The translations under genes were made by a program, and so were the position numbers. Source: Paramacrobiotus metropolitanus (Eukaryota; Tardigrada; Eutardigrada; Parachela; Macrobiotidae). From it: a stretch of DNA of 64,000 nt. How positions within the stretch are numbered: position 1 is the stretch's first letter; the number at the start of each line of letters is the position of its first letter. Shown here in pieces: positions 1-64,000 of the stretch. A model generated the notes under the pieces. That model had not been told where the DNA came from and made no database searches. It saw nothing but the letters and a program-made list of their open reading frames with translations. Location of the stretch: contig NW_026570228.1 of the NCBI RefSeq assembly GCF_019649055.1, positions 124,001 through 188,000 of the forward strand, in the 5' to 3' direction.

Positions 1-87
1 GAACATATTTCAGTTTTTTCTCTTAGTCATAGAAGAAAGATGAGTAACAGATACGTGCGCAGCAGTCGTGTCGCAGATACAAGCGGG

Positions 88-134
88 CTGCTGATATTTG
101 ACAGTTGCTATAAGCAACTGTCAAATATCAGCAG
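88..134. repeat. Perfect 22-bp inverted repeat with 3-bp loop
   Basis: Arms 88-109 and 113-134 are exact reverse complements (CTGCTGATATTTGACAGTTGCT) around the loop ATA. It lies immediately upstream of the GPCR fragment exon. It would form a strong hairpin as DNA or RNA. No flanking duplication is evident, so it cannot be assigned to a transposon. Confidence 0.9.
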
Positions 135-144
135 GCAAAAACAG

Positions 145-705
145 CATTAATGCTTATTGGCATGTGGATCATTGTACACGGCCTGCATCTGCCCAATTAC
201 GTGGGATGGGGTAGCACCGGTTACTCCGATGATCTGTATCTCTGCACTACGAAATTACATTTGTGGTCGTACTCTCTTTTCTTGGGAATCAGCTCTATTC
301 TCCTACCAATCGGCATCAGTTTCTATGCGTACTTAATGATCTATCTCCGGGTGCGTCGTAGTCAAGCGGTGCGCCGACAAATCATCGGTAACAAAAGTGC
401 AAAACCTTCCAGCACGAGTACGGGTAAGCTGTATCTTTTGCATAAACGCACAGTAACTATCGTACGTTTCGTACCACTCTGAAAATGAGACTTCTTTTCT
501 TGCTGTGTATTATTGTATTCCTGATTTCCATTGTATGTGACCTGTACACCGCTTTCTGTGCTCGATATTCGTCATGCGATACAGTTCTGGACGAACACCA
601 CCTGTATTCTTGCTTTATTCCACTTGTATTACGCCTACATTCTGGTTTAATGCATGTATTAGTATTTTCAATAACCTTGCATGTATAGCCAAAATCTACG
701 TGTAA
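145..705 (+). pseudogene. 3' part of a class A GPCR (TM4-TM7), frameshifted
   Basis: The segment at 150-470 encodes TM4, extracellular loop 2 with a LYLCT cysteine, TM5 (LLPIGISFYAYLMIYLRV) and a basic third intracellular loop (HKRTV). The 5' edge follows a plausible acceptor (AAACAG, 142-144), so earlier exons would lie left of the window. TM6 continues near 485-600 in a second frame (LLFLLCIIVFLISIVC), and TM7 at about 610-705 in a third frame (FNACISIFNN, ending AKIYV-stop), where N-A-x-x-x-I-F stands in for NPxxY. Two frame changes make it a pseudogene or an error-bearing copy. A donor-like GTAAGC at 424 could instead start an intron. The loop-2 region loosely recalls melatonin-type receptors; the ligand is unknown. 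It is not of the NRLW type found elsewhere in the window. Confidence 0.55.
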
Positions 706-2055
706 TGTACGTATTCCTGTTTACCGCGCACTGAAACTTCTTACCATTCGAGCTTCTTATTAGGGTAGGTTTTTTATGCTTAAGATTTTTTTAAGGTTTC
801 TTATATTATATTTGTGAAATAAAACAATAGGGGATGCGCTAGAAAACTGCAGTTCATTACTTAAAAGAATGACGTAAGCACGCAAGCGAGGTAACGGAAA
901 ATTAACCAAAAATACGACAGAAAGCAAGTGGGATACGCTGAAATACCGGCGCCGCTTTGTGTCAGATATATCGAGCTCTTGGCACAAAAGGAAGTAATAT
1001 ACATTTGTCGAAATACCTCAAAATGTCAGTAGGCGAGCAGAAATAGCAAGAATAACTTATCTGGAAAAAATGGATCGTATTTTGTTTGAGGTATTTTCAA
1101 TTTTGGTTGTCGTTCATATATCGATATTATTTCCCTTCTCTCTACGAGGGACGTATCCGACTTGTTTCTATCTTTCCGGCCTATCTGTACACGAGCGACA
1201 GCAGACTGACACTTCTTATTGTTAAATTTTCTGCCCTTGCATTTGCAAAGTAAAGTAGAAGTTTTAATAGGACGAATTCAAGGACTTTCGAAGTGCGAAA
1301 CCATTACAGCAGTTTGGTGCCAATCAGGCCAGCACGAAATGCCAAAACATCCAAAGTAATAAAGGGAATATTTAATTTGTAGGGCAAGAATCGGATGCAT
1401 GCACCAGGACTGTTAAACCGGAGACCACCACTGTGCACGATGAGGTGAAACTACTGAAGGCATTTGTCAAGGGCACGGGCTGTACGACGTGCCCTGACGT
1501 GGCGGGACGACACAACTGAAGCTGGACCTTTATTGGCTACTCTCTGCTCTAGCATATTATAATGCGCTAGCATTATATAGGAAGGCAACAAACAAACAAA
1601 CAAACTAGCCGAAGGCTAGATTGCACAACGAACGATGATCATTAGCAGCGCTAATGATCAAAAGCACTGAGCTTGAAACAATGAAGGATGACACATAGAA
1701 CAAGAGGATCGCCATATATAGAAGCATCTAAGCAAGCTATGGCACGAGGAGTACTCGTGACACATTGTTTAAAGTGTTCCTCATATTTGTGGCATCGTGG
1801 CTGATGATGGGGCTCGTTTTTGTGCTGCGAGCCTGGATGGACTTTCCAAAGTGGTATTCATACATCGCATTAATCCTGTCGCACGGAAGTAGCGCCACCA
1901 ATTCTGTGGTGTGCTTTTAGATGGCAAATTTGGTACAAAAAACGAAAAATGGATACATCCGATTGTGGAGGAAATTTCGACCGGCACGAACGGGACCAGG
2001 ATCGTTTTGATAGAAGTACAAGCTCTTGTAGTAAAAGGATGTTTCAACTATGCTA
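706..2055. other. Spacer, no gene recognised
   Basis: Only short open frames without recognisable motifs occur. There is a short CAAA microsatellite near 1590-1606 (AACAAACAAACAAACAAAC). Nothing supports a gene or RNA. Confidence 0.6.
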
Positions 2056-3026
2056 ACAAGCACGAGGACCCAGTTGTGGTTGGACTTCAGGTTCGAGCTT
2101 AGGCTCAAAATGAAGCTTAGAAAGTACTTTATTTTTTACCATTTTTATCAATGCCACTGATATTATAGATAAGTTTAAAAAAGCACTCAAAGTTAGTATT
2201 GAGTAGCGTTCCATGACGTCGGTATGCGCAGATCAAAAGCACCGCCTTCACATGCGCAGCCGCCGCACCGCTGCTGAAACTCAGGTAACCGCCCACCCAA
2301 ATTGCAGCATGCGAAAACTAAATTGATTTTACTTTCTTGACTGATCATACATATTTTAATGTTTTTAAAAATGATATTGATATGGAAAACGTTTTCGGTA
2401 AATCGAGTGTGTGTAAATATAGCAAGTTGAACTGTGAAACCACTGCCCCTCACACCAGGGGCGCCCCAGAAACCACAACAAACTCGGATTCACACTTGAA
2501 TGGAACAATATCAGAGCCTGGAATTCGTCGATTCTTTTAATTTCTGTTGCCAATAATTAGGTTAAATTGTATCTCTGTTTAAACATACCTAAATCCTAGT
2601 TTGTTGTGGTTTCTGGGGCGCCCCTGGTGTGAGGGGCAGTGGTTTCACAGTTCAACTTGCTATATTTACACACACTCGATTTACCGAAAACGTTTTCCAT
2701 ATCAATATCATTTTTAAAAACATTAAAATATGTATGATCAGTCAAGAAAGTAAAATCAATTTAGTTTTCGCATGCTGCAATTTGGGTGGGCGGTTACCTG
2801 AGTTTCAGCAGCGGTGCGGCGGCTGCGCATGTGAAGGCGGTGCTTTTGATCTGCGCATACCGACGTCATGGAACGCTACTCAATACTAACTTTGAGTGCT
2901 TTTTTAAACTTATCTATAATATCAGTGGCATTGATAAAAATGGTAAAAAATAAAGTACTTTCTAAGCTTCATTTTGAGCCTAAGCTCGAACCTGAAGTCC
3001 AACCACAACTGGGTCCTCGTGCTTGT
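2056..3026. repeat. Large palindrome: two 429-bp arms around a 113-bp centre
   Basis: The arm 2056-2484 reappears as its reverse complement at 2598-3026, base for base as far as I can check by eye. The identical 86-residue open frame on both strands (minus 2193-2453, plus 2629-2889) is a by-product of this symmetry, not a gene. The inner arm ends carry CCAGGGGCGCCCCAGAAACC, a motif with a near copy at about 7685. This suits a foldback transposon or a recent inverted duplication; an assembly or library hairpin artefact is also possible. Confidence 0.9.
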
Positions 3027-4028
3027 AAGGACCATGCTAATTCAGAAATAATTGAATTCTGCAATTAAAAAAAATCTACTTTTGTCAACTAATCAGCGAC
3101 GTTTTGTTTTAAAACGCAAAAGCTTACTTTGTTTTGTGCTAGGCGCTTGGCTCCATAATCTTTGAAATTATCTTTGAATGACGAAAATTGCCGATCTGTT
3201 TGACCGTAGAATTTATAAACGGTATTGTTCGTCAAGAACGCGGGCTTGCTCTACGCCTGCACGTGCACTGTACATAAAACATCGTATTAAACTAGCCCTG
3301 AATTCGCGATAATTTGTGTCCCAGGTAGGGTGTGAGTCGACTTCGAAGAGCGGTTAAGGGAGTTTGAAGTATACCGGCATCCAGAGGTGCGCAATTGCAG
3401 TCAGGATCTTACCTAGGGTAGGTGGCTGTGGGTACAGCGCACTCACTGCTGTTTTGGGCACTGCATATGTCGATTAATTAGCGGGATCCGTACTGCACAG
3501 ACTTATGATCGTTGTTGTGGCTGCGGTTGCGACGTAAAAAAGGCATCGGCACTGCATGGCTTTGTAAAGAAGACCGAGGCAGTATATAAGTGACAGAATG
3601 CAGCAAAATAGAAGCAAAGCAAAATTCACACGTGAGTAACAACCGAAGACTGTCATCAACAATCACATTACATATTGTGATTTAGTGTTTCTTTAAATAT
3701 GACTAATGAATAATGATACGGGAGCTTTGCCAAAATGTCAACCATTTGGGTAGAGCAACAAGTTTTTTCGTCTATTTATCAAGTACTTACTAGTGTACTT
3801 CAGTAAACACTCTCTTTTGTTGAAGAGCAGCCGATGACTTGATGTTGAGCTTTCATACTGAAAGTGCTGCTCTCTTCGGCAATACGAGTACAGATGAAAT
3901 TTTAATCGTCGTCGGCATTGGTACTGATCTGCCAGTAGGAATCGACCGTATCGTGTACATATCGCAAGCGGATTAGACTGGGTATAAATTATTATTTTGA
4001 GCTGTATCGTATAAAACACTGAGTACTG
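3027..4028. other. Spacer, no gene recognised
   Basis: No frame carries a recognisable domain. The minus-strand frame 3738-4109 lacks family features and runs into the tandem repeat that follows. I see no RNA gene. Confidence 0.55.
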
Positions 4029-4169
4029 AGTTTCCAATACACTGAGTACGGCCTGTAGTACGGGACCTGGACCTACTCCGCACAGATAGTGCTGACGATG
4101 AGTTACCAATACACTGAGTACGGCCTGTACGGGACCTGGACCTACTCCGCAGTCCGCACAGATAGTGCT
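4029..4169. repeat. Direct tandem repeat of about 66-70 bp, two copies
   Basis: Copy 1 (4029-4094) and copy 2 (4100-4169) both run from AGTT(T/A)CCAATACACTGAG to CACAGATAGTGCT. They differ by a few bases and small indels (a GTA, and an AGTCCGC-like insertion in copy 2). It is a local duplication upstream of the GPCR gene, with no evidence of coding. Confidence 0.85.
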
Positions 4170-4750
4170 TTCTAGGTCTGCTCAGATGCTACCGTCTCAT
4201 CAAACGGACATTTGAAACGAATCCAAAAACAGCATCGGCCATTGCAAAAAAGTAAAATCATAGTATTTTGGCGGTATAACGACGATGTGACATTTCAGTA
4301 CACAATAAGAATGACAATGTGGCGAGGAACGGCAGGGGAAAATATAATACTCGGCAAACAACTTTAATACTCGACCAGAACTGAAACACTAACACACTCT
4401 CTTGGAACCCGTGCACATCATCGCTATATTATATACTCCCAAATAAGGGGCGGAAACAGAGATACTGGAACATACATAGAGGCGTATCATACAACTGCAA
4501 GGGGAGGGACGATTCCCTTCACAACAATACCGTCACACCTGTTTTTGGTAAAGTTCATTCTGACAGTAAAATGTCAAATCAAATGAAACAGCAAAGCAGC
4601 CAACCAGTTAAAATTTCCCAACAAAGCGGTCGCGCAAAGGCGCAGCCTGTTAGAATTTTCCGTCTATGCCGCAGCTTTTCCAGTAATACAAGTTCGTAGT
4701 TTTTGCGGCCGCATCTTCTTAAGCCGATCTTCACAAAATTCCAAGCAACA

Positions 4751-5746
4751 ATGAGCTACGACTACAACATCTCCCGGGAGGAACGTGAGTTTTTCCTGTC
4801 CTCAATGAAAAACGCCAGCGTCAACCAGACTCTAAATGCCTTGCACATCTGCGCGCCATTAACGCCGGAAGTAATTTTTCTTCTGACGTGCGGTATCCTT
4901 ATGGTTGTTTTGAATTCTCTTCTCGTGGTAATTTTCATATTCCACCGCGAACTCCGTTCCCCGTTCTCTGTGTACCTCATTGCTTTGTCCATCGCCAATG
5001 TCCTGTGTTCGGGTCGCAGCTTTTGCAACGCGATACAAGAAGTCTGCCCTCATTTTCTCTACCATCCAGTTTTATGCGATTTGCGGCTGTACGTTGGATG
5101 GTGTCTATCCGGATTGCCGGAAAACGTCCACCTTCTGATAGCGGTTAACCGAATCTGGGCGGTCGCCCTACCCATATCGTACCGCAATCACCATAGCATC
5201 AAACTGGCGATTGTTTTAAGTGCAGCAGCATTCGTATATGTGCAGGTTCTAACGATACCGAGTGTAGCGATAAATGCCTGGTACTATCGCCCACCACTGG
5301 ATAAATACGGTTGCTTTGTTAATACATTTAGAATGCCGGTGTGGTACGAGATCTCCATCATTCTCATCTTTGAGTTCCCTGTAGTGTTTGTTCTGTTTAC
5401 GTGGATTTATCTCATGGTGAGACTGCATCGCAGCGCCAAAAGAGCAGCTATGAGAAAAGGTCTATCGCAGATGAGCGAACAGATGGGTGCCATTCGGCAG
5501 AACAAGTTCAACGGATCGTTCGCAGTATTTTCTTTTCTGACAATAGGTGCGGTGGTATGTTGGCTCCCCTACGAGACCATGTACGTGGTGTGGGGATTCC
5601 GCAACCGCACGGAAAGCGAGCGGAAACTGCCTTTGAATCTACTGGCAGTGTATACGCTTCAGCAGGTGCTGGATCCGGTGCTGATTGTGCTCACCAGTAA
5701 ACCGCTGCGATTATGCGTGAGGCGCATTGTCGGCTGCAGGACGTAA
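4751..5746 (+). CDS. Intronless rhodopsin-class GPCR, NRIW type
   Basis: A 331-residue seven-transmembrane receptor with an extracellular N-terminus carrying three N-glycosylation sequons (NIS 6, NAS 21, NQT 25). TM1 is about 38-64. The TM3 end reads NRIW (133-136) instead of DRY and is followed by AVALPISYRN, an intracellular loop 2 shared with the other receptors in this window. TM6 carries VVCWLPYE and TM7 carries DPVLIVL where NPxxY is usual. The start is the ATG at 4751 (CAACAATGA); the frame is open further upstream but without an ATG. Ligand unknown; a chemosensory or peptide role is inference from its place in a local expansion. It is a divergent relative of the 13.5-19.7 kb array and is closer to the receptor at 38.4 kb in its TM6 CWLP. 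Confidence 0.85.
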   Translation: MSYDYNISREEREFFLSSMKNASVNQTLNALHICAPLTPEVIFLLTCGILMVVLNSLLVVIFIFHRELRSPFSVYLIALSIANVLCSGRSFCNAIQEVCPHFLYHPVLCDLRLYVGWCLSGLPENVHLLIAVNRIWAVALPISYRNHHSIKLAIVLSAAAFVYVQVLTIPSVAINAWYYRPPLDKYGCFVNTFRMPVWYEISIILIFEFPVVFVLFTWIYLMVRLHRSAKRAAMRKGLSQMSEQMGAIRQNKFNGSFAVFSFLTIGAVVCWLPYETMYVVWGFRNRTESERKLPLNLLAVYTLQQVLDPVLIVLTSKPLRLCVRRIVGCRT

Positions 5747-6344
5747 AACGTCATGAAAGAGTACACGGGTTTTGTATGGAAAGTACGAGTACTTAGTTTT
5801 TGCCGAGTCTAATGTGGATGTTTTCTAGGTACAGAGAGTTGCTCTGCTAGTCTGCTGTGTGTTCAACCAACTGACTTCGTTATTTCCAAAGCAAGGTCTC
5901 TTTTACATTTACTGCGGTCTTGAGTATGCCCATCTTGTAATAGCTTGCAACCTTGGTTCAGCTGATGATCTTTGTTTATTGTGGTGAATATTGCAACTGT
6001 CCATCGGAAGGTTCGGGTGTACTCTTTACAAAGTCAGTGGGTCTTTCTTGTTGCTCGCACTTGTCTAGTAGTGAATTAAATCGTGTTGCCTGGCATCTTT
6101 CAGTCAACTGACCGACGAGTTTTGCAGAACTTATTAGAGAAACCTTCTTTGTGCCCTGCTTAGATTGCAGCCTGAATAACTGACTTATTATTTAACCCAT
6201 TTTTATTTTAGATTGCATTATTAACTTGGCAGCTCTGTCCTACAGATGGATTAACATGGCATGAAAAAAGGACTATGATAATAAAATAATGTATTACCGG
6301 GCTATTTGATTCATCAGTGTTTGCAATAAAATTAATATTTATTA
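5747..6344. other. Spacer after the GPCR
   Basis: No coding signal seen. AATAAA-like strings occur near 6282 and 6325, too far downstream to assign confidently as the GPCR poly(A) signal. Confidence 0.5.
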
Positions 6345-6371
6345 CTAGTAGGCCCCGCGCAAACTGCGCGG
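6345..6371 (-). mobile_element. Helitron-like 3' terminus
   Basis: Read on the minus strand, a GC-rich hairpin (CCGCGCAGTTTGCGCGG) is followed by GGCCTA and then CTAG with a T next to it. This is the arrangement of a Helitron 3' end: hairpin, short spacer, CTRR, host T. A near copy lies at 43.39 kb. The element body would extend to higher coordinates; no Rep/helicase coding is visible, so it would be non-autonomous. Confidence 0.55.
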
Positions 6372-9262
6372 AAGAGATTTAATGAACTACTGTATACATA
6401 AGGGTATAACTTACCTTACGGCTACTTACTGCACACTACTTGCGTCGCTGAAAAGACTGTTTTTCTAACTTATTTCTAAGCGTATTCAGGAATACTTCTA
6501 TACTTAATTTTTACAATAAATGTGATGCTGGATTAAATGATCTGTCATTTAACCCAGGACTTCCCGGTGCCCGATCCCGTGCGAATTAGACCATGAAAAT
6601 TAAGAATTGTCGATACAATAATTCAATCAAGAAATCAAATTTTTTTCAGAATTTTGCTAGCCATAGGTCAGCTACAGCAGAATGGTATCAATTTGACAAC
6701 AACGGGCGGATTGGTACGCGTGACAAATTTAATTTTTGTTTGTTAAGGTTGAAATATAAAATATTTTTGGCTAACAAACATTTTAAACTAGACAGTTTTC
6801 AAGGGGCTATTTGTGAGCATAGTATTGGTAGCCGTCGAAATGACCACCGGTCAGCAACACAATATTCCATCTCTGACTGCTTCAAATCGTTTGGCTATAC
6901 AGAAACTGTACAGAAAACAATCAAAAACCGTCTGTGGGAATACTGGACACTGTCCAGTTAACGCTGCGGGTCACTAGAAGAGCATTCAATCGTCACACAG
7001 CTAAAATTATAGCCCACAGGGGCGAAATCGCATCGGTATTTGATTTCCGGTCAATGATTAACGCCAAAAGCTCAATGTTAACTTGATTACCTCAGACCAC
7101 GCTCGTATCAGAGCAGTCAGCAAGCCTCGCTGACCACTATAGAAGGTAGCCACTACTAGCCCGCAGTCAGTGGTCAAGCTTCGGACGCTTTCCTGGACGT
7201 TAGAGCAACAGCCCTCATAAATAACCGGAAATTTATGCGTATACTTGCAGGTTATGCGCTCGTATTCTACGGTATAGCGCACGCAGATAAACGCACAGTG
7301 CCGAATAAGTGACCACTGACCACCGTTTGCTTGTCCCATTTGTCTGCATGCATGTTGTCCTGCGACAATAACTTTCGGCAGCAAAAAAGGCAAAAAATAT
7401 CTGTTTCATGGGGCATCCATTTTCCCAACTGGACGGTGGTCACTTCGGTGACCACCAACACATTTCCAGTTGAAAGCCCATAAAAGGTTGTCTTAGAATA
7501 CCAACCTGCAGAATGTTGCGACTTAAACTGAGTTTACTAGAAAATCTTGTACTGTAGCCGCTAGATGAAGTGAGACCACAGTTAGATCCGGGCGCTGCCT
7601 TCCACTCGTCAGGCATTGAGCACGAGCCTTCCTCCCACCGGGTGGCGCACACTTTGCACTGCATTTAGTATTGTGCTGCCCCTGCCAGGGGCACCCCAGA
7701 AACCACAACAAATCGGATTTATAAACAGAAAACTATCAGAGCTCTGTCACTGTGCTCTTAAAACTAATATCTTTCATTGCAAAGAATTAAAAAAATAGCA
7801 AAGAACAGTAAAACATGTCAAATGTTGGTAGCAGCAGAGGGAAATCAAAAACATTTTTGCATGGAGCAAAGTATGTATATTGAGCTTGCATTTTTCCGTA
7901 CACCAGACTCTGTGGTCTCACTTCATCTAGCGGCTACAGTATTTTGGATGTAATGTACCCCATTGCCCGTTGTTGTCAAAATGGGTAGCACGTCAATTCG
8001 CCGACCTACAATTTGCTGACCGTCATGTTGCTGACTTATACAACTACCATGTTTTTTAAAAGATCACCAGTGGTCACCCATTTCACATAATACAAAAATT
8101 TAAGTTGTGTCAGGTAACACATAAAGTCAACTATCTAATTCATTTATTTACATTTTTCCCATCACGCGAATGGCCAGGAGGTGTTAGCGAACTTCGGTCA
8201 CCCATGATATCGAAAAATGGTCGACTTTGGTGACCACTGGCGAGTGTGCCGTAGACTTGTACTTAGCGGTCAAGCTTTGTAAAATGGGCCTCAACATCTT
8301 AACTCGCTAATAAAACTGAAAGATCAAAATTCCCGTGCTGCGTTCAGGTACAGGAGTAAAAGTCCTCCCCGGTATCACTTTGATATCAATGGGAAGAAAC
8401 AGGTTAATTAAGTATCCTAACAGAGTTACTGCAACCGTACGAGTTGTAGTCCGGTTCACTGTTTCCGTAATTCTGTTGTTACAATGATGACCGAAGCCGA
8501 GTAGTAAAAAAGTAAAAATGTATTGTTGATGCATATCTGTACAAGCGAAAGAGTGCTATACTGTAAGTATGTTTGTTGTTTATGTTTGACGAAAACGTTT
8601 GTTTCCCTCTGTAAAACAGAAAACATTCAGCTCACAGCAACATACGTACAGTACTGAAATTTGTAAGACAGTAAACTCATGAAGACTTAACGTTTCGGAG
8701 GAAAATATGCAGGACGTATCGATTTGCATATCTGCAAGAGCTGCTGATACGAACGAAAGAAAATTATGGAAGATACGGCGGCTCAAAAATTAATGTTATA
8801 AGCACAGGGGAGATTCCAGTAAGTTTAATTCATTGACGGCGTTAGAAGCTGCTCATCCCAATACGTTATCCGATATAAAAAATGCTACGCGCAGTCGCAC
8901 AGGAACTTGCTTCTCTGAATTATGTGGTCCAACGCTTGAGAAACCTCGACAAGTTTGCATGTCATGGCAGCCGAAAAACGTGAACTGTAAGGGTACAAGT
9001 GTCACGTGGAGACACTTCAACTACCGGTGTGGCTGCCGGAATTCATCATCCATAGCTGACGACATATGCTCAACGTTCTGCTGCAATCAGCAAACGGCTT
9101 TTAACAGCCGGATGCCCAGGTGTGGGTTAATGCAAAAATCGACGTTATCAATATGCTCGGAGTAACGCCGGAAAATTCAAAACTGCAAAATACTGTGGTG
9201 TTTGCACCCGTTTTTCGTGTCTCCTTGGCGATGGACATCCGGCTTCCCTATTACCGACTTTA
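6372..9262. other. Repeat-rich spacer, no gene recognised
   Basis: The longest frames (6593-6961; 7058-7393 minus; 8833-9165) have no recognisable domain, and the last opens without an ATG. The tract 7160-8280 is rich in GTGGTCACC/GGTGACCAC strings (for example 7433-7457), suggesting decayed mobile DNA. I cannot support a gene here. Confidence 0.5.
7550..7938. repeat. Inverted repeat (about 32-bp arms) with an inner shared motif
   Basis: TACTGTAGCCGCTAGATGAA at about 7550 continues to GTGAGACCACAG near 7582. Its reverse complement is at about 7907-7938. The interior includes GCCAGGGGCACCCCAGAAAC at about 7685, followed by CACAACAAA, closely matching the inner ends of the 2.06-3.03 kb palindrome. 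A MITE-like or foldback remnant is likely. Confidence 0.6.
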
Positions 9263-9272
9263 CTATATATAG
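9263..9272 (+). promoter_or_regulatory. Candidate TATA box of the Gln/Gly/Pro protein gene
   Basis: CTATATATAG lies 113 bp before the ATG at 9385. The paralogous gene on the minus strand at 31.9 kb has a similar TATA-like element (CCTATATAAATAC) about 110 bp before its ATG. The similar spacing supports a core promoter. Confidence 0.45.
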
Positions 9273-9384
9273 CTCCGACGTTAATTTAGCAATCAGTAAT
9301 CACAACCTATTGTTCTCTGCCTTGATAAAAGCTTGTCCTTTCTGCAGCAACAACAAATCCACTTTCAATTCTGCAGCCGCTACC

Positions 9385-10857
9385 ATGAAATCTACCTTAG
9401 TATTCCTTGCATTGGCCGGTGAGTCATTTGTTCTTTAAGAATCTTAAATTTTTTAGTACAGAAGAGAAAAGTGCTAGTACGAGTAATATGTACTTGTTAT
9501 AAAAATTAATACTATACGAGTAGCACACATATGTACAAGCCATTGTAATACTTTAATTAGAGGCTTAATAAATAAATTTAAGCTGATTTTTAAGAGTTTC
9601 TTTGCACACCATCGTCTTGCATTTGTCTGTAGTGCAGTTAAAACTATAAATTTATGGCAACCGTTAAAGTTGACTTCGATTATGACTTTTTTGGAACATG
9701 TTGAATTCCCGTTAGATTCGATCTTTTGATTTCATCATGCAGCTACAAAGCATAACTGCAACGAAAGGAACCGGTTTCTACAAACAGTTCCGATACATCC
9801 AATACATTCTGTAATCATGTAGAACTCGTTCGAGCAAATAACGATGCGCTACTACATTGTAGGCCTTGTTGCCGTTATGCATGCTCATCCTTCCCAAATG
9901 CAACAAGGACCTCCCCAACAACAAGGTGGCCAACAAGGAAACCAACAAGGAGGTCAACAAAGACCTCCCCAGCAAGGCGGGCAACAAAGCCAACAAGGTG
10001 GTATGCAAGGATCTCCTCAACAAGGCGGTCAACAAGGCGGTCAGCAAGGCGGTCAGCAAGGACCTCCCCAACAAGGTGGTCAACAAGGCGGTCAGCAGGG
10101 ACCTTCCCAACAAGGCGGTCAGCAAGGACCTCCCCAGCAAGGCGGGCAACAAAGCCAACAAGGTGGTATGCAAGGACCTCCTCAACAAGGCGGTCAGCAG
10201 GGACCTCCCCAACAAGGCGGTCAGCAAGGACCTCCCCAGCAAGGCGGGCAACAAAGCCAACAAGGTGGTATGCAAGGACCTCCTCAACAAGGCGGTCAAC
10301 AAGGCGGTCAGCAGGGACCTCCCCAACAAGGAGGTATGCAAGGACCTCCCCAACAAGGAGGCCAACAACAAGGCCAACAAGGTGGTCAGCAACAACAAGG
10401 TGGTCAGCAAGGACCTCCCCAACAAGGTGGTCAGCAACAAGGTGGTCAGCAACAACAAGGCCAACAAGGCGGCCAGCAAGGACCTCCCCAACAAGGCGGC
10501 CAGCAAGGACCTCCCCAACAAGGAGGCCAACAACAAGGCCAACAAGGTGGTCAGCAACAACAAGGTGGTCAGCAAGGACCTCCCCAACAAGGTGGCCAGC
10601 AACAAGGTGGTCAGCAACAAGGTGGTCAGCAACAACAAGGCCAACAAGGCGGCCAGCAAGGACCTCCCCAACAAGGCGGCCAGCAAGGACCTCCCCAACA
10701 AGGAGGCCAACAACAAGGCCAACAAGGTGGTCAGCAACAACAAGGTGGTCAGCAAGGACCTCCCCAACAAGGTGGCCAGCAACAAGGTGGTCAGCAACAA
10801 CAAGGCCAACAAGCTGGTCAGCAAGGACCTCCTCAGTATGCGCCCTTCAGTAACTAA
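9385..10857 (+). CDS. Secreted Gln/Gly/Pro repeat protein, two exons
   Basis: Exon 1 (9385-9418) encodes MKSTLVFLALA and stops in phase 1 at GTGAGT. Exon 2 (9863-10857, after TTGTAG) completes the signal peptide (GLVAVMHA) and continues as about 320 residues of QQGG, GPPQQGG and GGMQ repeats, ending YAPFSN. Total 342 residues. The repeat DNA keeps all three plus-strand frames and at least one minus frame open, so the overlapping KDLPNK-type and Leu-rich frames are shadows. There are no cysteines, so the mature chain is probably extended. Role unknown; secreted low-complexity Q/G/P proteins elsewhere serve as cuticle, silk, adhesive or mucus components (inference). A paralog lies on the minus strand at 30.9-31.9 kb with the same signal peptide and intron phase. 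The track in the ORF frame begins upstream of the acceptor and should not be used as the start. Confidence 0.85.
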
Positions 10858-11315
10858 ACTTACTGACGTTCTCCATATTTCTTCCTTTCTAGCTAATGAC
10901 TATAACGAAGAATTCGTTAGAGCAGCGTATGGCATTTTTAGCCATTATAATATTCATTTTATTAAACTTGTGGTCTGCCTTTAGCATTTAGCGATCTGAA
11001 TGGCTTACTTGTTAGGCTCTGCGTGTCGTGGCGTCCAGGTGAAGCAATGGATGCTGTATGTTTGCAATATAGTATGCGTTCGGCGATACTGCCGTTGAGC
11101 AAAAGCGAAAGCTCATGTTGGTATTCCTGAAATTCAATCTAAAATAAATACAAGTCTGTACCTGCGGCTTATGTACAGTATTACGGTAACGAACGTCAGT
11201 CCCATCGCTAAACAGCTTTTGAGACACACAGTATTTAGCTATAATTGGTCAACGGTGAATCATTTTCCGGCAGAGTTTTTCTAATCCATGATCAAGTGTT
11301 TCGCGTTACTTCGGA
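10858..11315. other. Spacer between repeat protein and receptor
   Basis: Likely holds the 3' UTR of the repeat-protein gene (ATTAAA near 10957) and the upstream region of the next receptor. No gene seen. Confidence 0.5.
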
Positions 11316-12659
11316 ATGGTCGAATTCATTGAGAAGGCGATAAGGCCATTGTTTTTTCTTGTCAACGTTCTTGGCATTATGCACACTCCCGTTATTGGTG
11401 ACACCAACCGCTGGTTCTCAAAAACGCTAAAAACGGTGTCCACAGTGATGATAACTCTTTCAATGTTCGCGTTGGCATATTACGCCTTTGACAGCAGCAC
11501 ATCAGATGTATCATCTTTTACGCACTTTTCTTCGTATATAGTCCTAACCGTCCGAATCTTTGATATGCTAACGTTGCCCACAATCATTCTACTGGTAAAA
11601 AATTCTGGACAGCAACTTTATACAATAATGCAGCAAATCAGCACAAGATACTCAACAATTTTGACGTTTTTCGACAGAGCAGCAATTATTGCTGTTAGTG
11701 GGACTTGGACGGCAATTTGTCTCGGACCGAAGATGTATGTCTTAAGCAGTGACCTGCAACAGTTGGACGTGGACTTACAGTATTATCAGACGCGTTATGT
11801 AGCAGTACTGCCCGTCAATTTGGGATATTTTATTATAGTATTTTACAATGTGGTGTGGAATATTGGTACGTTAAGCAAAGAATTGGTCCAGCTGATGATC
11901 GTAATGATCGTCCTGGTAGCCGGTTTGATATTTCGACGACTCACGATTAATGGCTCATTACTGCTGAGAATGCTGCCAAAAAAGAGCGGAGCAGGAATTA
12001 TGCTGCTGCAAAAAGATCACGAATACTTGCGAGAATGCGTGCGCTGGTTTGACACATTACTGCGCTGGGTAAATTTTGTACGCTGCATTGAATTGTGGGC
12101 ACTGCTGATGACGTCGGGTTACACAATCAGCGGAGCCTTCCAGCATGCACTACAGGAGGATTCCATGCGCATAGCGATTACCTCTGGAGCTGAACTTTTT
12201 ATGTATTCAGCGTTTTTGCTAATTCACATGGCGACACTAGTATTCCTTTTGGAACAGGTAAATCATGGTGAGAATGTCTTGTATCATTGCTTACTTTTCT
12301 GTGTGTTTTCAGAGCCAAGCGATTCGCTATGTCTTGCATAAAGAAGCACGCACTAATACCCACCTGAAGCATTATCTAAATCTGCTGTCGGATGAGCCTA
12401 TCGCCCTTACCCTGGGAGGTGTAACTTTTACAAGAGAATCGGCCATTGCTGTGCGTTTGTAACTTATAACCGGAATTTAATAGCATTTTCTTCAACACAA
12501 GGTTGTATTTTGCTTTTATAGACGGCAGGCAGCACATTGGGTTACATATTGGTATTTGCGGAACTGGCCGACACGGCAAAAGATTTTGACAGACAGTTGT
12601 TTCTGGAAAAAATCACGAGTTACGTCCACAACAAGTCGATCAGTAGCAGCAATGATTGA
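11316..12659 (+). CDS. Gustatory-receptor-like seven-TM chemoreceptor (copy 1)
   Basis: Three exons: 11316-12257, 12313-12450 and 12522-12659. Both introns are phase 0 with GT/AG borders (GTAAAT...TTTCAG, GTGCGT...TTATAG), giving 405 residues. Exon 1 holds about six hydrophobic spans. Exon 2 carries SDEPIALTLGGVTFTRESAIA, and exon 3 opens TAGSTLGYILVFAEL, the position of the TM7 T-Y-h-h-h-h-h-Q-F signature of insect gustatory receptors. Such receptors are ligand-gated channels with an intracellular N-terminus, used for taste or internal chemosensing. Its closest relative here is the minus-strand gene at 22.1-23.8 kb: same 138-bp middle exon, also starting with codons for SQ. The start ATG is the first in the frame. 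The family call rests on C-terminal motif and gene structure; overall identity to known receptors is low. Confidence 0.75.
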
Positions 12660-13542
12660 AAATTTTCTCGTTTCTTAAGCGACTTGCTACAGTCAAAAAT
12701 GGCACGGAGACTATATCCACGGGAACGCGTCGATGGATGAAAAGATGCAGCGACAGCCAAACCGATTACTGGCGGACTGGAATTCAGAACAATTTTTATG
12801 GTGATTGACTATCGATCCAAAGGCTCGTCTATCGATCTGCAAATTGCAGTCCTAGCTGCCATTTGTCATTAGCCGCTTTTCTCCTTCGCTACTCACTACC
12901 CTCGTGCTCGGAAGTCCTCGAAAATGTTTGTTTCTGTGCTATGTTTAAACGATATTAGATAAACTGTTTTTCATTGATCTCTAATTCTTTCGTGTGAAAT
13001 GCAAGAAAACGCGTCGCCTTTGACAATCAGCGATCATCCTTTCCAGAACAAGAAAATGCATTGAGCGCGTATGCCGGTATACGAAGTGCATGAGATCTGA
13101 CAAGCATCGCAGAAAACAGAGCAAATTTTCACTATGCTATAAGATCTGTATGTAAACTTTCATATTAGAGTTTTCATGCATGCCTCAGGACATTTGGGAA
13201 CGCTGCTGCGCAAATAGAAGAGCGTCTGTTTCACCTCAAACAAATTGGAATTTTGCCATGATATTATTTGCTATCCAAAGGTTCGGCTATCGATGCAGCG
13301 TTTGGTCCAGTATGACTCAAGTCATGGATATCAGTGCCTAGACGCCTACTAACATAATATGAAATTTGGCGTTGTATTGTGCCGTTACTGCCGTAAACCA
13401 TGTTTTTTATTCTGGCGCTCGAGTACCACCGGACAGCTCTTATCCCAAAGTTCATAATTTAAATTTCTACTGCTTGTGATTTCCGTCGTTCAACTTTGCG
13501 GCGGCCAGCGTAATTTGGCACCATTTTTAAGCAGAACAGAAA
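12660..13542. other. Spacer, no gene recognised
   Basis: Short frames only. The phrase ATCCAAAGG(C/T)TCG(T/G)CTATCGAT occurs at about 12814 and 13273, a minor direct repeat of unknown meaning. Confidence 0.5.
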
Positions 13543-14559
13543 ATGAATAATGAGATAAAATTGTTAATTTTAAACGGTTCCGACACCAACATTACAACCG
13601 AGTGGTTCACAGGCTACGGATATTCCGCAACAGCATCTGTATACTGGTGCTTAACGGTTATACCTAACGGCGCCCTTTTATTACTGTTTATGTTTCGTCG
13701 CCATCTCATCACATCTTTTACGGTCTATATTATTACCCTTCTGATTTCCAACATTTTGGCGGAAGATATCTGCATGCTCCCGTACTTTTTCATTTACGAT
13801 AATTTTTCCCTGGAATATGCAACTGTGCGTCTTGTCGGCTGTGTCGCCTACCTGTACGGAGCTTGGGTCGCCTTAAGCATCACGATGTATTGCCATGCAT
13901 TAATAGCGCTCAACAGATTATGGGCCGTTTATTTTCCCATAAATTACCGACAATATCATAACAGGAAAGCAGCTGCCTTCATCTGCCTGGGAATGTGTAC
14001 AGCGGTGCATTTGCTAGCCGTACCAGAGGTTCTGATGCGGCTTATTATCGAGCCGGATGGTATTCCAGCCTGCGCATTCGACGACCTGAAGACCAGCGCA
14101 TATATCGACTCACTGTTGGTCCTCGCATACGGATTCCCGATTCTTCTCATTCTCACTACGTACCCTTTCATTTTATGGAAAATTGTATGGAATAGTCCCC
14201 TAAAACACAGAGGAGAACAAATTTCGCACGTGAATATTGACAATCAGCTTCACGGAGGAGCGCCTAAAACTGCATTTCGTCCCAAAGAATCAGCGAAATC
14301 GTTTGCAGTGTTGACCTTTATGACAGCGAGCGTAGCGGTATGCTATGTGCCGACTAATTTGCTTTTTGTGCTGCGGCGCTTTACAACATTCACGGAGCCG
14401 GCGTGGTTGTCGTATTATGAGGATGCGGCATACTATCTGCAAGCGGTCATCGACGCGTTTGTGTTTGGCTTTGGTATGAAAGACACCAGAGACGAGCTGA
14501 TTAAAATTTTCTCGTGGCCTTTTCGAAAATTCGCACGTGCTGTTGCTCGTCAAGCTTAG
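13543..14559 (+). CDS. Intronless GPCR, NRLW family (array member 1)
   Basis: A 338-residue receptor. The N-terminus has sequons (NGS, NIT), then TM1 (VIPNGALLLLFMFRRHLITS), TM2 (SNILAEDICMLPYFF) and a TM3 with a conserved cysteine (LVGCVAYLYG). LNRLWAVYFPINYRQ replaces the DRY region. The loop-2 cysteine (IPACAFD) should pair with the TM3 cysteine. TM6 has VCYVPTN, and TM7 reads DAFVFGFGMKD, lacking NPxxY. It shares blocks with the next three genes (RHLIT.FTVYII, MYCHA, P.NYR), showing tandem duplication. Absence of introns in the whole array suggests expansion from an intronless founder. Ligand unknown. Confidence 0.85.
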   Translation: MNNEIKLLILNGSDTNITTEWFTGYGYSATASVYWCLTVIPNGALLLLFMFRRHLITSFTVYIITLLISNILAEDICMLPYFFIYDNFSLEYATVRLVGCVAYLYGAWVALSITMYCHALIALNRLWAVYFPINYRQYHNRKAAAFICLGMCTAVHLLAVPEVLMRLIIEPDGIPACAFDDLKTSAYIDSLLVLAYGFPILLILTTYPFILWKIVWNSPLKHRGEQISHVNIDNQLHGGAPKTAFRPKESAKSFAVLTFMTASVAVCYVPTNLLFVLRRFTTFTEPAWLSYYEDAAYYLQAVIDAFVFGFGMKDTRDELIKIFSWPFRKFARAVARQA

Positions 14560-15242
14560 ATTATTCTAAAATAAAACTGATATCACTGTTATCAAAGACT
14601 GCTGGTAAACATAGAAAAGATATATAGTGCTGTCACTACTTCCATCGGTTTTCGGTGTGAAGATACAGCTAACGGCACGTTATTCTTAAACACAGTGACA
14701 TTGTTTGCGGTTTGAAATCATTGAGTGACTGATTGCGTCAGTGAACATGAAATAAAACGAACCAGTGAAAGGAAAACGAAATGAAATGAATAAGTGAAAA
14801 TAAAGGAATAATATTATGCAGCATAATGAAATGCAACTTCGTGGAAACAGCCATCCATCATTGGTCCGTTGAGTGCTGTACTTTAATAATGCGCTTCTCA
14901 TGAATTCAGCTGGTCATGTAAATTTCCACCATCGCCGTGATAATTCATTGAGATTAAATACACCATTGGGATTTGGAATTGCTGCAAACTACAGTAATAC
15001 TCAGAGCCACACAAACAAGTGCGCGCGCCGCTGGAAGCACCTATGATCTGCAACAGCGTTTCCAGCTTCTAGACGGAGTTTCATATCTCTTCTACGTACG
15101 GAGCAAGTGTCTATGTTCATTTGCTTACCTGGTTAATAAGAGTCATAGACTCATAGTTTTTCATTGGTTGTCTGTGTATCTGGGCTAAAGTTAAACAATG
15201 GTACTTCAAAATTAACTCGCCGGTACTGTATATCATAAAGTT
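14560..15242. other. Intergenic spacer within the GPCR array
   Basis: AATAAAA at about 14569 is a candidate poly(A) signal for the upstream receptor. No gene seen. Confidence 0.5.
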
Positions 15243-16292
15243 ATGGCAAACGCAGCAGTCAATATTCTGTCGCTAAACGCAACTTTTGAGCGCAATCCAC
15301 CAAAATCGGATATCGAGGCTGGCTACTACCAAGCAGCAATCGTTTGGTGGCTCGTAACCATTATTCCAAACGGCTTCCTCTTGGGCATTATAATATTCCA
15401 TCGGCATCTCATTACGCCTTTCACTTTGTATGTAATTTCGCTCCTAATTTCCAATATCCTAGCGGATAATATTTGCATGCTACCGTTTTCCATCACCGCG
15501 ATAATCTTTCCTCCCGAGTACAGGACTATACATCTCCTTAATTGTGCTGCATTTTTATACGGAACATGGGTGGTGTCAGCCATCACCATGTACTGCCACG
15601 CACTCGTCGCTATGAACCGCCTGTGGGCGATATTTTTCCCGAATAATTATCGGCAGCATCATAACACACGAACAGCAATTGCCATATGCAGCGTAGTCTG
15701 GCTGATTATGCACTGTTTTGCGTTGCCGGTGGTCGTTATATGTTTAGTATATGAACCTTATGGGATTTTTGAATGTGGTTTCGATGTGAAGGCATCGGAT
15801 GTTTATCTAGATGCACTGGCAATTATTGCGTACGCTTTTCCTATATGCTTTGTCATCGGTGCGTATCCGTTGATTTTGAGAAAAACTCTGCTGCTTAAAA
15901 AATCGGCAAGGATTCATCAGAAGAATGGACGGATTATCGGTGAAGAAAAGCACAGAGGCAAAACAAGAAGCTCTTTTGCTGCCTTGACCTTTATGACTGT
16001 CAGTGTCGTTGTGTGCTATGTACCATCCAATGTGCCTTTTATGATTCGGCGCTTCACTATTTTCGTCGACCCGGATTGGTTGCACTGGCTGGAGGACGTG
16101 ACGTTCTACGGTCAAGCAATGCTCGATCCGCTGGTGTTCGGATTGTGTTTAAAAGATATTAGAGAAGAAATTTTTAAATCTTTTCGCGGACGAATTTCAA
16201 GAGTATTTCCACTTTCTAGCACTGTTGACCATGAAGAACCTTGCGCCACTCAGGCTTGCGATAAACATTTGGCTGAAACTTGTGAGTTGTGA
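15243..16292 (+). CDS. Intronless GPCR, NRLW family (array member 2)
   Basis: A 349-residue receptor with a sequon at the N-terminus (NAT), TM1 IIPNGFLLGIIIFHRHLITP, TM2 SNILADNICMLPFS, TM3 cysteine (LLNCAAFLYG), MNRLWAIFFPNNYRQ, loop-2 cysteine (IFECGFD), TM6 VVCYVPSNVPF and TM7 LDPLVFGLCLKD. The C-terminal tail is Cys-containing and ends AETCEL. Same strand and block order as its neighbours. The ATG at 15243 gives an N-terminus comparable in length to its paralogs. Confidence 0.85.
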   Translation: MANAAVNILSLNATFERNPPKSDIEAGYYQAAIVWWLVTIIPNGFLLGIIIFHRHLITPFTLYVISLLISNILADNICMLPFSITAIIFPPEYRTIHLLNCAAFLYGTWVVSAITMYCHALVAMNRLWAIFFPNNYRQHHNTRTAIAICSVVWLIMHCFALPVVVICLVYEPYGIFECGFDVKASDVYLDALAIIAYAFPICFVIGAYPLILRKTLLLKKSARIHQKNGRIIGEEKHRGKTRSSFAALTFMTVSVVVCYVPSNVPFMIRRFTIFVDPDWLHWLEDVTFYGQAMLDPLVFGLCLKDIREEIFKSFRGRISRVFPLSSTVDHEEPCATQACDKHLAETCEL

Positions 16293-17122
16293 CATTCGAT
16301 GCATTGCAATTTGTTTCGTAATGGAATAACTTTCATTAATTTACTACTTCCGCTTACGTTATGAGTAAGTGTGGTTTTTACCAGCAGTACCTACATCATA
16401 TATGCACGAATAAATTCAAAGTACGTTTTCGGACGCAAAGCTTTCTTTTCGTACAAATATATAGATATATATTTGTACATCTACTTTATGCAATTTATGC
16501 AAAGTTTTCGATGTGGTCCAACGAAAACCCGACAAAGATAATGCACCGAGTAAGCAAGCGTTATTGATTTAGAAACTATCACAGAAATACTACCCTCACA
16601 GCTCCCCCCTAATGTACATACAGCAAAATCCTGTTAGTGTCGATCTGTAGATTGTTCGTTCGTGTTCGTAGCCGTTCTTTACAACTCAGGACGAAAAACG
16701 CAAGTATCCAACGTGCACTTCATTCAGTTGTCAAACACATTATTCTCAAAAGTAATGCATGATATTGTTTCTCTGGCAATTTACAGTTTTTTGAAATATG
16801 TTGTTTGTTTAACAGTGTGCGTATTAGTATCACCCGAAATGCCTATTGCGGGAGAACGTAGATTTATCCGGGAATGCTGATGCAGGTAGGAAAAGGACCA
16901 AGTGGAAAAATCCTAATCAACAAGATTTCTGTCGAAACGTGCCTTCCTGTTGAAGCCTCGTAAGACGCATAAAGTTAAAGGTTATCCTTGTAGCGTAACT
17001 TTAACAAATACTGTTTGTAAGTAATCGTTGCAGTAATTCTAAAATGGCTTATGGATGATTATGAGTTTGAAGGACCGGGTTTTTTCAAATAAGAAGAAAC
17101 TTATTCCCTTGCTGACATTAAA
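16293..17122. other. Intergenic spacer within the GPCR array
   Basis: Contains a short palindromic A/T tract (ATATATAGATATATAT, about 16456). The frames at 16361-16567 and 16662-16880 show no family features. Confidence 0.5.
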
Positions 17123-18153
17123 ATGACGGCTATGCCAAATTTATCTGCTCCCCCGTGGAATTCCACACTATTCATGCAAACTGGTATTCCATCGAAGGTT
17201 ATTATCGCGTATTAGCAACCTGGTGGTGCGTTATCTTTATTCCAAACGTGGCGCTGTTCCTTTTCCTCGCATGCCATCGCCACCTCATCACACCATTCAC
17301 GGTCTACATCATCTTCTTGCTATCCTGTAATGTTTTATCCGATAATATTTGCATGCTTCCCTATTCTGTTATAACGGCTTTTGTTCCGCCGGACTACACT
17401 GTGGTACATTTAATTAGTTGCTTTCTGTATCTGTACGGTGACTGGGTCGTTCTGGGGATGACAATGTACTGTCACGCTCTGGTGTCGATGAGCCGATTAT
17501 GGGCGATGTACTTTCCCATACATTACCGGCATCGGCATACGATTAAGACAGCAGCGGTCATTTGTGCTGGTGTTGGACTGGTGCTACATGCACTGACACT
17601 GCCGCTCGTGTTCACGCGACTAACTTATCAACTGGAAGGTGTTCCGAAGTGTGCATTCCGAGAACTGGAGCCGAGCCATTATCTTAATACACTGGCGGTG
17701 ATTTGCTATGGTGTCCCTATTGGTTTCGTTATCGCGGCTTATCCATTCCTGTTAATAAAAATGTTGGCGAAAAGATCAAGAACTGTCAAAGCCAAGGAGC
17801 TTATTGTTAGTGTTACTGTGTTATCTGAAGCATTCGCTGCTGCTGAGCAAAAGCAGCGCAAGCGATTAAGACGGTCGCTCGTCGCTTTGACCTTGATGAC
17901 CGTGGGTGTGGTCGTATGTTATCTGCCTTCCAATATTCCCTTTATAATGCGACGCTTCATTACATTTAAAAGTCCGAATTGGCTGCATTTTCTTGGTGAT
18001 AATACATATTATCTTCAGGCCGTCCTAGATCCCTTTATTTTTGGGTTTTGTTTAAAAGAAATTAGAGAAGAAATGTTTCGTATGGTAGGCAAGCTGGTCG
18101 TACCGGCATTTAATCGTCGTTCTCTATTTGTATATTATAAAAACTGCATGTGA
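17123..18153 (+). pseudogene. Intronless GPCR, NRLW family (array member 3), N-terminus out of frame
   Basis: The seven-TM body is intact from about 17180 to 18153: FIPNVALFLFLACHRHLITP, CNVLSDNICMLPYS, TM3 cysteine LISCFLYLYG, MSRLWAMYFPIHYRH, loop-2 cysteine VPKCAF, TM6 VVCYLPSNIPF, TM7 LDPFIFGFCLKE. No ATG precedes the body in its own frame before an in-frame stop (TAA 17119-17121). A good N-terminus (MTAMPNLSAPPWNSTLF, two sequons) begins at ATG 17123 in another frame and must shift near 17175-17190 to join WYSIEGYYRV. One indel would restore it, so this is a very recent pseudogene, a sequencing error, or a gene with an unseen upstream exon. MSRLW replaces MNRLW. Confidence 0.65.
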
Positions 18154-18635
18154 CTCGAGATCACTGCTAGTAGTGCTTAAATTGTTTTGTTGTTTTTGAA
18201 TATTCGGGTGTTTCTAATTTTTTGTTGTCCAACTCTGAAAATTGTCACAGTTCAGCGGCGTCGTTTCGATGAAGTGCAGAAACGATTGCTGTACAAACAA
18301 GGCATTGTTACCGCTTTTACACATACCTGCGCACCTTTCACAGAAATGAGAAATCCAATGTGGGCTTCGTGCGTTAAATTCCCAGCAGACCGCATTCGGC
18401 ACTTTTGCTACACCGCTCTACAAATTAAATGTGCTAGAGTGTATTAAACTAATCGTATTGAATAAAAACCTACAAGTAGGCGGAAGAATCTTTAGGGATG
18501 ATCTTTCGGAAACAGAACAAAATTTTCTATGCCCTTACCTGTAAGATTTGCCCTGTGCTTTCATTTTCTTTTGACCAAGATTTAATTACGAGTAATTTGA
18601 ACAGTTTATCTTGCTTCTCTGCTTGTCGGCGAGAA
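18154..18635. other. Intergenic spacer within the GPCR array
   Basis: AATAAAA at about 18460 could be a poly(A) signal for the preceding receptor. No gene seen. Confidence 0.5.
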
Positions 18636-19657
18636 ATGGCAAATAATTTCACTGTTCTGCTCAACGGTTCGTTATCTAATACCACAAAGTACTCGACAGA
18701 TACCGACGAAAATTATTACCGGGTGATAGTCAGTCGGTGGTTCTTCACAGCAGTACCGAACGGTTCCCTGCTGGCTTTATTCGCATTTCGCCGTCATCTC
18801 ATCACACCCTTCACAATCTACATCATTGCTTTGCTCATCTCCAATATCATAACCGAAGACGTGTGTATGTTGCAGTACGACATAATCGCAGCGCTGTTTC
18901 CGCCAGAATCCTATGTCGATATTCACTTCATTGGCTGCGTTTTTTACCGATGTGGCGATTGGATCTTTCTGAGTATTACAATGTACTGCCATGCAATAAT
19001 GGCTATGAATAGATTGTGGGCTGTGTATTTTCCTATAAACTACCGACAGTGCCACAATAAAAAAGTGGCGGTTCTTATTAGCACCGCGATGTGCATGCAT
19101 GGACGATGCCTGCAGTATTATTTGGCCTTATCAACGAACCGGAAGGAATTCCTGACTGCTACTTTGTTTCAGAGCTTTCCAGGCTGTACATGGACGCTCT
19201 GGCACTGATCGGCTACGCGTTCCCTTTGGGCTTTGTTATAGTTGCGTATCCGTTTATTCTGACAAAAACGTTCCTAAAACAATGGAATGCAAAAACTTAT
19301 GCATATCACAGTAATCACGGGATATCACAGACTAAAATAATCAAATTCCAAGAAACCAAAGGCAAGGAACGGTGGAGAAGGTCCTTCATAGCTTTGACCT
19401 TTATGACTACTAGCGAGATTGTGTGCTACCTGCCGCTAAATTTACCATTTATTATTCGCCGATTCGTTGCCTTCCAAGACCCTCCGTGGTGGAGACATCT
19501 AGCAGATTCCATATATTATCTACAAGCTGTTGTAGATCCGCTTGTCTTTGGATTCTGCCTTAAAGATATACGGCAGGAATTGTGTCAGATCCTTGTCAAT
19601 TTGTTATCGGCTGTTTTTTCCTATTGTTATATGAAACGTATCAGCCGCCGCTACTAG
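18636..19657 (+). pseudogene. Intronless GPCR, NRLW family (array member 4), one frameshift
   Basis: From ATG 18636 the frame encodes a sequon-rich N-terminus (NFT, NGS, NTT), TM1 AVPNGSLLALFAFRRHLITP, TM2 SNIITEDVCMLQYD, TM3 cysteine FIGCVFYRCG, MNRLWAVYFPINYRQ and the start of TM4. Near 19092 (ATGTGCATGCATGG) the reading frame must change: the rest of TM4 (HAWTMPAVLFGL), the loop-2 cysteine (IPDCYF), TM5, TM6 (VCYLPLNLPF) and TM7 (VDPLVFGFCLKD) lie in a second frame to 19657. Everything else matches the paralogs, so the lesion is a single net one-base loss or equivalent. The remaining length is normal (about 340 residues). Recent pseudogene or base-call error. Confidence 0.75.
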
Positions 19658-20287
19658 ATTGGGTTGCAGATCTGAGTCACGAACGAGAAAACTTTGGCGG
19701 TTTTACTTAATTAACGTAAAATAGTTACAGTACGAGTATGTGTATTAATTTCATGATCCAGATGATCTACGCATGAAAAGCCGGAAAAAATCAGATCACT
19801 ACACCCGGTTGCCAGAATCCATTGTCAAAGTATAATTCCGGAAGTTTACAAGTGTAACTACTATTATCATTTTACTCGTATACTCCGCAATATACTGTGA
19901 ATCTTTCCACATTCAAACAGTAATTAGTACCTGGGGCGCTCTCAGCTAATGGAAAAAGAAAACTGTATTGCATAAACTAACATACATTGTAGTTTAACAA
20001 CTATTATGGCGTATTTCCAGATTTTCATATTAGTGAGTGGGTGCGGTGACCGCGTCAACCATGCTGTTTCCTAGTTTAACTACGCAACTGGGTATATACA
20101 GAATAGTAAACAGAAATCCGGGTTAATACCCCGACTGGTGCGGATACGGGAAACATCGAAGAACAATACCGTATTAAATTCTTGAAGGCTCTTAACCGTT
20201 TGCACAAATTTCAGTTTGCTTTTCGAATTCTCGTTAATTCAGTGCCTCTACTCTGACTAAAGCTTGGAGAGTAATCTGCAAGCAGAC
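19658..20287. other. Spacer between GPCR array and BTB gene
   Basis: No coding signal or repeat recognised; includes the presumed promoter and 5' UTR of the BTB gene. Confidence 0.5.
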
Positions 20288-21363
20288 ATGGCCGCTACTC
20301 TAAAAGAGCATGCTCCCAGCAAAACTCCATATGTGGGGATAAGTCCCGTTACCGTAGAATATGAAATTCGCACAGATGATTTTTCGAGCGAAATCGAGGG
20401 AACTGAACGTTCTCTTCTTTTCAGATGGATCCATGAAGCATGCATTCAGGTACCAAAATACGGGGAATATCCAGAAATTCCCGAATCCGTTTGGGTCGTC
20501 CGCTTAGAAATTGGGGTGCGCGACGGCGATATATCAGCAAGCGTGGAACCGAAGGGGAAACCCAAAGGGTGGGATTTTTGGACTCAAACGATTAAAGTCG
20601 ATCGCATAGTTAGGTAAAAAGCGTTCAAGACTCGGTAGATTATCTAGAATTACAGTTATTACATAACACTTAACTTTGCAATTTTTTTGGGTCCTCTAGC
20701 GAAAGCGGTAAATCCCCTTCTGCGTTCTGCGTGGATTCTAATGCGACACACTGGGAATGTCGCGGCGCCGTTAATCCCTTGGCCAGATTGGTGACAAAAC
20801 CAGATCCGCGGCTGTCCACACATCCTCACCACAGTTTATTGCATGGACGTTATGTCAACGTGAAGCTGGTATTTCATGTTACCACTTCCCGGCATCGGAG
20901 TGACCTGAAAGAGCTGCTGGAATCTGGCGTACTAACAGACTGCACTTTAAAATCCAATGACAACAAGCAGTTTGCAGCCCATCGCAGTATCTTGGCTGCC
21001 CAATCGCCAGTTTTTGCCGCGATGTTCCAGACCGAGATGAAGGAACAGTCTACTGGTCTGTGTGAGATCGCCGACTTGGATGGCAACGTGCTAGACACAC
21101 TCATCCATTACGCTTACACTCATGAACTGAAGTTTAACGACGATTTTGATCAATCTGAAATAGATGAAAGTCTTGAGCAGCTATGGATGGCGGCCGAGAA
21201 ATACGACATGAAGAAGCTACGAGCAGCCTGTGAAGTTCGGATGACGGAGGAAGTGTATGCGGATAATGCGTTCCGTTTCCTGGCGTTTGCTCGAGAACAC
21301 GAGATTAAGCAACTGCGAATGACAGCGGCGAAATGTATTGGCGACCATCCTTCGAGTATCTGA
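20288..21363 (+). CDS. BTB/POZ-domain protein (TDPOZ/SPOP-like), two exons
   Basis: Exon 1 (20288-20613, phase 2, AG|GTAAAA) joins exon 2 (20700-21363, CTCTAG) to give 329 residues. The first about 170 residues contain a weak beta-rich region in the MATH position of SPOP-like proteins (VWVVRLEIGVRDGDI), but I see no clear MATH signature. The BTB domain is at roughly 176-290: LTDCTLKSNDNKQFAAHRSI, then LAAQSPVFAAMF, a central YAYTHEL strand and LWMAAEKYDMKKL. A short helical stretch (AFRFLAFAREHEIKQLRM) precedes the end. BTB proteins of this type homodimerise and act as adaptors for cullin-3 ubiquitin ligases (family knowledge). The start is ATG 20288 in an ACATGGCC context. Confidence 0.8.
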
Positions 21364-22085
21364 TCATGCAGCTGCGAATTTTGACCTCCGTATGAATGCA
21401 CTATTATAATTATTATGCAATGCAGGAAATAGGCTGCATTAATTTAACGCATATAGCGCAAACAACCCTTTCTCTGTTCGTACAGTTCTGACTTTACGTA
21501 ACTGACGCGCACTTGCTCTGCTACTCTTGCATACTAGTTTACTTATTTTTAAATTGGACCGACTGACCAATCCCGTAATTTTTGTCATACTTTTGTAATA
21601 TTCATGCTTTGACAGACATACAGTATGTTTAACTCTGTTCTTTATTACTTGTAGCTTCGTGTATGAATCTGCTTGATACACCGCGCAAACATCTTTGTAT
21701 TCCACTAATATTAATTTCGATATTTATAATGACGTTAATAGTAGCAGGATTAGAATTTGCAAACTCCATCTAAAAACGTATTATATTAGAATAAATACGA
21801 ACAATACAAAAGCATGAGTATCCGTCTGTTTTTTTTTGCAGTTTCACAGATAAAGCAGCAGACACTACAAGAAGTGCATAGTCGTGACGACACGCTACAC
21901 GGATAAAACTTAAATAAATTTAAGATGCCTTGCAGCAAATTATATTTTCGACGAAATCACCATGATATACAACACAGAAAGCTTCCTATTATATATTCTA
22001 CCCGTAGTATAAATAGCAACAATAATTCGTATTAACAGAATTAGAGTTTGAAAATTTAATCCAAAAACTTAGTACTGCTTGCTGA
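21364..22085. other. Spacer between convergent genes
   Basis: AT-rich; AATAAAT at about 21790 may be a poly(A) signal for the BTB gene. No gene seen. Confidence 0.5.
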
Positions 22086-23848
22086 TCATACGCCTTTTCC
22101 TCGGGCGGGTACGTATAGGCTGGAACTGTTTCGCACGAACAATTTCAGTTTCTCCACAAACTCGTTCTTATCAAAATCCTTTCCGCTGTCGGCCAGTTCT
22201 GAGAAGATCAAAATATAACCCATGGTGCTACCTGCGGTCTAAGAAACATAGGGACACATTTACACATCGCGACGTTGCCGTAACCATGGTACTACAGTAA
22301 CAATAAAAACTGTTGTCTGACAATAAATTAAATCTTAAACCCACCGCAATAGCCGATTCCCGACTAAAGGTCACACCGCCCATGGTAATGGACACCGGCT
22401 CCTCTCGGATTTGTTTGACATATCTCTTCAAATCGCGATCTTTGCCGGCTTCGCCGTCCAGAGCGTTAGCGATCATTTGGCTCTGCAAAATTCTAGTGAA
22501 ATCACGAACATCGTATTCACACAAAAACGAACCTTCTCAAACAGGAAAACCAGAGCACCAACGTGAAGCATCAGCAGCACTCCATATTGAATCAGCTCCA
22601 TGCCGGCCAGAATAGCCATACGATCCGATCTTGCGTTCATCGCCTCGCTGAAGCGCTGACTAATAGAATAACCACATGCCAGGCACAGCCCATACAGTTC
22701 CATGCAGCGGATAAAATTCACGGCGTTCAACTGTTTATCGAATTCTCGCATTTTATCCATCAGAAATTTATGATCTTCAAATGCCTGCACAATCAATTCT
22801 CTCTGTTTAACCTGGACTTTTTCTGGGACTTCGACATCCGGATCAAAGGTAACGTTGAGGGCAATGCGGCGAAATATAATTCCCAAGATCAGCGCGACAA
22901 AAACCACGAGGAATTGAATGGCTTCTTTACTGAAGATCGACACCGTCCAGAAGACGTCGAACAGCGCCGTTAACCTAGAGTAGAATCGAAATCATAATTT
23001 CAAGATTTTTAATTTCAAACACCCGATCAAATTTATTGAAAATCAAACAAGCTTTTATGTGTTAAAATATATGATTTGTACAAAAACTCTTTTAGTTTGA
23101 GTAATTCTTGTTAAGACAATTTTAAACAAAAAAATTAATGGGTATATAAACTGCCCAAAGGCAGCTGATGAAATTATAAAAATTATAAAATAGAGGAGAA
23201 TCCTGACTTTTATTCTATGGCCTAAAGGGAAGCATTTTCGAAAACTACTTCCCAGCCTATTCCCAGCCTCAAATTTATTCCTAAGCATCTCGAAATCGGA
23301 TGAAATGGGATTTCATTTCAACGCTATACTAACCAGCGCGCCACGTTATCCGGTATTATAGGCGCTGGATATTTCTCCCGAAACTGCACCAAGTCACTTT
23401 CCAGATTCTCGTACAGATCATCGCGAAAATAATAGATTCCCGGTCCAAGGCAGGCCACAAACCAGGTTACGGCGAAAATCACTACGGTGCGTTTGTCTTC
23501 TTTTGTAATAATACCGGAGAATTTCTCGCTGATTTCTTTCAGTAGAGAGTGGATCGGGGCGCCGGCTTTACGTAACAGGATAATAGCAATGGGTAGTGTC
23601 ACGCCTTCGGTGATGTAGACAATCAGGAGGATGTATGAGGAAAAATGGGTAAATTTTGGAATGGTGTCGCTGAGATAGTCGTAACAGTGAAACAGCAGTG
23701 TGGATGCTTGAAAGACTGCGAGAACTTTCGATATCAGCTGGCGTAGTTTTGTCCAACAGGTTGGTTTGGAAAAGGGAGCGGGCATAAGACCCAGTATGTC
23801 CAGGACCCACAAGAGGGGTACGGTGAACTTTTCAATAATTTGTGCCAT
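22086..23848 (-). CDS. Gustatory-receptor-like seven-TM chemoreceptor (copy 2)
   Basis: Four exons on the minus strand: 23848-23334 (ends phase 2 at GTTAGT), 22974-22533 (CTCTAG acceptor, GTTCGT donor), 22482-22345 and 22238-22086, giving 415 residues. Exon 3 is exactly 138 bp, as in the copy at 11.3 kb, and also begins SQ after TTTGCAG. It holds EEPVSITMGGVTFSRESAIA. The last exon begins TAGSTMGYILIFSELADSGK. The first intron, after ARW, is extra relative to copy 1 and splits the region before FSKEAIQFLVV. Both copies share FTHFSSYILL and a CLGP(G/K)xY motif. Identification rests on the C-terminal signature and conserved phase-0 introns of the family. Confidence 0.75.
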
Positions 23849-24290
23849 TCCGGTTCTCCGAAACTCGTTGCACGCTTACAGTGTAACCACGCATTTGGTA
23901 CATCACTACATGTCTATAGCGGTATACTGTATGACGGTATAAGCAAGCAGAATGTTTTATTCACTTCAGACACATGGTGGATTCGTTGAATTTAGTGCAG
24001 CATTCAACTTGCAAGATCATTACATCCTGTCATTTAATATTGACATTCTCTATCTCGGGTTGCGTTAAGGTGCATATCCCGCTGTTCATCGTGCATAAGG
24101 TGCTACTGCCGGTCGCATGACTGTTGACAGAGCTTCCTATCGGGAATTACATGGGTGTGTAACAGCTCGCGTCAAGCAACTTAGGTCAGACTGAAACCGA
24201 TGCATGCTGGTAGCCCTTAGTAAGCTAAATAAGCTGTAACCGCACGACGGAAGCGAGTCGCATGTGGATCGCAGATGTCAGTAAGAGGGG
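23849..24290. other. Spacer before the tandem duplication
   Basis: Upstream region of the minus-strand receptor. No other feature seen. Confidence 0.45.
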
Positions 24291-24851
24291 TGATTAATTT
24301 TCTTTTCCCTAACAGTCTCATGTCAAAACTGACATTTGTTGTGCATGATTTTGGAAGAAAAATTAATATCAGAGCAAACAAATCTGGTTGGAGTTCGGTG
24401 GCGAATTATTTGGCAGCGCGGCGAAGACTGAACCCGGAGCACTGCTTTGACATTTCATGCTATTCATCGGTGGGAACTCGTAGTACCGTTAACAGCCTAT
24501 ACCGTAAACATATAATAGTGCACGTATTATTTTTTGTGGTACTTGCTACGGATGCTAGCATTTTGCGTGCATTACTCATAATACGCTCATTTCACACTGA
24601 CATGACCTCTACGCAGCTAAGCACCACATATGATGACTCGAGAAAACTAAATTGAGCGTCTGCTTCTCTTTTGTGACAATAGCTTTGACGGCGTCGTGGC
24701 ACATAGGTGCAAATCTGTTTATTGCCGTGACTTAAAAAGGGGAACAGATAAAATGCCGAATTCCTTATGCACGAAAGCCTGAGAAATATCGTATCTGTCG
24801 AGAAATTTAACGCAAAATACTACTACCTAAATTAACATCGTGTGGTGATGC

Positions 24852-25040
24852 TTGGCCATTGTACCCAATGGTATTCGACTGATGTTTTTTTTTTGCTTTA
24901 CACCGGCATGCCGTTGCGCCATTCCGTGTGCACATTTTCTTCCTCGTGGCATCCAACATCGTAGCCGACAATGTCAGCAAGCTATCATACAGTCTGTCTC
25001 CAAACATCATGTCTGCCGACAAAATATTCCGGTGCACACG
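24852..25040 (+). pseudogene. Relic of an NRLW-family GPCR (TM1-TM2), copy 1
   Basis: LAIVPNG is the TM1 signature of the array receptors. After a frame change in a poly-T run, RHAVAPFRVHIFFLV and ASNIVADNVSKLSYS align to RHLITPFTVYIIFLL and SCNVLSDNICMLPYS of the receptor at 17.2 kb. No TM3-TM7 is found, so this is a decayed 5' fragment. Confidence 0.7.
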
Positions 25041-25332
25041 GCAGTGCTTATTCTGTACATGTAAGGAAACTACATGCTCTGTGCTGCCCCATTGCACATG
25101 TATCCATGTTGAAAAAGCATCAGTATTTTATCTACATAAAAATGTATAAAACATGACCGTCCACTCTGATAAATTTTACAATCTGCATACAAGTTACTAC
25201 GTTTCTACAATCATGTCACACAGCGTAAACCCGGTGCCAATCTTGCCACATTTTTATTATCTACATGCCGTTAAAGCAAAGAAGATGTTTCCAAAAGTAC
25301 GTGTAATTTTGTCATCAACGTCTGTTTGCTTG

Positions 25333-25449
25333 TTAGCCGCCACCAGCCCAGCCAGTTATGTTCATCGTTTTCAGGCATTCTTGGTTTGGTGAATTCTTGT
25401 TGGCCAATTCAGAAAATAGGAGCACGTAGCTAATTGCACCTCCAGCAGC
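25333..25449 (-). pseudogene. Orphan duplicate of a gustatory-receptor-like terminal exon
   Basis: Identical to the last exon (26763-26647) of the receptor at 26.6-28.3 kb. It encodes AAGGAISYVLLFSELANKNS, then 18 further residues ending AGGG-stop. The acceptor TGCGTAG is kept, but the sequence upstream of it is now the 144-bp fragment of another receptor, so the polypyrimidine context is lost. Possible alternative last exon, more likely dead. Confidence 0.8.
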
Positions 25450-25458
25450 CTACGCACC

Positions 25459-25602
25459 TTTCGCATACGATTACACCATCGATTATCTGCAGAAGCTAGA
25501 TAAGCAGGATGGATCGCCAAGTGTTGGCATTATCGCGCTGGTGTTGCTCCGCTACCTTTACTGGTTATCTAACTTGCTGTTCTTCTGGATGATGGCGCAG
25601 TG
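25459..25602 (+). pseudogene. 144-bp fragment of the receptor gene at 28.8 kb
   Basis: Exact match, as read by eye, to 29016-29159 in exon 1 of the next plus-strand receptor (FAYDYTIDYLQKL through WMMAQ). It sits exactly between the two tandem copies and ends inside a codon at both sides. TG at the right end and TTT at the left are shared by donor and flank or nearly so. It looks like a templated filler at the duplication junction. Confidence 0.85.
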
Positions 25603-26770
25603 ATTAATTTTCTTTTCCCTAACAGTCTCATGTCAAAACTGACATTTGTTGTGCATGATTTTGGAAGAAAAATTAATATCAGAGCAAACAAATCTGGTTG
25701 GAGTTCGGTGGCGAATTATTTGGCAGCGCGGCGAAGACTGAACCCGGAGCACTGCTTTGACATTTCATGCTATTCATCGGTGGGAACTCGTAGTACCGTT
25801 AACAGCCTATACCGTAAACATATAATAGTGCACGTATTATTTTTTGTGGTACTTGCTACGGATGCTAGCATTTTGCGTGCATTACTCATAATACGCTCAT
25901 TTCACACTGACATGACCTCTACGCAGCTAAGCACCACATATGATGACTCGAGAAAAACTAAATTGAGCGTCTGCTTCTCTTTTGTGACAATAGCTTTGAC
26001 GGCGTCGTGGCACATAGGTGCAAATCTGTTTATTGCCGTGACTTAAAAAAGGGGGAACAGATAAAAATGCCGAATTCCTTATGCACGAAAGCCTGAGAAA
26101 TATCGTATCTGTCGAGAAATTTAACGCAAAATACTACTACCTAAATTAACATCGTGTGGTGATGCTTGGCCATTGTACCCAATGGTATTCGACTGATGTT
26201 TTTTTTTTGCTTTACACCGGCATGCCGTTGCGCCATTCCGTGTGCACATTTTCTTCCTCGTGGCATCCAACATCGTAGCCGACAATGTCAGCAAGCTATC
26301 ATACAGTCTGTCTCCAAACATCATGTCTGCCGACAAAATATTCCGGTGCACACGGCAGTGCTTATTCTGTACATGTAAGGAAACTACATGCTCTGTGCTG
26401 CCCCATTGCACATGTATCCATGTTGAAAAAGCATCAGTATTTTATCTACATAAAAATGTATAAAACATGACCGTCCACTCTGATAAATTTTACAATCTGC
26501 ATACAAGTTACTACGTTTCTACAATCATGTCACACAGCGTAAACCCGGTGCCAATCTTGCCACATTTTTATTATCTACATGCCGTTAAAGCAAAGAAGAT
26601 GTTTCCAAAAGTACGTGTAATTTTGTCATCAACGTCTGTTTGCTTGTTAGCCGCCACCAGCCCAGCCAGTTATGTTCATCGTTTTCAGGCATTCTTGGTT
26701 TGGTGAATTCTTGTTGGCCAATTCAGAAAATAGGAGCACGTAGCTAATTGCACCTCCAGCAGCCTACGCA
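25601..26770. repeat. Tandem duplication, copy 2 (1170 bp)
   Basis: Partner of 24291-25456, four bases longer through homopolymer differences only. This copy is contiguous with the rest of the minus-strand receptor gene, so it is the ancestral position. Confidence 0.9.
26166..26354 (+). pseudogene. Relic of an NRLW-family GPCR (TM1-TM2), copy 2
   Basis: Same sequence and same frame change as the relic at 24852-25040, carried along in the duplicated unit. Confidence 0.7.
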
Positions 26771-28308
26771 GCAAAACAACATTTAAGTTTCATGCTATAA
26801 AAGTTTTAATTCGAACCTACGGCTCCATCCTGCTTGTTTAATTCGAACTCCAAAAGTTTTAATTCCAAAAGTTTTAACTCCAAAAGTTTTAATTCGAACC
26901 TACGGCTCCAACTATCCTGCTTGCTACAAGTTCAAACAAATTTTACAGATGGGAGCAACGAGAAAGCCAGAGTGCAAATAGTGGCGCGCGATTTCTTTAC
27001 CCACCGCAAATGCTGCCTCTCGGGTCACCACAATGCCGCCAAGCGTGAAACAGCCAGGTCGCCGAAAAGCACAAGTTCTTCGGAGTTGTGCCACATTTTG
27101 ACCGCACAATGTTTCCGGTATTAATATGGCTTCGTCTATCCATTCCATTGTCAGTTGGCCCTATACAAAAAGCCCAGACAAATCTAGGTAGTTTTGTTTC
27201 TTTCAAGAGCAGGTTGCTTCCGTAAAATGCTGCTGTATATTAAGAACGAACTTTAATACGTTCCTTAAAGAACGTACTTTAATACTGCGTTGTTTGTTCA
27301 CGCTTGCATTTCTATTTATCCTCCTGGCGGTAAGAACAACAACAAACAGATCCTCACCTGCTCGTAACAGTGCACCGTTGCACAAACAATTAGCGTTACC
27401 ATAAAAAAATTATACGCCAATGCAGCGAAGTCACCCGGCATAATCGGCTTATCATCTCGCAAAGCAATACTGTCAGAGTACGCAATATCCACAATCCAGC
27501 CGAAATGATCCAGACACCCTAGTAATGTGATGATCGATAGATGACCATCCAAATCGGCTACGAGCTTGGATAGCTGGATAAACGATTCAAAGCACATTAA
27601 CTTGGCTTTGGGTGAGTCGTGTTGTTGTGATACGATCCCGGTTCTTAGCAGATGGTAAAGGCACGCTGTTAGGTTACCCAAAAGTACATTGAAACCAACC
27701 GATAATATTTTGCCCAGATGATTTATCCGCACAAGAATAATATTGCACACCATCATGATGTCCGCATGCTTCCAATTAAAGGGACCGCCATACAAGTTCT
27801 GCAAGAGTTTGACGGTGTCACCCAGTGGTACCGCAATGTCATAGGTGTATGTTACAAATAGGAACACAGTGAGAACAACTGCACAGTGAATGAGTAAACC
27901 GATAATAATTTTTATTTTAATCTTGTTTGTGAAGAGATGCGAATATTTATCAAGCTCGATCAGAATCTGCTCAATCTGACCACTGCAACTCCACATTTTT
28001 CCCATGCATAGTATGGTCGAAAGCCAGTAGATATAGCGTAAACTTCCCATAGCAAAAATTCCGAAACTCGGAGAGGTTGCCTCGCGGTTGAAGTGGTGTT
28101 GAGCGGTGAAATCGTAGGCAGAAAATCCTTGTACAACAAACTGCAGAGCAATACTGATAAACATGTAGCAAGAAACTGCACATTTGGCAGTCCTTGATTT
28201 TAGTGTAATGCAGAAAAGCCCCGTAAGCTGCAGCGCTACCATCCATGGAAAGGTCACTTTTCCCATGAAACCGCTGGCTTTCCAATAATATCCGAATTTG
28301 TTGGCCAT
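26647..28308 (-). CDS. Gustatory-receptor-like seven-TM chemoreceptor (copy 3)
   Basis: Three exons on the minus strand: 28308-27358, 27160-27005 and 26763-26647, both introns phase 0 (GTGAGG...TATAG, GTGGGT...GCGTAG), total 407 residues. Exon 1 ends TVHCYEQ, matching YSYEQ in copies 4 and 6. Exon 2 ends RRPGCFTLGGIVVTREAAFA. Exon 3 opens AAGGAISYVLLFSELANKNS. Internal landmarks shared with copies 4 and 6 are VQGF.AYD, SFGIFA, LLGCLDHFGWIVD and RTG. The terminal exon is shorter than in its relatives and has been duplicated downstream. Intron 2 carries a small tandem repeat. The gene is divergently paired with copy 4, 516 bp away start to start. Confidence 0.78.
26799..26922. repeat. Short tandem repeats in receptor intron 2
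   Basis: AAAAGTTTTAATTCGAACCT plus ACGGCTCCA...CCTGCTTG occurs at about 26799 and about 26883, and CCAAAAGTTTTAA occurs three times between 26849 and 26895. It enlarges the intron before the acceptor. Confidence 0.8.
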
Positions 28309-28824
28309 TATTTCGAAACTAAATTGTGTCAGGTGTAAATTTTATATGCTAGCGCAGTAATTACCGAAACGTCAAAGAGTTAAAATATTGTCTCAGCGGA
28401 AGCCGACAGCCGTATTTTCACATTTCCGTGTTCGGGAAAGGGATTAATAGGTGGTACGAATCTTGACAGAATCCCGTTTTGACAGAATTTTATTTGTTGA
28501 GTGTATGATACGGCCAACGGCATTCACGGTTTATTAACCTCTCATTGCACCTAATACAGTGTGATCGAAACTGATGGAATCATCGGCTCGTCAAAGACTG
28601 GCGGAACCGTGCAGTGTTGATGCAGCTGCGCACTGTTACGCAAGCAAAGAGGTTTTTGTCAAATACTTAGGGAGCTACAAGTTATCGCTGCGGCCACACA
28701 GTTTGTTTTCAGAGCATTTTATGCAAGTAAAGCTGCAGATTTATGATATAACAGCATTATGATATTTATGCTTTAAAAATATTTGCGCTCACTTTTGATC
28801 AGTGGTCCGCAGGAGAAGCACACC
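28309..28824. promoter_or_regulatory. Divergent intergenic region of two receptors
   Basis: The ATGs of the minus-strand copy 3 (28308) and plus-strand copy 4 (28825) are 516 bp apart, so regulatory sequences for both are probably here. No TATA box stands out. The frame 28574-28762 has no family features. Confidence 0.4.
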
Positions 28825-30497
28825 ATGAATGATCTTGTCAAAGAGAACAGCGGGCACGTTAGCAGCGGTTTCATAGGAACAATCATGCGCCCACTGCTAT
28901 TTCCACTGCAGATTACCGGCTTCTTCTATTTCCGTCCAGTTTCGAAATTCGCTCGTTTAGCGCTGCGTGCGAATATGATCGTGTATGGTTGCATTCAGTT
29001 TATTGTACAAGGGTTTTTCGCATACGATTACACCATCGATTATCTGCAGAAGCTAGATAAGCAGGATGGATCGCCAAGTGTTGGCATTATCGCGCTGGTG
29101 TTGCTCCGCTACCTTTACTGGTTATCTAACTTGCTGTTCTTCTGGATGATGGCGCAGTGCAGCCCGCAAATCGAATTGCTGATTGCCTACTTGGATACAG
29201 ATTACTACCCTCAGTTCACGCGAAAAAACAAGATTCACTTCCTCCTCTGCCATGTCGCCTTCGTGACTCTGTTGATTATCGTCGCCGGATGTGTAATCTA
29301 CCAGTCGGAGATGGCGCTGTCTCTGGAAGCAGACCTCGCCGGGTATCAGAACATGTACGGTGGCATATTTCTTTGGAAGCATTCCAATATTCTGCTGATG
29401 GTGTACCGTATATTGAATCGGACAAACCAATTCGCCCGGATATTATTGCAGTCCTTCACCGGCCTTCTAGCATGCTGTGCGGGAATGGCGTATTCGGTCT
29501 TGAAAACCACTGCTTTATTGCAACATAACCTGGATAAGGCCAGGGTGGGAAATCTTCGGCATTTTATAAAACTGTCGAAGGCAATAGCTGATCTAGATGG
29601 TTATTTATCCATCCTGGTGCTTCTCGGGTGTCTTGATGAATTAGGATGGATAATTGATACGGCGTACAACATTAGCAATGACTGGAAGGACGGCATACAA
29701 CTTGATCCGGCATACACTGCTCTGCTCGGTTTGACTTGCTGTATGCTCTTGTCTAACGTAGCCGCAATGGTGTACAGTTACGAACAGGTATTCCTAAACT
29801 GTATAAGTCGAACACTGCACAAGCCTGTCCAATGGCTCAAACTTGTGCGTTCAGTTGTATTGCTTACTTTTATTCCTCGACTTTATTAGCACAAGCCAGT
29901 TACATTGCAAATTTTGTAAAACAGGATTAATTATAACAGAAAAATTTCTCGTAAATTATCCGTAACAACATTTTCGAGAAATGATTTTTAAACGGGGTGC
30001 AACCCAGTGCGCCAAGTGCACATGTTCAGTGTGCCCGTAATCTCTAAACCTGGATATTTATTTTTATTATATTCTCGTATCACTGTATTCCTGGTCTTCG
30101 TATGCGCTTTAGGCAATATCGGCAATGGACGCTATTAATGAGCATTCGGCGTATCGACTAGCATCCACAAGCGACGACGAGGAAGTGCGAATGTGCAAAA
30201 GTCGTTCTTTTCTGAGACCGGGATGTTTTACGCTGGGAGGCGTAATTATTTCAAGAGAAATCGCATTTGCGGTAAGAATGCATGCAAAAAATATATAAGT
30301 GATTTACGTGTTTCGCCCGCTGAAGTGGGTGTTTGACGTAGGCGACGGGTGGCGTGGTTAGCTACGTGTTTCTTTTCTCTGAACTGGCCAACAAAAATTC
30401 TACTGGACAAGAGCCGCTTCTGAAAGCCGTACAAGAGCTGTTATTACAGTGCACCAACGTAACGGCGCCAACAACAGCCGGAACAAATGTTGGATGA
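28825..30497 (+). CDS. Gustatory-receptor-like seven-TM chemoreceptor (copy 4)
   Basis: Three exons: 28825-29787, 30113-30271 and 30342-30497, both introns phase 0 (GTATTC...TTTAG, GTAAGA...CGTAG), total 425 residues. The ATG at 28825 (CACCATGA) is the first in the frame; the frame is open upstream without ATG. Exon 1 has VQGFFAYDYT, MYGGIFLWKHS, DLDGYLSILVLLGCLDELGW and ends MVYSYEQ. Exon 2 ends RPGCFTLGGVIISREIAFA. Exon 3 opens ATGGVVSYVFLFSELANKNS and ends with a polar tail. A 144-bp piece of exon 1 has been copied to 25.46 kb. Closest relatives are copies 3 and 6. Confidence 0.8.
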
Positions 30498-30895
30498 CCG
30501 CAACGAATTTAAAATTTTTTTTACGGATTTGATATTGGATTCGTCAAGCGTGTTTTATCTGCTGTCATGTTATAACTAACAGTGACCGACGAAAATTTGT
30601 CCACCGTTCATTAAGTCGAAGGGCTATGGCGCAACGCCCATTAAATACAACCTGTTCGCATTGCAAAGACTGTAGAATTAGCTGCTGCAGTAATCCTCCA
30701 TAATATGCAGGGCCGGGAAACGGGCTGATTCGAAGGAGTTAGTGTATGTCAATTGCACTTTATGAGTATTCACTAGACCGGTTCATGAAAGCCAATGGTA
30801 AACAGCAGAAATGAGGGAGGCATATACAACTGCCTTACGTTAATCTAATGACTTCGCTCTTTGAAGTCATTAAGGAACAAAACAATTTCAAGAAA
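30498..30895. other. Spacer between convergent genes
   Basis: 3' flanks of the receptor (plus) and repeat-protein gene (minus). No other feature seen. Confidence 0.5.
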
Positions 30896-31940
30896 CTATT
30901 TTCGGGGAGGACCCTGTTGTCCTCCTTGTTGGCCTTGCTGTTGGCCTTGTTGGGGAGGTCCTTGCTGACCACCTTGTTGTTGCTGACCACCTTGTTGGCC
31001 TTGTTGTTGGCCTCCTTGTTGGGGAGGTCCTTGCATACCTCCTTGTTGGGGAGGTCCCTGCTGACCGCCTTGTTGTTGCTGACCACCTTGTTGTTGCTGA
31101 CCACCTTGTTGGCCTTGCTGTTGGCCTTGCTGGGGAGGTCCTTGTTGACCACTTTGTTGGCCTTGTTGTTGACCTCCTTGTTGGGGAGGTCCTTGCTGGC
31201 CGCCTTGTTGGGGAGGTCCTTGCTGACCACTTTGTTGGCCTTGTTGTTGACCTCCTTGTTGGGGAGGTCCTTGCTGACCACCTTGTTGTTGCTGACCACC
31301 TTGTTGGCCTTGTTGTTGGCCTCCTTGTTGGGGAGGTCCTTGCTGGCCGCCTTGTTGGGGAGGTCCTTGCTGACCACTTTGTTGGCCTTGTTGTTGACCT
31401 CCTTGTTGGGGAGGTCCTTGCTGGCCGCCTTGTTGGGGAGGTCCTTGCTGACCACTTTGTTGGCCTTGTTGTTGACCTCCTTGTTGGGGAGGTCCTTGCT
31501 GACCACCTTGTTGTTGCTGACCACCTTGTTGGCCTTGTTGTTGGCCTCCTTGTTGGGGAGGTCCTTGCTGACCACCTTGTTGTTGCTGACCACCTTGTTG
31601 GCCTTGTTGTTGGCCTCCTTGTTGGGGAGGTCCTTGCTGGCCGCCTTGTTGGGGAGGTCCTTGTTGCTGCTGACCACCTTGTTGGGGAGGTCCTTGCTGT
31701 TGCTGTGTTGGACGGGCGTGCATAACGGCGACAAGGCCTGTAATGTAAAAGTTAGTTAACACAATATTGCAGTCACAATACAGTGTACAGTATATTATGC
31801 TACAAAAGTTCCGCTTCGATGTTTAGAACGTTTTTCTCTATGATATAGCTGATGAGTTATAACGGCTGCGTCAGCGTTATAACTTCTGTAGTTACATTTG
31901 ACTCACCGGCTAGCGCAAGGAATACCAAAGCTGCCTTCAT
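30896..31940 (-). CDS. Secreted Gln/Gly/Pro repeat protein, paralog on the minus strand
   Basis: Exon 1 (31940-31907) encodes MKAALVFLALA and ends in phase 1 at GTGAGT. Exon 2 (31737-30896, after ATTACAG) adds GLVAVMHARPTQQQQ, then about 265 residues of QQGGQQGPP-type repeats, ending PPRK. Total 291 residues. Signal peptide, intron position and phase match the gene at 9.4-10.9 kb. Repeat units differ in number and order, as expected from replication slippage or unequal exchange. The mature protein has no cysteine. The C-terminus (GPPRK) differs from the paralog (YAPFSN). Overlapping frames on both strands are repeat shadows. Confidence 0.82.
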
Positions 31941-32048
31941 GGTTAATATTAAAACAAATCACACGGTTTAATTAAACTTTTTACCAGAAGGGCTAGTCTT
32001 GGTTAAGGTAGAAAACAAGTGACTGTGGCTTTTAAGTCGGCTGCGGTG

Positions 32049-32061
32049 TATTTATATAGGA
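32049..32061 (-). promoter_or_regulatory. Candidate TATA box of the minus-strand repeat-protein gene
   Basis: On the minus strand CCTATATAAATAC lies about 110 bp before the ATG at 31940, similar to the spacing in the 9.4-kb paralog. Confidence 0.5.
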
Positions 32062-33703
32062 AAGTTTCTGTTCGCCAAGCGCTTTCCAACCGGATATCCA
32101 AAATCTTGCAGGGCACCGTAAAACTTTCAAACGGTGCCCTGGGTTGCGTATAAACTCTTGCAAATTTGCGCACCCAGCATACATGGGCATCCTACTCGTC
32201 GACAAGGTTCTTTAGCTTTGCTGAAGACAGCACAAATTGAGCTTGTACCGTTAACTACAACTTCCTGTTGCATGTGCCAGCCACGCGTTAGGTTGAAGTG
32301 GCGACACGTGCCACTTTACGCGTTTATTTCATACAGTTACTATCAGGAAATACATGGTACCCACCTGGTATTCCAGGTTTTTAAATTTTAATGCATCTTA
32401 AATGGATGAGTTTTAATGTTTCACAATTGCGCTTCGTAGTTATTATTTTGTTAACTTGTATGCCGTACCGGCCGTGGTATTCGCATCTTTTTTTCAAAAC
32501 AGCTAAAATTAACTTTGGTCCTATGGAATTTGGATACTTCTATATGTAATCCCGCATTCAGTTTTTGCGTATTTCTCCTTATTTTCTTTTCTATGAAAGC
32601 TGTTTTAGAGCTGTTCATATCTATCCTTACTTTATTTCATTATATCACGTGGTATTGCATTTCGCATTTCAAAGTCGTTTCAGTTTTTTTTGTTGCGGTA
32701 ATCGATCGAAGAGAAGAAATAAATGCTAAAATTAACATCCATGCGCTTTTTCAATATGCATCATTTTTTGACCTCTGATGTGACCTTGATTCGTAATGTC
32801 ACTTTTACTTTCTGGAAATACAATGTAAAAAAAGGTAAAAAAAGGTGTTTGCTGGTTGCTGCCCATGGATGCTGGTTGTTGCCCTTTTAGAACTAAGTTT
32901 ACCCATATACTGAAGCACATGAGTGTATTCTGAGCGGCTCACCATTTTGTGAGTTGGATGTACGTGCTCTGAAAAGCTTATTAAGAACTTAGTAGCATGA
33001 TTTCTATCGGAAACCCTTTACTCTGTTATTAAACTCGTTAATAACTCGACTTTTGTTTTCGCTTCTTAGTCGACTGTGCTGTTTACTACGAAGTTACAAA
33101 CAGTTGCCTCAGTTTCCTTTGATGATTTTCAGATACTAAACCCTATCCTGGTGTTACAAAAATACAATTTAGGACACTATTATCTTTTAACCACACGTCG
33201 TAATTCTGTGTTCGTACGATAAAGTGCATGTATATGACGCTAAGACCGATTTTCTGAGCGAGGACTGAAAAAAGCCGGTTTTATATTCTTATCAGCCGTA
33301 GACGTCGTAAACGTCTGCTTTGCCATTGAAATTTTGGGTACTGAAACATTGACCTGGCGGCTCACACAGCATCCTAAATTGTACTGCACCGGATGGACAA
33401 CAGATACCACGAAACACTGATCGCCTTATTTGAACAAGAGCGTTTGCAGTCTCACTTTAAAATGCCAGGGCTTGCTGATATTGTGGGCAGTCGCTTCTAC
33501 GAAATCATTCAAATAAGCAACACATCATGCAGTACTATCCCTAAACGTTTGCACATCATTATACGAGCTGGAACACTGCGCTATGCTTATCCCTGCCTTC
33601 CTTTGAGCGAGCTAGGGGGTCGTTGAAAACAGACAGCTACGGTAACCTTAAATCAGATGACTTTACAGTGATTCACTGCTGCAGCGGCGCTCGCTAACCT
33701 TCC
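32062..33703. other. Spacer, no gene recognised
   Basis: AT-rich with short frames lacking recognisable motifs (including 32515-32778 and 33393-33626). The last 300 bp should include the upstream region of the next receptor. Confidence 0.5.
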
Positions 33704-35094
33704 ATGGAGCAATCAGACGGTCGTTCTCCTGGATTTATATGCAAACTCTACAGTAACTGGTTTGTCGTTCTTTCGCTTTTTGGGTTTGGGAGACTTCCCA
33801 ACACTGATTTGACAAATCACCGATGGATGAATTGTTCAGTAAATATTTTTATTCTTTCTCAAGCGACAATAATTGGAGCAGCGCAGTTGTATGTCATATA
33901 CGACAATGTTGCCGAAGTGCAGTTGGATTTAAATTTTACAAGAATTCTGATCTACCTTATGGAGCTGTTCAGTTCCGTCTTTGTACTATCAACACTTGGA
34001 ATTTGTTGGTGTGTGAATAGTAAGATTTCAGTACTCTTAGCAAAAATTGACAAGAAATTTGCTCATTACCTTTCTAAATCTGACAAGCGAAGGATAATGT
34101 TGTCGCTTTCGGTTTGGCTCAGTTTCCACCTAGCTCTTCAGATTCACAGCGTCGTTGCAGAAGACATCCTTTCATATGGACAAGAAACAGGAACCTGTCT
34201 TTCGAAACCTTGCTACGCCTTCACGGCAATTTATTTTGCCTACTGGAGGATCGGGAATTTTTGGAAGAGACTCTTTGAGACTCTGATGATTTTTACTGTT
34301 TGGCTGTTGGCCACACTGCTTCGCTATATTAACCATATTTTGGAGCAAAGTTTAGCCGAAAATAACTGGGAAAAATTTAACAAGGGCTTTGATCTCCACA
34401 TAATGTTACGAGAAATCATAGCGGAAATCAGTGGAGATTTGGTGTGGTTCAATTTCTGTGTTGTGCTCCAGTACAGCAGCTGGATGGTCGCTTCAACATA
34501 TACTCTAGGTGCGGCGTTTGCGGATAATCACAGCCTAGCGCATGAACTGTCCGACCTTTTCCTTATAATACGCTCTGGATCCATGCTAGCTGCTCTCCTG
34601 TTGACTTCGCTATTTTATCACGAAAGCGTAAGCATAGAAATACCGAGACGGTTTTCTTGTGCAGGAGCACAAACAAAATTTTTGGTCATTCCAAGATTTC
34701 AAAAAAACAACGTTTTTTGCTCGTTTTAGCTTTTATCCGTTATCCCCTTTTTGAGAACCGCGACTATTAATTTCCATGAGTTCTCCGCCGAGTTAAACGA
34801 TGAAATAGAGGTAATAAAACTGGATATGGACCGAACAACTATCGTTGGATTCAGAATAACCCCGGAACACTGCCTTGCGGTAAGGTTAAGAGGCACCTTA
34901 AGTCACCCGGAACAAATTCCTTAATCTTTTTCCGATGTTGATTTGTTCAGATAGCAGCAGCAATTACCGCCAACGTCATGCTGTTCGCCGATTTTGGTCA
35001 CGAAAGCCGGACACCCAGAGAGGATTGGTTCGTGAAGCAAATTCATGAAATACTGGCAAATGAGTCAGTGGTCGCTATTGCCGGGGTCAACTAA
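33704..35094 (+). CDS. Divergent gustatory-receptor-like chemoreceptor (copy 5)
   Basis: Three exons: 33704-34627, 34730-34879 and 34951-35094, both introns phase 0 (GTAAGC...TTTTAG, GTAAGG...TTCAG), total 405 residues. Exon number, exon sizes and phases match the other copies, but the motifs are altered: exon 2 ends RTTIVGFRITPEHCLA where others have TLGG...TREAAFA, and exon 3 opens IAAAITANVMLFAD instead of TAGG..SYVLLFSEL. Exon 1 has several hydrophobic spans and ends SLFYHES where others have SYEQ. It is the most diverged member; assignment relies mainly on gene structure and position. Confidence 0.62.
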
Positions 35095-35587
35095 GAAAGT
35101 ATTTCTTATTTGTTTGTTACTTGTATTTTGTGCATCCTTGTAAATGCAGCCATTAAAACTAATGCGCCTTACAATGCAGCCATTAAAATTTCGGAAACGT
35201 ACAGCAATTAATAAGCGTGTCACACAGCTGATCCAACTTGATCAATCAGCTTACAGATACCAATCGGCCACATCTGTGGCAATACCTACAGTAGCTACGG
35301 TACTGCGGAAAATGCCCACTTTTAACGGCACGAGCAAAGCAAAACGTATTAAATTTCAAGCTGCAGATTGGCTTGTCAATGGCCGAATTTGCCAAAAATG
35401 ACAAAACGTCGAAAAACAGTCCAGTTCCGCAAACAGACATGAGACAGTTCACGGGAGCATGTACCGCGTAGTTGAGATTCCTACTTTATGGCACAGAGCT
35501 CAGGAACTGCCTTTCTTTCCTTAATTAACGGTAAAGCGAAGCATTACTGATAAATACAGTACTGAGTTTTTACTCATCAGGCAAGCG
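35095..35587. other. Spacer between receptors
   Basis: Contains a short direct repeat (AATGCAGCCATTAAAA, about 35144 and 35173). No gene supported. Confidence 0.5.
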
Positions 35588-37658
35588 ATGTCGAATAAAC
35601 AGCATCCTCGACACTTGCCTCCTTTCATCGCTGCAGTAACTAAACCTTGGCTGGTGATTTTACGAGTGTCAGGCTTCTTCAACGGTTCATTTCCAACTTT
35701 ACGTTTTGCCAGGACTGCCTTATTCACTTATTTGACTATATACATTTTTATTCAACTGACCGTACAAGGATTCTACGCTTATGACTTTTCAGTAGTGTTT
35801 TATTTCAACCAGAACATGTCTACGCGTAGCTTCGGGGTACTGGCTCTAGGATTACTTCGCTATGTTAATTTGTTCTCCACCTTCTTCTACATCTTTTGCA
35901 TGTTCAGATGCAACAGGCAGATTGACAAAGCCTTGCGGCATCTCGATATTACTTATTCTCGACATTTCACCGGAAAAGCGAAAGTGCCGATTATATGTGG
36001 AATGGCGGCGCAGTGGACCATATTAATAACAATGTTTTGCACTATGATTTACGTGTTTGACACCGGGGTTGCTTTTCAGACCCTTTTTCAAAGATTTCGC
36101 ACCGCTTATGGCGGAGTGTTTCTATACTCAAAAGCTGAAATCTTTGTGATATGCTACATTTTCTTTAACCGCGTCAATCAATTGGGACGAGAAATACTAC
36201 AGAGCTTTGTTGCCTTTTTGGGATTCTTGATAGGAATTGCATACTCTTTGCTTAGAACGAAAGTTGCTTCGGAACATGCAAATCCAGCAACAGCCGTAAA
36301 AAGCTATTGGGCTTTTGTTCGATTGTCCAGAATGGTTAAAGAACTCGATAGCTGGTTATCAGTGGTCACTTTTTTTGGGTGTCTCGATCATCTCGGATGG
36401 ATTGTTGACACCGTGTACAAAGTGTGCGGTGATCTCCGAGACAACAAAGTCGTCGCACCTGGCTATGTAGCGCTTCTGGCGTTTGACATTGTTTTACTGG
36501 CGATCAGTATCAGCGCGTTGGTGTACAGTTACGAGCAGGTACAGTAACAACTTAAGGGAAGTGGCCCGGTACATGGTACCAAATTCGTGTACATGCATGA
36601 AATCTTTCACTTTCGCGCACTCCCAAACCCTTTTTTCTCTTGTTTTACGACATTCTGCAGCCAAATTATTTGTATACACCGGCATGAAAACCGTTCGTGC
36701 GCACAACATCCGGTTCGGGAGTTGTGGCTGTTAAAAAATTCCCAAAAGTTTAAATGCATTCAGGTGTACCAAAAGTCTCAGTATGGACTGATGTCTTTCA
36801 TATATTGCACGTAAATGCACACAGCCAGGAAAATGTTTTTACATCGATCCACTGTTCTAGCATGTTTTTCAAATTTTAAAATGAATTCCAAAAATTTTAA
36901 AATTGATTTTAAAATTTGAAAAAAATCATGGAAGTCTGGATCGGTGTAAAAACCATCTTCATGGCCATGTGCTTTTACGTGCAAAATTGGAAGGAGATCG
37001 GTCCATAATAAATCTTTTGGAACACCTGAATGCATTTAACTTTTCGAAATTTTATATTTTAGTTCTGTAATTTTGTAGTTTTTGGTAACTTTATAATTTA
37101 GTTCACCACTGAAATTAAACTATGAAATTAATTAATGTTAAGCTAAAAGCAAAAGCGGGAGTATATTGAAAGTTCACTGTGGTACAGGCTCACTCAGCAA
37201 TGCTACAGCTAGAAGAAGCCCTGCATGCTACCACACCTTCGCTTGCGGTTAGATTATGCGTGAATTCCTCGTACGTACACCCTGGATGCTTCACTTTAGG
37301 CGGTATAATCGTGACACGAGAAGCCGCATACGCGGTAAGTCTTGGCATACAGCGGATAATTGTTAATTACAGTTTTATCTGTATTTAGCCTATCTCGGTA
37401 ACTGCTTCATAGAAAGCCTGTGTCCAACAATAAAAAAAAAATATAATAAACTGCTCCTTTGCATAATAATATAATAAACTGCTCCTAATAATATAATAAA
37501 CTGCTCCTTTGCAGACGGCGGGAGGAGTGTTAAGTTATGTCCTGCTCTTTTCCGAACTGGCTAACAGGAATTCATCTAAACAGGAAGGCGTAAAAGTCGC
37601 CTTGGAACAACTTCTCACACGGTGTACAAACGTGATTACCCAAAATCAGGTTGAATAA
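35588..37658 (+). CDS. Gustatory-receptor-like seven-TM chemoreceptor (copy 6)
   Basis: Three exons: 35588-36538, 37188-37334 and 37515-37658, both introns phase 0 (GTACAG...TACAG, GTAAGT...TTGCAG), total 413 residues. Exon 1 is 951 bp, the same length as exon 1 of copy 3, with VQGFYAYDFS, RSFGVLALGLLRY, YGGVFLYSK, VVTFFGCLDHLGWIVD and a YSYEQ end. Exon 2 ends HPGCFTLGGIIVTREAAYA. Exon 3 opens TAGGVLSYVLLFSELANRNS. Intron 1 (649 bp) holds a MITE-like inverted repeat, and intron 2 ends in a triplicated acceptor-like unit. Confidence 0.8.
36743..37047. mobile_element. MITE-like element with long imperfect terminal inverted repeats
   Basis: The left end AAATGCATTCAGGTGTACCA is mirrored at the right (complement of GGAACACCTGAATGCATTTA). 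Similarity continues inward through TTGCACGTAAA and a TTTTTACA(T/C)CGATCCA block, so each arm is about 120 bp with mismatches. No coding capacity. It lies inside intron 1 of a receptor gene. The exact ends and target-site duplication are unclear. Confidence 0.65.
37434..37514 (+). repeat. Triplicated intron end with acceptor-like units
   Basis: The unit AATATAATAAACTGCTCCT occurs three times in tandem. The first is followed by TTGCAT, the second joins the third directly, and the third is followed by TTGCAG, the actual acceptor. Only the last unit has a valid AG. It is a slippage-type expansion of the branch/polypyrimidine region. Confidence 0.8.
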
Positions 37659-38360
37659 ACTGCGCCTGCTGCGTTTGCATGACGTTGCTGCGAATTCTGT
37701 GCAAGCACATTACGTTTCATTTTGCTAATTTTTTGTTAAAAATTAGTAGGATAATTTTGGCTGTTGTACACGAACTACGCATGCACTAAACACGCAATTC
37801 TGTAACGCCGCTAGCAGTTGGCGCAGCTTCTTTGCAGATGAGACTCATGAGAGTATAACTTCCGTTTAGATGCAAACAGCGTGATGCACAAATGACAGAT
37901 ACAAAATTTCTACCGCGATACAACGAAACGTTGCGCGCTCTCATAATAACACTTTTGGTATAAGGAGCTTATTCTAATTCCCTGGAGATCACGATCACAC
38001 AGCACCGGTGTCACCACCCTGGTAATTGTGCTGCTACTAATTAAAGTACAGCATCGGTTTACCTCGTGCAGTCGATACATTTCGCCTATATTTGGAAGCC
38101 CTCAACGAGATTGATGCTGCTCTTAGAGATGCTTACTGCTTCGCATCTGTTTCTCCCGGATGTGATGTTCATAATTTTTTAATGTCCAGGTTTTTAGTTA
38201 AAATGTAGTGCAACCGTGCTTGCATGTTGAATTTTCTTGTCCTTCCTCCATACTCGGTCAAAATATTTTAACGTACAACTTCTTCGAGCTTACAACTTCA
38301 GTGAGATGCACAATTCTAATAGTATAGTTATTTTCAAGTGATATCGTTGTAATAGTAATT
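37659..38360. other. Spacer, no gene recognised
   Basis: No coding or repeat signal recognised. Confidence 0.5.
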
Positions 38361-39347
38361 ATGCCGGGAAATTTTACGCATCTCATGGATACTGACACAT
38401 CGAACATCGCCGACATTTCAGCCAATTCGTCCTCGGTAGAGTCCCCTCCAACAGATTGGTTCACAGTGGTCTTCCCCGTCGTAACAGGTCTCCATGTCTT
38501 TCTTAACGCCCTGGTCCTCCTACCGTTTATTGTGAAAGAAGACCTCCGTACATCCTTCACCGTTTATGTCATCTGTCTTTCGCTCTCCAACACAATCCAA
38601 GGTTCTGTAATGAACGTTATTCAGCTCATCGGTTTATATCGCGTACCTTTCTGGGCCATAAAGAATGAATTCGAATGCTCGGTGTATCTGTACATGGACA
38701 GTGTATTTGCCGCCGGTGCCACTTACTGCCACGTCCTCATCACCATCAACCGTCTCTGGGCGCTGACCTTTCCGGTATCCTACCGCCAATCCCACACGAA
38801 GGGCGTGGCCATTGTGATTTGCGGGGCGATGTGGTTGTACGTGCACGCGATCTCTCTACCTTTCTATCTCCAGGACGAAGTAGTGTACCGCCGCCGCCCG
38901 GTGGCGGTGAACGGATGCATGGCTAATACTGAAGCGCAGCCGCACTGGGTGTTGGTGGTTGTGGTGTCCATGTACATTATTCCCACGGTGGTTATTTTGG
39001 GAGCGTACCCGTTTCTATGGTATTTTCATCAGATCCGCAATAAACGCGTTGGACAGACCGTGGATACCGGTACGCAGGAGCAGCCACGGATGCTGCGGCG
39101 GCAAGGAAGAAGCGGGGAAGCGTTCAGGGTGTTAACGTGTCTGACAATTACCATCGCGGTGTGCTGGCTGCCGACGGATTCGCTGTATATCCTGCGGACG
39201 GTCAGCTCGTTTGACACTTCGTTTCTGGATGAGCCGGCCCTAGTTTTGTATGTCTTACAAGGTGTTATTGATCCGGTGCTGTTTGTTATCTCCCTGCGGG
39301 ATTTAAAAAAATTTATTATGGCGATCCTATGCCACATGCATAGGTAA
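38361..39347 (+). CDS. Intronless GPCR, NRLW family (separate member)
   Basis: A 328-residue receptor with an N-terminal domain bearing sequons (NFT, NSS), TM1 LHVFLNALVLLPFIV, TM2 SNTIQGSVMNVIQL, TM3 cysteine EFECSVYLYMD, ITINRLWALTFPVSYRQ, loop-2 cysteine VNGCMA, TM6 AVCWLPTDSLYIL and TM7 IDPVLFVISLRDLKK. NRLW replaces DRY and DPVLF replaces NPxxY, as in the array at 13.5-19.7 kb. CWLP rather than CY(V/L)P links it to the gene at 4.75 kb. The base composition is more GC-rich than the flanks, typical of coding DNA here. Ligand unknown. Confidence 0.85.
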   Translation: MPGNFTHLMDTDTSNIADISANSSSVESPPTDWFTVVFPVVTGLHVFLNALVLLPFIVKEDLRTSFTVYVICLSLSNTIQGSVMNVIQLIGLYRVPFWAIKNEFECSVYLYMDSVFAAGATYCHVLITINRLWALTFPVSYRQSHTKGVAIVICGAMWLYVHAISLPFYLQDEVVYRRRPVAVNGCMANTEAQPHWVLVVVVSMYIIPTVVILGAYPFLWYFHQIRNKRVGQTVDTGTQEQPRMLRRQGRSGEAFRVLTCLTITIAVCWLPTDSLYILRTVSSFDTSFLDEPALVLYVLQGVIDPVLFVISLRDLKKFIMAILCHMHR

Positions 39348-40084
39348 TGCTGTCGTTCAAGGATACAATTTGTTGAAATGGATCGAGTTCTTTTGCTTAT
39401 ACTTAATTCTCACTATTGATCAGTCAAGCCTTGCAGTTCTGTGTAATGACTGATCCAAATAAGAATTAGCCTATCGGTAAATAATATTTACTTCGTGAGT
39501 GTTCTGTACCGCATTCTCTAGAGTAGTACTCTGAAGTGTACTGTACTTTGCACTCCCCGTTCATTAAAACAATTATTAATACCAATACACTTTCAACTAC
39601 CCGGTTGACGTGAGAAGTAACACGTAATGCAGTTCCAGCAAATGGAACGATGCGTTTGACGACCGAAATAAATTAAAAATTTACACAAAATATATTAATA
39701 CAGTTTTAGGAATAAGCGAAGACCTAACGTTTAAGCATGCAGTGGGCTGATTCAAGGCTCAAGCCATTAGTTGTGCCGACTCATAAATCGTGCGAAAGCC
39801 GCGGGTTCAGGCGATACACTACCAGAACGTGGGGCGCTGCTTCTAAAGTATTATGAATCAAAATCCACGTACGCCGAGATTTCACTGAAAAGTCTCGCTG
39901 TGATTACTATCGTGTACTCAAAGGTCAGTGTGAACACACTGCGTATAATAGATTTCACGCGGTTCGTTCTCAACGAGTTTGCGTTCATTTACCACTCCGT
40001 TCTCGCGTGATTCCTTTAGTCGTACAAAGGGATAAATTTATTTTTATTTAACTTTTTCTGTATTAGTGCTGTCACAGTAAAAAA
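39348..40084. other. Spacer before the cysteine-rich peptide genes
   Basis: The frame 39771-40010 shows no family features. The last part should hold the promoter and 5' UTR of the next gene. Confidence 0.45.
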
Positions 40085-40930
40085 ATGAACTACATTCCTC
40101 TGATTGTATTCCTGGTGGGCAGCCTGTTCACCCTTGCTCAGGCACAGACCTCACAATCAGCGCAATCCATAGGCCAGGTGACCGGAATGAAAAGCTGCCG
40201 ATGGGTAAGAGAATCGTAATTTAGATCTTTCATTGATTTCCCGGCCTTCTTTGATTTTACGGCCATCCTCAAGAATTACTTGTAGACATATTTAGGTACT
40301 ATCGACGGCAGATTTACAGATACAATACAGGGTGTTTATGTAAAAATATTTCAGCATTAACATTTCTTCTTACGCATTAATGTTATTCTTCACAATACAT
40401 CAGACGCATGTACGTATGCTGCCACTAAAAAATAAAAACCATTTGCAAACGCTTTAGAACCAGTTTTTGTTCCATGTATAAATTTTGTAATAATTTTAAG
40501 TACGAGTAGTGTCCATTAATTGCTCGCTTAATGTACATGTGATATTATGTAATAGTGAGAATTAACTTGCGCTATTTTAAATTTAAATATCTTAATTATT
40601 TAGTGGCGCAGGTGATTTTTAAACAGTGAAAATGTACAAGTGCACACATCTTTTAACAAGGTTAGATGATTTCTATCGGATTACGTTATAATTCACGTAG
40701 GTCCGAATAAAATTTCGCCGAGCGTAATAAATACCTTTTACTGTAATTTTAACCTTGTTATACATATGTTTATGCACGTCGGCTATTCCACTTTAATTTT
40801 TTTCCAGATCGGCGTGGCCCCGTTTTGTAATGCCGGATGCGAACACGGCGAATCACAAGAGGAAAAATCAGCTTGTGGTGACGGCGCCTGCTGTTGGACC
40901 GGCTACAAATACAAGTGCTGCTCAATGTAG
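40085..40930 (+). CDS. Secreted eight-cysteine peptide, two exons (A)
   Basis: Exon 1 (40085-40204) encodes a signal peptide (MNYIPLIVFLVGSLFTLAQA) and a short linker ending SCRW. Exon 2 (40808-40930, after TTTCCAG, phase 0) encodes IGVAPFCNAGCEHG... ending in CGDGACCWTGYKYKCCSM. Total 80 residues. Cysteine spacing is C-x8-C-x3-C-x11-C-x4-CC-x7-CC, identical to the next gene. The pattern G-x-[AS]-P-F-C with CGDGACCWTG and a terminal CC resembles a small secreted cysteine-rich module I recall from animals and fungi, function not established. A disulfide-knot-type fold is likely. AATAAA at 41026-41031 is a good poly(A) signal. Confidence 0.8.
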
Positions 40931-41750
40931 CCACCAATCTCGTATCAAAGCTGTCATCGTGATGACCTATGCAGCTCGCCCTGCGCTATGCGCTCTCTGT
41001 TGCATAATTCACCGTTACGTTCATGAATAAACATCCACATCCCATGATCCCATTCCATAACATTTCATTCAGATTCTCGTACCGCTGCCGACTTTGACTG
41101 TGTAATCATCTGCTCTAGCATGGAATTCATCCCATTGACAGAATGTTTTGCATATAGAGTCCATGTTGTTGTCATTCCTTATATACACTGTATCGTTAAC
41201 TTGTTTGTTCTGGCTTTTGAATATTATCACTGACAATTACGGGTACAATAAATTTATTTGTAATGGCGAGGATGTGAAGAAAACAACAAATGCACTTATA
41301 AAATGATTTTTGGTAGAAGTTCATTACTATTACTAGAAATTAAAGAGCGAAGAGATATTGTATGTATTTTGATGGATGAAGACGTTAACCGTCTAGGCAA
41401 ACACTTCCAGACAAAATTAATATGTAGTGGGTATAAAGTGGCAGCAACCAACATATACAAAAACTCGACGGGAATTTCCTGGCTTCACGCTTTGTGTGCT
41501 GTATATGTATGTATACACTGTAGCGGTGATACAGCGAGATTTTATAGGAAAGATTCGACCACGATTACGGCTTATCCACTTCACTGCCCTGCAGAAATCG
41601 GTCCCCTACCGGAAATTGGCCTTCTGTCGCCTTTTTAAAGCCACAGTACCGTGAGCGCTTCCAACATTCTGTTTAACAAACCAGCGCAGTGCAATACTTT
41701 GTCGGCGGAATTTTTTAAGTATTTTAAATACTTCTACGGTAATTAGCAAT
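40931..41750. other. Intergenic region between the two cysteine-rich genes
   Basis: Includes the 3' UTR of gene A. The frames at 41303-41638 and 41427-41654 have no recognisable domain and overlap the presumed promoter of gene B. Confidence 0.45.
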
Positions 41751-43031
41751 ATGTTGAAGCTTACGGCCTTGATTTTCTTGGGATTATTGCTGGGTTGCCA
41801 GGCACAGACCACGTCCACATACTACGATGGAATAACGCTGCCCGGCACAACATGCCGCTGGGTAAGGAAATTTTGATCAAATATGCAACTTTATCTTCAT
41901 AACAAGTTCAACTTTTTTGCACATGCAGTATTGCGTATAGCATTTTATATTTAGGCGAAATATGTTTTGAAACAATAGTTTATTGTTTTTTCAATGTTTA
42001 AATTTTATTCATTTTAATTAGTGTAAACCTGTGAAAGCATACCGATATGTGCATTGGCTGCTGCCTATTAAAACAGTAATAGTTTATTCACTTCAGTTAT
42101 TTAGGCATCGTTCATTATCTGGATAATACGCAATCAAATAAAATTCTCACAATATTAAGCAAAGAATGACCTTTGCAATCTGCTGTAACAAAGATTTGAC
42201 GCCAGTACAGTATACGATGCATAGCCTCTTACAAATTTTTTGTTATAATACGTATATGCACGCTGCAATAAGGTTATGTTTTCCGAAATAATTTAGTTTA
42301 CTAAACCAACTAAATGCAGTTTTTTTGGCGCTTATTATATATGCACTATGTTTATGTTTTCACGTTTTTCTTAATAAATAGGATTACAATTCGGGTATCG
42401 CTTGTCGAATGCATGGCTCTTCCTGTCGACTGTAATATATGTGAATTATTGTGGATGATACCAAAAGCATTGTTGTTTATAATTATTGTGAATTGTAATC
42501 GTGATTGTATTTATTGTGGTCGTAAGTAAATACTGCATGTTCTGGACTTTTATTGTATTTTTACGTAGGGAATTCTATGCAGGCAAAACTTCATGTTGAA
42601 TATTATACTCGTACTCGATCCTGTTAGCATTTTGAGGCAAACAGTCAACGTAACCGATGTTTTGTACGGCGGTCTCAATTAAGTCTAATTAATTCATTCG
42701 ATAGAACGATAAGACTGGCGCACAATGTGAAGTTTTTTCCCTTGTTGTACCCCGCAATGTTTATCGTGGTACTGGTCGTTGACGTGGATTGTCTTCCTGG
42801 CTGTTGTTGTCAATTATTACATTCCGTTACATAACAGAATAAATACACCGGCAGAAGCGATAAGTATTAAGTTTGTCCATTATACTATTTTAGGTGGGCA
42901 CATCGCCCTTCTGCAATTCCGTGTGCGAGAAGGGTGAGAACCAAGTGGCCACGCACAGCTGCGGTGACGGTGCCTGCTGCTGGACCGGCTCCAAAGTGCG
43001 CTGCTGCACTGCACCCCTCGGTCTCGGCTGA
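41751..43031 (+). CDS. Secreted eight-cysteine peptide, two exons (B)
   Basis: Exon 1 (41751-41861) encodes a signal peptide (MLKLTALIFLGLLLGCQAQ) and a linker ending TCRW. Exon 2 (42894-43031, after ATTTTAG, phase 0) encodes VGTSPFCNSVCEKGENQ... with CGDGACCWTGSKVRCC and a short tail. Total 82 residues. Cysteine spacing, intron position and intron phase match gene A, so the two are tandem duplicates. The 1-kb intron contains a retroelement-tail repeat at 41983-42071. AATAAA at about 43299 is a candidate poly(A) signal. Confidence 0.8.
41983..42071 (+). repeat. Dispersed repeat in intron of peptide gene B
   Basis: TGTTTTTTCAATGTTTAAA continues through ATTTTAATTAGTGTAAACCTG and CATACCGATATGTG to CCTATTAAA. 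The same sequence with a few changes is at 52777-52866, directly at the 3' end of a retroelement open frame. This copy is therefore probably a severely 5'-truncated insertion of that element. Confidence 0.75.
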
Positions 43032-43388
43032 TAGGATGAACTGCGAGTAACTGCTCGGCTGTGCCAACACCGATTACAGCCTATCCAGTATCCATATCGT
43101 GTAAAGTCCTCAAAACGATAACATATACCGCGACGGTACAAACGGTGCGGAAGACGATAACGATCCCTTTTTCTGTACTTGTACATTCACAGTGTGAATT
43201 TCGGCCTGCGTTACCAAGGTTAACGCATCATTCGATGTGCAAAAATGTTGAGTAAACTCTTGCAAATGTGTTTATGAATTTGTAGTGTGTCTCAACAGAA
43301 TAAATCAACAAAAAACGTTTCCCGCCAATTTTGTTAGACTGTCTTGTTTATATTAATTTTGTGCCGCACGTAATTACATATGTTCCAA
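43032..43388. other. 3' flank of peptide gene B
   Basis: Contains the presumed 3' UTR with a poly(A) signal near 43299. Nothing else seen. Confidence 0.45.
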
Positions 43389-43418
43389 CTAGTAGATCCC
43401 GCGCGAATTGCGCTAATG
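43389..43418 (-). mobile_element. Helitron-like 3' terminus
   Basis: On the minus strand, GCGCATTAGCGCAATTCGCG followed by CGGGATCTACTAG and a host T repeats the architecture of the terminus at 6.35 kb: GC-rich hairpin, short spacer, CTAG, T. The terminal 20 bp of the two are clearly related (CGCGGG(G/A)(C/T)CTACTAGT-like). Confidence 0.55.
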
Positions 43419-44041
43419 CGCAACCGATAACGTTTGTTTTGACTTGCCATCTGTAGACGTACTGGTACAAACATTTTCTGTCCGTTGCCCAGCTCAATCT
43501 GCGCTGTTTTAATTTTTCATTTCAAAATCTCAAGATAAACAACACTGCGAGTATAAGTACCATGTATGCCACGTATGTTTTACATTTTCAAAACAATTAT
43601 TTATTAAAATTGTTAGTAAAAATCAGCATTTATTATCATTTATTCATCAATTCACAAAAATTATTATCGAAATTAAAATTAGTTTATTATCGTTTTCATT
43701 TGCTCTGGCAAAATACCTCGCACGAAACGGATAATCCAATAATTTTTCATTCATTTTACAATATAGAAAAGCATACAAAACCTACGATATAAACTACAAA
43801 TTCATCCAGTGTAAACAATCTGTAAAGCCAGCGGATGTTAAACCACATTGACACGTAAATACAGGATAAAAATTTCACAAAAACACAATAATCGCCCGAT
43901 AAACTGTACGTGGCTGCCGTCGACACATTTCCTCACCGTAAGGCGCGAAAATATCAAAAATCCGTAAAAAAACACTATCCTTGCACCGTAAAAAAAAGGA
44001 AAAAGAGAAACGAAAAAAATCCCCAACTATTAAATCCACAT
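43419..44041. other. AT-rich 3' flank of the WIP-like gene
   Basis: Very A/T-rich sequence with short frames only. It includes the 3' UTR of the minus-strand gene and possibly the body of the Helitron-like element. Confidence 0.45.
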
Positions 44042-47000
44042 TTATCGGACCTGCCCGACGACAGGAGGAGCCGGCGCGACGGGCCGCGGGGTGCGGCTCT
44101 TGGTTGACGGGTAGGTCTTGGGCATTCCGGAGAACCTCCCGGGTGCTGGTAGCTCGCTGATGGCGTGGAATTGGAATTTCGCTTCAAATTCTACGCAATA
44201 AAACCAAATTTCATCAGCAAAATTTTTTTTCTGAAGTATTTATACTAGAATTAAACAGTAAAAAAAAGAAAGCAATTCACCAAAAACACAAAACCATCTG
44301 AATATTATTATGACTGTTATACTTTTTTCAGAAGTTCAAATCCAAAAAAAAATTAAGAATAAACACAAAAAATATACAAAATAAAGAAACATCCTGTAAT
44401 CTGAAATAGAGTGAATAGATGATTTACAATTTTTTCAGGACTATATGCGAAAATAAGCAAAAAATTTGATTAAATACGAATAATTTCGAAAAAATCTCAT
44501 AAATCAGATAATTCACATAAACAACACCCATTTCTGGGGAAACATACGCGGGGAAATTTCCAGAGAAACACTACGAGTACTGAAACATTTCTGGGTGACT
44601 AATACAAACATTTCAGCGAAAAACTCATGAGAGAAATTAATTGTAAACATGGACAATATCCTGCGAAAAGCAAACGAAAACCATACATAAATGATAAAAA
44701 TCAAGAATAAACTTTTAACCAGTGACGATTTTTAAGACGAAAATTATGTGATCTGTAACGTTCTAGACAAAAATTTAAGAACCCACCTTGAGCAATCAGG
44801 GCCGCAGCCGATCCGCGCGGCGACCGCCCTCCCACGGGCACCGGCGGGGCCGGGGCGCCGCGCAACGTCCCCTTGCCATTTTCCACTATACCCTCGTGAT
44901 TATCCGTACGCCGCGGTGGGCGTACACTCCCGTTGTTGTGTCCCGGCAGGGAACTCAATGAAGAACTGTGCGACATCGTCACGGGCACCGGGGCCATCGG
45001 GCCGACCGGCGGCTGCGGGGTCTTGCCCATCACCGGGGGCCGCGAGGGTGGTGGGGGTTTCTGCTGCACATTGACCACCAACCCATCCACCTGGCTGCCG
45101 GGAGGTGGGGGCGGCGGCGGCCCAGTGGCCGGCCGTTGTCCGCCACGTTGACTGGGCATCCGTTCAGGAACACGCGGCGCTGGAGGGCTGGAATCCCCGC
45201 CCGATACTGCCATACTGTCCTATAGGGTTAAAATCATGCTTTCACATTTTATTCTTCATTTTATATTACTCCACAATCAAATCTCAAACGGGGATCGGGC
45301 ATGAAAGTGTGTGAAGCGAAAAGTTTTTTTAATTTGATAAGCTCAACCATTCTAAAGCGAAGGCATTACAGTTACAGATCAATAAAAAAAGGGTGAGACT
45401 ATAGGCACCCCTTTCACCCCCGTTTGCTATAGGCACCCCCTTTTGCACCCTGTTTTACTATAGGCACCCCTTTTCCGTTAGATAATTCTCGCACCCCGTT
45501 TTTATCCGCGGACTATAGGCACCCATTTTTATTTTTTTTGAGTCAGTTGAGAGCTACGCGGCAAAAGCTGAACACTTTCGTCTTTTGCTAGCGCAGGAGG
45601 AGCGTCACTTTCCTTGCCATTGCTGTCACTTTTGGAACTCGTTTCATCGTCGCTACTCCCGCTAGGGACATCATTTGCTTCCAGTGATTCGATAAAGTCA
45701 ACCAAGATTTTGCTGAAACGGGCAGACGCCGTTACGAATCGCTTAGGCGGAAGTTCTGCAAGTCTCGACATAACCGGCTTGCACACCTTTCTGGCTTCGT
45801 CCCATCTCTGCTGGGCGTTCAGCGGTTTAGACAACGGTGGATGTCGTCCTCAAACTGTTCGGCGTTCGAAAGGGTTCCCTTGTATAGTGCGCCCGTCGTC
45901 TTCATAGCTCGCGCATAGCGCGCGATACATTCTTGAGGATTCACCACTGGCTTTTTGCGTGCTGAATGTACCGCCATAATGTGGCGGCAAGTTAAACCAT
46001 ATGAACAGGCAAAGTCGCAGTCACACTCCAGTGTGTCTTGACCGGTCACCGCGAAACGTTTTTCGCTGTTTGGATTGGTAACAACATATATCCCATCCAT
46101 TACCGTTTCCACCTCGTAACTGACACGCTTCAACACAGCAAGTTGTTTGAACAGAAGACGATTGGCAAAATCATTCAGCAGGTGACCAAGTTCTTCGAAA
46201 AGTCGTTGGTGTTCTGGTGCATGTATCTTTAGTGATGTGGTGTCATGCAGATATTCAAAGTATTCTGATGACTGGATAGACTCGCATGCAAACTCATGGA
46301 CAACTCGAATACATTCAGCCAAGTGTGGTCTTGTTCGGCGGGTCATGCGAATGGCTGCCTTGACGGCTCTGAAAAATGACTCCACAAAGTTGTTTGTGTT
46401 GTTGCCAACAAGACGAAATCCCAGTCTGAATGCGAGGCTCCACATTCTCCGGCAATTGCACCAATTCTTTTGTAGGTAAGTATTCGATCATGTCTCCCGG
46501 CAGAACTTCTTCCAGGGCGTGCCACTGTTCCTCAAACTCTGCTTCCGACTTCGCATAAAGAGCGAAGTACAAATGGTTGTTGTACAACAGGCTTTCAGAT
46601 CGCCTGACTACGATTGGAACGTATCTCTTTGATACTGCTTGAAAGCAGCTTCGAATTCGGAAAACGCCGGGTGATTGTCCTTCAGGTCGTTTTCTTCGGT
46701 AGTGGTTGGGTAAACCAAGTCATTGTCAGATCGTGGATTATTTTCGGATGGGCTACTTATTACAGAACTGTCAGACATTATTATTACAGAGCTGTTTCTC
46801 CTGCAGCAACTCACATATATTACAAAAGGAACAGGCAAAAGATCCGGAGCCGGTGGTAAAATGACTTTCTTGAAAATTCTCTAAGGTCAACAAAATTCGA
46901 CCTTAAAACATAGCAACAGACAATAGGGGGTGCCTATAGCTTTCGCACACGAGGGGGTGCAGAGATTAATTAATCGAAAGGGGTACCTATAGTCTAAGTG

Positions 47001-50000
47001 GGTGCGAAAGGGGGTGCCTATAGATAACGGGGGTGAAAGGGGGTGCCTATAGCCATTTCCATAAAAAAAACGATTAACTGCAGGAAAAGACAGTAAAACG
47101 TGCACAAATAAAATAAACCGGTTGGCTAACAGTTGGACTATTTTATGTATAAAAAAAGATGAATATAACTGCAGAAAATAAATTTTAATTTCATATTTAA
47201 TATTTTCATGTTTTTAACGGCTTTTCATGTTTTTTTTTAATATCATACCGTAGAAAATTTTAAATTAAGTGCAGGTTAAGATATCACTCAGAATAATAAT
47301 TAGTAAACCAATCGAATTAAAATTTAAATTAAAACTGAAAACAGAAAAACATACAGGAAGAAGTTCGTTACTATTTAACATGCGATTAACCCCTATATCA
47401 AACAGCCAAAAATGTTGAACAATTTCCAAATAAAATAATTATTCCTTAAATTTTCGTTTCCATTTTATTTCAAAATATTTTTAAAAAACAGATGCCTAAA
47501 TTGTATCCCTACCGTCGGCAGCGAGGGACGCTGGTGTTTGACCGGCCGCGGCATGGTGGAGCTGATTCTCGGTGGTGGATTGCTGGGCAGCGGCGGCGGG
47601 GGATTTTTCGGTTTCTGCGGCGGCACGGTGGCCATCATGCTGGGGATGGGTTTCCGGTCGGAGGGGCGTTGAATGTGCAATGTCTGTGATCCACCATTGT
47701 TGTAGTTGAGACCGTTGTTGTTGAATTGCGGGGGTTTGGGCGTGGGAGCCGGTTTAGGGGTGACGGGACTGTCCTGGTTGGGCAGCTGGCGGATGTCGAG
47801 AAAACTGGGTTTGCTGGAGGCTGGCGGAGGGGCCGGCGGGGTGTTGGGGCTGAGGCGGGGCACCGGGGGCGCCGCCGTGGGGATGCTGGGCGCGCGGTTG
47901 GGTTTGGAGAAACCGGCTGCCGGTGCGGGCGGTATGAACTGGGGTGGTGATGGGAGTGATTCATCGGATGGACTGACTGTTCAACGACAGAGAAACAGTC
48001 ACCAACTTTGTGACTAATGGTTAAAAGTTTTCAAATTACAGCATCCGCAAAAGTTTTCTGCACATAACATCATCGGCATTTGCGAATATTTTTTCCTAGC
48101 TGATTTATTTTACTTATAAAGGTCATTCTTTTTTTCACCTCGCGTTTTTTTCAGCGCTGTTTTTGATACGTACAGACCACAGTGAAGATGCATCTCGCAC
48201 TTTATTTTTTCAGTTTAAATTCACCTATATAACACCACTCGTATTTACTGAATAGTTCGTTCAGAAAAATTCTAATTCAATATCATAACCCAATAAATAT
48301 CTCTGACAAAAATAAGCTATCACGATAACATTAAAAGCTGATAATATTCAACGTATACTGATAAATTTAGGCGCTAATGGCATCGTATCTATGGCATGGA
48401 AACAAAACATCGGTAGTTTACGCCCTTACTTTACGACAAATCATCTCCGAAACTGAAATATGAAGCTAATAGCTTCCAAGTTCTAACCTTTGTGTCGTTT
48501 GTGACCACCAATTATATAATGCACATAATATCATTCTAATCATCTAATGATTCCCGTAAAAAACTGAAGAAAACAAAATGTATATTTCGTTACAAACAAT
48601 GCCAGAAAAAGCCCAGCTCAGGAAGAACAAATCTGACACACAATTCAGCAATTTTTTTGTACATGGCTTGTTGGCCTTAAATTTCAACATCAACCCAGAC
48701 AGCCTAATAATGCCACTATTCTACAATATTCAACATATTTCTACGAGTGATGTTTTTAAAAGGGAAAGTAAATTTTCAGTTTCTGTACTTCCAGGGCTGT
48801 TTCCATCACAAACAAAATCCGTGCGATCATTAAATCAAATTCGTAAATTACAAAAAATCAATTCTTCATGACTGCACGTTATCTCACCTTTTTCCGCCTG
48901 TGGTCCGTTGCGTTTGCCCAGTTTGCGCTGCAGTTCATCCTGCAGGGACATGGGCGAGCCGCCCGCTGGTCGCCGCGCCGCGGTCCCCGTGCCCGCCGCC
49001 GGGGGCGGTCCGCGGGAACTTCCGGTGGAGGCTGAATCACCGGATGAGCCAGAGGCTGACGAAGCCGAGCCTGCAACGACGTGCGTGCACACCAATTTTA
49101 AACGCACAATATTTATCGCAAAACAAACACGATTACATGATAGCAACAGCCCGTATGCAAATACGGAACACGGCGACATTTATATCGGATTACAATTGCA
49201 GCTGCAACGATAAAAATTGGCAAGCCCCCGTGGCAAGCCTATAACATCAATGCCTACTTTTTCCGTTCAATTTTCGAAAATGCACGCTGCTCTGTACGGA
49301 GATAAGATAATTTTGGCATTAGCGATTACATTCCTCAGTTACTGGGTAAAGATCATGCCAAAATAAAGCCAAATAAAGACGAACAGAATACGTAGATATC
49401 TAACGGTGTCAGGTACTTCATGCTGTTTTACATCAATTTCTAAATCATGACAAAACCGCGAAATTAAATTATATAAATATATAAACTGCTGAGTGTAGTT
49501 ACTCTATATCACCAGAATACGTACAATAGTACTGTACTAGTAAACGCAAAGATCACAACATACAACACCCAAAGCTGCGGTCATTTCATTTATTCCATCA
49601 AATTACAAGCATATAAATTATAATATTATTAAAATACACAAAAAATTCAAATGTTGCTCAAAAATCGATTTAACGCTTTTAAAGCATCAACGCCGCAAGA
49701 CGTAGAAGAATATGAGATAAATAATATACAGATACTACTCGTACTCGTACAATACTGTGTATTAAGCATATAAAGATGAAGATATGTTTTGGCGAGAGCG
49801 AGCATAAAACTACCGGAAGTAAGCGATTAACCATGAAAAAAATTTTTAAAAAACGTGCAAAATAAATTTATATTTAGGACGGAAAGTCACAACTCCAGGT
49901 TGTCCCTATGCCAAAATCGGAAAATCCAGAACGCAAATTTCTCCAATTCTATTAGTCCACATTTATTTAATTTTTGCTCAGTTGGCCATTTTGTTCTTAA

Positions 50001-52069
50001 ACAAAAACAACACCCAAATCTTTTCTTGCGTTTTATTAATCTGTAAAATATAACGCGACTATTTAAAGATCAAAAAATTCGAAATGTTACGATTGCCGCG
50101 CAAAAAAACACAATCAACGCAAACAATAATCAACAACCTCCGCTACTGCTCGTAATATGGAAATAGCCGCTTTATTCTCCACAACAAACACAAACCAAAC
50201 ATCGCCACTTTCGCCAGCCACACTCCATGTTGTCCACCGTGTGTGTTAACTGTGTTTACCGTTTAGCCTCATTTTACAGCGGCGCAACAGCCCCACCACT
50301 GCGCCGTGTGTGGACAATAAAAACAGCAGCGATTAGCACATAAAGTGATATATCGGCATCCAACACACACACACACACGCATGAATTAATTTCCATCTCG
50401 CTTTCATTTTCCGCCAACTGCACTGCGCCGTGCAGAGCGCACACCTGCGGTTAGGACATTTAGGTAGCTGAAGAAAAACGACCATCGCATGACGCGTCGA
50501 TCGAGCAGCCAAGTGCCCGTCCATCGGCACGCACCACTGTCCGATTTTCCCAACCAACAGACACCACCACTGTCTTTCGCCGCGGAATACCATCGCGCCG
50601 CGGCGTGTAATTAACAATACGGTGTTGTTTAGAGATTTATACTGTCGCTACGACCTCATTCAATGTACTGCATTCTGTTTGCGCAGCGGCAAGAAAAATC
50701 GCACGAGAAAAAGTAGTTTTTGTAAAAAATCCACGGCGAAATGCTTTTGACATGGTTCGAAGCTGGTGAAGGTTTTCCGCTCGGAAACTCTGCATGCTCA
50801 TGACTAATTAAACTAAAAACCATTAAAGTTAACTACAAAAAATTGCGAGTGCGCATGCAACATATTCTTGAGTTAATTTATCTACATTTTTATTTTTCTG
50901 ATTGAAAAATTCAAAGTCTTTCGACATTTACTAGTCATGTTTTACAATTTTACAATTACCGAAAGATCGTAGAACATGGGCAAAAATGAGACATCCAGGA
51001 CAAAATTTTAAAACACTGCAAATAAAATTAAATGGAATTTTCGCGCGTTGTTATGTTAACAAATAATTTTATTTTTTAAAATCGTTGCACAGTGTCCAAA
51101 AATTATTCCGTATTTCTATTTTTTTGGAATAGCCAGAATCTGGGCTAAATCACGCTGAAATGCTGGGTTGCTTTTAAAAAAAACTTACACAATTAGGAAA
51201 TCAAAACAAACAAAAAGCATCCTTAAAAATCGAAAAAACAAACAATTATGCAACGCGACAACGGATACATATGCGTTATACAACAAAAGCAACTTCCAAT
51301 GGAAAATTATCTGTCGGATGTCGATCAAATAACACCTCGCAAAAAATATCGCCAATCAAACAGACAGACCACATAAGAGTTACCGAACAATACCATAAGG
51401 GAATGCTAAAAAAGCATTTCATGCAAAACTGACAGCAGAACAAGATTCATCATCGAATTTGACAAACATACAAGAAAAACGATAAAAAATAATTGAGTAA
51501 AAATTTTCATGAAATACAAATACTCGCATTAAATGATTAAAATGCATTAAAATCCTCTTAAAAACCCGAATTCCTTTTATTATCCTTCATGAAATTCCAA
51601 TTTACCAACACCGAAAAATGAATAAAACAACACTCTTGATTTCAAATAATAAAATTATAAAGATTTCAATTTCTGACTCAAGAGTCAAGTAAGTGTACGA
51701 GAAAACTTAGAAAAGTCAAAACTCAAAAGCAGAGAATTTGCAAGGCACAACAAACAACACAAAACCGCAGCACGCGCCTACCAGTTCCCTGTACTGCCCT
51801 ATGCTTGCACGCGCAGGTGAACGATGAATCACCCAGCACCGCCGTAATTACAGCCACCCACCTGCCACGGCTGGCGCACTGCGATCCTTGATTTCGCTCC
51901 TGTCGACTTTCTTCAGTCTGGCGCCTTTTCGGATATCCGCCATTACCATCGCTCGGTCTGTGGATGCGGCGGCAGGCTTGGCGACCGGCGGAGCGCCAGC
52001 GGAGGGGGGCGGTGGGGGACCAGGAGGTGGGGGTGGTCCGGGGGGAGGACGCGGTGGTGGTGGAGGCAT
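44042..52069 (-). CDS. WIP/verprolin-family actin regulator, five exons
   Basis: Exons on the minus strand: 52069-51862, 49070-48888, 47976-47513, 45219-44787 and 44190-44042. All have GT-AG borders and matching phases (1, 1, 0, 1), giving 478 residues. Residues 2-22 are polyproline. A WH2 actin-binding motif follows at about 38-62 (RAMVMADIRKGARLKKV). The centre is Pro-rich with profilin/SH3-type stretches (PPPPPPPGSQ, KNPPPPLPSNPPPR). The last exon carries a WASP-binding motif at about 432-446 (EAKFQFHAISELP; vertebrate WIP has a comparable F-x-FHPISDLP) and then KTYPS. WIP proteins stabilise WASP/N-WASP and bind monomeric actin, controlling Arp2/3-driven assembly in the cytoplasm. Intron 1 is 2.8 kb; intron 3 hosts a DNA transposon. 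The first ATG sits directly before the polyproline, as in WIP orthologs. Confidence 0.9.
45391..47060 (-). mobile_element. Decayed MULE-type DNA transposon in WIP intron 3
   Basis: The ends are inverted and rich in the unit CTATAGGCACCCCCTTTCAC, present in several copies at both sides (left about 45399-45535, right about 46925-47052). ATAAAAAAA flanks both sides (45382-45390 and 47061-47069), a candidate 9-bp target-site duplication, the size expected for MULEs; A-richness weakens this. The interior holds a broken transposase-like gene on the minus strand. Confidence 0.75.
45529..46838 (-). pseudogene. MULE-like transposase remnant with SWIM zinc finger
   Basis: In order on the minus strand: an acidic N-terminal frame (about 46784-46608), LYFALYAKSEAEFEEQWHAL (46587 on), and after a frame change near 46440 FRLVGNNTNNFVESFFRAVK and a SWIM finger (CDCDFACSYGLTCRHIMAVH, C-x-C...C-x-H). 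After another change near 45830 comes a C-terminal frame to 45529. GNNTNN..E..FR..K is the post-catalytic block of MULE transposases next to SWIM. The DDE catalytic half is missing and there are at least two frameshifts, so it is not active. Confidence 0.75.
49071..51861 (-). other. Intron 1 of the WIP-like gene
   Basis: AT-rich, with no coding exon or recognisable transposon. It contains a CA microsatellite at about 50361-50379. Unannotated regulatory elements are possible but not visible. Confidence 0.6.
50361..50379. repeat. CA dinucleotide microsatellite
   Basis: A (CA)n run of about eight to nine units inside WIP intron 1. Confidence 0.85.
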
Positions 52070-52458
52070 GGTGCAGTGGATAAAGGCACAACCTGACAAC
52101 CAGTCCAATGATAAAAAATCCGATAATGTGATGCGCGCAAAAAGAAGATTTTGAAAAGTCAAAATTTCAATTGGGAAAGCGCTGAAAGCTGAAAGTGTTA
52201 GAAATGGATTATTTGTAGCGATGCGAATGACACACTTTGCGTTTTGCACCAGCAAGCACATCTGACTGCGATTCACAGCCACATTAAATTTTGCTCACGG
52301 TTGCACTTACGAGCGTGGTGTAGAGAGACGAGCCTCTTATGCTCCCCGCCAACCGGTGCCGTCACTGCCAACCTGCCAGGCAGTCATAAGGTTTTTAAAG
52401 GGGATGCTCGTCTCGCCCACTTATTCCGCTCTAGCTAGCCTTTTATGGAACAATACGT
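52070..52458. promoter_or_regulatory. Upstream region of the WIP-like gene
   Basis: Lies directly before the first coding exon on the minus strand and should contain its 5' UTR, perhaps a non-coding exon, and the promoter. No TATA box is evident. Confidence 0.35.
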
Positions 52459-52866
52459 GTGCATGCTAGCTCCCTGAAAGCCGGGAGTGTCGCACAACTG
52501 GCGGAAAATTTCAAGCGGCGGAAGTACGCATTCGTCGAGGGCTTGGGCTATTTTTTCTACGCTCTGGCGGTCGAGACGTTCGGAACTTTTGGAACATCGT
52601 TTGCGGAACTGATTCGTTTTGTTGGCCGGAAGATCCGCGACGCTACAGGAGAGCCTAGATCCACGGCCTTTTTAAGACAGCGATTAAGTTTGGCTGTAGT
52701 AAGAGGAAACGCAGCAGCTGTTTTGGGTACCTTGAGTGCACATCATAAGATTTTGAATGACAATAATGATTATGGGTGTTTTTTCAATGTTTAAAATTTA
52801 ATCATTTTAATTAGTGTAAACCTGCTGAAGCATACCGATATGTGGATTGGCTGTTGCCCATTAAAT
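52459..52866 (+). mobile_element. 3' fragment of a non-LTR-type retroelement with 3' UTR
   Basis: The frame 52459-52794 encodes the last about 95 residues of the pol-like protein found complete at its C-terminus at 53.3-54.7 kb: FFYALAVETFGTFG, GEPRSTAFLRQRLSLAVVRG, NAAAVLGTLS. Then comes a tail (52777-52866) that is repeated in the intron at 41.98 kb. Everything upstream of this C-terminus is missing, as in 5'-truncated retrocopies. Confidence 0.7.
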
Positions 52867-53169
52867 GTATGTATACGTAGGAAATCCCCGGATGCTAATA
52901 ATTACAAATTCTGGTAGTTCAGACTTAACATGAATATTTTTAAACTATATTTTAATTATGGACTTATGGTAAATTTAGCTCGAATATTCCGTCAACACTA
53001 GAAATCTTACAGTCTCAATCGGAACACTCTGACCGATATGCAACGTGCTGTATATGTATTATGTACTGTACATGCAATACATACCACGATCTTTATCATC
53101 TTTTGCAGTCCCGTCATAGTATCGCAATTTTAAAAGAACATACAGCAAAACATAATAATTTTGAAGAAC
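52867..53169. other. Spacer between retroelement fragments
   Basis: AT-rich, with no feature recognised. Confidence 0.5.
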
Positions 53170-53303
53170 AGCCGAAATTCGAACAGCAAAAATTACATAT
53201 TTTTGACTATTAATAAATGATAGACTATATAGACTACATATAGACTAGAGTATCATTTATTAATAGTCCAAAATATGTAATTTCTGCTGTTCGAATTTCG
53301 GCT
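53170..53303. repeat. Inverted repeat, 53-bp arms, 28-bp loop
   Basis: 53170-53222 (AGCCGAAATTCGAACAGCAA...AATGATA) is reversed at 53251-53303 with one or two mismatches. The right arm abuts the truncated 5' end of the retroelement fragment that follows. Confidence 0.85.
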
Positions 53304-54702
53304 ATCAGCTAAAGTTCGCCAGGCTGTTCGCAGTGCCTTCCTCGAGTCTTTTCCTGACCTCCAGTGCCCGCAGTTGGAAGAACTGCAGTACCTTGGCGCT
53401 CCACTCCACGATGCTGCCGTGGCGGGGACGCTAACAACTGCGACAGCTCGAATTGCGAAAATGATACAGCGACTGAAAGTGTTACCGGCTCATCACGCGC
53501 TTTATTTATTAAAGTGCAGCATGGGACCGGTAAGAATGACCTACCAGCTACGCACCGCTCGCTGTTATCTACAGAGAGGCCTGCTGACCAAATTCGACAG
53601 TATGATTCGTGAATGCCTTTGTGCAATCACCAACGTAAACCTCACCGACATGAACTGGACTCAGGCATCACTTCCGGTTGCAGAAGGTGGCCTCGGAATC
53701 CGGAGTCTTGAGAAGCTTGCCCTTCCGGCCTTTCTGGCCTCGGCTTACTCAGTGACCCGATTGGCATCCGATATTTCCGATTTCGACCCGGAGGTGTACT
53801 GCGGTGATGCCGAAGCCGAGTGGCAGCGTGTGACCGAAGTTAACCTTCCAGCTGTAGAAGCCCGAAAGTATCAGAAAGTGTGGGATGAACCAGTTATCCA
53901 GACCTCCGTGAAGACGCTAACCGAAATTGCCCAGTCTGATATTTCCAGCCAAGCGCGGCTTTTAGGTGTTAGCACGAAGGACAACGGGGCATGGCTGGAT
54001 GCTCTACCAGCTGCATCTCTGGGTAATCTTTTGAACGATTCTGCACTACGGATTGCCGTTGGCTTGCGCTTGGGAGCACCGATTGTAACTCCGCACAGAT
54101 GCATCTGCAATGAATGGGTGGACGATCGAGGATACCATGGCTTGAGCTGCAAAAAAAGTCGAGGCCGAAAGTCTAGACACAGCAGCTTAAACGCCACGCT
54201 TAAGCGAGCCTTCGCCTCAGCCACCATTGAGACTGAACTGGAGCCTTTGGGAATTTCACCGACCAACGGCCTACGCCCGGACGGTGTCACCCTAGTGCCA
54301 TGGGAACGAGGCAAAATGTTGACATGGGATGTGACTTGTGTGTGTACGATGGCCCTCTCCCATATTGCAGCAACATCCATCCAAGCTGGCGCAGCAGCGG
54401 CACAGGCCGAACGGAAGAAAACCGCGAAGTACCAGAACATCGCCCAGGACTACCTGTTCCGTGCAGTGGGCGTGGAGACAGTAGGACCACTCGGACCGGA
54501 AGCCTCTCGGCTGATCAGCGAACTGGGCAAGATGATATGGCAGGAAACAGGCGAGATACGTGCAACTGAGTATCTGCGCCAGAGGTTCAGCATCGAAATC
54601 CAGCGTGGAAACGCCGCATCCGTCCTGGGAACGGCACCAGCCTCGGCTGATTTAGATCAAATGTTCTCAGTGATTCGGGCGCCTGTTTCTGCTGTCTGTT
54701 GA
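53304..54702 (+). pseudogene. C-terminal half of a retroelement pol-like protein with RLE-like endonuclease
   Basis: One long open frame with no start of its own (5'-truncated). It begins AKVRQAVRSAFLESFPDL, then YLGAPLHDAAV and a thumb-like helical region (LLKCSMGPVRMTYQLR). A zinc knuckle follows (CICNEW...YHGLSC), then RHSSLN, RPDGVT and WDVTC, the spacing of a restriction-like endonuclease (RPD...D). It ends KYQNIAQDYLFRAVGVETVG, then LRQRFSIEIQRGNAASVLGT. The reverse-transcriptase palm is missing. Frames of this kind are found downstream of reverse transcriptase in non-LTR-type elements of many invertebrates. Two shorter relatives lie at 52.46 and 63.42 kb. The frame is intact, so insertion may be fairly recent. 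Confidence 0.75.
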
Positions 54703-54791
54703 TGCTGTGTGACGCTCCTGTTTTTCATTTGTTTAATTGATAGACGTATTACTAAAAATTAAAGCTAAAGTTATCAATATAAATTTCGGCT

Positions 54792-54823
54792 AAAGTTATC
54801 AATATAGCTATATTGATAACTTT
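54792..54823. repeat. Perfect 32-bp palindrome
   Basis: AAAGTTATCAATATAG is followed directly by its reverse complement. A direct half copy (TAAAGTTATCAATATA) lies at about 54768. Confidence 0.85.
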
Positions 54824-54858
54824 AACTGTTAACTATAAATGTGTGATGTAATCTGAAT

Positions 54859-55073
54859 ATCTATACGTACCCGGAAGTTATACATGTTGATTAATAACTT
54901 TGGCCCGACTAACATTATTCACCGCACCCACATCCAGTCTGGTCACACAATACTGGAAAGTTGTCAAAAAGTTTAACAGCTCGGTAACATCATAGTCCAA
55001 CTTTCCAGTACTGGGTGAATCCAGACTGGATATGGATGCGGTGAACCATGTTACTTCCGGTACGTATAGATAT
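54859..55073. mobile_element. MITE-like element with inverted termini
   Basis: ATATCTATACGTACCCGGAAGT at the left is reversed at the right (ACTTCCGGTACGTATAGATA). Inside, CACCGCA(CC)CACATCCAGTC and TACTGGAAAGTTG are mirrored by CAACTTTCCAGTACTGG and CCAGACTGGATATGGATGCG. No coding capacity. An inner 30-bp phrase (GTCAAAAAGTTTAACAGCTC) recurs just outside at about 55086. Confidence 0.7.
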
Positions 55074-57392
55074 CAAGTTCACATGTCAAAAAGTTTAATA
55101 GCTCTGTAACATCATGCTTCCATTTAAGTCCTTGTATCCTCACTATCCCACTCTTATGTCCTACAGTGTACTCTATGCGTATCCTTAATTTGCATCCCAT
55201 CTACTTATTTTGCAGCCGACTTTTTGTTTCGCTGCCGTATCGGTCACTGTATTCCTGCAGTTCTCATTGTTTACTCCGCATATATATTACTAAGGTACCT
55301 AAAATACTTTGTAATTAACAGGATATACTTGAGGTGGATACGCGCCGCGGGAACAGTAATGATACGTTAGGATACTAAAGCGATAACATGCTTGCATTCT
55401 AAGCCGCTAAGTTGGTACTTGAAAGTTGAAAGTGATACGCATGCCAACATTTTGCTGGTTTTTCGGCAAGGTTGTGCCTTATTTTTTGCACATGCATCCT
55501 ACAGATCCACAAGTGCAATATAAATATTCTCACAGTATCGATTCTCCATGTACACATGTACTGTACCCTATTAATTTTCTTTGATTTCTCAGACTTTTTA
55601 CGTTTTATTATTTTTCCTTATACTTTTTGTTGTTTTCGTAGGTTTTCGTATTATTTCTCTTTTTGTTGTTTTCGTATGTTTTCTAATGTCTGGGGTAGGC
55701 TGCATGGTACACATATGCAGGGGATACACATCGCACACCTGCAGTATCCGTACGAGTACTATTTATCCCGCATGGATATGTAACGGATATACTGTCGCTG
55801 TAACGTACTTGTAAGCCGCTACGCTATTAACAATGAATAAAATTAATTACATGAAGAATACACAAAAATTTAGTAGAGGTATTCGCAGAGAGTACTACTG
55901 GATACAGTGGCAGAATGCGGATTTTGAAGATACTCGTACAATGCAAACTTCACTACTACTACTTCAATGCTTGTGATTCTGCACCTTTTGCGGTGGTTTT
56001 AAGTACAGCATTTTTTTGAATGACAAAGTAATGCTGGATTCGCAAAATCACAACAAAACTACGAAACCGAAGAAAATATTTGGGCAGAAGCAGATGGTAC
56101 AATCGTTTAATTGCGGCTAGACAATTTTGAAGACAATGTACATCCTTTGTATGCTTGTATGTACATGTACAGACCAGGAGGTGGTAAAACAACGCTTGCT
56201 ATGGTGACATATTATGGTCGAACAACAGCAATACAATGCACACTGCACATTATCCCGCGGTACCATACAATTCGAAAACCTGCACACTACGTAGGCCGAC
56301 TTACTTTCTCATTAGCGCAACTTCAAGTAAACAGAATTATAAAATGTGGTGAGCAACTTTAGATTATTCAATTTTGGCACGGTAAGCAGTGGAGTAATAA
56401 TTAAATCCTCATGAGATTATTGTGGTCCGAAAATATATTTGCATACCATGCTGTACGTCAAGATGCGGCGCTAAGCGATTTACGAAAAAGGCATTAATTG
56501 CGTGCTCTGTAGGTACGGTGCAGAAACGGTAAAACTCTGAGCCCAGTTCACTCACAGAGAGTCCAGGTAGCCTTTTTGTGGCATTTAAAAATGGTGTGGA
56601 TTTTGATAAAATGGTTTTGACGATGACTACAGTACAAGCCAATTCATTGCCTTGATCGTGTTTTTCATGGGATCCTCGTAACAAACTCCACCTCTACAGT
56701 CCATCTCTACTCTAGAGTAAATTGTCAGCCTTAATTTTCCAAAAAATGGCTTATATATCGTGCGCAGAAGAGTAAACTCGATCGGAATTCGGCGCTCGTA
56801 GGTCGCAGATTTTTATTCAACAAAGGTCAATGCTACAAAACACAAAGTAGTAACGATCGAGTTCTGACGTTGTATCAGCTCAGTTACGTTACTCGCAGCA
56901 CCGATTTAAATTGCATGTACGGATACGGAAAAGCACTACTTAGACAAAAACAAAGCAAATAAAAAGTTTATCCAAACTAACGTGGTACACTCACTCATCA
57001 CATCTCCTTACACAATTTCGAAGCTCAAAGATTGAAAAAAAACTAAGCGAAGCTGTGAAACAGCTCTTTCTCTGCCAACCTTCCTTATCAACAAGACACT
57101 TCCGCATCGCACCATGTTGCAAAACAAGACTCACTTTCATTTCGTGCCTTCTTTTTGACAGCGGTTGCCAGCGCCGAGCAAACATTTGCAAAGTTGCTGT
57201 ACTGAACGATTTCTAATAATATAATGCATAATTACACAACGCAGTGAATGTACTGTAGCCTGTAGGTTGCTGTTATCCCTCTATAGGGAATTTCGATAAC
57301 ACCTTATATATATGCGGAACAGTGTCGGCCATCCTGTTCTGCATAAGGAAGTTCGAATCTCCGTGGTGGAACGTACTGAACGCGCAAAGCAC
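55074..57392. other. Spacer, no gene recognised
   Basis: Includes a T-rich tract with internal duplication (TTTTTGTTGTTTTCGTA twice, about 55623 and 55660), so the hydrophobic frame at 55472-55783 is probably a low-complexity shadow. No domain found. Confidence 0.5.
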
Positions 57393-58202
57393 CTAAAGAC
57401 AAATACCACAAAAATATTGTGTTCGCCTAAGCGGTTCATATTTTAACTCGCTTTCGATCGTGGCAACCCAGGAAGCAAGCGCTAATAGCAATACGTTCCT
57501 TCCTGCGACATCTTTAAACGAAGTCTTAAAAGACTGTTCCAGATCGGACATACACTTCGGTGGCTCGAGGTTTAGCCTGCAAAAGAGCAATCAACCAGTC
57601 TAAATAATTCGATAGAAATCTATTTCGGAATTAACGTTTACAAAATTATTTGGGTGAATTGTGACTTACAGCTAAGGATACCAATATCAGCAGTACTTAT
57701 GCACGTAGCACTCGGTAATCGGTACACTATGTAGTGTTGTGGTAACTGTACTGTCCTCTCGCCAAACCGTTACAATACGTAATGCATGTACCTTGTAAAG
57801 CATAATAGCAGCTCTTTCCAGTACCATTTCTTTACGGATTTGTTCTTTTTTGCGGATACACGGATTTTGGCGAACCGTTCTGACAACGTGGTGTATGTCC
57901 TTGAATCCATTTCTGGGCAGCAGGTGTTTATGCATTCGTACAGCGCGCCTTGGAAGTTCTCCACGGGTTGGTAATCAAAGCGGTAAATAAACTCAGAAAC
58001 ACGAAATTCCGGGTTAATCGGGGTGCACTGTCTCAAGAGCCAACACCAACCGTTTTTGCGGAACCGGAAGTCGTTGATTATCAGTGTTCGACATATCTTG
58101 GAAACGTCGCCGACGGAGAAGTGTCCAGGTTCCGGGGGATCCGGTTCGAAGAATTCGGAGACGTAGTCTGCCTGGATTCGACGGATGACAACGTAATGCA
58201 GT
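57393..58202 (-). CDS. 3' exons of an unrecognised gene
   Basis: Two exons on the minus strand join cleanly: 58202-57792 (donor AAG|GTACAT, phase 2) and 57576-57393 (acceptor CTTTTGCAG), giving about 198 C-terminal residues. The first contains LHYVVIRRIQADYVSEFFEP, SKICRTLIINDFRFRKNGWC and SERFAKIRVSAKKNKSVKKW; the second contains FKDVAGRNVLLLALASWVAT and ends CGICL. I do not recognise a domain. Spacing and wording remind me of a large uncharacterised family in tardigrade genomes, from memory only. Upstream exons are uncertain; the frame at 59.4-59.9 kb may be its 5' end, but no phase-compatible direct join was found. Confidence 0.45.
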
Positions 58203-59416
58203 CTGATGGACAGTCAAGAAAGCACACGGACTAGTGTTGATATGGGTGACTGCCATGGCCCCGTTAAATATACAGTTTTTGTATTCGGCGTCAGCGACAT
58301 CTGCATTTGATGAGGAAGTTCGGATAGTTATTCGTTGTAGTTGCTAGCCATTGGATTTGCAAATATGATGTCTTGCTGCATCAGAGGAAGTCCCTAATGG
58401 ATGACCAGCTCGAATCCACTCTGTCATTGCAGAACACATACCCGTATATTATCGACTATGCTTTTCGCGCCATAAATAAAGTGTTAAATAAATCTTCAGC
58501 AGATTCGGAAATTTTGTTTTTTCGGACAGTCGAGAAAGCACCCCGACTAGTGTTTTCGCGACTGTCCGAAGAAACAAATTTTAGAATCTGCTGAAGATTT
58601 ATTTAACACTATGTTTATGGCGCGAAAAGCATTCTTAGATAGTTGGTTGTGCTACAAAATTTTACTGGGACGCTTACCTTTTCAGTATATTCCGATCGTA
58701 AATGTCGAGGTTAGAAAATACCGACGCTTTCACCGAGGAAGACATTTCCGAGAAACTTGCCAAGCTGCCAGTCGAACAACCTACCATAAAAATTATGTAA
58801 CCGCAATTATAAAAAAATAAAAATTACATAAAAGTTTCGAAAAATTATTACTGAAGAGGTTCATAAAAATTTGAGAGAGCTGGGAAGTGTGCTCACGCAT
58901 ATCTATGCAGACTATACTATAAAGGCTGCCTAAATAACCATAAGATATACTGTAGAACAAAAACCGGAATACCATACAATATGCTTGGTTCAAAGTCTTA
59001 CCATCATTATCTGCTGCAAACCGAACGATATCTGCTGAGGCGCTTGGTCAATGACGTTACATCGGGGATGGTCCAGTATAAATATTCTGGGCACGTCCAC
59101 ACACCAACATATTCATGTAAAAAGGTCGTTAATTGTAGCTGGGCCGCTTTGCTGAGCGGTCCACGGCTGAGCACGTCAATGCTGCAATAATGCACTGCCA
59201 CCATCATGGTTTGCGACTTTTCAAGGCACCGGCCGCCACTGGAAACCGCGTTGGAACGTTCTAGAGAGTAAGCACTGGCGTAATGTACGGGCGCAATCAC
59301 GTGAAAGAAAAACAGACGTCTTCATAAATGTGTTAGGTTTCGTGTTGGGAAATCGGCGAATTAGGTAGCGTATTCGCTGGCTGAGTTGAAAATCTGCAGG
59401 GTAGGCACAATGGTCA
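58203..59416. other. Region between two minus-strand exonic pieces
   Basis: No convincing exon seen; holds the inverted repeat at 58458-58632. The minus frame 59541-59221 overlaps the next feature in another frame and could be a shadow or part of a frameshifted exon. Confidence 0.4.
58458..58632. repeat. Inverted repeat, about 73-bp arms, about 27-bp loop
   Basis: 58458-58530 (ATGCTTTTCGCGCCATAAAT...GGACAGTCG) is reversed at about 58558-58632 with a few mismatches and small indels. Confidence 0.8.
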
Positions 59417-59878
59417 TTAATCAGGTACTGCTGATCGGTGCCATCTGGTGTTTTCACCTGGATGTGTAATAGCCTCCACAGAAAAGCTTCTGGGATGTTG
59501 CTGTCGGTCTTCTTCAGCAATTTCCGCATGGGTCCACTCACACTGTAACGGCCGACCGTTTCCAGCGCTCATCAAAACTTCTATCGGAAGCTTAGCCCAT
59601 GTATGCCAGAGGTCTTTGATCATCCCACGGCGGAATTCTCGTAGTTCTGTCGGCTGTGCTATGATGCGGTTAAACGGGGCCAGCTGCGACGTTGTATCCC
59701 ATAGTCGAGATGTTATCAGAAGTCCTTGTTTGTTCACATCACAAACGTAACCTCGGGCCAGTGTATTGTCGTTGGTGATGAAGTCCACCACGAATCTGCC
59801 ATGTTCTCCCCACCAACATATATCAAGTGATGAGATGAAATCCGTCTTGATAGGACTCCCGATTTTTGCTGGTAACAT
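59417..59878 (-). CDS. 5' piece of an unrecognised gene
   Basis: From ATG 59878 the minus strand encodes MLPAKIGSPIKTDFISSLD, FVVDFITNDNTLARGYVCDV, then LPIEVLMSAGNGRPLQ and a charged end, about 150 residues. A donor-like CCAG|GTGAAA occurs near 59458. The GYVCDVN...G motif again recalls an uncharacterised gene family of tardigrades (memory, unverified). The start ATG is the first in the frame. Whether it belongs with 57.4-58.2 kb is open. Confidence 0.4.
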   Translation of the reverse strand: MLPAKIGSPIKTDFISSLDICWWGEHGRFVVDFITNDNTLARGYVCDVNKQGLLITSRLWDTTSQLAPFNRIIAQPTELREFRRGMIKDLWHTWAKLPIEVLMSAGNGRPLQCEWTHAEIAEEDRQQHPRSFSVEAITHPGENTRWHRSAVPD

Positions 59879-60617
59879 GATGCTAACACCGTTATACCGC
59901 ACAGAAAATCAGATAATAAGTAATAATTAGTATGTATTTGGTAAGCCAAATGTGTAACTACTGTCCGCAGCCAGACTTCTACTTGCAAAAAAATGTTTTA
60001 CTTTTGTCGGCTGGTTTAAGTTAAACACCTTCCAAGGATGCAAAAGACGATCCGTAACATCAGCAAGCTTACTGTAACGTACACTGGAATTTTAAACCCG
60101 AGCTGAAAAATCAATACTTCCATCGCGATTGTATGGTTGTAGCTTTGAAAATGTCGATCGATCGTACAGATGTTGACGTCAGATGGACACAATTTATGTG
60201 TGCATGCTGTTCAGCATCCACTGCACCACTCTGACCATTGCGCTTTCTATGGTCCCACTCCTAGCAACATATACCATTCACCATTGCCGGGAAAATAGGA
60301 TAAGTTTTGCAATGGCCACACACTCTGCAGGAGTGGCGAACCTGTTTAAATGCGTTTTCTGGTTTATTAAAAAAATGCCGTTTTGAAAAATAATAAATTA
60401 TACGCTATAAAATGCGATTTGTGGTTTATTATAGGCCTTTATTATTGGCATAAACCGAAATTTTTAACTTTGACAGCAATCAATAACGTACTTTATACAG
60501 TGGGGAAAAGCTTCGGAAAGCAAATGTATGTAAGAGAGCACAAGTATACTGTACATAATGCAACAAAAATGCAGCAAATCAGATTCTATGGTGGCGAGTC
60601 TGGCAGCCATTAATTAA
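59879..60617. other. Spacer, no gene recognised
   Basis: The frame at 60183-60386 is hydrophobic but short and shows no family features. Confidence 0.45.
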
Positions 60618-62514
60618 TTAATCAGTGCCAGTAATAGATTTCGGTAAATAAGAAGAGTTGACGGACAGCTGATATTCCGCCGGGTGGGGCCCAATTTCCG
60701 CTTTCTTGATGCAGCACTTTCTCATCCGGCTGAGTAATACCCGACCACCCTTTCTGTATTCTTGGCTCATTGCGACAAAGAATAACTGAAAAAAGGCATT
60801 ATATTGGTAGAGTAGGGGACAACGTACAAAGAATTTGTAATCCGTAACCAGGCATAATCAAAAAAAGTAAAACGAACACTTTCATTAGAGATACTTTCAA
60901 ATATTAAAAATGGCACACAAAAATCAAGTGGGATAATTTTGCAACCAATCTAAAATCTATGCTAGAATATTACAATTGCATTATTATTATCACAACCTTA
61001 TTTCGGTACTGGGTTAGTTATTGTATGCACAGTATACGAAATTATTCGTGAAAGAAAAGCAATTCGGCTAGGTCCGCGTTATACGAAATATCGCCTTCAT
61101 CTTATTCTTACCGGGTTAACCGCGTATCCAACCATCAGCAAGGTGCGCGTCCACATGAGTAAACGGAATTCGCGTCGCCAGACATCCGGATAAAAGTTAA
61201 TCAGAATCGGTGGCGGCAGCATACACAGACAATACCACAGAAATGAACAAAACAGCACTTTCGCCAAGGCAATACGCCGCCGATGCGACTCCCGCTGACG
61301 TTCGGATGGTTCAGTCCGGTAACGTTCAGTAAACCGGCTGAATTTTTGAAGGAGAAATAGCGTTATGTAGAGCACTCCCAATAGTGCGATGGGCAGGTAC
61401 GTGGACACGAAACCCATGATGCCGAAAAATGGCCCGGTGATTTTTAACGTGCCACACGCACCGGTGGGTTGCATTCCTAGCACCACGTTGAAGTTAAGGT
61501 ACATCGGTAAACTGCATCCTAAGGAAATCGCCCATGCCGTGAGCAAGCTCAGTGCCAGGGTCCAGTGCGTGGTAACCTTTAACATATCAAACGGTTTTAT
61601 AATTTGTGCTGCGTTTGCGATTCCAGGCGTTAGTAATACTTATAATTATTGTCTTACCGCCGGATAATGTAAACCAACCAGATGACTAAATATAGATATT
61701 TAATAGTATAGTAGCCGACATACACGTTGGTCACATGATGAAACCAGTTTCTCATACCTTTTTGCGCCACATACACGGTAGCATCGAAAAAGTGGAAATG
61801 GGCTTATCAGCCTGTCGCTAAATAACTATTGGTAAAAGCAACAAATATAGTACGTCTCGAACAGAGAAGCGTTCGTTGCGCATTATGCGTTAAAACCAAC
61901 GTATTTCCCAAATTGTATATATCGCAATTGCAACGAATATCAATATTGCGCAATATATCCCAATATAGCGTACATAGCGCAATATGTATATGTTTCCTTA
62001 AACTGTATTTACCTAGCGCAATTCCAACGTGTATAGCGTTATTGTATATAGCGCAATTCAAATAGAAACGAATATAAAGGCACACAAAAAATTATGAAAC
62101 CTTTTTGTAGTAGAATGGCATGACAATGGCGACGAATCGATTGGCCGCCAGGAACACCGCTGACCAGTTGCCAACAAAGACAAACAGCATTTGCAGAAAC
62201 TGCACCGTGCGGCAGTCTATGGGCGTGAACCGCCCACTCTGCACTTGCAGGATGGTGGCGTTCTGTACAATGTTTAGAATTGTGCAGATAATGAAGTCGA
62301 CAATTTGCGAGTGGGCGATCATGATGCCGGAGCCGGTTTGGAATTTGTTGAGAACGATCATAATCATCAGCAGACAACAGGTAAATATTGCGCCAATAGC
62401 GCCGACTACTATAGTTACGGTGAACCATGCATACAGTTCCTGCTGGCTGACCAATCGCGGTCGCGTGAAATTTGCCAACTCGGAAGTCAGATTGGAGAAG
62501 TTCGCGGTCGACAT
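60618..62514 (-). CDS. Rhodopsin-class GPCR, three exons
   Basis: Minus-strand exons 62514-62101, 61576-61112 and 60785-60618, both introns phase 0 (AAAAAG|GTTTCA...TTAAAG|G; CCG|GTAAGA...TTTCAG|TTA), total 348 residues. The N-terminus has three sequons (NFS, NLT, NFT). TM3 carries a cysteine (PIDCRTVQFLQM) and NRFVAIVMPFYYKK, so NRF replaces DRY. The first join (YYKK|VTTHW) gives a normal second intracellular loop. Loop 2 has CGTLKITG, TM6 LWYCLCMLPPPILINF, and TM7 is split by intron 2 at VNP|LFFVAMSQEY, an NPxxF motif. The tail contains CC, a possible palmitoylation site. It has introns and NPxxF, unlike the NRLW receptors, so it is a separate lineage. Ligand unknown. The first acceptor is the least certain point; an alternative small exon near 61655-61682 is conceivable. 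Confidence 0.75.
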
Positions 62515-62619
62515 GTTTCGCACAACGATTTTTGGGACAAATGTGCCGTGCGGTGCAATAAGCTAACGAATTTACTTGAACAGGAATATACAACAAATTT
62601 TGATATTATTTTTCTGACG

Positions 62620-62691
62620 CCTTATACATGTGTTACTGACTCTGATGATGACGGTACCGTGATCATCAGAGCCAGTAACACATGTATAAGG
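62620..62691. repeat. Inverted repeat, 30-bp arms
   Basis: 62620-62649 (CCTTATACATGTGTTACTGA...) and 62662-62691 are reverse complements with one mismatch around a 12-bp loop. Confidence 0.9.
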
Positions 62692-62787
62692 AGGCTGCAT
62701 TACAGTGTACGTAATTAGAGGCTGCATTACAGTGTACGTAATTTAAACCGGTTTAAATTACGTACACTGTAATGCAGCCTCTAATTA
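62691..62787. repeat. Tandem unit followed by a perfect 76-bp palindrome
   Basis: GAGGCTGCATTACAGTGTAC plus GTAATTA occurs at 62691-62717 and again next to it. The second copy runs into its own exact reverse complement at the centre AAACC|GGTTT, giving 38-bp arms (62712-62749, 62750-62787) with no loop. Confidence 0.9.
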
Positions 62788-63420
62788 GTAATTACATTAC
62801 AGACCGTACTTTATAATTAAAGGCTTGGCTAGTCATCTTTCCTGGCCGACGTTTTTGTCCGTAGGCAGTTTAGGTTTCGGCGCGTTCTGTGAGTTCAATT
62901 ATGTTTGCAATTTTTGATAGAAGTATATCACGTGCCAGATCAATTTTGTTTACGGTAGACCTTTGAGGTATACCGTTATCACTATCCCGCTACCCGGTGC
63001 TTTGAGAAAAAACATTACAAATACAAATAGCAATTTAGCAAATGCGCACTTACTTAATTTTGCTTAAAAATTGAGTTCAGATTTAAAAAAATAATCCCGA
63101 TAATGTCTAAACAATTTTATTTTTTTTTATTACTGTAGTAAAATCCTTCATTACGTCCCGACCCTGGTTAGGTAATAGGTGGGCTAGTCTGACACGCTCT
63201 GGTTACATTCGGGATAATTTGACAATCAATCATGTGCTGACTCATTCCAAATGATAGGTTGTGACGAACCTACCCGTTACGAAAACGCACTTCAAATCAC
63301 CATAGCGAATTGTGGTTTTCAGCGTTTGTCATTTATTCAGCTGCACAATGCCAAAACTAGAGTAGCAACCAGATAAGGCACACCTTTCTGCATCAAACAC
63401 TAAGTTAAAGAATCGAAATG
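62788..63420. other. Spacer, no gene recognised
   Basis: No coding signal; AT-rich. Confidence 0.5.
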
Positions 63421-63591
63421 TAAAATGTCTACACTCGGTAAGATGCTTTTTGAGCGAACACAGGAGAAACGGTCCACTCAGTTTCTGAAGCAGAGAATCA
63501 GTATTGCTTTAATGCGAGGCAATGCTGCTTGTGTACAGGAAACGTTCATTATCGGTAAGAGGTTGGACGAAGTGTATTACGTACTGAAGTG
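63421..63591 (+). mobile_element. 3' fragment of the same retroelement family
   Basis: The frame encodes STLGKMLFERTQEKRSTQFL, then KQRISIALMRGNAACVQETF and ends YVLK-stop. It aligns with ISELGKMIWQETGEIRATEY and LRQRFSIEIQRGNAASVLGT at the end of the 53.3-54.7 kb frame. About 55 C-terminal residues remain, so it is a short 5'-truncated or decayed copy. Confidence 0.65.
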
Positions 63592-64000
63592 ATTTACTGC
63601 CTAGTTTTCTGTTTCATTTACTTATGTAAAGAACCGATTAAACTCATAAAATCGCTAAGTCAAACATTAACAGTGAGCAGAAACATCGGTTCCCGAACTT
63701 CTCGCGTCCGGTGGTTGTCAAATTTGTGACTAAAATAATGTTGTTGCTGTGCGCAACGTAATCGTTCAGTTACAGTCAAGACATTTGCGAAATCATCCAT
63801 TACTTGTGTAAAGAAAGGCAAATAAAATAAAATCTGCACAGATTCCCATGGAAGAAATTACATGATTGATTAACAGGAAGATTGGCTTTAGACATCATTT
63901 GTTCCTGTCTTCTACGTATAACGTCATGTATAAAAATACACCGACTGATTCTGGAAAGTCCGATCAACCGTCTTAAGAAGCCAGTTAACAGACGGCTTTC
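63592..64000. other. Right edge of window, no gene recognised
   Basis: AATAAAATAAAA at about 63822 is A-rich; otherwise nothing is seen. Confidence 0.5.

Follow-up and report, generated by a model that had tools for sequence, protein, structure and literature searches.

A 1.17-kb tandem duplication with a templated 144-bp filler in a chemoreceptor-like region of the Paramacrobiotus metropolitanus assembly

Two receptor families in the window

We analysed a 64-kb window of the Paramacrobiotus metropolitanus genome assembly (GC content 42.4%; all positions below are those of the window unless a contig is named), which is a chemoreceptor-like region housing two receptor families. For the published assembly as a whole, a GC content of 43.46% is given (PMC8277472). 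A CAHS fragment used as a query had 15 matches in the genome, the best at 76% identity, as befits a tardigrade; COX1 had no match in the assembly. Six of the 20 window frames scanned matched the rhodopsin-type family 7tm_1 in Pfam at E ≤5e-6. Receptors of this type occupy one open frame each at 4700-5743, 13531-14556, 15216-16289 and 17122-18150, all recognised by Pfam, and a further one at 38328-39344 was recognised by tblastn only. Used as a query, the protein encoded at 17122 had at least 119 matches in the genome (118 of 1138 first-look candidates were scored), indicating that rhodopsin-type receptors are a large family in this animal. Another 7tm_1 gene, at 18480-19657, is split over two frames at about 19091 with no notable homopolymer at the break, which reflects either a pseudogene or a sequence error.

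The second family comprises gustatory-receptor-like genes at 11292-12338, 27319-28341 (minus strand), about 28777-29889, 33698-34726 and 35525-36544, which Pfam does not recognise; the fold was tested for one of them. This is the gene at about 28777-29889, the donor of the filler described below. The first ATG of its open frame is at 28825, and its presumed first exon (28825-29787, plus strand, 321 codons) extends from that ATG to the base before CAG|GTATTC, a splice-donor-like sequence with a similar counterpart in two relatives. The exon encodes a putative seven-transmembrane protein, for which a structural model was of modest confidence, with a mean pLDDT of 65. The best 18 Foldseek rows for this model in the PDB were all insect gustatory or olfactory receptors, with a best E-value of 0.0036 and none at or below 0.001. 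Pfam returned no hit for the donor protein, PDB sequence profiles likewise returned nothing useful, and a neighbouring frame had a match to 7tm_7 at 0.0028, below the Pfam cut-off. The modelled fold suggests that the donor is a gustatory-receptor-like gene; its protein has 19 matches in the genome, itself and the filler included. A further gustatory-receptor-like gene, detected by tblastn at 22476-23875 (minus strand), consists of two frames about 340-370 bp apart, the gap being either an intron or an insertion. In literature searches on this locus or on tardigrade chemoreceptors, the best-ranked 10 of 8,502 papers from one of them did not name the species, and such work may be in print.

Other elements are scattered through the window. 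Positions 2056-2490 and 2592-3026 form an inverted repeat with 435-bp arms that carry one mismatch (429 bp exact) and a spacer of about 100 bp. The repeat has 24 matches in the genome, several of them again as inverted pairs, and may be an element of the foldback or MITE-like kind. Two relatives of a low-complexity repeat protein, inverted with respect to each other and rich in internal repeats, lie at 9756-10850 (plus strand) and about 30945-31844 (minus strand); Pfam gave no hit for the former. A 473-residue frame at 53281-54699, with related stretches at 52459 and 63425, also had no Pfam hit, and it may resemble mobile-element proteins.

Structure of the duplicated locus

Sequence comparison across the window revealed the arrangement U-CC-d-U, in which two direct copies of a 1.17-kb unit (U) flank a CC dinucleotide and a filler (d), with the donor of d intact downstream. 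Both copies are on the plus strand: the left one spans 24290-25456 (1166-1167 bp; alignment with the right copy and assembly-wide search) and the right one 25600-26770 (1170-1171 bp; alignment and blastn). The initial annotation had described two direct copies differing only in homopolymer lengths. Global alignment of 24291-25456 with 25601-26770 bears out both points, with 0 substitutions in 1166 pairs and 4 more bases in the right copy, introduced through 3 gap openings and spread over four homopolymer runs, one base in each. Extension by blastn moved the left edges of identity 1 base outwards from those first given, to 24290 and 25600. The letters of the window contain no N at the join between the copies. 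Directly right of the duplication, 26799-26943 holds short direct repeats and a 15-bp array.

The filler occupies 25459-25602 (plus strand) and is an exact direct copy of 29016-29159 (144/144 identical), a stretch that is still in place within the open frame of the donor gene. An exact 144-bp copy from a neighbouring receptor gene was thus correctly recognised at the outset. The literal gap, 25457-25600, opens with CC (25457-25458), which is absent from the donor edge and from the right flank, and the gap itself is not identical to the donor stretch; d begins after the CC and runs 2-3 bp (GTG) into the right copy. The distance from the filler end to the donor start is 3.41 kb, in keeping with the figure of about 3.4 kb proposed earlier, and 3557 bp from start to start. 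With the second copy of U removed, the donor would lie 2245 bp past the end of U.

The two junctions differ in kind. At the second, GTG (25600-25602) is common to the end of the filler and the start of the right copy, a microhomology of 3 bp. Because microhomology of at least 3 bp occurred in 5.8% of 20,000 random joins, this match is only mildly unlikely by chance. The first junction is without microhomology and carries the extra CC instead. The motif GCACCT also occurs 21 bp upstream of the CC (such a 6-mer was found in 0.7% of random trials), and ACCTTT at 29111 inside the donor is another candidate template; a post hoc reading of the CC as a small slipped copy from a local template is possible. 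Exact repeats in the locus measure 707, 357, 144 and 96 bp, which exceeds what chance would produce. Self-comparison detected no repeat beyond 3 bp and no long homology at the edges of U, and because long edge homology is missing we rejected non-allelic homologous recombination, or unequal crossing over between repeats, as the source of the duplication.

Content of the duplicated unit

U is non-coding and carries a dead or decayed receptor fragment. Each of its three forward frames contains 14-19 stops, and its sole content is a frame-broken remnant of a rhodopsin-type (7tm_1) receptor gene, located by tblastn at 24837-25020 and again at 26151-26334 (plus strand); on these grounds we rejected U as a gene. 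Of the 22 window frames that served as queries, 4 matched the remnant, with 37-41% identity over the main stretch and E-values from 6e-4 to 1.2e-6; the best score was 41.6 bits, whereas 60 dinucleotide shuffles of U gave 22.7 at most. The filler falls within a frame of 57 residues that is closed by the TGA of the junction; copying of an exon or a retrocopy was discarded as its origin because 29016-29159 lies inside one open frame. No structured RNA family reached its Rfam gathering score in 23000-30000. As far as the annotated frames indicate, the duplication interrupts no recognised frame, no gene is visibly gained or broken, and no consequence for function can be seen.

Copy number and local baseline

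Assembly-wide searches, which skip very common words, placed U at 2 positions in the 169.8-Mb assembly (169,799,020 bases, 533 contigs), both at this locus. The donor stretch was likewise found at 2 places, namely the donor itself and the filler; the right flank occurred once. As no further copy of U was found in the assembly, a mobile element or dispersed repeat was rejected. The filler d is present once, between the U copies, and is not repeated on the outer side of either copy.

For a local baseline, we self-compared 28 pieces of 10 kb on both strands (280 kb, 0.16% of the genome), comprising 16 pieces (4 adjacent to the window, 12 taken from other contigs at a fixed coordinate) and 12 in receptor arrays. 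A repeat of at least 100 bp at 99% identity or more was found in 0/28. As for the matches that did appear, 3 pieces held overlapping tandem arrays of up to 237 bp at 93-95% identity, and a single pair of 198 bp matched at 90%. The U-CC-d-U arrangement is locally unusual because all 28 pieces lack a near-identical repeat; the sample is too small to exclude rare misjoins.

Differences between the copies

The four differing runs are A4/A5, A5/A6, G4/G5 and A4/A5, the left copy being shorter each time. They start at 24643, 24734, 24739 and 24750, that is, within 107 bp, and the stretch 24643-24753 of the left copy contains all four differences, whereas the longest runs of U (T6 and T10) agree between copies. 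U contains 27 runs of at least four bases, and of the 17,550 sets of four that can be drawn from them, 27 are equally tight. Independent slippage mutations are not expected to cluster in such short runs.

According to the assembly report, the published P. metropolitanus assembly was built from about 3000 pooled animals with R9.4 Nanopore reads and Illumina polishing, using Canu with heterozygosity-preserving options, nanopolish, Pilon and HaploMerger2 at a stated mean of 45x (PMC8277472). With R9.4 chemistry followed by short-read polishing, differences confined to homopolymers are most readily explained as errors left in the consensus, probably residual Nanopore errors in one copy. Elsewhere in the same assembly, a single-nucleotide error is reported to have caused a frameshift (PMC11191345). 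Because the run-length differences are probably consensus errors, the two U copies may be truly identical in the animals. Differences of the kind that sequencing errors would make are also compatible with a false duplication.

The initial annotation took homopolymer-only differences to mean either a very recent event or a wrong joining of two reads or haplotypes. Recency holds only loosely. If a rate of 3e-9 substitutions per generation is assumed, the lack of any substitution in 1310 aligned pairs bounds the age at about 4e5 generations. The pattern does not by itself point to joined haplotypes, because haplotypes would usually also show substitutions, of which there are none here, and run-length errors are to be expected from Nanopore reads as described for this assembly (PMC8277472). 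At 0.5% heterozygosity, about 5.8 substitutions would be expected between the U copies and zero would be seen 0.3% of the time; at 0.1% heterozygosity, zero would be seen 31% of the time. The lack of substitutions is thus informative against a misjoin only if heterozygosity exceeds about 0.2%. The strain is described as one in which low heterozygosity is expected, yet some findings were ascribed to variation between individuals (PMC11191345).

Origin of the arrangement

We judge it likely that the rearrangement is real in one form or another, and probable, if with somewhat less assurance, that it is a recent local 1.17-kb tandem duplication produced in one event by template switching. A single event is favoured because one d lies between two U copies and none lies outside them, and the position of the filler source 3.4 kb away within a 170-Mb genome counts for a local event. 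One switching event would also account for all parts being identical and for both junctions being short. In such an event, synthesis would run to the end of U (25456), where CC would be added; the 3' end would then move about 2.2 kb ahead into the receptor gene, copy 144 bp there and return to the start of U at GTG, after which U would be copied again. The product would be U-CC-d-U, with the donor unchanged. The switching might have been replication-based, or overlapping ends might have been joined by Pol theta.

The initial annotation had called such filler typical of end-joining repair with template switching. Template switching agrees with the 3-bp microhomology and the 2 extra bases, whereas the filler is not typical of end joining: templated insertions at Pol theta junctions are generally <25 bp and drawn from close flanks in the account of a review (PMC12426944), and junction insertions in Drosophila tandem duplications are given as 1-27 bp (PMC11226609), compared with 144 bp from 3.4 kb away here. 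Because the filler is long for Pol theta, we do not assign the locus as a Pol theta footprint, even if it may have arisen in a similar way; copying of a replication type, or a Pol theta synthesis tract of unusual length, would account for it better than typical end joining.

An assembly artefact of any form is, in our judgement, the less likely explanation, although it carries appreciable weight. The form that survives best is a misjoin of two haplotype contigs, one ending in U-CC-d on an allele lacking about 2.2 kb (26771-29015) and the other starting at U. On this account, which we hold to be rather unlikely, only the CC junction would reflect a real breakpoint, that of the deletion, and the second would be an artefact. 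Such an error is conceivable in an assembly of about 3000 pooled animals in which Canu was set to preserve heterozygous variants before HaploMerger2 was applied (PMC8277472), and in three older assemblies of vertebrates the share of false duplications is reported as 4 to 16% (PMC9516828). The differences between copies do look like independent consensus errors, and a 3-bp or better match at an artificial second junction would arise at the random-join frequency given above. The misjoin would, however, depend on an allele with the deletion and on two contig ends falling no more than 150 bp from the breakpoint. The heterozygous differences that mark heterotype false duplications are absent, at 0 substitutions between copies, and 0/28 of the 10-kb pieces contain another near-identical local duplication. 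Because the read N50 of ~17 kb (PMC11191345) is far above the 2.5-kb structure, which single reads are consequently able to span, and because SNPs are absent, as is any N at the join, a misjoin is disfavoured.

An erroneous or chimeric read might instead have been carried into the consensus as a homotype false duplication. The clustered, error-like differences and the lack of heterozygous ones resemble the homotype profile (PMC9516828), and the assembly authors discarded reads over 1 Mb because they suspected erroneous concatenation (PMC8277472). Concatenation, however, joins unrelated molecules, and two junctions within 4 kb of 170 Mb would be very unlikely to arise in this way. Rapid kit libraries are unamplified, so amplification chimeras are not expected either. 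One bad read should, moreover, lose at a stated mean of 45x (PMC8277472), and we consider this route improbable.

Among real rearrangements other than one-step template switching, an extrachromosomal circle of U and d, closed at CC and GTG and recombined into U by homology, would yield exactly the same U-d-U product, with U offering over 1 kb of homology for re-entry. It takes more steps, as U and d must be joined twice and then recombined, and no datum favours it, which makes it marginally less probable than a propagated bad read. As a separate phenomenon, breaks are known to take up nearby sequence, and a two-event history would have a donor fragment enter next to U before duplication or partial loss of the region; this is very improbable, as duplication after insertion should give d-U-d-U or U-d-U-d and only one extra d was found, and all segments are equally undiverged.

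Discussion

The locus, read as a template-switch product, belongs to a known class of rearrangement; its filler exceeds the length typical of Pol theta insertions. In the cycles of templated insertions and local jumps described by PCAWG, as at this locus, copied segments return and re-replicate the host segment, and each segment gains a copy by a copy-and-paste logic; those cycles come from cancers and typically combine segments from different chromosomes, whereas here a genome assembly contains one local donor with all segments in direct orientation (PMC7025897). Tandem duplications in helq-1 mutant Caenorhabditis elegans, attributed to Pol theta end joining, are reported to range from ~100 bp to 10 kb with a median of ~1 kb and to have microhomology and occasional templated insertions (PMC8654963). 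They resemble the locus in being direct repeats of ~1 kb with microhomology and, at times, a templated insertion, but duplications of this type are described as rare in wild-type worms (PMC8654963), and a Pol theta insertion would seldom reach 144 bp or draw on a source 3.4 kb away.

Duplications from error-prone repair in Drosophila share with the locus the lack of long breakpoint homology (11 of 17 duplications had no extensive breakpoint homology; PMC11226609) and the presence of extra bases or microhomology (PMC11226609, PMC4056370). Their reported junction insertions of 1-27 bp, and the absence of a good genomic match for breakpoint insertions >20 bp, contrast with the 144-bp exact local copy found here (PMC11226609, PMC4056370). 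False duplications of the homotype and heterotype classes also produce near-identical adjacent copies with only error-like differences, but alone they do not yield a precise 144-bp templated filler, and the locus has no gap between the copies (PMC9516828).

Candidate genes for the enzymes concerned are present in the assembly. An HTH_61 match on contig C75 (656000-656233) and three DNA_pol_A pieces on the same strand (C75:661735-663265), all within 7.3 kb, are likely to belong to one POLQ gene, and an HTH_61 match on contig C40, with no DNA_pol_A match nearby, may be HELQ. These POLQ-like and HELQ-like genes are context and not evidence for this locus. In another tardigrade, H. exemplaris, POLQ is reported to be strongly induced after irradiation (PMC11233135).

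A bolder proposal would take the locus for a germline scar left by long-tract template switching as breaks were repaired in an animal tolerant of desiccation and radiation. It would place the locus among kb-scale duplications carrying local fillers of 100 bp or more, a class that would be commoner in such animals than in flies and worms as a result of many breaks being repaired at once. We regard this as a long shot: one case, with none other in the 28 sampled pieces, shows no excess of scars. A single event of this kind has little weight in itself; it shows receptor clusters gaining non-functional copies. It does offer a clean example of a duplication junction that records the template from which it was copied. 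Refutation by reads would flag a misassembly in the reference genome; if the arrangement is confirmed in reads, it would open the way to asking whether template-switch scars are more numerous in anhydrobiotic animals than in others.
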